Origin: a virus
IMG/VR virus record: IMGVR_UViG_3300023179_000336
Span: 1 to 32,004 of that record
Length of the DNA: 32,004 nucleotides
Reading direction: 5' to 3' (one strand)
In this document: in pieces, positions 1 to 32,004 of the stretch
How the letters are laid out: every line of letters begins with the position of its first letter
Numbering within the stretch: position 1 is the first letter of the stretch
The notes under the pieces: generated by a model
What the model was told of the DNA's origin: nothing
Seen by the model: only the letters and a program-made list of their open reading frames with translations
Databases searched by the model: none
Made by a program: the position numbers and the translations under genes

Positions 1-2
1 CA

Positions 3-1811
3 TTTGTTGGTGCTATGACAGGCACAGCGACTACTGCTACCAACGTAGCAGGCGGAACTGCAGGACAACTTCATTATCAATCAACTTCTGGCGTAACTGC
101 GTTTGCTGGACCAGGAACAGCAGGCCAAATATTGGTCAGTGCAGGAACTGGTGCTCCTACTTATACAAATACTGGTTCTATATATGTAGCTGACTCAGTC
201 ACATCCACAAATATACGTGGTGGTGCAGCAGGTCAGTTACCTATCCAAAGTGGTTCGGGAACTACAGCTTTTGTTCCTGTGGGCACAGCTGGTCAATTCC
301 TACAAGCAGGCACAAACACTGCCACATTTGTGTCAACAAGTTCAATGTATGTTGCTGATTCTGTTACATCAACAAACATACGTGGTGGGACAACTAATCA
401 AATACACGTTCAAAGTACGGCCAATACCACAGCATTTATTACTGCGCCAACAACAGCATCAACTTATTTACAATGGAACGGATCGGCCTTTGCTTGGGCA
501 GCAAGTGTAGGACCACAAGGACCACAGGGCAACCAAGGTCCACAAGGACCACAAGGACCCCAAGGACCACAGGGAAATCAAGGCAATCAGGGAAATCAAG
601 GCAATCAGGGACTTATGGGACCGCAAGGACCACAGGGCAACCAAGGTCCACAAGGACCTACCGGACCAAGTGGACCACAGGGAAATCAAGGCAATCAGGG
701 AAATCAAGGCAATCAGGGACTTATGGGACCGCAAGGACCCCAAGGACCCCAAGGACCAGGGGGAGCCCAAGGCAATCAGGGAAATCAAGGAAATCAGGGA
801 CCACAAGGACCACAAGGACCACAAGGATCTACAGGTGCCACAGGTGCCACAGGACCACAGGGACCTAGTGGACCAAGCGGTCCACAAGGGGCTACTGGCG
901 CTACTGGACCATTTGGTCCGCTAGGAGCCACTGGACCACAAGGTCCACAGGGTGTAGCAGGACCACAAGGACCAACAGGACCTGCTAATTCTATAAATGC
1001 TACAGACGATACAACTACTGCTTCCGCATTTTATCCAATTTTTTCAGCAGGTACAGGTGCTCAAACTCCAAAAATATCCACAACTAGATTAACTTTTAAA
1101 CCCAGTAATGGTGATTTAAACGTTCTTGGAAATTTTGCTGTAGGAACAACATCAACTATTACCAGTAAGTTTGAAGTTAGAGGTACAGCAGGGCAACTAT
1201 TTAGTGTCCTTGATACATTTACTGGTACAATTTTTAGTGCTAACGATATATCTGGCATTCCAAGTATCGAAGTATTAGATACTGGTCTGGTTAAACTTGC
1301 TCAGTATAATGGACAGGTTGCAATTAACACAAGTACAGCACAGACAAACATGGGTCTAACTGTTAACAGCTCCACATACCTCATGTCATTAGGTGTGGGT
1401 ACTGTAGCCAGCGGTACAACTGGTGAGATTCGTGCTACCAATGAAATTACTGCATACTATTCAGATCGCAGGCTTAAAGAAAATGTTCAAACTATTAACA
1501 ATGCGGTAACCAAGTTGTTAGCATTAAATGGTATTACTTATACTCCGAACGCATTGGCTGAGAGTTTTGGATATGATAGAACTACTAAACTAGTTGGTTT
1601 ATTTGCTGACGATGTTGAATCTGTATTGCCTGAAGCAGTAAGGCCTGCTCCGTTTGACATTGACGAAACTGGCAATAGTAAGAGCGGTGAAAATTATAAA
1701 ACAGTACAGTATGAAAAAATTGTACCATTATTAATTGAAGCTATTAAGGAACAGCAAAAAGCCATTGATTCACTTAGATCCGAATGGGAACAGCTTAAAA
1801 GTAAATTTTAA
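3..1811 (+). CDS. Tail fibre protein with collagen-like stalk and S74-type C-terminal chaperone (5' end cut off)
   Basis: The frame is open to the window edge, and the residues before the Met at position 15 fit the repeat pattern, so the gene very probably starts outside. Residues are counted from that Met. Residues 1-160 hold repeats of about 55 residues ([12 protein letters not shown] occurs at nt 189 and again at nt 354). Residues 166-324 are an unbroken Gly-X-Y, collagen-like run rich in GPQ and GNQ. A beta-rich segment follows, then from about residue 480 an intramolecular chaperone domain of the Peptidase_S74 type with SDRRLKENV (Ser483). In that family the domain trimerises the fibre and often cleaves itself off at the serine. 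The last 25 residues look like a coiled coil. The LamG genes follow at once, so this is probably a distal fibre whose partners lie downstream. Which fibre position it occupies is not known. Confidence 0.9.
510..986 (+). repeat. Collagen-like Gly-X-Y coding repeat
   Basis: About 53 consecutive Gly-X-Y triplets are coded here, mainly GPQ, GNQ and GAT. At DNA level 9- and 18-base units recur. The longest exact copy I found is 68 bases, at 564-631 and again at 672-739. The offset is 108 bases (36 codons), so gain or loss of a copy stays in frame. Collagen-like runs in phage fibres form extended trimeric stalks. Confidence 0.95.
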
Positions 1812-1834
1812 TTTGCAAGGGTCAAGATAATTAT

Positions 1835-3025
1835 ATGAGTAACAATTACGGCCCAACAATTGCAACTTCTGGTCTGACATATTGTCATGATATGTCAAAC
1901 ACACAAAAGTCATTTAAAGGTGCCCCTACCACCAACCTAGTTGATCCATCTTGGACCAGCTGGACTATCGATGGGTCAGGTCAGGGCTCTATAGGTACAC
2001 GAACTATTACCAGTACATATGAATGTGTGATTTCCGATTCTGCTTCTAATACACGGCAAAATATATATGTTACTGGAATTTCTGCAAGTACAACCTATAC
2101 ATTTTCAGTACAGTTTAACAAAATAACAGGAGCCCCTACATTACGATTCCAGCTTCAGGCATACAATGGCGGCTCGTACATCAGTACTATGATATTTGCC
2201 ACTACTGCACAATTAGGGCTCTCAGATATAGATGGCTGGCAAACTGCAAAGTACACAGTAACTACACCGTCTGGTACTACACAGGTATTGTGGTTTATGC
2301 AAGACGGTGACGATTATACTACATACACCCATTCGTTTAGATTAAGAAATGCACAATGCGAACAACAGAGTTTTCCGACACCATTTGTGGTAGGTACTAG
2401 ATCAAATACACAGGCGGTTATAAATTTAGCTAGTTCTTCTGTAACAACTGCAACTAGTTTGACCTATGCTAGCGATAACACTTTTAGTTTTGACGGTTCT
2501 ACAAATTATATAACCGTTGGTGCATTATCCGGACCTTTTGGATCATTTACGGTTAGCGTTTGGTTCTATTCAACCAGTGTTTCTAACTATAGAAATCCTA
2601 TTGATTGTAATTTTAACTATAATGCTACAACTGGAAACATTGGACCTAGACTTGAACAGAATAGTTCTGGTAATTTAACTTGGGTAGTTAGTGGTAACAC
2701 TGGTAATAATAGTATTGCAGATAACTTTACTGTACAATCGTCGGGGCTACAGGCCAATACATGGTATAACGCTGTCATAACTTGGACTAACGGATCAGCA
2801 AACACCTATTTAAATGGAGCGCCTGTAACAGTTAACGCTAGCACTCCTAATGGATTTGTAAATGTGTTTAATAATGTAATTATCGGCAAAGGTTTTCACT
2901 TAGACGCCGCATCAACAAGGTCATTTACAGGAAAAATTCCAGTAGTAAAAATATACAATAGGGCACTGTCGGCTACTGAAGTTGTACAAAATTTTAACGC
3001 CCTGCGGGCAAGGTTCAATGTTTAA
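1835..3025 (+). CDS. LamG/ConA-like lectin-fold protein, array member 1, with CBM-like N-terminal module
   Basis: This 396-residue protein opens with the array's N-terminal signature (GPTIATSGL, then a D and NTQKS). About residues 30-165 form a beta-rich module resembling carbohydrate-binding jelly rolls (GISASTTYTFSVQF near 82). A linker ending TPFVVGTRS follows near 182-190. A LamG-type domain runs from about 215 to the end: SFDGSTNYITVG, then SVWFYS, then W-Y-N-A-V-I-T-W and YLNGAPV. It ends with the family tail RALSATEVVQNFNALR. I saw no signal peptide or membrane segment. It starts 23 bases after the fibre gene and probably lies in the same transcript. The likely role is a fibre-tip or virion-surface sugar-binding protein; the fold call is strong and the role is inferred. 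Confidence 0.8.
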   Translation: MSNNYGPTIATSGLTYCHDMSNTQKSFKGAPTTNLVDPSWTSWTIDGSGQGSIGTRTITSTYECVISDSASNTRQNIYVTGISASTTYTFSVQFNKITGAPTLRFQLQAYNGGSYISTMIFATTAQLGLSDIDGWQTAKYTVTTPSGTTQVLWFMQDGDDYTTYTHSFRLRNAQCEQQSFPTPFVVGTRSNTQAVINLASSSVTTATSLTYASDNTFSFDGSTNYITVGALSGPFGSFTVSVWFYSTSVSNYRNPIDCNFNYNATTGNIGPRLEQNSSGNLTWVVSGNTGNNSIADNFTVQSSGLQANTWYNAVITWTNGSANTYLNGAPVTVNASTPNGFVNVFNNVIIGKGFHLDAASTRSFTGKIPVVKIYNRALSATEVVQNFNALRARFNV

Positions 3026-3039
3026 CTGAAATAACTACT

Positions 3040-3354
3040 ATGACTACTAATTTAGATTACGAAATTGCTCATTTAGCAATAGAAGATTATAAGGCAGGGC
3101 TATATCCTGATGTAGTGGCCGCTGCCGAAGCACGAGGTGCTAATCTACAAGTAGTTAATCTAATGATTGGTAATGAATCAGTTATTACAGAAGAAGTATT
3201 TGTAGAAGAATCAGTTAAATTAGCAAGAGTTTCTGTGTGTAATGGTTGCGATCAATTGATGCCTGAAAATAACGGCACATGTAATCAATGTGCATGTCCC
3301 ATATCTATGTTGGTGAACATGGAATTTAAATCCTGTCCTATAGGAAAGTGGTAA
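3040..3354 (+). CDS. Small protein with C-terminal zinc ribbon
   Basis: This 104-residue protein has an acidic, helix-prone first half (about residues 1-60). Its C-terminus has cysteines at 67, 70, 81, 84, 86 and 99, arranged as CxxC, then CxxCxC, then a final CPIGKW. That pattern fits a zinc ribbon, and short proteins ending this way are common in T4-like phages, where they have no assigned role. It sits between two LamG genes, 14 bases after the first and directly abutting the second, so it is co-transcribed with the array. The same ribbon occurs as a free-standing protein at 18741. It could be a transcription accessory factor or an assembly factor; the sequence does not decide. Confidence 0.75.
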   Translation: MTTNLDYEIAHLAIEDYKAGLYPDVVAAAEARGANLQVVNLMIGNESVITEEVFVEESVKLARVSVCNGCDQLMPENNGTCNQCACPISMLVNMEFKSCPIGKW

Positions 3355-4077
3355 ATGTCTGTAAACTTTAAAATTGCTGTGCAAATCTCAAACTTGCAAC
3401 TACTATTAGATGCAAGTAATGTCAAGAGCTACTCTGGAACAGGCACGACTTGGTACGACATCAGCGGAAACAATAGACACTTTACTTGGAACGGCACCAA
3501 CGGCGCACAGTTTACACGATCTGGTTCAAAGTCATATTTTTCTACAAACGGCACGCGAGCACAAGGTCCTGCAAGTAATAGCTTTGGCATTAATAACGGC
3601 ACAGGGTATACTATCGTTATGGTATCTACTACACAATCGGATAACAGCAATAGTTCTTTCAAATTTTATAATACCTCTGGATCAAACAGTGCTTCAACTA
3701 GTAGAGGTATTTTTAATCATCCTGGCTGGGCGAACTACACGATGTATTTTGATCAGTCAACCTGTTGTAATGCTGATCAAAGAACACAGTACACTTTTGG
3801 ACTTTCAGACATGCGTAACTTTAGGATATGGACATTTAGAAGTAGACTGTATGATAGATGCATTTTTATGAATGGAGTTAATTATATAACCAACTCAACC
3901 TATGCAGGAAATATTAACTTAGGATCAGCCGCAGTAGATTTAGGTAGTAGTGACGAGTATGGTGGTGCCGCCTCAAACTGGAACGGACAGATAGCCTACT
4001 TTGCAGTTTACAACACAGGGTTAGATGATACAACAATTTTAAATTTAACTAATGCATTGACAGGGAGATTCCAATGA
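3355..4077 (+). CDS. LamG/ConA-like protein, array member 2
   Basis: A 240-residue single-domain member. Near residues 19-43 it has the signature LLLDASNVKSYSGTGTTWYD, followed by ISGNNRH, the usual start of this LamG subfamily. The middle is rich in S, N and T and has one Cys pair (STCCNADQ). The end (GLDDTTILNLTNALTGRF) is a diverged form of the family tail. The stop overlaps the next start as ATGA. The GGGAGATTCCA just before supplies the Shine-Dalgarno sequence of the next gene. The likely role is carbohydrate binding on the virion, inferred from fold and context. Confidence 0.75.
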   Translation: MSVNFKIAVQISNLQLLLDASNVKSYSGTGTTWYDISGNNRHFTWNGTNGAQFTRSGSKSYFSTNGTRAQGPASNSFGINNGTGYTIVMVSTTQSDNSNSSFKFYNTSGSNSASTSRGIFNHPGWANYTMYFDQSTCCNADQRTQYTFGLSDMRNFRIWTFRSRLYDRCIFMNGVNYITNSTYAGNINLGSAAVDLGSSDEYGGAASNWNGQIAYFAVYNTGLDDTTILNLTNALTGRFQ

Positions 4078-5345
4078 GTCTGTCAGTAAATCTGTCAATT
4101 GTAATAAACGGATTGATATTCAATATGGATGCTGGAAACATTAAAAGTGTTTCTGCTCCTACAACAAAAAACATTGCAACGTCCATAACTCCTAGAGGTA
4201 TAGGCGACAACGGAACAACATACAGATTCACTTCTGGTATTGAGAATGTTTACATTCCTACAGTAGGTTGGATTAACAGCAATTATGTTGATATGTATAA
4301 CGATTACAACGGCGGATCTGGTAATTGTTGTCCCAGCCCATATGGTTACGGAGATAGTATACCCGTAACAGGTAGTACATTGTATACCTATGCTATTTTA
4401 TATAAAAGCATAAACAGATATACCAATGCTAATTGGATGTATCATTACGAATTTGGAGCATCGGGTTACATCACAGAATACGGTGTACACATGGTCGGCG
4501 GACATAGCGGACAAGAAACACATTTAGGTGATGATTGGTATTGGAGCCGCGCTAAGTTTACTACTAATGCAAATGCTACAACAATCAATACTGGTTCTTG
4601 GATGTATCAGTATGCGACCTATAATAGGTTATATGTTGCTAAAATATTAATAGCTCCCGGAGACTGGACAGGCCTACATCCTAGTCAGTGGCCAGCATTG
4701 AACACAGTGAGTACAACTGTCAATGATTTAAGCGGCTTTGGCGCCAACGGTACAATTACCAACGCAAGTCAAAGTACAACTACTAATCCAAGCGCGGTTA
4801 CTTTAAACGGTATAAATCAATATATTCGAACCAATCATGCGAACTATTCGAGTGCGTGGTCACCGAACGGAGTTAACGGTAACACCTCAATGACTGTTGA
4901 AGTAGTATTAAAAACATCAGACAGTGGCTTTATTGTAAGTAGAGAGTGGAACGGCGGCGGTCAATACAATTACACCATGACTAATGATTCTTTTGGACTC
5001 CATGCCAATGCCACAGGATATAGTGTGGGTTATTCATCTATTGCTACAGGATCTCCGGTACACATGGTATGGTGGATGACTCCTTCACAAATGGGGGTTT
5101 ATAGAAACGGCCAGGTATATGTCAGTGCTACTAGTCACGGATTGAGCGGCAGCGGAGGTAGCTCCGGGTCTCAAAGTGGCGGAACATCTTTTGGAACTCT
5201 TTATCCCTATGGCGAAGGCTGGGGAGGTAATACAGGATTCAGTTTAGCAGGAGATTATTATATTGCAAGAATGTATAACAGATTATTATCTGCCAGTGAA
5301 GTTACACAAAACTTCAATGCTATTCGAGGAAGGTATGGATTATGA
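4074..5345 (+). CDS. LamG/ConA-like protein, array member 3, with long inserted module
   Basis: A 423-residue protein. Its N-terminal signature (VINGLIFNMDAGNIKS) is separated from the LamG part by an insert of about 180 residues (about 32-215), rich in Tyr, Trp and Gly and with one Cys pair (NCCPSPYGYG). I do not recognise the insert; it may be another sugar-binding module. LamG resumes with NDLSGFGANGTITN near 216, then LNGINQYIRT and WWMTPSQMGVYRNGQVYV. A Ser/Gly-rich loop (about residues 355-375) precedes the tail RLLSASEVTQNFNAIRGRYG. Both ends overlap their neighbours by ATGA, so translation is probably coupled. Confidence 0.75.
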   Translation: MSLSVNLSIVINGLIFNMDAGNIKSVSAPTTKNIATSITPRGIGDNGTTYRFTSGIENVYIPTVGWINSNYVDMYNDYNGGSGNCCPSPYGYGDSIPVTGSTLYTYAILYKSINRYTNANWMYHYEFGASGYITEYGVHMVGGHSGQETHLGDDWYWSRAKFTTNANATTINTGSWMYQYATYNRLYVAKILIAPGDWTGLHPSQWPALNTVSTTVNDLSGFGANGTITNASQSTTTNPSAVTLNGINQYIRTNHANYSSAWSPNGVNGNTSMTVEVVLKTSDSGFIVSREWNGGGQYNYTMTNDSFGLHANATGYSVGYSSIATGSPVHMVWWMTPSQMGVYRNGQVYVSATSHGLSGSGGSSGSQSGGTSFGTLYPYGEGWGGNTGFSLAGDYYIARMYNRLLSASEVTQNFNAIRGRYGL

Positions 5346-6544
5346 GCCTAACTCACGGATCATCAATAGTTAGGGATGGGTTGACCATGTATTTTGATAC
5401 TGCCAACACTCAAAAATCGTGGAGGGGGGCACCAGCTACTAATTATATTCCAAACCCTTATGCTAGTTATAACGGTTCATCTTTTGTATTTGGATATAAT
5501 TATCAAAATTTAGGAGCAACTTACACATACCGAACAGGAGTCGACAATCCCATTAATTCTCCTGGGGTATTAGAATATTACACTGGCACTACTGGTTATA
5601 AGTATTTTTCTGTAGATTCAACCAGTCTTCCTGCAACCGGCACATATACATTTTCATACTATGCTAGATTAGTAGGTACACCCGCCGGTGGAAATAATGC
5701 ACCAATTGACAACCAACTATGGCGAGCAAACGGTAGTGATAGGTCAGTAACCGGTGATTGGAATCCTACATTTACATTTGATTGGAAAAGATACTTAACT
5801 ACCGGTCCTGCAGAAGCATCAACAATTTTACAGTATTTTCCAGTACATTCTGGAAGTATTGTAGGCGGCTACACAATCCAATATTGCGGGTTTCAACTAG
5901 AAACTGGAAGTTATGCAACTCCCTTTGTTGTAGGAACTAGAAGTTCCACACAGGCTGTCGTTGATTTAACTGGTAAAAATTCTATTACGGCAAGTAGCCT
6001 AACTTATAATAGTGATAATACATTCACATTTACTAAAGCAAGTGCAAACTATCTCACTTTACCGTTACTATCATCAGTGAATACCAACGTGTCGGTTTCT
6101 TGCTGGGCTTATGTTACATTAGGAACAGCGGGCTGTATTTTTGAAAGCGGCTACGGGTCAGGATTTGGTGTTGGCATCGGCAATAATTATTATACAGCCG
6201 CCGACCCGGGGAATAATATTGTTGTATTATTTCCCTTAGTTAGATGGATATCAACAGGTGTATCATATGGATCAACTGGTTGGAAAAATGTAGTTGTAAC
6301 TATGGACGGTTCTGCTGTCCCAAGTGTATATTTAAATGGTTCGTTGGTGGGCACATATTCTGGAACTGCTCCGTTAACTCCAGTGACAAATTCCTATGTA
6401 GGTAGAAATGTAGGAGATGAAGGTAGTGCTACTGACCGTGCATTCGATGGTAAAATTGCCTCTGTAGCTTTTTATAATAGAACATTATCAGCCTCGGAAG
6501 TCACCCAAAATTTTAATGCATTACGGGGAAGATACGGATTATGA
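5342..6544 (+). CDS. LamG/ConA-like protein, array member 4, with CBM-like N-terminal module
   Basis: A 400-residue protein with the same plan as array member 1. The signature SSIVRDGLTMYFDTANTQKS leads into a jelly-roll-like module at about 35-180 (TGTYTFSYYARLVG). The linker LETGSYATPFVVGTRSSTQ lies near 183-202. LamG follows from about 205 (VDLTGKNSITASSLTY, later VSCWAYV and YLNGSLVGTYSG). It ends with the tail RTLSASEVTQNFNALRGRYG. The shared NTQKS...GAP and TPFVVGTRS segments mark it as the nearest relative of member 1, so the two probably arose by duplication. Starts and stops overlap neighbours by ATGA. Confidence 0.78.
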   Translation: MSLTHGSSIVRDGLTMYFDTANTQKSWRGAPATNYIPNPYASYNGSSFVFGYNYQNLGATYTYRTGVDNPINSPGVLEYYTGTTGYKYFSVDSTSLPATGTYTFSYYARLVGTPAGGNNAPIDNQLWRANGSDRSVTGDWNPTFTFDWKRYLTTGPAEASTILQYFPVHSGSIVGGYTIQYCGFQLETGSYATPFVVGTRSSTQAVVDLTGKNSITASSLTYNSDNTFTFTKASANYLTLPLLSSVNTNVSVSCWAYVTLGTAGCIFESGYGSGFGVGIGNNYYTAADPGNNIVVLFPLVRWISTGVSYGSTGWKNVVVTMDGSAVPSVYLNGSLVGTYSGTAPLTPVTNSYVGRNVGDEGSATDRAFDGKIASVAFYNRTLSASEVTQNFNALRGRYGL

Positions 6545-6741
6545 TTTACAAAATTTACGGTAATCAGTTGTCCGTAGCATTATCAAATAATGCTAAATTT
6601 ATTATCTTTTCATTTGATGGCAAGTATGCATTGGTTAGATCTGACACTGAATTGACCAATGTCATTGAACAATATGATGAAACACAAATGAATTCTCTAT
6701 ACTCAGATCATTTATATAGACAACCTTGTAAGGACTGTTAA
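6541..6741 (+). CDS. Small hypothetical protein in LamG array (66 aa)
   Basis: I do not recognise this gene. It is coupled by an ATGA overlap to the LamG gene before it and ends one base before the next LamG start. The predicted chain is short, beta-rich at the N-terminus and acidic later, and ends in QPCKDC. Translation is supported by the overlap and by the good GGGGAAG upstream. A chaperone or adaptor for a neighbouring lectin-fold protein is possible but not shown. Confidence 0.6.
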   Translation: MIYKIYGNQLSVALSNNAKFIIFSFDGKYALVRSDTELTNVIEQYDETQMNSLYSDHLYRQPCKDC

Positions 6742-6742
6742 C

Positions 6743-8023
6743 ATGGCAATATTTTCTGGACCGAATTTAGTAACAAACGGACTTATACTAAATTTAGATA
6801 TTTCAAATCGTAAATCCTATATACGATCCGTGTCATCGTCGCTGATCAATACTGAAGCATGGGCAGTAGGGCAAACAGACAGTGTAGGTTTATACAGTGC
6901 TAACGGATCTGCAGGTGAAAACGGAAGAATATCTGGAACAGATCCTTGGGGTAATACCAGTACCCTATGGGAAACCAGAGCCAGCGGCAATGGTAACGAC
7001 GACGGAGGATGGAATACTGGTACTCTTTCAATAGATCGTACAAAACTATACAGATTTTCTGTTTGGGTAAGAAGAACCAGTTCTTCAAGCGGCGGTACAT
7101 TCTATCTAGGAACAGGTTCTAATGGTGGTGTGTTTTCTACGCAAGACGGTGGTGAAAAAGGTAATCCATATTGGGAATGTGTTGGCACCGGATCTCTTGA
7201 CCAAAATCAATGGTATCTGGTATGCGGGCACATTTATCCCGCAGGCACTACCTACACTGGAAATCATCCAGATACTGGATATTATCTTCCAGGCAGCGCA
7301 AATAAAATAAGGAACGTAGGATTCTGTAATATTGTCAGCGACTTGAAATGGGGTCCTACCAGTACAACGGGTCAGCATCGTTGCTATCATTATTATTGTG
7401 GTGATAGTACTACCAGACTTAACTTTGCTGATCCACGGGTTGACCTATGTGACGGGACTGAACCAAGTATCAGCGAACTAGTTATCAACGGTGCCACCAT
7501 GATAATGGATACAAGTGAAAGAGGGAATCATCACAGATTATCCAATGGTTATATTCCCACTGCTACTGCTCCAGCAAGATTTCAACTAGATGGCACTAAT
7601 CACGGCTTCGTAAGAGCAGCCGCACTTAACGGGGCCACAAATAATTGTACTGTGGTAATTTTCTATAAGACCACAGACACACAGGAATTATGGGTAAGAG
7701 GAAATCAAAATAATTCATGGTATCTGAGTGCAAGTGCAAGTAACAATTACTATCACGGGAATGTTGGAGCACCTACTAATTTTGTAGATCTAAATACTGT
7801 TGTTAGACCAGACAGCCCAACAAACTATAGAAATGGAGCATATCATATGTGGGAAGCCAAAGGCGTAGATTTTAGTGCTTGGACTTACTTTGAATGGTTC
7901 TTGTATCCTAGTGCATGGCAGTTAGCAGGAGATGTATCTAAAGTTCTGGTTTATAATAGATTTATTACAGCAGATGAGTCAGCACAAAATTTTGCTTCCT
8001 TTAGAACAAGATATGGATTATGA
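6743..8023 (+). CDS. LamG/ConA-like protein, array member 5, with long N-terminal module
   Basis: A 426-residue protein. The start (FSGPNLVTNGLILNLDISNR) matches the array signature. Residues about 35-235 form a carbohydrate-binding-like beta region (LYRFSVWVRRTSS near 95, WECVG, then GFCNIVSDLKWG). The LamG-like part begins near 255 (DTSERGNHHRLSNGY), continues with FQLDGTNHGFVRAA and ends with the tail NRFITADESAQNFASFRTRYG. This is the most diverged of the long members. It overlaps the fibrinogen-like gene by ATGA. The function is inferred to be ligand binding on the virion surface. Confidence 0.72.
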   Translation: MAIFSGPNLVTNGLILNLDISNRKSYIRSVSSSLINTEAWAVGQTDSVGLYSANGSAGENGRISGTDPWGNTSTLWETRASGNGNDDGGWNTGTLSIDRTKLYRFSVWVRRTSSSSGGTFYLGTGSNGGVFSTQDGGEKGNPYWECVGTGSLDQNQWYLVCGHIYPAGTTYTGNHPDTGYYLPGSANKIRNVGFCNIVSDLKWGPTSTTGQHRCYHYYCGDSTTRLNFADPRVDLCDGTEPSISELVINGATMIMDTSERGNHHRLSNGYIPTATAPARFQLDGTNHGFVRAAALNGATNNCTVVIFYKTTDTQELWVRGNQNNSWYLSASASNNYYHGNVGAPTNFVDLNTVVRPDSPTNYRNGAYHMWEAKGVDFSAWTYFEWFLYPSAWQLAGDVSKVLVYNRFITADESAQNFASFRTRYGL

Positions 8024-8784
8024 GCACATTTTATGGACTTAGTACTCGAATCTGCCGAACTGCGTTAGACTTATTAACGACCTATCCGTTTCTTTCAGGT
8101 AAGGACAACTACTATCTACTTTACCCTCAGGGTCCTAATAGCGTCGGAGTACTAACATATTGTGATATGACTATTGATGGTGGCGGTTGGATGATGATTG
8201 CTAGATCTCATCCTAGCATAGTTAACTATAATAGTAATAATTGGGGTTGGAGAGGAGGAGCCATTGGTTCCGCAAAAGATTTTGGCCAAGCATATCAATT
8301 AGGATGGTGGACATTCTTTAATGGAAATACAACATTTTCAAGTTATATATTTGGGAACAGAAATAATATCAATGATAATACTTGGGGGGCATTTGTTTAT
8401 AAAGTAACAATTTCAGATTACACCACATTTACAACAAGTGATACGCAACAAGGTGGTACTTCATATACAACTTTAAAGTCAAACACAAGTATATATGGTA
8501 GTACTAGTTTTCCAGGTATGCAAGGAGCAATTGGTTATCCAATATCGGGTACATCAAGTAATTTTTATTATATGCGAGATTGTTGCGGGTTTACCGGATA
8601 TGGTGCTTATGCAACATTTATGAACACGGCCTATTGTGGTAATGACAGCGTCGTTTATTATTCGGGACCGTGGTGCGGCGGCAGCAGTACTGATGGTAGT
8701 GGCAATTTCTTATCAGGGACATATCTGTCAGGCGGTGGGAATAGGTATGGTGGTACAAATCAATATATGATAATGGTGAGATAA
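8020..8784 (+). CDS. Fibrinogen-C-like domain protein within the LamG array
   Basis: A 254-residue protein whose body is unlike LamG. At about residues 28-62 it has YYLLYPQGP, then YCDMTIDGGGWMMIAR (Cys48, Gly54-Gly56, Trp57), matching the opening of fibrinogen-related (FReD) domains. There a YCDM..DGGGW motif follows a Y-x-I-x-P strand. Two Cys pairs near the end (DCCGF; a YCGN / WCGG pair) may form disulfides. It closes with a Gly-rich stretch and QYMIMVR rather than the LamG tail. FReD domains bind sugars and acetylated groups in animals, and similar domains are known in phage fibres. The ATGA coupling to its neighbours says it belongs to the same set of surface proteins. The domain call is fairly firm; ligand and location are inference. 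Confidence 0.72.
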   Translation: MSTFYGLSTRICRTALDLLTTYPFLSGKDNYYLLYPQGPNSVGVLTYCDMTIDGGGWMMIARSHPSIVNYNSNNWGWRGGAIGSAKDFGQAYQLGWWTFFNGNTTFSSYIFGNRNNINDNTWGAFVYKVTISDYTTFTTSDTQQGGTSYTTLKSNTSIYGSTSFPGMQGAIGYPISGTSSNFYYMRDCCGFTGYGAYATFMNTAYCGNDSVVYYSGPWCGGSSTDGSGNFLSGTYLSGGGNRYGGTNQYMIMVR

Positions 8785-9014
8785 TGACAACTATAAAAAT
8801 TTTAACTAAAACTGATACAATGACAATAAATGGAACTATTGATTTTCCAGTTGAAGAAATGCCAGTTGGTGCCAAAGGGTTTAGGTTCAATGGGAGTAGT
8901 CTTGCGACCCTAGAAAATCTAGAGAAATATTGGAAATTTGTAGAAGAAGTTTTTGCGGAAAGCAATATTTCTACTGATGATTACATAACATTATTAGAAA
9001 TTGAATGTCAATAA
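8784..9014 (+). CDS. Small acidic hypothetical protein (76 aa)
   Basis: I do not recognise it. The start overlaps the stop of the fibrinogen-like gene by one base (TAATG). The chain has a short beta-rich N-terminus and an acidic amphipathic C-terminal half (LATLENLEKYWKFVEEVF), and ends in EIECQ. Like the other small ORFs here, it directly follows a lectin-fold gene. A role as chaperone or capping partner is speculative. Confidence 0.6.
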   Translation: MTTIKILTKTDTMTINGTIDFPVEEMPVGAKGFRFNGSSLATLENLEKYWKFVEEVFAESNISTDDYITLLEIECQ

Positions 9015-9097
9015 ATTACAACCCAAAAAGTACTAAACTAGGGGCAGATTCTGTGGGATATACTAATGATTATATTTTCTTGGACAAAGTACACTAA
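9005..9097 (+). CDS. Possible 30-residue ORF or gene remnant
   Basis: An ATG inside the end of the preceding gene opens a 30-codon frame (MSINYNPKSTKLGADSVGYT...) that ends before the next LamG gene. The upstream TTGAATG is a poor ribosome-binding site. It lies in the only sizeable gap of the array (9015-9155), so it may be the relic of a lost gene. Nothing else was seen in the gap except the AAAAGGA and TAAGG sites before position 9156. Confidence 0.25.
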   Translation: MSINYNPKSTKLGADSVGYTNDYIFLDKVH

Positions 9098-9155
9098 AGA
9101 GTATTAAGCAAAAACCTCCCAAAACTTCAATAATTTTAAAAGGAATATAAGGCAT

Positions 9156-9830
9156 ATGAGTTTAGCACACGGACCAGCAATCGTTACATCTGGATTGCTT
9201 TTATACCTCGACGCAGCCAATTCTAAAAGTTATCCGGGATCAGGCAATTTTTGGTATGATATTAGTGGTAACGGAAATAATGGCACATTAGTAAACGGAG
9301 TCGCATATAATAGCGGCAATGGCGGAAATTTAGTATTTGATGGAGTCAATGATTATGTAAGCGTTAATTCTAATTTAGTACCAACAAACATTACAGTCAA
9401 TGCTTGGTTTTCTATTTCTGCTTCAGCATCACAAAGAATTTTAAGATGGAGATTTTATGGGTATGGTATCACTTTGACTGCTAACAACGCTATAGATATT
9501 GATGTTTGGAGTACTGTAAGTAACAACATAGGTGTTAGTTCTACTGATAATTATATTAGCCTAAATCAGATTTATCTTGCAACAATGACTGTGGGTAGTT
9601 CTGCAATAAGTTTATATGTAAATGGAACTTTGATTAATTCTGCATCGTTGGCAGCGAACTCAATATATTATCAGTCAGACGGAACTGGATTAGCCATAGG
9701 TACAGACGCCGGAGGATTAAACAAATTTTTGAATGGGAAAATATATTGCACTACTATATATAACCGCGCCCTTTCGGCAACCGAAGTTCTACAAAACTTT
9801 CAGGCTCTACGTGGGAGGTATGGAGTATAA
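9156..9830 (+). CDS. LamG/ConA-like protein, array member 6 (minimal form)
   Basis: A 224-residue single-domain member and the cleanest example of the family. AHGPAIVTSGLLLYLDAANS, then KSYPGSG and WYDISGNGNNGTLVNG lead in. LVFDGVNDYVSV marks the first LamG strands, then ITVNAWFSIS, LYVNGTLI and the tail RALSATEVLQNFQALRGRYG. It has no extra module, which makes it a good reference for the repeating unit. It starts after a 141-base gap, with TAAGG 3 bases and AAAAGGA 11 bases before the ATG. Its final GGGAGGTATGGAG is the ribosome-binding site of the next gene. Confidence 0.82.
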   Translation: MSLAHGPAIVTSGLLLYLDAANSKSYPGSGNFWYDISGNGNNGTLVNGVAYNSGNGGNLVFDGVNDYVSVNSNLVPTNITVNAWFSISASASQRILRWRFYGYGITLTANNAIDIDVWSTVSNNIGVSSTDNYISLNQIYLATMTVGSSAISLYVNGTLINSASLAANSIYYQSDGTGLAIGTDAGGLNKFLNGKIYCTTIYNRALSATEVLQNFQALRGRYGV

Positions 9831-9832
9831 CT

Positions 9833-10480
9833 ATGGCAGTATATCATAATTCATATATTCCTATGACCGGTCTAGTACAATGTCTGGATGCTGCCAATCC
9901 ACGTAGTTATCCGGGGTCCGGTAGTACATGGTATGATATATCTGGCAATGGACACAATATAGCATTAGGAGCAGGTGTTAGTTTTCAAAGTGGTGTTGGT
10001 AAGGGAGTTTTACAATTTGCTAAAGACGCAACCGGCACAGGTATAAATTCAACATTAAATTTAGCATCAAGCAATAATACAGTAATATCATTTGTAAGAA
10101 AATTGTCTGATGGTGATGTTGGTAGAACAATCACTGCACTAAACAATAACTGGTTAATGGCACACCATGATAATACATGGGGCGACTATTATGCTGAAGG
10201 TTGGGTAAATGATATAGGCAGTCCAACTAGCGATACTATATGGAGAATGTTTACTGCTACAGGAAATGTTGTGACAGATGTTTGGGCAATTTATGCTAAT
10301 GAAACATTATTAGCAAGTAATAGCAACGGTAGTCAGGGTCCAAATGGTTGGAATCTTAACGCACAATATAGTCAATATTCAAGTTGTCAAATAGCAAATT
10401 TGTTAGTGTGGAATAGAGTATTAACAACAACTGAAATTTCACAGGTGTTTAATTCTTTTAGAGGAAGGTACGGAGTATGA
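9833..10480 (+). CDS. LamG/ConA-like protein, array member 7 (minimal form)
   Basis: A 215-residue single-domain member. It has YIPMTGLVQCLDAANPRSYP, then GSGSTWYDISGNGHN. The strands after that (VLQFAKDATGTGINSTL, VISFVRKL) are more diverged, and the tail is RVLTTTEISQVFNSFRGRYG. It begins 3 bases after the previous stop and ends with an ATGA overlap into a small ORF. The shared lead-in and tail with member 6 show recent common origin. Sugar binding is likely but untested. Confidence 0.78.
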   Translation: MAVYHNSYIPMTGLVQCLDAANPRSYPGSGSTWYDISGNGHNIALGAGVSFQSGVGKGVLQFAKDATGTGINSTLNLASSNNTVISFVRKLSDGDVGRTITALNNNWLMAHHDNTWGDYYAEGWVNDIGSPTSDTIWRMFTATGNVVTDVWAIYANETLLASNSNGSQGPNGWNLNAQYSQYSSCQIANLLVWNRVLTTTEISQVFNSFRGRYGV

Positions 10481-10674
10481 TAAAGATAAAATATGTAGAT
10501 CCTATTTCTAAAAATGATGTTATAGAAGAACTTGACGATTCGATTGTTGATGTTGGTAAGTATTCTATCAACTTGCATAAAACCTATTTGTGCAAAGATG
10601 AATGCTACGGAGAAAATTGTAAAATATGGCAAGAAGTAAATGATCGTTTTATATTAGTTGGAGTTCAAGATTAA
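10477..10674 (+). CDS. Small Cys-containing hypothetical protein (65 aa)
   Basis: I do not recognise it. It is coupled by ATGA to the LamG gene before it and abuts the next one. The chain is acidic in the first half (EELDDSIVDVG). It has three close cysteines (LCKDECYGENCKIWQ), spacing C-x3-C-x4-C, and ends in VGVQD. The cysteines could bind a metal or form a disulfide. Its size and position match the other small ORFs of the array. Confidence 0.6.
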   Translation: MIKIKYVDPISKNDVIEELDDSIVDVGKYSINLHKTYLCKDECYGENCKIWQEVNDRFILVGVQD

Positions 10675-11448
10675 ATGCCTGTATTTTATGGTCCTACTAT
10701 AGTTACTGACAGTTTACAGATACATCTAGACTGGGGTAGTCTGAAATGTTATTCGGGATCAGGAACAACATTTTCAAACATAGCATATCCTTCAAGGAAT
10801 AACGGCTACATTAAAAATAATGTAATCTACTCAGCAATTAATGGCGGAATATTAACAACAGGTGGAGCACAAAGCGGTGCATTATATAATGTAGGAGACA
10901 GGATAGACATAAACACCAGTGCCGCCGGCGTAGATAGGTTTGGTGCTAACAGCTTTAGTATTATGGTCTGGGTTAATCAAATTTCTTCATCTGGTAGAAT
11001 ATTAAGTACAGGTAGTGCTGGCACAGGAACTGGAAATAGTGATAATTGTATATGGTATATGTGGATGGATACTAGCCAATACTATTGGTGGAATAGTGCC
11101 GGAGGCGGCGCGAACAACATCACAGCATCAGGAACATGGCACACTCCCGGAACGTGGCAACTGATTGGATTTACCTATAGTTATAATGAAGGCGGTAATG
11201 ATATAGTTAGATGTTATACCAACGGTGTTTTACAATTTTCAGGAACAACTCCAACCGCATCACATAGCTACATAGATCGAAGCGGCGAAACAACAATGCA
11301 GTGGACATTAGGTGGCGGATATAGCAGCAGTTGCTATAATCAAAATTCGGCCTGTAAATTTGGACCATTTTCATTGTACAATAAAAAATTATCAGATTTA
11401 GAAATGCTACAAAACTTTAATGCATTGCGCGGGAGATACGGCATATGA
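10675..11448 (+). CDS. LamG/ConA-like protein, array member 8
   Basis: A 257-residue single-domain member. It has YGPTIVTDSLQIHLDWGSLK, then CYSGSGTTFSNI, in place of the usual LDAANSKSY...WYDISG. A LamG core is visible in NSFSIMVWVNQISSSGRIL, later WQLIGFTYSY and VRCYTNGVLQFSG. The tail is KKLSDLEMLQNFNALRGRYG. The last 36 bases, together with the start of the next gene, form one copy of a 43-base exact repeat found again at the next junction. It overlaps the next gene by ATGA. Confidence 0.77.
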   Translation: MPVFYGPTIVTDSLQIHLDWGSLKCYSGSGTTFSNIAYPSRNNGYIKNNVIYSAINGGILTTGGAQSGALYNVGDRIDINTSAAGVDRFGANSFSIMVWVNQISSSGRILSTGSAGTGTGNSDNCIWYMWMDTSQYYWWNSAGGGANNITASGTWHTPGTWQLIGFTYSYNEGGNDIVRCYTNGVLQFSGTTPTASHSYIDRSGETTMQWTLGGGYSSSCYNQNSACKFGPFSLYNKKLSDLEMLQNFNALRGRYGI

Positions 11449-11455
11449 GTGTATT
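11413..11455 (+). repeat. 43-base junction repeat, copy 1
   Basis: This segment spans the stop/start overlap between two LamG genes and is identical to 12597-12639. It codes QNFNALRGRYGI without its first residue, then the overlapping ATGAGTGTATT of the next gene. It carries the GGGAG ribosome-binding site. The flanking coding sequence differs on both sides. Confidence 0.95.
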
Positions 11456-12632
11456 TTGTGGTCCTAAAGTATTTGGTAGCATATCTCCGAGTTGGGTAAT
11501 TGATCCTCTTTCCTTTAAAAATCAAGAAATTTTTGGCACTAATTTTTATTCTAATTCTAATTTTTCGGATGGCGCCGGCATTCCTCAAGAAAGCGGAAGT
11601 AACGCAACAAACACAATCATACAACTTGCTAATCCCGGCTCGACACCTTTTGTATTAGAGCAAACAGCTGGCACACCGTATACAGAATATCAAATAAATT
11701 TAACTACACAATTAATAGCAAATACCACATATTGTATGAGCGGATGGTATGCGGAATCTAGCGACTATAGCTGTGCTGATGGCAGCAGAATGTTTCACTC
11801 TCGTGCATTCAGCAATTCAGGGGCACATAATGCAACTGGCATAGGAATAGGAACAACAATAAAAACTCGAGTAGTTAACGGTATAACATGGAGATATTGT
11901 TACGAATTAATAACAACACCCTCAGATTATAGTAACAGCTTTAACTGGTATGTCGGATATGGAAATAACACATATACAGGCCACAGATATTATACAAATT
12001 TAAAATTAGAAAGAGGCACATTTCCTTCTATTAGAAACGTTTTAGCAGATTTTTCTCATACATATTCAGTTAACGGAACTAGCTTTGATAGTCAAGGGGG
12101 AATAACACTCGATGGAATTAATGATTATGTAAGGATTCCATTTGACAGCACATTCAATGTAACTTCTAATCCGTTTTCAGTAATTGTATGGGCAAAAAGA
12201 AATGACTCGTCTACTGGTTATAACGGATTAATAACTGCTGACAGCTCGGGCGATAATACTTGGAAAATTTTTAAAGATATTAACGAAGCCTACTATAAAG
12301 CTCGAGTTGGTAATACAATAGTTGCGATTACTGGAGGGTATACGGTAGGAAGATGGCATCAGTTTGCTTTTACTAGAGCAGGATCGGGTGCATCTACTGT
12401 AATTAAAACTTACTTGGATGGCGTTGAAGTAAACAGCCTGACTGGATCTATAACAGACCCTGCTAGTTTTTCTAATGATCTTGCACTAGGATCTTATAGA
12501 CTCAACGACGCTGTTTCTGGATATTTTCTTATGAATCAAACTATAGGTCCAATATATTTTTTCAGAGGAGCACTAACAGCACAGGATATATTGGATAACT
12601 TTAATGCATTGCGCGGGAGATACGGCATATGA
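11445..12632 (+). CDS. LamG/ConA-like protein, array member 9, with CBM-like N-terminal module
   Basis: A 395-residue protein. The N-terminal signature has decayed (FCGPKVFGSISPSWVIDPLS). A beta-rich module at about 30-205 has LIANTTYCMSGWYAESS near 90 and ends YYTNLKLERGTFPSIRNVL, a linker form typical after carbohydrate-binding-like domains. LamG follows from about 218: GGITLDGINDYVRIPFDS, FSVIVWAKRND, WHQFAFTRAG and TYLDGVEVNS. The tail is GALTAQDILDNFNALRGRYG. Both of its ends lie in the 43-base repeat, so the whole gene is flanked by direct repeats and could be lost or gained by recombination between them. Confidence 0.78.
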   Translation: MSVFCGPKVFGSISPSWVIDPLSFKNQEIFGTNFYSNSNFSDGAGIPQESGSNATNTIIQLANPGSTPFVLEQTAGTPYTEYQINLTTQLIANTTYCMSGWYAESSDYSCADGSRMFHSRAFSNSGAHNATGIGIGTTIKTRVVNGITWRYCYELITTPSDYSNSFNWYVGYGNNTYTGHRYYTNLKLERGTFPSIRNVLADFSHTYSVNGTSFDSQGGITLDGINDYVRIPFDSTFNVTSNPFSVIVWAKRNDSSTGYNGLITADSSGDNTWKIFKDINEAYYKARVGNTIVAITGGYTVGRWHQFAFTRAGSGASTVIKTYLDGVEVNSLTGSITDPASFSNDLALGSYRLNDAVSGYFLMNQTIGPIYFFRGALTAQDILDNFNALRGRYGI

Positions 12633-12639
12633 GTGTATT
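12597..12639 (+). repeat. 43-base junction repeat, copy 2
   Basis: Identical to 11413-11455 and placed the same way over the stop/start overlap. The two copies are 1184 bases apart, the start-to-start distance of one LamG gene to the next. Confidence 0.95.
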
Positions 12640-13360
12640 CGCTGGACCTAATATTATAACCAGCGGTCTTGTTTTAAAACTTGATGCCGTTAACTCTAAA
12701 AGTTATAACGGAACTACAACATGGTATGATATGAGTCCATTGAGGGCCAACGGTACCATGTACGGAACTGTTCCTACATCTTCTGACGGCGGCGGCTGCT
12801 TTGATTTTAGCACAATTTCAGGCACCTACTCCGGCGATGCTAGTTTAGGATTCACTTTTGCTAGCAATATGATTCCTACAACAGGTAGTTTTACATTGTG
12901 CACTTGGCTTAAAAATCCTCCTGCCAGTGTAGGGCAATGCGGAATGTTTAGCAATGCCGGTGGTGCAAACGGATATAGATTCGGTGTTGGTCGAGATGCT
13001 TGTTATGTGCTAATGTCAGGAGCAAGCGGCGAAGGATACTCCGAGCCACAACTATCTTTCAGTTCTACTTTAAACACTACATTGTGGTATAATGTCTGCA
13101 TGGTGTTTGACAGAGTAGGCACCAATAGCGGTGGTACACCCCAGTGGCAACTTTATCTAAATGGAGTATATCAAACAGCTACCAATATGGGTACTCCTCA
13201 ATCAGCCGCAACAACCACGGCAGCTCCGGGGCTGGTTCGAAGTGCTTGTTGCGGGCTATATACTGGGAAATTAGCTACTTTTTCCGCTTATAATCGTGCT
13301 TTGAGTGTTTCCGAGATAATGCAAAATTTTAACTGTCTAAGGAGTCGTTTTGAGATTTAG
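12629..13360 (+). CDS. LamG/ConA-like protein, array member 10 (last of the array)
   Basis: A 243-residue single-domain member. It has FAGPNIITSGLVLKLDAVNS, then KSYNGTTTWYDMSPLRANGT. The core shows GSFTLCTWLKNPP, LWYNVCMVFDR and WQLYLNGVYQT. The tail RALSVSEIMQNFNCLRSRF lacks the final GRYG, as fits the last gene, which need not provide a ribosome-binding site. It is followed by a 142-base non-coding gap with late promoter motifs, so the array transcript probably ends near here, though I saw no strong terminator. Confidence 0.78.
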   Translation: MSVFAGPNIITSGLVLKLDAVNSKSYNGTTTWYDMSPLRANGTMYGTVPTSSDGGGCFDFSTISGTYSGDASLGFTFASNMIPTTGSFTLCTWLKNPPASVGQCGMFSNAGGANGYRFGVGRDACYVLMSGASGEGYSEPQLSFSSTLNTTLWYNVCMVFDRVGTNSGGTPQWQLYLNGVYQTATNMGTPQSAATTTAAPGLVRSACCGLYTGKLATFSAYNRALSVSEIMQNFNCLRSRFEI

Positions 13361-13367
13361 AAATTTT

Positions 13368-13375
13368 AATAAATA
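13368..13375 (+). promoter_or_regulatory. Possible late promoter element AATAAATA
   Basis: It lies 7 bases after the last LamG stop and is followed by ACTTGTAAT. The same AATAAATAACTT occurs just before the gene at 29100. It may be a weak late promoter or chance in AT-rich DNA. Confidence 0.35.
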
Positions 13376-13413
13376 ACTTGTAATTTTATTTTTTGATATA
13401 ACTAAACACAGCC

Positions 13414-13421
13414 TATAAATA
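13414..13421 (+). promoter_or_regulatory. T4-type late promoter element TATAAATA
   Basis: A perfect match to the T4 late promoter -10 element, in the 142-base gap (13361-13502) between the LamG array and a + strand set of three genes. It would give a leader of about 75 bases before the ATG at 13503, which has its own AAGGA 7 bases upstream. T4 late promoters are read by the phage sigma factor gp55; that gene is not in this window. Confidence 0.75.
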
Positions 13422-13502
13422 AAAGGCCACTAGGATATATTAAGGGCAATTTTATCAGCTATAGGATTATCTAAAACAATAAGCAGAGCCAAGGAATAAG
13501 CA

Positions 13503-13739
13503 ATGGGAACATTACCGGGCACCGGTCAACAAATTAGTATGGGCAAAGTACAAAAAGCCTATAATAATGTAACTCCTGGTACAGGAGGTAATGCTATAGC
13601 TGGAAGTCAAAATGTTAGGTTGAGTGCCAGTCTAGGAGCTAACTATGGAGGTAAGTCGGCTGGAGCGGCTATAAGTTTTAGTTCTACCTTTGGTGGTTTG
13701 ACTACTCCTTACTCATATCCAGGACCCGGCGGATCATAA
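13503..13739 (+). CDS. Small fibre-like virion protein (78 aa)
   Basis: The chain is rich in G, S and A and low in charge. The ISMGKVQKAY near residue 11, the QNVRLSASLG in the middle and the AISFSSTFGG near the end follow a pattern (IS(M/L)G.V ... V.LS..LG ... ISFS...GK) that I associate with short phage fibre and virion proteins. It ends PGPGGS. It is the first gene after a perfect TATAAATA and has AAGGA 7 bases before the ATG. A structural role is inferred; the exact place in the virion is unknown. Confidence 0.6.
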   Translation: MGTLPGTGQQISMGKVQKAYNNVTPGTGGNAIAGSQNVRLSASLGANYGGKSAGAAISFSSTFGGLTTPYSYPGPGGS

Positions 13740-13755
13740 TTTTTTTAGGATGAAA

Positions 13756-14235
13756 ATGGTTAAACGAAAATTTAATATAGATAAAATACTAAAATTAGCA
13801 GCAAAAGGCCCTTCAGAATGGGAACTAGACAATATTATATGGGGAGATAGATTATCTAATCCTAAAACACTTTTGCTATTTTTAGAAAGAATTAAAACTT
13901 TAGAATCTTTAGCTAAATCTGCTTCCGCTGATGAACAAAAAGAGTTACAGATACTGCGAGAGCTAGCCGACGATCTTAATGAAGAAGAAGTAGTTGAAAT
14001 GCTGTCAGACGATGAAGAAACTGTCAAGCACAATTTTATAGAATCTTTGGCAAGGCAAAATGCGCTAGAAGTTTTATGTAAAGATAGGATGAGCATTGAA
14101 TCTATGACAGTGATGTGCAAATTAAGCCCAAATGATTTTATTCTAGTATCCAAGCGCACGCAGGATCTAATAAATTCAATTCACGAATTAGTTATTCAAG
14201 GGGAAACGTTAAGTAGCGATGTGGCGGGAGCATGA
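13756..14235 (+). CDS. Conserved unknown protein of T4-like phages, about 159 aa
   Basis: A helical, acidic protein. It opens VKRKFNIDKILKLAAKGPSE, then WELDNIIWGDRLSNPKT; the K(F)NIDKLL..AAKGP..WEL start is familiar from uncharacterised proteins of aquatic T4-like phages. About residues 55-95 are very acidic (ADDLNEEEVVEMLSDDEE). I chose the second in-frame ATG because AGGA lies 5 bases before it; the ATG at 13750 overlaps that AGGA and has no site of its own. It overlaps the glycosyltransferase start by ATGA, so the two are coupled. No function can be assigned. Confidence 0.7.
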   Translation: MVKRKFNIDKILKLAAKGPSEWELDNIIWGDRLSNPKTLLLFLERIKTLESLAKSASADEQKELQILRELADDLNEEEVVEMLSDDEETVKHNFIESLARQNALEVLCKDRMSIESMTVMCKLSPNDFILVSKRTQDLINSIHELVIQGETLSSDVAGA

Positions 14236-14885
14236 AAAAAACAGTTTTTAGCTCAAGTCAATGGTCTTTAAAAAAAAGTAAACTGGCAGTTTTAGTACCT
14301 TGTAGAGATATTTTACATTCGGCCCATGCATTGTGTTTAACTGAACTCGTGAAACTTAATACCATGAACAACATAGATACACATGTTGTTATGGAAGCTA
14401 GCACTATTCTTTTAACCCAGCGTGAAAGACTGGCATTAGAGGCTCAAAATATTGGTGCAGATTACATGCTGTGGCTAGACAGCGACATGGTTTTCCCTGC
14501 ATCTACAGCACTTAGATTACTAGCCCATAAAGAACCCGTGGTAGCGGCCAATTATATTAGGCGTCAACCGCCCTACAAAGGCGTAGCCTATCAAACCATA
14601 GGTGATTGGCAAAATCCTTTACCATACGAAACATATGATGAACTTATAGAAGTAGAAGGTGTTGGTATGGGCTGTATGCTGGTTAAAACTGAAATTTTAG
14701 ATAAAATCAAGCGGCCTTGGTTTGAATTTGGATGGACCAGTAAAACAGACGATTGGCTAGGCGAAGATATGATATTTTGTCAAAAAATGACCGCAGCAGG
14801 ATATACAGTAAAAATAGATACTCAGTTGAGTATGGAAACTAGACATCTAGGAACCTATGCATTTGGTCCTGATCTATTAAATTAA
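14232..14885 (+). CDS. GT-A fold glycosyltransferase
   Basis: A 217-residue protein with the GT-A plan. A nucleotide-binding start (KLAVLVPCRDILHSAHALC) leads to the metal-binding D83-S-D85 in WLDSDMVFP. Then come VVAANYIRRQPPY, a middle EVEGVGMGCMLVKTEIL, and the acidic WLGEDMIFCQKMTAAGY that commonly holds the catalytic or acceptor-side acid in this group. Such enzymes move a sugar from a nucleotide sugar to an acceptor. Being in a late, structural operon beside a fibre-like gene, it may glycosylate a virion protein rather than DNA or the host surface; this is inference. It ends 9 bases into the convergent Nudix gene. Confidence 0.82.
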   Translation: MKKTVFSSSQWSLKKSKLAVLVPCRDILHSAHALCLTELVKLNTMNNIDTHVVMEASTILLTQRERLALEAQNIGADYMLWLDSDMVFPASTALRLLAHKEPVVAANYIRRQPPYKGVAYQTIGDWQNPLPYETYDELIEVEGVGMGCMLVKTEILDKIKRPWFEFGWTSKTDDWLGEDMIFCQKMTAAGYTVKIDTQLSMETRHLGTYAFGPDLLN

Positions 14886-15314
14886 ATTCAATAATATTTC
14901 TAGCTTGGTTCTTATGGTCTTGTTATTAAGGCTCTGCTTTAGAGCTTGATGTAAGGGTTTAGGATATAAGTTATAACTGCACCAGGCATATCCGCTATGT
15001 TCGTTGTTTAGAGAAGGAATAAATTCCTTGTCTACAATTAAAACATATGTATTGTAATTAAATTGTTGATCGTTACTGACAAAAAGTTCTAATGGCACTA
15101 TTTTTTTAATAGTGGGAATTTTCCCTACTTCTTCTTGTATTTCTCTACTCAAACCATCTAAGATAGTGTTATCATTGGGTTCTTTTTTACCCCCAACAAG
15201 CCCCCAAGCGCCTATTGTTTTTTCCTTGGTTCTTTGCACAAAGAGAAAACGTTTAGTTTCTTTGGCCAAAAACAGACCACCGCTACAAATAATTTTTACA
15301 GAACCAGTCTCCAT
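14877..15314 (-). CDS. Nudix-family hydrolase (diverged Nudix box)
   Basis: A 145-residue protein. It has FLFVQRTKEKTIGAWGLVGG, then KKEPND...REIQEEVG, as in Nudix enzymes that hydrolyse nucleoside diphosphate-linked compounds. The metal-binding R57-E58 and E61-E62 with G64 are intact. The loop before them is one residue longer than the standard box, and the first glutamate (after G-x5) is replaced by N or D. Activity may therefore be altered or weak. It is the last gene of the - strand unit gp14-gp15-Nudix; its start overlaps the end of gp15 by 19 bases. T4 also has a Nudix enzyme (NudE), though not at this place. Substrate unknown. Confidence 0.8.
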   Translation of the reverse strand: METGSVKIICSGGLFLAKETKRFLFVQRTKEKTIGAWGLVGGKKEPNDNTILDGLSREIQEEVGKIPTIKKIVPLELFVSNDQQFNYNTYVLIVDKEFIPSLNNEHSGYAWCSYNLYPKPLHQALKQSLNNKTIRTKLEILLNLI

Positions 15315-16696
15315 AACTGCTTATCATAAATCCCTTCAAAACTTTTAGTCCAAGATCCTTCTATCCATTTATATTGAACACCAGTGTATGAATTAGTTAT
15401 GTAGGTGACTGCAGTTTCAGTTAAAGAATTGAATAGTATATTCCATGTAGAACCATCCCATTCTACAATATCATTTGCATGAGCTTGAAAATCGGATGAA
15501 TCCAAATTTTTCCATGCTTGAGGACCTATATATCCTACTGTTCCATATTTAGGATTTACATTAATATCTTCCAATATCAAATATCTTGTTCCTGCAACCT
15601 TAACTTTAGGGTTATAATTCTCAGGATTAATTATAGCATCAACAGTGCCTCGACCTGAAATAATTGTGTTAGATGGCAGAGTAGCAGGATCAAAATTTAA
15701 TAGCATACGATTATCATCTAAAGGATCTATACTTATATAGGCAACTATTTCTGTATCGTTATCTTTGTTTAATCTTAAAGTGCTTAGGCCTGCTCTAAAT
15801 TGCCCAGGATATAAATCTAAAATATTATACCAACTAGCTCGATTACTAGGAACATTTAGTTCTACTAAACTTTGATTGCTAGCATTATTGTAGATCAGAC
15901 TGGCAACATTATTAATAACAAGTAGATCAAAATTACCTGGTGTTACTGTTACACTGCCTTGATCATCTCCTATATTACTGAGCACAGCGTCAGTTAAATC
16001 AAAATCGCTGGCTATAGTTCCAGGAACATTTGAAAATATATTAGCAATAATTTTTGTAATAATGCCCAGTCTCTTTACCTTGGCAGGTGGTGTTATCCAT
16101 ATAGGAGTTTCAAATATCATGGTCAAAATGTCTATATTTTGTTCCACGCCCTGTGGAATGTTTCTGCTGGTAAATATTTGACTTTTTAGAGTTACTGTAG
16201 ATAAACTGGTCCAGTCTATGTAGTTGTCTGTAGTCTGTAATTCAAGGCTGGGGTTAAACAATACTGCAATCTGTTCCCATATTTGGAATTTTTGATCAGT
16301 ATTAGTTGACCAAATATCTGCAGCAAAATCTGCAAGGTAAGGAGTTGGCATTAATCTTTCTACTGTGTAATTAGACCCTTGCTTATTAATATAATATTCA
16401 CCAGTTTCTTCATTGAAAGCACGCTCTCTAATGTGTATCTTGCCTACAAAACTAGGATCTTGAACTCTATTTCTATCATACTGTAGATCTTTTACATAGC
16501 AGGCAATAAAAGGTGCTGATGGTATAACATTTTCTGAATTCTTATTCAAAATACTAGCGACCTGTCTGTTCATATCACCATAACGAACAGGAACCCTAAT
16601 TATATTACCTTTACCATCTTTATAACTAAAGTTGCTGAGCATTCTAATGAATTGCCCGATATACCGTTTAAGTTGACCGTCATAAAAATGATCCAT
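15296..16696 (-). CDS. 15: Tail terminator / tail completion protein gp15 (enlarged)
   Basis: T4 gp15 caps the finished tail and joins it to the neck. This protein starts FYDGQLKRYIGQFIRMLSNF and continues IRVPVRYGDMNRQ, matching the gp15 opening (FYN..FRRY...FSNI...RVP..Y). The middle has YIDWTSLSTVTLKSQIF and IFETPIWITPPAKVK, as in the family. T4 gp15 is about 272 residues and this one is 466. The extra length is mostly C-terminal, including short aromatic modules (DIVEWDGSTWNILF and VQYKWIEGSWTKSF) of the kind also inserted in the sheath. It starts one base after the gp14 stop, so the two are translated together. Confidence 0.85.
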   Translation of the reverse strand: MDHFYDGQLKRYIGQFIRMLSNFSYKDGKGNIIRVPVRYGDMNRQVASILNKNSENVIPSAPFIACYVKDLQYDRNRVQDPSFVGKIHIRERAFNEETGEYYINKQGSNYTVERLMPTPYLADFAADIWSTNTDQKFQIWEQIAVLFNPSLELQTTDNYIDWTSLSTVTLKSQIFTSRNIPQGVEQNIDILTMIFETPIWITPPAKVKRLGIITKIIANIFSNVPGTIASDFDLTDAVLSNIGDDQGSVTVTPGNFDLLVINNVASLIYNNASNQSLVELNVPSNRASWYNILDLYPGQFRAGLSTLRLNKDNDTEIVAYISIDPLDDNRMLLNFDPATLPSNTIISGRGTVDAIINPENYNPKVKVAGTRYLILEDINVNPKYGTVGYIGPQAWKNLDSSDFQAHANDIVEWDGSTWNILFNSLTETAVTYITNSYTGVQYKWIEGSWTKSFEGIYDKQLWRLVL

Positions 16697-16697
16697 A

Positions 16698-17912
16698 TTA
16701 GTTGTCTGCCTTAGGTTTAAGTACCTTGCTCAATGCTTGCCTTTCTTGAACCACAGAGCCTGCAATAGTAGACGTATTGGTATTATTGATAAAGCTAGAT
16801 TTTTGAGTTTGACGAACAGCAGAACCAGAAAATGTGCCGTCTGAGGTATCTTCTGTACCAAAATTGTTCATGGTCATTCTGACGTTATCTTCAAATCTTA
16901 CCCAATATCTACCGTCAAATCGAAACAGCCTATTAGGAAGATAATCTGTACGTAGGAAAAATTGTCCTTTGGTAGGCACAGCAGGAAATGTGATACCAAA
17001 ACTATAACTTGAACCGTTTGGGGGTATACCATCACCTGTTAGATATCCTGCCTTAACATAGATATTTTGGTTAGGAGTTTGCAGTATGATACTGGCATCT
17101 TGTACGGCTTGATCAACACTGGCCAACAGACCGTATTCACTGGCATCTATCACATCAACTAGGCCTGTATCAGAAGAAGTTGGAATAACAAAATACTGCT
17201 TAGTTTCAAACCCGCTCTGAGGGGCATCCAGTTCGGCCTGTGCTATAATTTGATCATTAATTTCAATATTCTTCTTATAGGTGCTGATAATATCCTGTAA
17301 TGTGCTACCATCTCCAGCACCGGAATCTTGTTCTAATATTTCTTTAAATTCTTGGCTGTCAACTAGCGGCGCACATTTACAACGTATGAGATGAGGATAC
17401 CAGGTTTGACTATATCCTGTTGCAGGCCTAGTCACATCTTGAACAACATAAAACCTTCTTAGAGCAACAAGACTGTTATCCAAGGCATATTCGTCTTTTT
17501 GATGGGGAATTTCTAGCACATCACCGGGCATTAATTTCCTTTGTATGGTATCTACACAATTTCTTAAATGAAAATTAATTAGTATATTATCATTTTGTAG
17601 AAATAGCCCAAATTGGCTTAGGTTAAAATCAACATCTTGTAGGGTATAAATTCCACGCATAACATAAATGTCAGGATCGTACCGCCTGTCTCTGTTTTCT
17701 AAAAATAATAGATCTTGAATTCCAAGTTCAGGAATATCTTGAGAATTTACAGGCAGTGTAGGAGTGCTTTCGCCTTCATCAGGATTTACAGGTCCTAAAT
17801 ATTTGTGAACATATACATCTGTACCACCAACCTGAAATTGTTCGTTTATGACACGATCTAAAAATTTAAAATCTGGACCTTTTTCTGGTTTATACAAGCT
17901 TAGTCTTGGCAT
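16698..17912 (-). CDS. 14: Neck protein gp14 (enlarged)
   Basis: gp14 forms part of the neck between head and tail. Family features seen are GGTDVYVHKYLG near residue 29, LFLENRDRRYDPDIYVMRGI near 69, QFGLFLQNDNILINFHLR near 101 and KLMPGDVLEIPHQ. T4 gp14 is 256 residues against 404 here. The added part includes KGQFFLRTDYLPNRLFRFDG followed by RYWVRFEDN, an aromatic module like those in gp15 and gp18. A TATAAATA lies 7 bases before the ATG and there is no Shine-Dalgarno sequence. It heads the - strand unit that goes on to gp15 and the Nudix gene. Confidence 0.82.
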   Translation of the reverse strand: MPRLSLYKPEKGPDFKFLDRVINEQFQVGGTDVYVHKYLGPVNPDEGESTPTLPVNSQDIPELGIQDLLFLENRDRRYDPDIYVMRGIYTLQDVDFNLSQFGLFLQNDNILINFHLRNCVDTIQRKLMPGDVLEIPHQKDEYALDNSLVALRRFYVVQDVTRPATGYSQTWYPHLIRCKCAPLVDSQEFKEILEQDSGAGDGSTLQDIISTYKKNIEINDQIIAQAELDAPQSGFETKQYFVIPTSSDTGLVDVIDASEYGLLASVDQAVQDASIILQTPNQNIYVKAGYLTGDGIPPNGSSYSFGITFPAVPTKGQFFLRTDYLPNRLFRFDGRYWVRFEDNVRMTMNNFGTEDTSDGTFSGSAVRQTQKSSFINNTNTSTIAGSVVQERQALSKVLKPKADN

Positions 17913-17919
17913 AGTGATA

Positions 17920-17927
17920 TATTTATA
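17920..17927 (-). promoter_or_regulatory. T4-type late promoter element TATAAATA for gp14-gp15-Nudix
   Basis: A perfect TATAAATA on the - strand, followed by TATCACT and then the gp14 ATG. Transcription starting 5-7 bases after the element would give a leader of 0-3 bases. Confidence 0.7.
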
Positions 17928-17928
17928 G

Positions 17929-17935
17929 GTAAATA
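17929..17935 (+). promoter_or_regulatory. Late promoter-like element GTAAATA before gp13
   Basis: GTAAATA stands 5 bases before the gp13 ATG (GTAAATAATATTATG). It is back to back with the - strand TATAAATA, with one base between them, so a 28-base gap would carry both divergent promoters. Nearly the same string (GTAAATAATGATATG) precedes the gp17 gene. Confidence 0.5.
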
Positions 17936-17940
17936 ATATT

Positions 17941-18699
17941 ATGACTGAAACAGAAAATCAACGACAAAAAGTTGTAGAATATATACAGGCCATGCTTGGT
18001 GGTGGCATGGTGGACGTCGAATTAGATCCTAATCACTACTCAATTGCAATAGATCGTTCATTGGCTAAATTTCGTCAACGTAGCTCTAATGCTGTAGAAG
18101 AAAGTTTTGGAGTTATAACTGTAACTACAGATAACAATGATTATGTTTTACCAAAAGAAGTAGAAAACGTAAGACAACTTTTCCGCCGTTCCATAGGAAG
18201 CCGCACAGGTGGCGGTGATGGTGGTACGCTCTTTGAACCATTTAATTTAGCCTACTCAAATACTTATCTACTAACATCTACCCACATGGGAGGTCTAGCT
18301 ACCTATTATGCATTTGCCAGCTATCAAAAATTAGTAGGTAAGATTTTTGGCAGTGAAATAAATTTTACATTTAATAAAACAACCAAACTACTGACCATAA
18401 TGCAACGTCCTAGAACTGACGAACAATTACTGGTATGGATGTATAACTATAGACCAGATTTTAACCTATTACAGGATAACTATGCGGGACAATGGCTTAG
18501 AGACTATGCCTTGGCTACCTGTAAGGTTATGCTGGGTGAAGCAAGAGAAAAGTTTGCTCAGATAGCCAGCCCTCAAGGTGGAACTCAACTAAACGGAACC
18601 GCATTGAAAACCGAAGGTAAAGCAGAAATAGAACAGCTTGAACAAGACCTAATAAATTACAAAGAAGGCTCTACTCCGTTAACATTTGTAATTGGCTAA
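17941..18699 (+). CDS. 13: Neck protein gp13
   Basis: A 252-residue protein; T4 gp13 has 309. The N-terminal region (VVEYIQAMLGGGMVDVELDP near residue 11, then HYSIAIDRSLAKFRQRSSNA) corresponds to the LG.P.I.V......D.AID.AL..F opening that I know from gp13 of T4-like phages. FGVITVTTDNNDYVLPKEVE, WMYNYRPDFNLLQDNYAGQW and LRDYALATCKVMLGEAREKF also fit that family. gp13 joins gp14 in the neck complex that seals the filled head and docks the tail. It is divergent from gp14 here, whereas in T4 genes 13, 14 and 15 run the same way. There is only a weak AGGT 10 bases before the ATG. Confidence 0.8.
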   Translation: MTETENQRQKVVEYIQAMLGGGMVDVELDPNHYSIAIDRSLAKFRQRSSNAVEESFGVITVTTDNNDYVLPKEVENVRQLFRRSIGSRTGGGDGGTLFEPFNLAYSNTYLLTSTHMGGLATYYAFASYQKLVGKIFGSEINFTFNKTTKLLTIMQRPRTDEQLLVWMYNYRPDFNLLQDNYAGQWLRDYALATCKVMLGEAREKFAQIASPQGGTQLNGTALKTEGKAEIEQLEQDLINYKEGSTPLTFVIG

Positions 18700-18706
18700 A
18701 AAATAG

Positions 18707-18735
18707 TTGACATCTGTAATAACAATACATACAAT
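18707..18735 (+). promoter_or_regulatory. Sigma70-like promoter (TTGACA, 17 bases, TACAAT)
   Basis: A perfect -35 (TTGACA, 18707-18712) and a one-mismatch -10 (TACAAT, 18730-18735) with the ideal 17-base spacer. Its position, just after gp13 and before a zinc ribbon and the dNMP kinase, suggests early expression of these two by the host polymerase, apart from the late structural genes. The expected start point falls at about 18741-18742, at the ATG of the small gene. Confidence 0.6.
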
Positions 18736-18740
18736 AAATT

Positions 18741-18914
18741 ATGTTTGTTAAATTAATCACGGCTAAAGACAGATATTCAATATGTAAATCATGCGAGTCT
18801 TTTCAGCCCTTACTAAAAATTTGTTCACAATGCGGTTGTTTTATGCCTGCTAAAGTGACTTTGGCCGCTGCCTATTGTCCATCGAAAAATGGGAAAAATG
18901 TAATAGTGAAGTAA
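18741..18914 (+). CDS. Small zinc-ribbon protein (57 aa)
   Basis: The chain has YSICKSCESF, then ICSQCGCFMPAK and AAYCPSKNG. Cysteines stand at 15, 18, 28, 31, 33 and 46. This is the same CxxC / CxxCxC / CP ribbon seen at the end of the gene at 3040, here without the acidic N-terminal half. Such short ribbons recur in T4-like phages without known function. There is no clear Shine-Dalgarno sequence before the ATG, and the sigma70-like promoter would start the transcript at or next to it. The kinase gene follows 29 bases later. Confidence 0.65.
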   Translation: MFVKLITAKDRYSICKSCESFQPLLKICSQCGCFMPAKVTLAAAYCPSKNGKNVIVK

Positions 18915-18943
18915 ATGGAAAAAATTATAACCTAGAGGATTAA

Positions 18944-19591
18944 ATGATTATAGGTTTTGTAGGATTTATCGGCTGCGGAAAAGATACTGCCGCAGATTAT
19001 CTCGTCAATGTTCACGGATTTAGACGAGACAGTTTTGCCAATACATTAAAAGATGCTGTTGCTGCTGTTTTTGGTTGGGATAGAATTTTGCTAGAAGGCA
19101 GAACCAAAGAAGCTAGAGAATGGCGAGAACAAGTAGACACTTGGTGGGCTGACCGCTTAGATATGTCAAATCTAACACCGAGGTGGGTTCTACAGCACTG
19201 GGGAACAGAAGTTTGCCGTCAGGGGTTTCACGATGATATCTGGATTGCCAGTCTAGAAAATAGATTGAGAAAAACTAAAGATAATATTGTTATCAGCGAT
19301 GTAAGATTTCCTAATGAAATAAAAGCCATTCACACTGCTAATGGGTTTGTAGTAAGGGTGCAACGTGGAAAAGACCCTGAATGGTATGACGACGCTGTGA
19401 ATATGAATAAAGGTCCAACTAATATGTCATGGGCAATTAGTAAGCAGAGAATGACAGAACTTAATATTCATTCAAGTGAAACTAGTTGGATAGGTGGAAA
19501 TATAGATTACATAGTAGATAACAACGGTAGTATGGATCATCTCTTTGATCAACTTAAAAATCTGGTTTCAAATCACCATATCGCCATTTAA
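18944..19591 (+). CDS. 1: Deoxynucleoside monophosphate kinase, gp1 type
   Basis: A 215-residue protein (T4 gp1 has 241). The P-loop is GFIGCGKDTAAD (G7 to K13), of the GxxGxGKD type used by gp1. FRRDSFANTLKDAVAAVFGW forms the following helix, and WVLQHWGTEVCRQGFHDDIW and the DVRFPNE motif (119-125) fit the family. It would phosphorylate dNMPs to dNDPs in the cytoplasm to supply phage DNA synthesis. It has AGAGGA 4 bases before the ATG. It is the only clear nucleotide-metabolism gene in a structural region and has its own promoter upstream. Its 3' end overlaps the opposing gene by 38 bases. Confidence 0.9.
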   Translation: MIIGFVGFIGCGKDTAADYLVNVHGFRRDSFANTLKDAVAAVFGWDRILLEGRTKEAREWREQVDTWWADRLDMSNLTPRWVLQHWGTEVCRQGFHDDIWIASLENRLRKTKDNIVISDVRFPNEIKAIHTANGFVVRVQRGKDPEWYDDAVNMNKGPTNMSWAISKQRMTELNIHSSETSWIGGNIDYIVDNNGSMDHLFDQLKNLVSNHHIAI

Positions 19592-19889
19592 TACCTTCCT
19601 TCTGTAGTATTCTCTGGCAATTGGCACATACAGTTTTTAGATTAGTGAACTTAAAGTTCTGCATATTACCATCAATAAAATATACATCAAATTGTTCTTC
19701 ATGTTTTGAACTATAGTTACACTTTTCACAATTTAATTTTTTCTTATATCCACTACGTTGCCATAGAGGACGCAGTTTTACATAGCCTCTGGAACAATGG
19801 TCACATTTGGATCTATAGAAAGGTTTACCATCTTTGTAATAGTTAATGGCAACTGGTCGTTGCCTACAATCTGTACACAAATTTCTCAT
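19554..19889 (-). CDS. Zinc-finger / HNH-like protein of T4-like phages
   Basis: A 111-residue protein with two Cys4 sites: C5, C8, C29, C32 and C54, C57, C88, C91. Between the last pairs lies FDVYFIDGNMQNFKFTNLKT, and the end has VCANCQR. The D-G-N...N..NL.T.C..C layout resembles treble-clef HNH proteins, but I do not see the usual catalytic His, so nuclease activity is doubtful. Related small proteins recur in aquatic T4-like phages. I chose the ATG at 19889 because AAAAGGG lies 5 bases before it; the frame also opens at a GTG at 19904. It converges on the kinase gene and is divergent from gp18. Confidence 0.7.
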   Translation of the reverse strand: MRNLCTDCRQRPVAINYYKDGKPFYRSKCDHCSRGYVKLRPLWQRSGYKKKLNCEKCNYSSKHEEQFDVYFIDGNMQNFKFTNLKTVCANCQRILQKEGIKWRYGDLKPDF

Positions 19890-19917
19890 ATACGCCCTTT
19901 TCACTGCCCTTTAGCAA

Positions 19918-19925
19918 GTATTTAC
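19918..19925 (-). promoter_or_regulatory. Late promoter-like element GTAAATAC for the zinc-finger gene
   Basis: On the - strand this lies 28 bases before the chosen ATG, which has its own AAAAGGG. Its divergent counterpart CTAAATAC lies 24 bases away on the + strand. Confidence 0.45.
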
Positions 19926-19949
19926 CACGTTGATTTTTTAGTAAACCTG

Positions 19950-19957
19950 CTAAATAC
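19950..19957 (+). promoter_or_regulatory. Late promoter-like element CTAAATAC before gp18
   Basis: It lies 29 bases before the gp18 ATG, leaving a leader of about 20-25 bases that contains a good AAGGAG. The motif shares the TAAATA core with the elements before gp13, gp14, gp17 and gp19. Confidence 0.5.
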
Positions 19958-19986
19958 TGCAAAGAAATCCTTTAAGGAGATTGATA

Positions 19987-22965
19987 ATGGCACTAGATTC
20001 ACCAGGAGTAGAAGTTACGGTAGTCGATGAGAGTTTTTATACACCATCTGCACCTAGCACAATACCAATGATTTTTGTAGCTACCGCGAAGGATAAAACT
20101 AATCCTTCGGGCGGCACAGCACAGGGCACTACCCAAGTTAACGAAGGCAAAGTCTGGTTAATTACCAGCCAACGTGATTTAACTGATACCTTCGGTAAGC
20201 CCACATTTGAAAAAAATAACGGAAACAGTGTTCATGGCAGTGAACGTAATGAATATGGACTTCAAGCCGCTTACAGTTTATTAGGTGTAACATCCAGAGC
20301 ATATGTTGCCCGTGCATCAGTTGACCTTAATGCCATTGCAGCCTCTAGTATTGTTCCTGTTGGAGATCCAGTGCCAGGAACCTATTGGTTAGACAGTAAC
20401 GATAGTACATTTGGTGTATTTTCATGGGATCCTACCACAGAAAAATTCACAAAAGAATCGGTAACATATCTAGATTACAGCGATATGGACGATACTGTAA
20501 ACTTTGATATAGGCACAGGAGCTCCAACCAGCGCATTTGGCAGTCAAGGTGAATACTGCATGGTCATGGGATCTAACATAGACAATGTGTTATATTACAA
20601 AGACACTAATAACGATTGGATAGTGGTTCAAAACGGTTTTGATGGCGGAAAAGATGTTCAAATAAGCCCACATTCTAGTGTGCCGGCTTATACAACAGCT
20701 ACAAACGCAGATAGTCTATGGATTAAAACCACCTCAAGCGCAGGCGGTGCATCTTGGGCGGTAAAATATTACAATGCTTCTACAGAACAATGGGTGACCG
20801 TTGCTGCTCCTATATACGGTAATAACAGAGAAGCAATTTATAAACTGGATAAGTCTGGAGGAGGCAGGACAATCAATCCAGGGACTGTCTACATTGATTC
20901 AGATATTGATAGTGTGGCTAACACAACGGCTAACTTTAGATTAATGCGTAGGGTAGATGATTATCCTACTGTGGCCAATGGGGTTGCTACTACACGCGAT
21001 AAGTTTTATCTTACCGGTGTAAACACAACCACAGTGAAAACTATTTCTTTCTATATGAAGGAGACTCTAGCAGGTACAGGTTCATGGTCCAGCACAGCCA
21101 CAATTACTCTCAGCGCCACAGACACAGCCACAATTTGGGCTTCTTTGGTTCCTGCTGCGGTCAGTGCAGCGGGTATGACCAATGTTACAGCTAATTGGAA
21201 CTCAACAACCAAAAAACTGTCAATCAGCCATAGATTAGGCGGAGAAATTTTAATCTCTGATAGTCCTAGCACTGCTCCCAGATACACATTTGTCAAAGAC
21301 GTTTTAGGAATCAGCGACGATGTAAATAATGTCTACGATGCGGCCGCAAATGAAATTGAAACCTCCTATACAGGTTCTACTGGTAGTGTATATGTTATCA
21401 GCAATTGGGAACCTCTAGTATATGAAGCTCAGGAAACTGCTCCTTACACAACAGCATCAAACAGCACTATTTGGTATGACAGTAATTTTAATGTTGTGGA
21501 TATTATGATTAATGATAATGGTCTGTGGAAAGGATATCTAAATGTTTATCCTGATACAGATCCATTAGGACCTATTGTAAGCGCAACAGAGCCAACTACA
21601 CAGCAAGACGGTGTTACCAATCTTGCAAATGGTGATATTTGGATAAGCACAGCAGACATGGATCGTTATGGTAAAGACGTTTATGTATATGACGGAAGCC
21701 AATGGATACTGCAAGATGTTACAGACAATTCAAGTCCAGATGGGTGGTTATTCGCTAACGCAAGATGGGCCACAACTGGCACAACATCAGTCGCAAGTTC
21801 TATAGCTGATTTATTATCAAGCGATTATACAGATCCAGATTGTCCAGATCCAGACTTATATCCTAAAGGGTTAAGGCTATGGAATCTACGTCGTAGTGGT
21901 TACACAGTTAAACAATATAACACAAACTATGTAGATACTACAACATATTCAGGTTATTTCCCAGATCGTTGGACCTGTGTTACTCCGAATAACGAGGATG
22001 GCAGCGCAGCATTTGGAAGATTTGCACAGAGAAAATATGTTGTTAAACAATTAAAAGCGTTTGTCACAACAAATCAAACTATTAGAGATACTGACACTGT
22101 TAACTTCAACCTAATTGCCTGTCCAGGATATCCTGAATTAATTCAAGATATGGTTAACTTTAATAATGACAGAGGTGGTACGGCATTTGTAGTCGGTGAT
22201 ACACCATTGAGGCTAGAACCAACAGCAACAGCTCTAAAAGATTGGGGAAGCAATGCTAAACGTGCTCTGGATAACGGAGATCAAGGGCTTGTTACATCAG
22301 ATGCATATTTAGGAGTATTCTATCCAAGTGGTTATACCACAGACAATGACGGTGATAGAATTGTTGTTCCGCCGAGTCATATGATGTTAAGAACGATTAT
22401 TACTAGCGATGCTAAGAGTTATCAGTGGTTTGCACCCGCAGGCAATCGTAGAGGTATTGTGGACAATGCCACTGCTGTAGGTTATCTAGACGAGGAAGGT
22501 GAATTCAAAACAGTTAGTTTACATCAAGGTTTAAGAGATACCCTATCTTTGCCTACTGTTAGAGTTAATCCTATTGCTACATTCCCCGGTATAGGATTAG
22601 TAAACTTTGGTCAATATACAAGATCAGGAAAATCTAGTGCTCTTGATAGAATAAATGTATCCAGATTGGTAGCTTATCTGCGTAGACAATTAGCAGTTTT
22701 AGCTAAACCATTCTTGTTTGAGCCCAATGATGAACAAACTCGCAGAGAACTCAAGGGTGCTGCTGAAAGTCTAATGTTAGAACTTGTTGGACAAAGAGCT
22801 CTATATGACTTTATTGTTGTATGTGATTCCAGTAATAATACAAGACTGACCATTGATCAAAATGAACTCTATATGGATATTGCCGTTGAACCAGTTAAGG
22901 CTGTAGAATTTATCTACATACCTTTAAGAATAAAGAATACTGGTGAAATTGCTGCCGGAGTTTAA
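19987..22965 (+). CDS. 18: Tail sheath protein gp18 (very large, about 992 aa)
   Basis: The contractile sheath subunit. The N-terminal core is clear (SPGVEVTVVDESFYTPSAPS near residue 5, then YGLQAAYSLLGVTSRAYVAR). So is the C-terminal core: CPGYPELIQDMVNFNNDRGG, later FLFEPNDEQTRRELKGAAES and IAVEPVKAVEFIYIPLRI. T4 gp18 has 659 residues. Here about 500 residues (about 120-620) separate the two core parts, with several short aromatic modules such as GTYWLDSNDSTFGVFSWD, SLWIKTTSS, STIWYDSNF, GDIWISTAD and VYVYDGSQWIL. These probably form domains on the outside of the sheath. I chose the ATG with AAGGAG 7 bases upstream, not the TTG at 19981. gp19 follows after 28 bases. Confidence 0.93.
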   Translation: MALDSPGVEVTVVDESFYTPSAPSTIPMIFVATAKDKTNPSGGTAQGTTQVNEGKVWLITSQRDLTDTFGKPTFEKNNGNSVHGSERNEYGLQAAYSLLGVTSRAYVARASVDLNAIAASSIVPVGDPVPGTYWLDSNDSTFGVFSWDPTTEKFTKESVTYLDYSDMDDTVNFDIGTGAPTSAFGSQGEYCMVMGSNIDNVLYYKDTNNDWIVVQNGFDGGKDVQISPHSSVPAYTTATNADSLWIKTTSSAGGASWAVKYYNASTEQWVTVAAPIYGNNREAIYKLDKSGGGRTINPGTVYIDSDIDSVANTTANFRLMRRVDDYPTVANGVATTRDKFYLTGVNTTTVKTISFYMKETLAGTGSWSSTATITLSATDTATIWASLVPAAVSAAGMTNVTANWNSTTKKLSISHRLGGEILISDSPSTAPRYTFVKDVLGISDDVNNVYDAAANEIETSYTGSTGSVYVISNWEPLVYEAQETAPYTTASNSTIWYDSNFNVVDIMINDNGLWKGYLNVYPDTDPLGPIVSATEPTTQQDGVTNLANGDIWISTADMDRYGKDVYVYDGSQWILQDVTDNSSPDGWLFANARWATTGTTSVASSIADLLSSDYTDPDCPDPDLYPKGLRLWNLRRSGYTVKQYNTNYVDTTTYSGYFPDRWTCVTPNNEDGSAAFGRFAQRKYVVKQLKAFVTTNQTIRDTDTVNFNLIACPGYPELIQDMVNFNNDRGGTAFVVGDTPLRLEPTATALKDWGSNAKRALDNGDQGLVTSDAYLGVFYPSGYTTDNDGDRIVVPPSHMMLRTIITSDAKSYQWFAPAGNRRGIVDNATAVGYLDEEGEFKTVSLHQGLRDTLSLPTVRVNPIATFPGIGLVNFGQYTRSGKSSALDRINVSRLVAYLRRQLAVLAKPFLFEPNDEQTRRELKGAAESLMLELVGQRALYDFIVVCDSSNNTRLTIDQNELYMDIAVEPVKAVEFIYIPLRIKNTGEIAAGV

Positions 22966-22968
22966 TAG

Positions 22969-22975
22969 GTAAATA
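22969..22975 (+). promoter_or_regulatory. Late promoter-like element GTAAATA before gp19
   Basis: It lies in the 28-base gp18-gp19 gap, 18 bases before the ATG, with AAGGAG (22981-22986) between. A start 5-7 bases later would fall just before or at the Shine-Dalgarno sequence. It may let the abundant tube protein be made separately from the sheath. Confidence 0.4.
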
Positions 22976-22993
22976 AGAACAAGGAGCATTTAT

Positions 22994-23629
22994 ATGCCAA
23001 TTGCAAGTTTAAATAGATTTACAGTGCCTTTATCAACTGATCAAAGCGCAGCAACGCAGGGTCTGTTACAACCGAAGCTAAGATATCGCTTTAGAGTGAC
23101 CTTAGACAACTTTGGTGTTCCCGGCACACCTACTACAGAATTAACCAAACAGGTCATGAATGTAACACGACCTGAAGTTACATTTGAAGAAATAAAACTG
23201 GCTGTGTACAATTCAACTGTAAAATTGGCCGGACGTCATAGTTTTGCTGATGCTAAATTAACACTGCGTGATGATGTTACAGGTGCTGTAAGTCGTAAAG
23301 TAGGCGAACAGATGCAGAAACAGTTTGATTTCTTTGAGCAAAGTTCTGCGGCCAGCGGCATAGATTATAAATTTAGGATGAGAATTGAGATTTTAGATGG
23401 TGGTAATGGTGCCTACGAACCTACAAGTCTAGAAAGTTTTGAACTACTAGGTTGTTTTGTCAAACAGGTTACATATCAAGGAGGTGATTATACCAATAAT
23501 GAACCTATGGACATTGCACTATCTATAACATACGATAATGCAATTCAATTAAACCGTCCAGGAGGCGATAGATTTGGTCTTGGCCAAGATGTAGGAAGAA
23601 CAGTTCGAACACTGGCTTTAGGCGGTTAA
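22994..23629 (+). CDS. 19: Tail tube protein gp19
   Basis: A 211-residue protein (T4 gp19 has 163). It has LRYRFRVTLDNFGVPGTPTT near residue 29, then VTRPEVTFEEIKLAVYNSTV, KLTLRDDVTGAVSRKVGEQM, ESFELLGCFVKQVTYQGGDY and EPMDIALSITYDNAIQL. These follow the tube fold of the family, in which stacked hexamers line the channel under the sheath. Its place right after gp18 is as in T4. It has AAGGAG 7 bases before the ATG. A strong terminator follows 18 bases after the stop. Confidence 0.92.
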   Translation: MPIASLNRFTVPLSTDQSAATQGLLQPKLRYRFRVTLDNFGVPGTPTTELTKQVMNVTRPEVTFEEIKLAVYNSTVKLAGRHSFADAKLTLRDDVTGAVSRKVGEQMQKQFDFFEQSSAASGIDYKFRMRIEILDGGNGAYEPTSLESFELLGCFVKQVTYQGGDYTNNEPMDIALSITYDNAIQLNRPGGDRFGLGQDVGRTVRTLALGG

Positions 23630-23647
23630 CATACCAACCCCATGATC

Positions 23648-23675
23648 AAAACCCGATTTAGATCGGGTTTTTTTT
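23648..23675 (+). terminator. Intrinsic terminator after gp19
   Basis: A perfect 10-bp stem (AAAACCCGAT / ATCGGGTTTT) with loop TTAG, running into eight T residues. It would end the gp18-gp19 transcript. A promoter-like CATAAATA restarts transcription 3 bases later. Confidence 0.9.
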
Positions 23676-23677
23676 CA

Positions 23678-23685
23678 CATAAATA
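23678..23685 (+). promoter_or_regulatory. Late promoter-like element CATAAATA after the terminator
   Basis: It matches the NATAAATA consensus proposed for T4-like cyanophage late promoters. It stands 5 bases before the ATG at 23691 with no Shine-Dalgarno sequence between. Being right after a terminator makes a real promoter likely here. Confidence 0.6.
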
Positions 23686-23690
23686 TTAGT

Positions 23691-24857
23691 ATGGCAAATG
23701 CATTTACAAATTTTTTAGGCAGCGTAGTAGGCGGATTTTTTGATGGCGGTGCTGATATGAAAGATTATCAACATGCTAATCGACTGTATGTTAATAATAC
23801 CTATGCAAGAGCGCCAAAGGTAGGATTTCTTTATTTTGTGGTTTTTAATATTAATAAAAGTGCAATAATAGATAAAACCTATTTACAAAGAGGCATTAAC
23901 GACGTAGGCCTTTTGGTTAAAAAGACTGAACTACCTAAGTTTAAAATGCAGACGGAAACACTAAACCAATACAATAGGAAAACTGTTATCCAAACTAAAT
24001 TAAACTACGAACCCATACAAATAGAATTCCATGACGATAATAGTGATATAACTACAGACCTATGGACAAATTATTATAGATATTACTTTGCAGATGGGAC
24101 CTATGGCAGTAGGTCGACTTCATTTACAGAACCATTTACAGATACAAAATATGGAGAGAAAGATTTTAGTTACGGCTTGGATAATAATCAAAATCTAAGA
24201 TTTTTTGAAAGTCTAGACATCTATGTATTACATAAAGGCAAAGGTCCACAGGATTTTACTCATTATAGATTATTAAATCCCTTAATAACTGATTATAGAC
24301 ATGATGATCTAGATCAGGCAGATGGGTTAAAAACGTTACAGAATAAAATGAGTTTAAGTTATGAAGCGGTAGAATATAGAAAAGGCAAGATTGTTAAAAA
24401 TAATGCACCTGTAGGTTTTACTCCTGTTTATTATGACAATACACCAAGCCCGTTAAGCATAGGTGGAGGCATACCAAATACTCTATTTGGATCATCTGGT
24501 GTTATAGCAGGTGCTGCACAGATATTTGGAGAAAACGGAACCTTGTCTCAGGGTAATCTTATTGGTGCTATTTTACAAACAAGAAACTTGGGTAGAGGTA
24601 TAAGTCAACTCAGTAAAAGCGGAATTCAACAAGAAGGATACAGTATACTAAGAGGAGTTTTAGGAGGTATTAGCTCAGCTGGCGGACAGGCCATAGCTCA
24701 ACCAGGTGGTATTGCTTCTGCTGCCAACGCAGGATTAAATCAAGCAGGATTTGGTGCATTGGGTAATATAGGAGTAAACCTATTTCGTGACCAAAATGCC
24801 AGTATAAACGGACAGACTCGAGCAAATGCAATAAGAACAGGTCCAGGAGGAACCTAA
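23691..24857 (+). CDS. Second tail-tube-fold virion protein (gp19/gp54-like)
   Basis: A 388-residue protein. After a short Gly-rich start, residues about 40-240 look like the tube fold of myovirus tube or tube-initiator proteins. Seen are VGFLYFVVFNINKSAIIDKT, GLLVKKTELPKFKMQTETLN, QYNRKTVIQTKLNYEPIQIE and FHDDNSDITTDLW, then FFESLDIYVLHKG. The C-terminal 130 residues are rich in G, A and Q and low in charge (GGISSAGGQAIAQPGGIASA). Related proteins follow gp19 in aquatic T4-like phages. It could be the tube initiator (gp54-like), a tube cap or a length-related protein; I cannot decide. The next gene starts with a one-base overlap. Confidence 0.7.
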   Translation: MANAFTNFLGSVVGGFFDGGADMKDYQHANRLYVNNTYARAPKVGFLYFVVFNINKSAIIDKTYLQRGINDVGLLVKKTELPKFKMQTETLNQYNRKTVIQTKLNYEPIQIEFHDDNSDITTDLWTNYYRYYFADGTYGSRSTSFTEPFTDTKYGEKDFSYGLDNNQNLRFFESLDIYVLHKGKGPQDFTHYRLLNPLITDYRHDDLDQADGLKTLQNKMSLSYEAVEYRKGKIVKNNAPVGFTPVYYDNTPSPLSIGGGIPNTLFGSSGVIAGAAQIFGENGTLSQGNLIGAILQTRNLGRGISQLSKSGIQQEGYSILRGVLGGISSAGGQAIAQPGGIASAANAGLNQAGFGALGNIGVNLFRDQNASINGQTRANAIRTGPGGT

Positions 24858-25228
24858 TGGCCGATACTTATTCAAATTTACCCGGCCTTGGTCAAATAGA
24901 TAACAGAACGTTACAGGCCTTTGACACATATTACAGTCAACCTATTGAAATTAAAGTAAGCACTTTGAATACAATGGTTAGTTTTTTCACCAGCAGAGGT
25001 TTTGATCAGGTAGCAGCAGAATCTGTGGCTATGATCATAATAAAACAGTCTAAAAAAGATAATCTAAACCCTATGCAGGTATTAGATACTTTGAGAGGAT
25101 TAGGTGAAGTTGAAATTTCTGCACTAGTAGCAGAAATTATAAACTTTAATAGATTCAAAACAAGTTTTCTTGGTTATACTAGAGGATTCGCAGTCAACGA
25201 GGAAATTGCTAGAAATGTTATGCCATGA
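24857..25228 (+). CDS. Conserved small protein between tube-like gene and gp4 (123 aa)
   Basis: A mainly helical protein. It has STLNTMVSFFTSRGFDQVAA near residue 35, then ESVAMIIIKQSKKDNLNPMQ, VLDTLRGLGEVEISALVAEI and INFNRFKTSFLGYTRGF. The (S)FF..RGF...A.ESV..IIIKQ...D..NP..VLD.L pattern is familiar from short unnamed proteins of aquatic T4-like phages that sit in the same structural cluster. It is coupled on both sides (TAATG before, ATGA after). It is probably a virion or assembly protein; the function is unknown. Confidence 0.7.
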   Translation: MADTYSNLPGLGQIDNRTLQAFDTYYSQPIEIKVSTLNTMVSFFTSRGFDQVAAESVAMIIIKQSKKDNLNPMQVLDTLRGLGEVEISALVAEIINFNRFKTSFLGYTRGFAVNEEIARNVMP

Positions 25229-25671
25229 GTCTAAAATTTTCTAAAGACTTATTTAATATACGGCATCCAGAAAAATACGTAGGCACAAAAACTCCTATCT
25301 ACAGAAGCAGTTGGGAAATGACCTTTATGCTATTTTGCGATAATAACCCTGCTATTCAAGAATGGGCCAGTGAGCCCGTGAAAATTCCTTATAGAGATCC
25401 TCTGACAGGGAAACAGACTGTATATGTGCCAGATTTTCTAATAACTTATATAGATAAAAACAATAAAAAACATGTAGAAATGATTGAAATAAAACCTGCT
25501 AATCAAATGATTAGGGAACGAGTAGGCACTAATATATATAATCAAGCACAGTATGTAAAAAATATGGCCAAATGGCAGGCAGCAGGGCAATGGTGTAAGA
25601 ACAGAGGGATTCGTTTTCGTGTAATAAATGAAAACGATATTTTCCAAAACGCAAAAAAATCTAATAAGTAA
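25225..25671 (+). CDS. 4: Head completion protein gp4
   Basis: A 148-residue protein, almost the same length as T4 gp4 (150). It has IRHPEKYVGTKTPIYRSSWE, then MTFMLFCDNNPAIQEWASEP and VKIPYRDPLTGKQTVYVPDF, where the YVPDF...I.YID segment followed by EMIEIKPA forms a nuclease-like core (D, then E-x-K). In T4, gp4 acts on the packaged head, probably at the DNA end or portal, before the neck is added. It overlaps the gene before it by ATGA, and the gp16 start follows 4 bases after its stop. Confidence 0.9.
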   Translation: MSLKFSKDLFNIRHPEKYVGTKTPIYRSSWEMTFMLFCDNNPAIQEWASEPVKIPYRDPLTGKQTVYVPDFLITYIDKNNKKHVEMIEIKPANQMIRERVGTNIYNQAQYVKNMAKWQAAGQWCKNRGIRFRVINENDIFQNAKKSNK

Positions 25672-25675
25672 AGAT

Positions 25676-26146
25676 ATGACTAAAAAATTAGAAGAATTAT
25701 TGAACTTATCTCCCAGTCACGACGAAGTTTTATCGGATCCTCCCGAAAAGAAACTGCCTGTTATAGATCTACAGGATAAATTGGAAGAATTTGATAAAAT
25801 AAATGCTGCACTTCCAAAGGTTAAGGGGCTAGGAGATATGAGTGATACTGAATTAGATGCTCTTGCTTCTAAGGCAGAACAGGCCTATGATGACCTTATG
25901 GATCTCGGAATGAATGTAGAAGCACGGTATGGTGCAAGGATGTTTGAAGTAGCAGCACAGATGATGAATGCCGCTATAACTGCAAAAAGTGCCAAAATTG
26001 ACAAAAAATTAAAAATGGTAGACCTACAATTAAAAAAATTAGCCATAGATAAAAAATCAGGCAAAGGTGATCCTATCGAAGGCGAAGGTTATATTATCTC
26101 TGATCGTAATAGCATACTGGCAAAACTGCGAAATATAGATAAATAA
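25676..26146 (+). CDS. 16: Terminase small subunit gp16
   Basis: A 156-residue, mostly helical protein. T4 gp16 has 164 residues, with a central helical hairpin that forms a ring. Here RYGARMFEVAAQMMNAAITA, then KSAKIDKKLKMVDLQLKKLA, resembles that central segment, and the acidic N-terminus (SPSHDEVLSDPPEKKLPVID) matches the family pattern. It would recognise DNA and regulate gp17. I chose the ATG 4 bases after the gp4 stop; an upstream in-frame ATG at 25628 lies inside gp4 without a ribosome-binding site. Unlike T4, two genes separate it from gp17. Confidence 0.75.
   Translation: MTKKLEELLNLSPSHDEVLSDPPEKKLPVIDLQDKLEEFDKINAALPKVKGLGDMSDTELDALASKAEQAYDDLMDLGMNVEARYGARMFEVAAQMMNAAITAKSAKIDKKLKMVDLQLKKLAIDKKSGKGDPIEGEGYIISDRNSILAKLRNIDK
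26138..26145 (+). promoter_or_regulatory. Possible late promoter element GATAAATA
   Basis: It overlaps the last codons of gp16 (Asp-Lys-stop) and stands 7 bases before the ATG at 26153. The spacing equals that of the elements before gp14 and the 29100 gene, and no Shine-Dalgarno sequence is present. Because it is also coding, chance is a real possibility. Confidence 0.35.
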
Positions 26147-26152
26147 TTGACT

Positions 26153-26743
26153 ATGAAATCATTCAAAGAATATCTTTCTGAATCAAAAAAGCAATATGAC
26201 TTTAGAGTCAAAGTTGCAGGCGAGATGACTGGTGATCAAGAAACGCATTTAAAATCTTTACTGGAAAAATGGAAATTAAGTGGGTTTAAAAAAGCTACCA
26301 AAACTCCTATTCAGCAACTTCCATTAGATTTTCCACAACTAAAAAATGTTGAAGTTAATATCTACGAAGTTACACTAGATTATCCTGCTACTCAATTTGA
26401 ACTAACAGAATACATAGCAACAGAATTACAGCTAGGTCGTAGTCATGTAGTTGTTAGATCTCCGGCGGAACCTACAGAAGAATATCAAAATATCGAACCA
26501 AAACGAGAAGGTGCATTACTCACCGACAGTGAATACAAAGAAGCACCGAATGCCAATTTTGAAGAATTTTACGGAGACAAATATAATTCAGGATTCGTAA
26601 AAGAGCTAAATGATTTGCTTAAACTAGAACGCAAGGCTAGAGGTGAGCAGATTCCAACAGAAGGTGCTGCAAAATTTAGCACAGACAATGAAGAAAAACA
26701 ATCTAGTCTGTTAAAATTCCTAGCACAAGATCTAAGGAAATAA
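26153..26743 (+). CDS. Conserved virion/assembly protein with MKSFKEYLSE start (196 aa)
   Basis: The N-terminus MKSFKEYLSE resembles the capsid-targeting sequence MKTYQEFIAE of T4 internal head proteins, which the prohead protease gp21 removes after (L/I)xE. The body has YDFRVKVAGEMTGDQETHLK, then LLEKWKLSGF, TPIQQLPLDFPQLKNVEVNI, YEVTLDYPATQFELTEYIAT and GRSHVVVRSPAEP. That pattern of alternating strands and helices is familiar from unnamed proteins next to terminase genes in aquatic T4-like phages. The end is charged and helical. The upstream TTG at 26147 is a less likely start. A head-associated role is inferred from the N-terminus. Confidence 0.65.
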   Translation: MKSFKEYLSESKKQYDFRVKVAGEMTGDQETHLKSLLEKWKLSGFKKATKTPIQQLPLDFPQLKNVEVNIYEVTLDYPATQFELTEYIATELQLGRSHVVVRSPAEPTEEYQNIEPKREGALLTDSEYKEAPNANFEEFYGDKYNSGFVKELNDLLKLERKARGEQIPTEGAAKFSTDNEEKQSSLLKFLAQDLRK

Positions 26744-26746
26744 AAA

Positions 26747-27439
26747 ATGCAAATGATAGATGTATTAAAAAGACTTGCCGAGCTAGACGTTCAAAATCCT
26801 CGTGTGGCAAGCAATATCCCTGTCCTTAACAAGGTTAATGAATCACAAGTAGATGAATGCGGTATGATGGGCATGGGAGAAATGCATCCGCCTATGCAAC
26901 CTTCAACTCCTGCAAGTATTAATATGACAGCAGGCAGCGCAGACGAATTAGGTAATCTTCTTAAAGATATTGTTAGTCTAGCAGGAATGAAGTCAGCTGA
27001 CGCAGCACCTCCTATGGCAGACCCAGCACCAGATGCTAGTCCTCCTCCTGCAGAACCCGAAATGGGTCCTCCAGAAAGCCCTGCAGACAGTATGCGTAGT
27101 GTGATAGACAAACTTAATCCTATGGCTGGAGATGATGAACAAGATGGCGCTGACGATGGTGCAGATGACGTTCCTACAAGTCATGGCGACATAGATAACG
27201 ACGGAGATCATGATATGGACGATCATGATGCAGAAAAAAAAGAAAAATCAGATGAAGAATACGACAACACTCCTGCAGATCCAAATAAACCTCCCCCTTT
27301 TGACAGCAATAAAATGAGTAATCAAGACCCTGCAGGTGCTCCTGGCGCAGGTGATAGAATGGACGGTGATCGTCCGAGAGCATTTGCTACTTTTGAAGAC
27401 CAATTGATGTGGGAATATAAAAAATATATTAGAGGTTAA
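26747..27439 (+). CDS. Acidic, Pro-rich low-complexity protein (230 aa)
   Basis: It opens with a helical MQMIDVLKRLAELDVQNPRV. A Met/Pro-rich stretch follows, then a very acidic, disordered-looking middle: a run of Ala/Pro/Asp at about 85-115, then Asp-rich segments including GDIDNDGDHDMDDHD near 147, which looks like a calcium-binding loop. The end is ordered again (RAFATFEDQLMWEYKKYIRG). This composition suits a scaffold, core or internal head protein, but no named family is evident. It has AAGGA 8 bases before the ATG and is followed at once by a terminator, closing the gp4-gp16 unit. Confidence 0.65.
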   Translation: MQMIDVLKRLAELDVQNPRVASNIPVLNKVNESQVDECGMMGMGEMHPPMQPSTPASINMTAGSADELGNLLKDIVSLAGMKSADAAPPMADPAPDASPPPAEPEMGPPESPADSMRSVIDKLNPMAGDDEQDGADDGADDVPTSHGDIDNDGDHDMDDHDAEKKEKSDEEYDNTPADPNKPPPFDSNKMSNQDPAGAPGAGDRMDGDRPRAFATFEDQLMWEYKKYIRG

Positions 27440-27457
27440 ACTTTAAGGCATAGCCAT

Positions 27458-27486
27458 AATAGCCTCCTAAGAGGCTATTTTTTTTT
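27458..27486 (+). terminator. Intrinsic terminator before gp17
   Basis: A perfect 9-bp stem (AATAGCCTC / GAGGCTATT) with loop CTAA, running into eight T residues. It ends the gp4-gp16 unit 18 bases after the stop of the acidic protein. As after gp19, a TAAATA-type element directly follows. Confidence 0.92.
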
Positions 27487-27493
27487 GTAAATA
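27487..27493 (+). promoter_or_regulatory. Late promoter-like element GTAAATA before gp17
   Basis: It starts at the last T of the terminator and lies 5 bases before the gp17 ATG (GTAAATAATGATATG). There is no Shine-Dalgarno sequence. Since the terminator cuts off read-through, gp17 needs a promoter here, which supports the element. Confidence 0.6.
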
Positions 27494-27498
27494 ATGAT

Positions 27499-29085
27499 AT
27501 GGGAAGCAAAAGTATTGATAACAAGCTGGTAAAGTCTGCTCATACTACGCAGAAATTTACCAATGAACAAATAGAAAATTTATTAAGTTGTGCAGATTCC
27601 ACTACAGGTCCACATTATTTTTTGAACAATTTTTTTTACATACAACATCCTACCAAAGGTAAGTTGCAGTATGTGCCCTACGAATATCAAATTAGATTGG
27701 TTGACAGCTATCATGAAAATAGATTTAATGTAAACTTACTGCCTCGACAAACAGGAAAAACGACCACAGCGGCGGGCTATTTGCTATGGTTTGCCATGTT
27801 TATACCAGATAGCACCATACTTATTGCAGCACACAAGTATACAGGTGCAAAGGAAATTATGACACGAATACGATATGCCTATGAAATGTGTCCTGACTTT
27901 GTGAGGCCCGGCTGCACCAGCTATAACAAAGAAAGTATAGAATTTGATAATGGTAGTCGTATTATAGCACAAACTACCACTGAAACAACAGGCCGAGGTA
28001 TGAGTTTGTCAGTATTATATGCAGATGAGTTTGCATTTGTACCTGTTGGCATAGCTTCAGAATTTTGGACATCCATATCACCTACACTGGCCACTGGCGG
28101 TAAAGCCATTATAACATCAACACCAAACTCTGACGAAGATCAGTTCGCTTCTATATGGAAAGAAGCTAATCAAAAATTTGATGAATTTGGCAATGAGCAG
28201 CGATTAGGAAAAAACGGATTTTTTCCATTTAGAGCACACTGGAGTGAACATCCAGATAGAGACGAAAAATGGGCCAATGAAGAACGTAGCCGTATCGGAG
28301 AAGAAAGATTTAGGCGAGAGCACGAATGTGAATTTTTGGTATTTGATGAAACACTGATAAGTTCTATTAAATTAGCCTCACTTGAAGGTAGAGAGCCTAT
28401 AATGAAAATGGGGCAGTGCCGCTGGTATAAAAAAGTTGATACAAAATTAACCTATCTCGTTTCTTTAGACCCTAGTCTAGGCACAGGTGGAGACTACGCA
28501 GCGATACAAGTATTAGAAATTCCTTCTTTTAAACAGGTAGCAGAATGGCAGCACAATCTTACCCCTGTGCAAGGGCAAGTAAGAATACTACGTGATCTTT
28601 GTCAATATATAGAAAAAGAATTTACTAAAAAAGGTGTTCAGCCGAGCATATATTTTAGTATAGAAAATAATACTGTAGGAGAAGCAGCCTTAGTTTGTAT
28701 AGACGAACTTGGAGAAGAAAGTATACCAGGCTTATTTCTCAGCGAGCCTATAAAGAAAGGGCATGTTAGAAGATTTAGACGAGGATTCAACACCACACAT
28801 CTTAGCAAGGTAGCAATTTGTGCAAAATTAAAGCATCTTATAGAAAGCAATAGATTAGACATAGGATCTAAACCTTTTATTTCAGAACTTAAAACATTTG
28901 TAGCAAAACGTCTAAGTTTTGAAGCTAAAGATGGTGCCCATGATGATCTAGTCAGTAGCATGTTATTGGCCTTGAGAATGGCCATGGTACTACAAGAATG
29001 GGATCCTGCTGTATATGATAAGATGCGTGAAGAACGTGAGAACGAATGGATCATGCCCATGCCTATATATGTAAACACCTTTTAA
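27499..29085 (+). CDS. 17: Terminase large subunit gp17 (packaging ATPase and nuclease)
   Basis: A 528-residue protein (T4 gp17 has 610). It pumps DNA into the prohead and cuts it. The ATPase part shows Walker A RQTGKT (83-88), Walker B VLYADEF with D176 and E177, and the coupling motif TSTPNS. The RNase H-like nuclease part has D324 in VSLDPSLGTGGDYAA, E389 in FSIENNTVGEA and D482-D483 in HDDLVSS, the three acidic positions expected. The adenine-binding YEYQIRLVDSYHENRFNVNL lies before Walker A. It has its own promoter-like element after a terminator. Confidence 0.96.
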   Translation: MGSKSIDNKLVKSAHTTQKFTNEQIENLLSCADSTTGPHYFLNNFFYIQHPTKGKLQYVPYEYQIRLVDSYHENRFNVNLLPRQTGKTTTAAGYLLWFAMFIPDSTILIAAHKYTGAKEIMTRIRYAYEMCPDFVRPGCTSYNKESIEFDNGSRIIAQTTTETTGRGMSLSVLYADEFAFVPVGIASEFWTSISPTLATGGKAIITSTPNSDEDQFASIWKEANQKFDEFGNEQRLGKNGFFPFRAHWSEHPDRDEKWANEERSRIGEERFRREHECEFLVFDETLISSIKLASLEGREPIMKMGQCRWYKKVDTKLTYLVSLDPSLGTGGDYAAIQVLEIPSFKQVAEWQHNLTPVQGQVRILRDLCQYIEKEFTKKGVQPSIYFSIENNTVGEAALVCIDELGEESIPGLFLSEPIKKGHVRRFRRGFNTTHLSKVAICAKLKHLIESNRLDIGSKPFISELKTFVAKRLSFEAKDGAHDDLVSSMLLALRMAMVLQEWDPAVYDKMREERENEWIMPMPIYVNTF

Positions 29086-29092
29086 ATAAATA
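29085..29092 (+). promoter_or_regulatory. Possible late promoter element AATAAATA
   Basis: It overlaps the gp17 stop by one base and stands 7 bases before the ATG at 29100 (AATAAATAACTTATTATG). The 12-base string AATAAATAACTT is repeated at 13368. No Shine-Dalgarno sequence is present. Confidence 0.4.
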
Positions 29093-29099
29093 ACTTATT

Positions 29100-31961
29100 A
29101 TGAAAGCCATACAAATAATTTCACAGGATCTATTCGATAAGGTTAGATCTAGATTTAGTAATTTAGAAATGGGCGACGAAACCGGCGCTGTAACAATAGA
29201 TCCTGCAGAAGCACGTTTTTTTGATTTTGATTTTGTCGTAGAAGATTTTGACCTGGGTAGAGTTAGTATAAGTCTAGCTGATTTAGGCAGTCTTAAAATT
29301 TACTACAGTCAAGGAATAACAGAAAATCAAGACGATAGTGCTAAGAAATTTTGGTATGATTTTTTAAAAGAAATGAGACAATTTGCCAAGCGTAGGCTGC
29401 TTAGATTTGACACAAGAGATATCGCAAAGACCAATCTTGATAAAAACGATTTTCAACACCTAGCCACTACGCAGCCTCCAAAGGAACAAGATATGACCAC
29501 AGTAGCAGAATCTAGATGGACAGATAAAAGCACGAAAAAAACCAGTCGTGCTGTAAAAGGACGCACACAGGTCGTGGTTAGACACACACAGTCTATGGAA
29601 GATGTTCATGCAAGTTTACGTAGTCATCCTAAAAACATCAAGGCAATCTTTATAGAAAATTCAGACGGAGAACGTTTTAAATATCCTTTCATACACCTAG
29701 AAGGTGCATTCGCTATGGCGCAGCATGTTGAACACGGTGGTATTCCACATGATCCAGCAGGTAAGGCAATCATACGCATGAGTGAACAAATTGCACAGTT
29801 AAAAGAGTTTCAACGTTCAGTTCAACGCACACAACTGCATGACGATGCAATGGGAATAACAGAGAGGGCTGTAGGCCGGTTACAGGAACTAAAGTCACAG
29901 GTTAGAGCACTAGGCAAAAGACACTACTACGAATCATGGATATCAACATTTGACGAATCTCAATATAACGATTTACAAGAGCTCGACCCTGTGACCATGG
30001 AAGAATACAAACAGAAATTTACTCAAACTTCCTTTCACGATGAACTAACAAATTTATTCCCCCTAATACACAGTATCATGCAGGAAAAAGTAGACCTAGA
30101 AGATTATGTAGGGGAAGAACTAAAAGGCAATCAAAAAGAACTAGACACAGATGATGATAACGACATAGACGCTACAGACTTGGCCAATCTTCGTAAGCAT
30201 AAAGCAGCAGGAGAAAGCATAGAAAACTTTGAAGAATGGGCAACTGCATTAGAAGAAGGAACAATTACTCCAGATCAACTACAAGCATTAAAAACAGAAC
30301 TAGAAGGATTGGCACAATCTGGTCAAAAATTAGATTTTAGCACAGCACAGGAATTTTTTGAAAACTTCGGAATTAATGATCCTCAATTGGCACAAGATTT
30401 TAAAGCACAGGCAGAACTAGATCCAAGCGAAAACCCATTAAAAACATTTAAAGATTGGGCAGCAGAATCTTACCCAGATCTGCTGGCCCCACTAAGCTCT
30501 GTATTGCCTAAAGATGAACCGGCTGTAGAAAATGATGATAGTCAGTGGACCAATAACGTGATGAGTAATTTAAGTGAAGATAACATGAGCGAAATCTATC
30601 ATCGTGTGGCAGAAATGATTAAGAGTAGATACAATCAAGATAACCCTAATGTCGGTCCTTTCAATGGTCAAGAAGGAATTCTATTAGATGTTGAAAAAGA
30701 AATTAAAGAAAAGTATGGTGAAGAAGTTGGTCAACATGCTAGACAGGTAGCAGAAAAGTTTATGGAAAGACTTACTCAAAATTGGGCAGCAAAGCACAAA
30801 CCTGCTGTTATGGGTGAAAAAGACAACGAAGGAACACCCCACAGTCACCAGGCGCAGACAACATTGAAACATTTGAAAAATAAGACCTACGGTGATCGTG
30901 CCGATGCTGCTAACATTAAACCTGGGGTTAAAGGTTTCAAAGATCGTTACGATATGTTACAAAGAGCCAAAGACACGGGTAACCTCAAAGGTGACGGAGA
31001 CGTTGAAGAAGCCAAATATCAAAAAGTATCGGCACAACAAAAGTTTAAAAACTCTATGAAACGTGCCGGATATGACATGGATGCTGGTGCTAAAAGATTA
31101 CAAGATCTTTTAGACAAGCAGAAAAAAGAGCGTGAAGAAAAAGAAAAGAAAGATATGGCGGAAGGCGATAGTGGAGCAAAATATAAAGTAAAATCTATTG
31201 GTAAAGATAGTAAAGGTGATTACTATATGAGCCCAAGCACTGGTAAAAAAGTATATAAGTCAGGAGTGAATAAAGGTGATCACGAAAATCCTAAAACAGG
31301 TGAAATAAAGAAAGGTGTGGCGGAAGGCGCCAAATGGCGTAAACACCCAGACGCATATAATGTAGATGATGAAGGTAATAAAACACCTCGTAATCCTAAT
31401 AGTCCTAAGTTTGGTTACGATCCGCTTCAACGCAGAGCAGATACAGCAAATGATGCTAAAACTTCTAGAGGCAAAACGGCAGCACTAAAAACTTCATTGA
31501 AAATGGCTCAAGGAAACAAAGGTGTGGCGGAAGGCTTAGATCCTGCTTTGGACCAACAATTGACCCAACTTGCACGGGATCCAGATTTTGACGCAATCTA
31601 TGATGCATTAGGTAGAAACGATGCCTTGGGTGCAAGACTACAAGATATGGCTCAAGATATTGCTATGGATTACCGACTACATATGGATGATGATATAGAA
31701 AGAATTATTGATATACTTGCAGACAGATTGGAACATGATTACGGAGAAGGTGTGGCAGAAGAACGAACCGAAGTCAAAGACAAAGAAGGTAAAGTTGTAA
31801 GTTGGAGAGATGAGGGTGAGTGGAAAAAAGTCCCAACTAAGAAAGATCCTCGTGGCAAAGTAACTAATCTCAGCGACAAGGCACGTAGAGAAACTGAAAA
31901 GATGAATCCCGTTAAAGAAGAAATGGATAGAATTCTTGAACTGTGTGGAGTTAAAAAATAA
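29100..31961 (+). CDS. Large conserved phage protein with VAEG repeats (953 aa), probable head/core protein
   Basis: No enzyme family is recognisable. Residues 1-130 form a compact domain (GDETGAVTIDPAEARFFDFD, then FWYDFLKEMRQFAKRRLLRF) of a type that recurs in aquatic T4-like phages. Residues about 155-225 look like a second domain (TQVVVRHTQSMEDVHASLRS). A helical region follows with a dockerin- or EF-hand-like loop, DTDDDNDIDATDLANLRKHK, near 349. The C-terminal third is Lys/Glu-rich, with VAE or MAE motifs at 135-137, 686-688, 740-742, 809-811 and 885-887, mostly followed by Gly. It ends RILELCGVKK. The VAE sites resemble prohead-protease cleavage sites, so it may be cut into internal head peptides; this is inference. 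Confidence 0.7.
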   Translation: MKAIQIISQDLFDKVRSRFSNLEMGDETGAVTIDPAEARFFDFDFVVEDFDLGRVSISLADLGSLKIYYSQGITENQDDSAKKFWYDFLKEMRQFAKRRLLRFDTRDIAKTNLDKNDFQHLATTQPPKEQDMTTVAESRWTDKSTKKTSRAVKGRTQVVVRHTQSMEDVHASLRSHPKNIKAIFIENSDGERFKYPFIHLEGAFAMAQHVEHGGIPHDPAGKAIIRMSEQIAQLKEFQRSVQRTQLHDDAMGITERAVGRLQELKSQVRALGKRHYYESWISTFDESQYNDLQELDPVTMEEYKQKFTQTSFHDELTNLFPLIHSIMQEKVDLEDYVGEELKGNQKELDTDDDNDIDATDLANLRKHKAAGESIENFEEWATALEEGTITPDQLQALKTELEGLAQSGQKLDFSTAQEFFENFGINDPQLAQDFKAQAELDPSENPLKTFKDWAAESYPDLLAPLSSVLPKDEPAVENDDSQWTNNVMSNLSEDNMSEIYHRVAEMIKSRYNQDNPNVGPFNGQEGILLDVEKEIKEKYGEEVGQHARQVAEKFMERLTQNWAAKHKPAVMGEKDNEGTPHSHQAQTTLKHLKNKTYGDRADAANIKPGVKGFKDRYDMLQRAKDTGNLKGDGDVEEAKYQKVSAQQKFKNSMKRAGYDMDAGAKRLQDLLDKQKKEREEKEKKDMAEGDSGAKYKVKSIGKDSKGDYYMSPSTGKKVYKSGVNKGDHENPKTGEIKKGVAEGAKWRKHPDAYNVDDEGNKTPRNPNSPKFGYDPLQRRADTANDAKTSRGKTAALKTSLKMAQGNKGVAEGLDPALDQQLTQLARDPDFDAIYDALGRNDALGARLQDMAQDIAMDYRLHMDDDIERIIDILADRLEHDYGEGVAEERTEVKDKEGKVVSWRDEGEWKKVPTKKDPRGKVTNLSDKARRETEKMNPVKEEMDRILELCGVKK

Positions 31962-32004
31962 TTTGGCAAGATATAAAACAATGGCGAATAGAGATAACTT
32001 CAGT

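Follow-up and report, generated by a model that had tools for sequence, protein, structure and literature searches.

A hypervariable tandem array of ten LamG-like genes beside the tail-fibre gene of an uncultured T4-like myovirus

RESULTS

The window analyzed here is a whole record, a 32,004-bp metagenomic fragment from an uncultured T4-like myovirus. Directly 3' of an S74-type, collagen-like fibre gene, and before the conserved tail/neck genes, lies a run of genes from 1835 to 13360. The first-pass annotation had placed ten paralogues in this run, and we confirmed them at these positions. The run comprises ten LamG/ConA-like paralogues (A1 to A10), one fibrinogen-like gene, and four small genes (s1 to s4), all co-oriented and translationally coupled.

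15–1811 (+): fibre, collagen-like repeats and C-terminal S74 endosialidase-type chaperone (Pfam Collagen 4e-24, Peptidase_S74 4.5e-10; PHROG tail fiber)
1835–3025 (+): A1, LamG with inserted module, 396 aa (Laminin_G_3 5.6e-21; 87% homologue in the L231 contig)
3040–3354 (+): s1, small zinc-ribbon-type protein, DUF6171-like (6e-6, at cut-off)
3355–4077 (+): A2, LamG-like, single domain, degenerate tail (family HMM; weak PHROG match)
4074–5345 (+): A3, LamG-like with inserted module (PHROG; BLAST to paralogues)
5342–6544 (+): A4, LamG with inserted module, exchanged cassette (Laminin_G_3 7.9e-16; 93% DNA block against the L231 contig)
6541–6741 (+): s2, small protein, CxxC at C terminus (family upstream of A5-like genes in L213 and L265)
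6743–8023 (+): A5, LamG-like with inserted module (PHROG; BLAST to paralogues)
8020–8784 (+): FReD protein, fibrinogen C-terminal-like domain of tachylectin/ficolin type (PDB matches MFAP4, tenascin, tachylectin-5A)
8784–9014 (+): s3, small protein after the fibrinogen-like gene (related family follows fibrinogen-like homologues in L274, L284, L288, and L298)
9156–9830 (+): A6, archetypal LamG, single domain (Laminin_G_3 4.3e-18; AF2 pLDDT 91.2, pTM 0.89)
9833–10480 (+): A7, LamG-like, single domain (34.7% identity to A6; PHROG 24074, 9e-25)
10477–10674 (+): s4, small protein, directly 5' of A8-like genes wherever seen (L281, L235, the window)
10675–11448 (+): A8, LamG, single domain (Laminin_G_3 5.9e-10)
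11413–11455 (+): 43-nt segment, A8 tail and A9 start, identical to A9 tail and A10 start (12597–12639)
11445–12632 (+): A9, LamG with a different N-terminal part (Laminin_G_3 7.7e-11; N part matches PHROG hinge connector, 3e-16)
12629–13360 (+): A10, LamG, single domain, final gene of the run, no Shine-Dalgarno sequence in its tail codons (Laminin_G_3 2.1e-15)
13503–14885 (+): conserved right flank, 78-aa, 161-aa, and glycosyltransferase-like proteins (adjoins the fibre in relatives with 0, 2, or 3 LamG genes)
14877–18699 (mixed): conserved backbone, nudix-type protein, sheath stabiliser, virion protein (−), gp13-like head-tail adaptor (+)
19981–29085 (+): T4-like sheath, tube, head closure, and large terminase (PHROGs)

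The large terminase gave a 54% match to that of PA5oct. The T4 late promoter TATAAATA was not enriched between cassettes (2 sites against 5.1 expected), one of the two sites lying downstream of the array at 13414, and an Rfam search found no Rfam elements.

A single iterated LamG HMM matched all ten paralogues and BLAST linked most of them, with E values down to 2e-36, so their paralogy is not a chance resemblance. Pfam Laminin_G_3 (PF13385) exceeded its cut-off in six of the ten (A1, A4, A6, A8, A9, and A10); for A2, A3, A5, and A7, detection required PHROGs or a profile built from the family itself. Among 101 homologues, 95 had a Laminin_G_3 match at E ≤ 0.001. The A6 model has a jelly-roll fold, which Foldseek matched to LamG/ConA folds (TM 0.63 to 0.74 in the PDB, 0.88 in BFVD), and the PDB matches include lectin-type domains. 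Many LamG folds are structural and do not bind glycans.

Members of the family have a variable core set between a conserved lead-in, which runs through W.DISG, and the conserved tail QNFNALRGRYG. The shared ends noted in the first-pass annotation do frame the cores, but the tail is degenerate in A2 (NLTNALTGRFQ) and divergent in A10 (NFNCLRSRFEI), and the A9 lead-in is atypical. Five proteins (A1, A3, A4, A5, and A9; 395 to 426 aa) carry an extra module, as had been proposed, although in A1, A3, A4, and A5 it follows the lead-in and is not strictly N-terminal. Homologues of A3 in contigs L238 and L224 do without this module and align to residues 214 to 423. The A4 model was only moderate (pLDDT 72), and we therefore dropped a CBM-like identity for its inserted module.

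The fibrinogen-like protein is without the constant tail. It matched MFAP4 in a PDB phmmer search (E = 4e-5) and scored 17.4 bits against Pfam Fibrinogen_C, under the cut-off of 22, while its homologue in L296 reached 31.9 bits, above that cut-off; homologues at 58 to 80% occur in 22 viral contigs. The family related to s3 also follows the fibrinogen-like homologues of the contigs with fibrinogen-LamG fusions (L296 and L299). A homologue of s1 (59%) lies upstream of a gene bearing the A2 core in L248. The pairing of small genes with particular partners is not absolute, since in L298 the gene that follows an s2-like gene is A1-like. We rejected a rule that Cys-bearing small genes precede Cys-rich LamG genes, which held here for A2, A5, and A8 but not across contigs (p = 0.28).

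The constant tail had originally been taken as a sign that the proteins dock at a single shared site on the virion, and its conservation across paralogues and phages would suit a docking peptide. In the A6 model, however, it is confidently placed as the C-terminal helix of the LamG domain itself. It also occurs mid-chain in multi-domain proteins and ends bacterial LamG proteins outside any phage context (a Parcubacteria pilin-like protein and Bacteroidota secreted-type proteins). Moreover, the Shine-Dalgarno sequence that serves the following gene (GGRAGR) lies within the tail codons, and the stop codon overlaps the next ATG. Among phylogenetically related sequences, classed as coupled or uncoupled from ORF positions, the second tail Arg was AGR in 179 of 199 coupled genes versus 48 of 76 uncoupled genes (p = 7e-7) and the tail Gly was GGR in 132/147 versus 23/45 (p = 1e-7); the first Arg was AGR in only 70 of 151. 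The bias persisted in a within-contig permutation (p = 2e-4), and this codon-level constraint accounts for part of the conservation. We thus regard a docking peptide as very unlikely. Because the tail is a domain helix, is found in bacterial proteins as well, and carries the next Shine-Dalgarno sequence in its codons, we read it as combining three functions, those of a helix, a ribosome-binding site, and a site of crossover.

We compared the site among relatives with the same flanks, namely, the S74-ended fibre and the genes for the 78-aa, 161-aa, and glycosyltransferase proteins. The number of LamG genes at this syntenic position is 0 (L080, L092, L098, L099, L102, and L106, where the gap from fibre to next gene is 13 to 61 nt), 2 (L104), 3 (L086, L182, and L231), or 10 (the window). 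The locus is hypervariable, and a fixed gene set in a fixed order is not what relatives show. Runs of 13, 10, 9, and 8 LamG genes occur elsewhere in other uncultured phage contigs. No comparable rows turned up in bacteria, where a first genome scan was empty and a second gave isolated LamG proteins or a pair; nor did we find anything direct on LamG arrays of phages in the literature.

Three kinds of exchange are visible in these sequences: of whole-gene cassettes, of cores, and of modules and cores in independent combination. Exchange between phages exceeds backbone similarity, the A4 cassette being 93% identical at the DNA level to the L231 contig and the A1 region 83%, against a backbone of about 70%; the A4 block begins and ends sharply, at the A3/A4 and A4/s2 junctions. 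Gene 4 of L043 and gene 2 of L072 share a core of about 555 nt with two mismatches (~99.6%), while their lead-in and tail flanks match the local position. The left crossover falls near codon 37, just past W.DISG, and the right one inside the tail. Elsewhere the A1-type module is joined to other cores (module/core identities of 72/28 and 70/31%), and the A1 core to another module (19/82%). These exchanges and the site counts support the earlier proposal that the binding-type proteins form a variable set subject to reshuffling.

Because the record is a metagenomic fragment of 32 kb, the single base-level crossovers (L043/L072 and L231) might in principle have arisen as strain chimeras during assembly, but chimeras cannot account for module/core mosaics at 50 to 80% identity in several contigs. 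We relied on such discordant cases because the ends of HSPs, which cluster near stop codons and at about +190 to +210 nt, partly reflect lead-in conservation; we rejected them as sole evidence of recombination. The 43-nt joint shared by A8/A9 and A9/A10 looks like a recent junction copy (codon-match probability about 2e-5, uncorrected for the 45 pairs). We discarded general homogenisation of tails in the window, where 131 identical codons were seen against 138 expected; with no synonymous excess, continuous gene conversion is not seen there save at A8/A9. Homologous recombination would be the agent of exchange.

Tandem duplication and drift of multi-copy tail-fibre accessory genes, each serving as a fixed structural part (spacer or decoration) under no selection to swap, would also yield ten divergent paralogues in a row, tails free of general synonymous homogenisation, and A1 and A4 orthologues whose identity and order are preserved in the L231 contig. 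Such an origin fits poorly with a member count that ranges from 0 to 10 at the same site in close relatives, with array genes more alike than the backbone, with the recurrence of a near-identical core in another position, and with modules and cores that vary independently. It is already disfavoured, and we consider it unlikely.

Related proteins bear on where the products might act. LamG/ConA-like proteins of jumbo and cyanophage virions, S-PM2p176 (T4-GC 864) and those of S-SKS1, share the Laminin_G_3 domain, lead-in, and tail and are annotated as virion associated, S-PM2p176 as virion structural; the relevant portions of these accounts describe few genes or multi-domain chains, not a long single-domain row or cassette exchange (PMC7824862, PMC3037559). 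In Flavobacterium phage immuto (NC_055915), three LamG genes (220, 233, and 458 aa) with the same tail lie in tandem after a fibre gene; the third has an inserted module, and two of the three are annotated as structural. Immuto differs from the window in having three members only, at 35% identity.

Head or sheath decoration by Hoc-like lectins, which would keep virions near mucus, biofilm, or cell surfaces without host selection, finds some backing in PHROG 8510/10356 relatives filed as virion structural "head and packaging" and in lectin-type folds described on jumbo virions (PMC7824862). The array nonetheless lies directly 3' of the fibre and 5' of tail genes, immuto has the order fibre-LamG-LamG-LamG-tail fiber, and LamG domains are fused into long glycine-rich fibre-like proteins, which together make a decoration role improbable. 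Products that act off the virion, released at lysis or placed on the infected cell as decoys or superinfection blockers, would be compatible with the small Cys-bearing partner genes, and the family does include secreted-type bacterial proteins. Yet no signal peptides were evident by eye in the lead-ins, and the S-PM2 and immuto members are annotated as virion structural; we give this reading very little credence.

DISCUSSION

The array is probably a recombination-prone cassette set of lectin-type adhesins of the tail-fibre system, whose members are produced jointly and carried by the virion and whose swapping alters adsorption. Each cassette would consist of a gene for a LamG jelly roll whose lead-in and tail enclose the variable core; some would also have a second beta-module as an insert, and some a small partner gene. 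The tail codons would supply at once the last helix of the protein, the Shine-Dalgarno sequence for the next cassette, and DNA identity for crossovers, so that a cassette at any position in the row could be translated and bring with it the site for the next exchange. Since all ten genes are coupled on one strand, co-display is favoured over alternative expression; the members would most likely sit on or near the adjacent fibre and bind host surface glycans, and turnover of cores and cassettes would change adsorption specificity. More tentatively, and with real doubt, the array may be a dedicated, order-independent system whose joint combines helix, ribosome-binding site, and crossover homology, so that cassettes can be gained, lost, reordered, and re-cored with no need for a site-specific recombinase or reverse transcriptase.

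The array resembles known multi-RBP loci in kind, in a new form. The jumbo Klebsiella phages phiKp24, phiK64-1, and RaK2 carry 5 to 14 beta-helical depolymerase tailspikes with N-terminal T4gp10-like docks (PMC9700779). Like those loci, which confer broad surface recognition, the array is modular and co-encodes many differing, putatively surface-binding proteins that would share one virion in a large myovirus; unlike them, it consists of small LamG/FReD proteins in coupled cassettes with no enzyme fold detected. Pfam and PHROGs gave no gp10-like docking domain in the fibre or A1 to A10, fibre genes upstream of the window falling outside this search. A further parallel is the finding of Smug et al. 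(2023, PMC10684548) that otherwise dissimilar RBPs have recently exchanged fragments, although that study leaves LamG, lectins, and tandem arrays unmentioned, and exchange in the array is concentrated at fixed joints in a tandem row. Diversity-generating retroelements (DGRs) also diversify phage surface-binding folds (DiGReF survey, PMC3521204), but there a reverse transcriptase hypermutates one variable region, whereas the array swaps whole cores. No reverse transcriptase or template repeat was found among the window proteins scanned, which were part of the ORFs of this 32-kb fragment. As for invertible shufflons, the array genes all lie on one strand.

Discussions of phage host range usually centre on one fibre or a small number of them. 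In the present case, lectin-type genes stand in rows of as many as 13 in a widespread group of uncultured phages, and parts have visibly been swapped at fixed joints. The role of the tail as helix and Shine-Dalgarno sequence helps account for its constancy without a docking site, and it gives a testable rule: a joint that carries the start signal of the next gene would let a virus accept new binding modules without loss of expression. This rule could be applied to cultured phages such as immuto and to any tandem paralogue family. If the cassette system is real, it would be a generator of virion-adhesin diversity that works without a site-specific recombinase or a reverse transcriptase.

Layout of the LamG array

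Ten LamG/ConA-like paralogues (A1 to A10) are present with exactly the coordinates and identity assigned in the first-pass annotation. The features of the window discussed here are as follows.

1835-13360, plus strand: A1 to A10, with a fibrinogen C-terminal-like gene and four small genes (s1 to s4) in the same run
8020-8784: the fibrinogen C-terminal-like protein, of ficolin/tachylectin type
11413-11455 (A8/A9) and 12597-12639 (A9/A10): an identical 43-nt joint
14232-15314: a glycosyltransferase-like gene and a convergent nudix-type gene, kept beside the fibre locus in relatives
24857-25671: a 123-aa protein of unknown family, adjoining a T4-type head-closure protein with an endonuclease-like profile

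All ten paralogues were recovered with one iterated profile. Six passed the Pfam Laminin_G_3 cut-off; A2, A3, A5, and A7, too divergent for Pfam, were detected with the family profile or PHROGs. Most neighbouring genes are separated by −4 to +2 nt; larger spacings occur before A1 (23 nt), s1 (14 nt), and A6 (141 nt). The 43-nt joint is likely a recent copy made inside this phage.

The window, which makes up the whole 32,004-bp record of this virus fragment, also contains genes for sheath, tube, head closure, terminase, and neck proteins. Its terminase shares 54% identity with the PA5oct (Pseudomonas phage) enzyme, which makes the phage a distant and probably large myovirus of the T4 superfamily.

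The array site is hypervariable among relatives

We collected 80 relatives using the head-tail adaptor protein as the query. Many share a conserved block encoding a 78-aa protein, a 161-aa protein, a glycosyltransferase, a nudix protein, a sheath stabiliser, a virion protein, and the adaptor. The site between the fibre gene and this block is hypervariable. Six relatives (L080, L092, L098, L099, L102, and L106) have no LamG gene there, the S74-type end of the fibre lying 13 to 61 nt from the block, and others carry two (L104) or three (L086, L231, and L182), against ten in the window. Adaptors of relatives with zero, two, or three LamG genes are 77 to 87% identical, in a comparison that does not include L182. 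Runs elsewhere reach 13 (L284), 10 (L283), 9 (L298), and 8 (L279, L020, and L235) genes. Relatives therefore do not share a fixed gene set in a fixed order, in keeping with the reshuffled library proposed at first reading.

Cassettes, cores, and modules are exchanged

Exchange was observed at three levels of sequence: whole LamG genes (cassettes), their variable cores, and inserted extra domains (modules). Most of the window has a syntenic counterpart in contig L231, with a DNA identity of about 70% that rises to 83% in the A1 region and 93% in A4; the contig lacks s1, A2, and A3 between its A1 and A4 counterparts. The A4 block runs from the A3/A4 junction to a point within A4's own tail codons, and beyond either edge the neighbours are unrelated. 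In the related arrays L043 and L072, genes 1, 3, and 5 are orthologous, but the core of gene 4 in L043, flanked by its own position-4 start and tail, is that of gene 2 in L072, with two mismatches over about 555 nt. The crossovers lie just past the W.DISG motif on the left and within the tail codons on the right. Near the L043 array lies a gene for a 965-aa protein with a subtilase domain and a LamG region (8802-11696); L072 has a similar 975-aa gene.

Inheritance of the inserted module is independent of that of the LamG core in two-module proteins. The module of A1 occurs on other cores (L283 and L286), the A1 core under other modules (L083 and L248), and the A4 module with other cores (L172 and L245), while L283 and L279 combine a common core with different modules. 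Assembly artefact is excluded for mosaics at 50 to 80% identity; the near-identical L043/L072 swap might in principle come from a chimeric assembly of strains.

The constant tail is a helix and a putative ribosome-binding site

The conserved tail (QNFNALRGRYG) had been taken to suggest a common docking site on the virion. That reading is not supported. In the A6 model (pLDDT 91.2), a jelly roll, the tail forms a confident C-terminal helix (residues 208 to 222) of the domain itself. The same tail ends Bacteroidota secreted-type LamG proteins and a Parcubacteria pilin-like protein with a phage-type LamG domain (L312 5551-6672; GFTLLEILLVIAAIGILAAIVLIAINP), and it is also seen where LamG domains stand mid-chain, in S-PM2 and several contigs. 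These findings mark the tail as a trait of this LamG subfamily and not a virion address.

The RGRYG-stop codons follow the pattern CGN GGR AGR TAY GGN NTA TGA, so that GGAAGG or GGGAGA stands ahead of the next gene's overlapping ATG. We surveyed these codons in 372 genes, of which 199 show tight coupling to the following ORF and 76 do not. The second tail Arg was AGR in 179 of 199 coupled versus 48 of 76 uncoupled genes (p=7e-7), and the Gly codon before it had a purine at its third position in 132 of 147 versus 23 of 45 genes (p=1e-7). No such bias was seen at the first Arg (AGR in 70 of 151). Permutation within the 36 contigs having both coupled and uncoupled genes gave p=2e-4. A10, the final gene of the row, has no SD-like signal in its tail codons. 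Because the codon bias tracks coupling, the purine-rich sequence precedes the next ATG, and A10 lacks it, the tail codons appear to double as a ribosome-binding site for the gene that follows. Phages commonly couple translation through overlapping stop and start codons; in the literature searched, we found no description of it combined with an exchange joint.

Small genes and the fibrinogen-like protein

The small genes behave as though they were partners of particular cassettes. In each of the three contigs where it was seen, s4 lies directly upstream of an A8-type gene; s2 lies upstream of A5-type genes in three of four contigs, two contigs have s1 (DUF6171-like) upstream of genes containing the A2 core, and the gene after the fibrinogen-like one is s3-like. 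Possibly they are assembly factors. A further family of about 85 aa, absent from the window, comprises 29 ORFs in other arrays, some from overlapping loci. It lies between LamG genes in L015, L016, L017, L020, L284, and others, with the motif VIF.VSEL..IDF.QV.ETS.ETVRKSVDG.KTFVKW...EEIL.IL.TEEW.

The fibrinogen-like protein has homologues (58 to 80% identity) in 22 contigs of uncultured viruses; the collection of isolate phages yielded none. A 590-aa protein in L296 (8942-10714) fuses a LamG-type to a fibrinogen-like domain, which suggests that the two are part of one structure.

Function of the array

The array adjoins the collagen-like fibre gene, and L290 has LamG domains fused to glycine-rich fibre-like proteins. 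In Flavobacterium phage immuto, a fibre gene is followed by three LamG genes of the same kind, two of them annotated as structural proteins; S-PM2p176 is annotated as a virion structural protein. On jumbo phages, LamG domains have been noted in tail fibres and in other parts of the virion (PMC7824862). We infer the virion location, ligands, and co-display of the array proteins, as well as the recombination enzyme.

Many receptor-binding proteins on one virion are already known, with fourteen in phiKp24 (PMC9700779), as is domain shuffling among such proteins (PMC10684548). The window resembles phiKp24 in having many putative binding proteins. The LamG fold class at such a scale is new here, as are the row of 0 to 13 cassettes and the union of helix, ribosome-binding site, and crossover joint. 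Most likely, the array encodes co-expressed virion adhesins, a set re-stocked through recombination.
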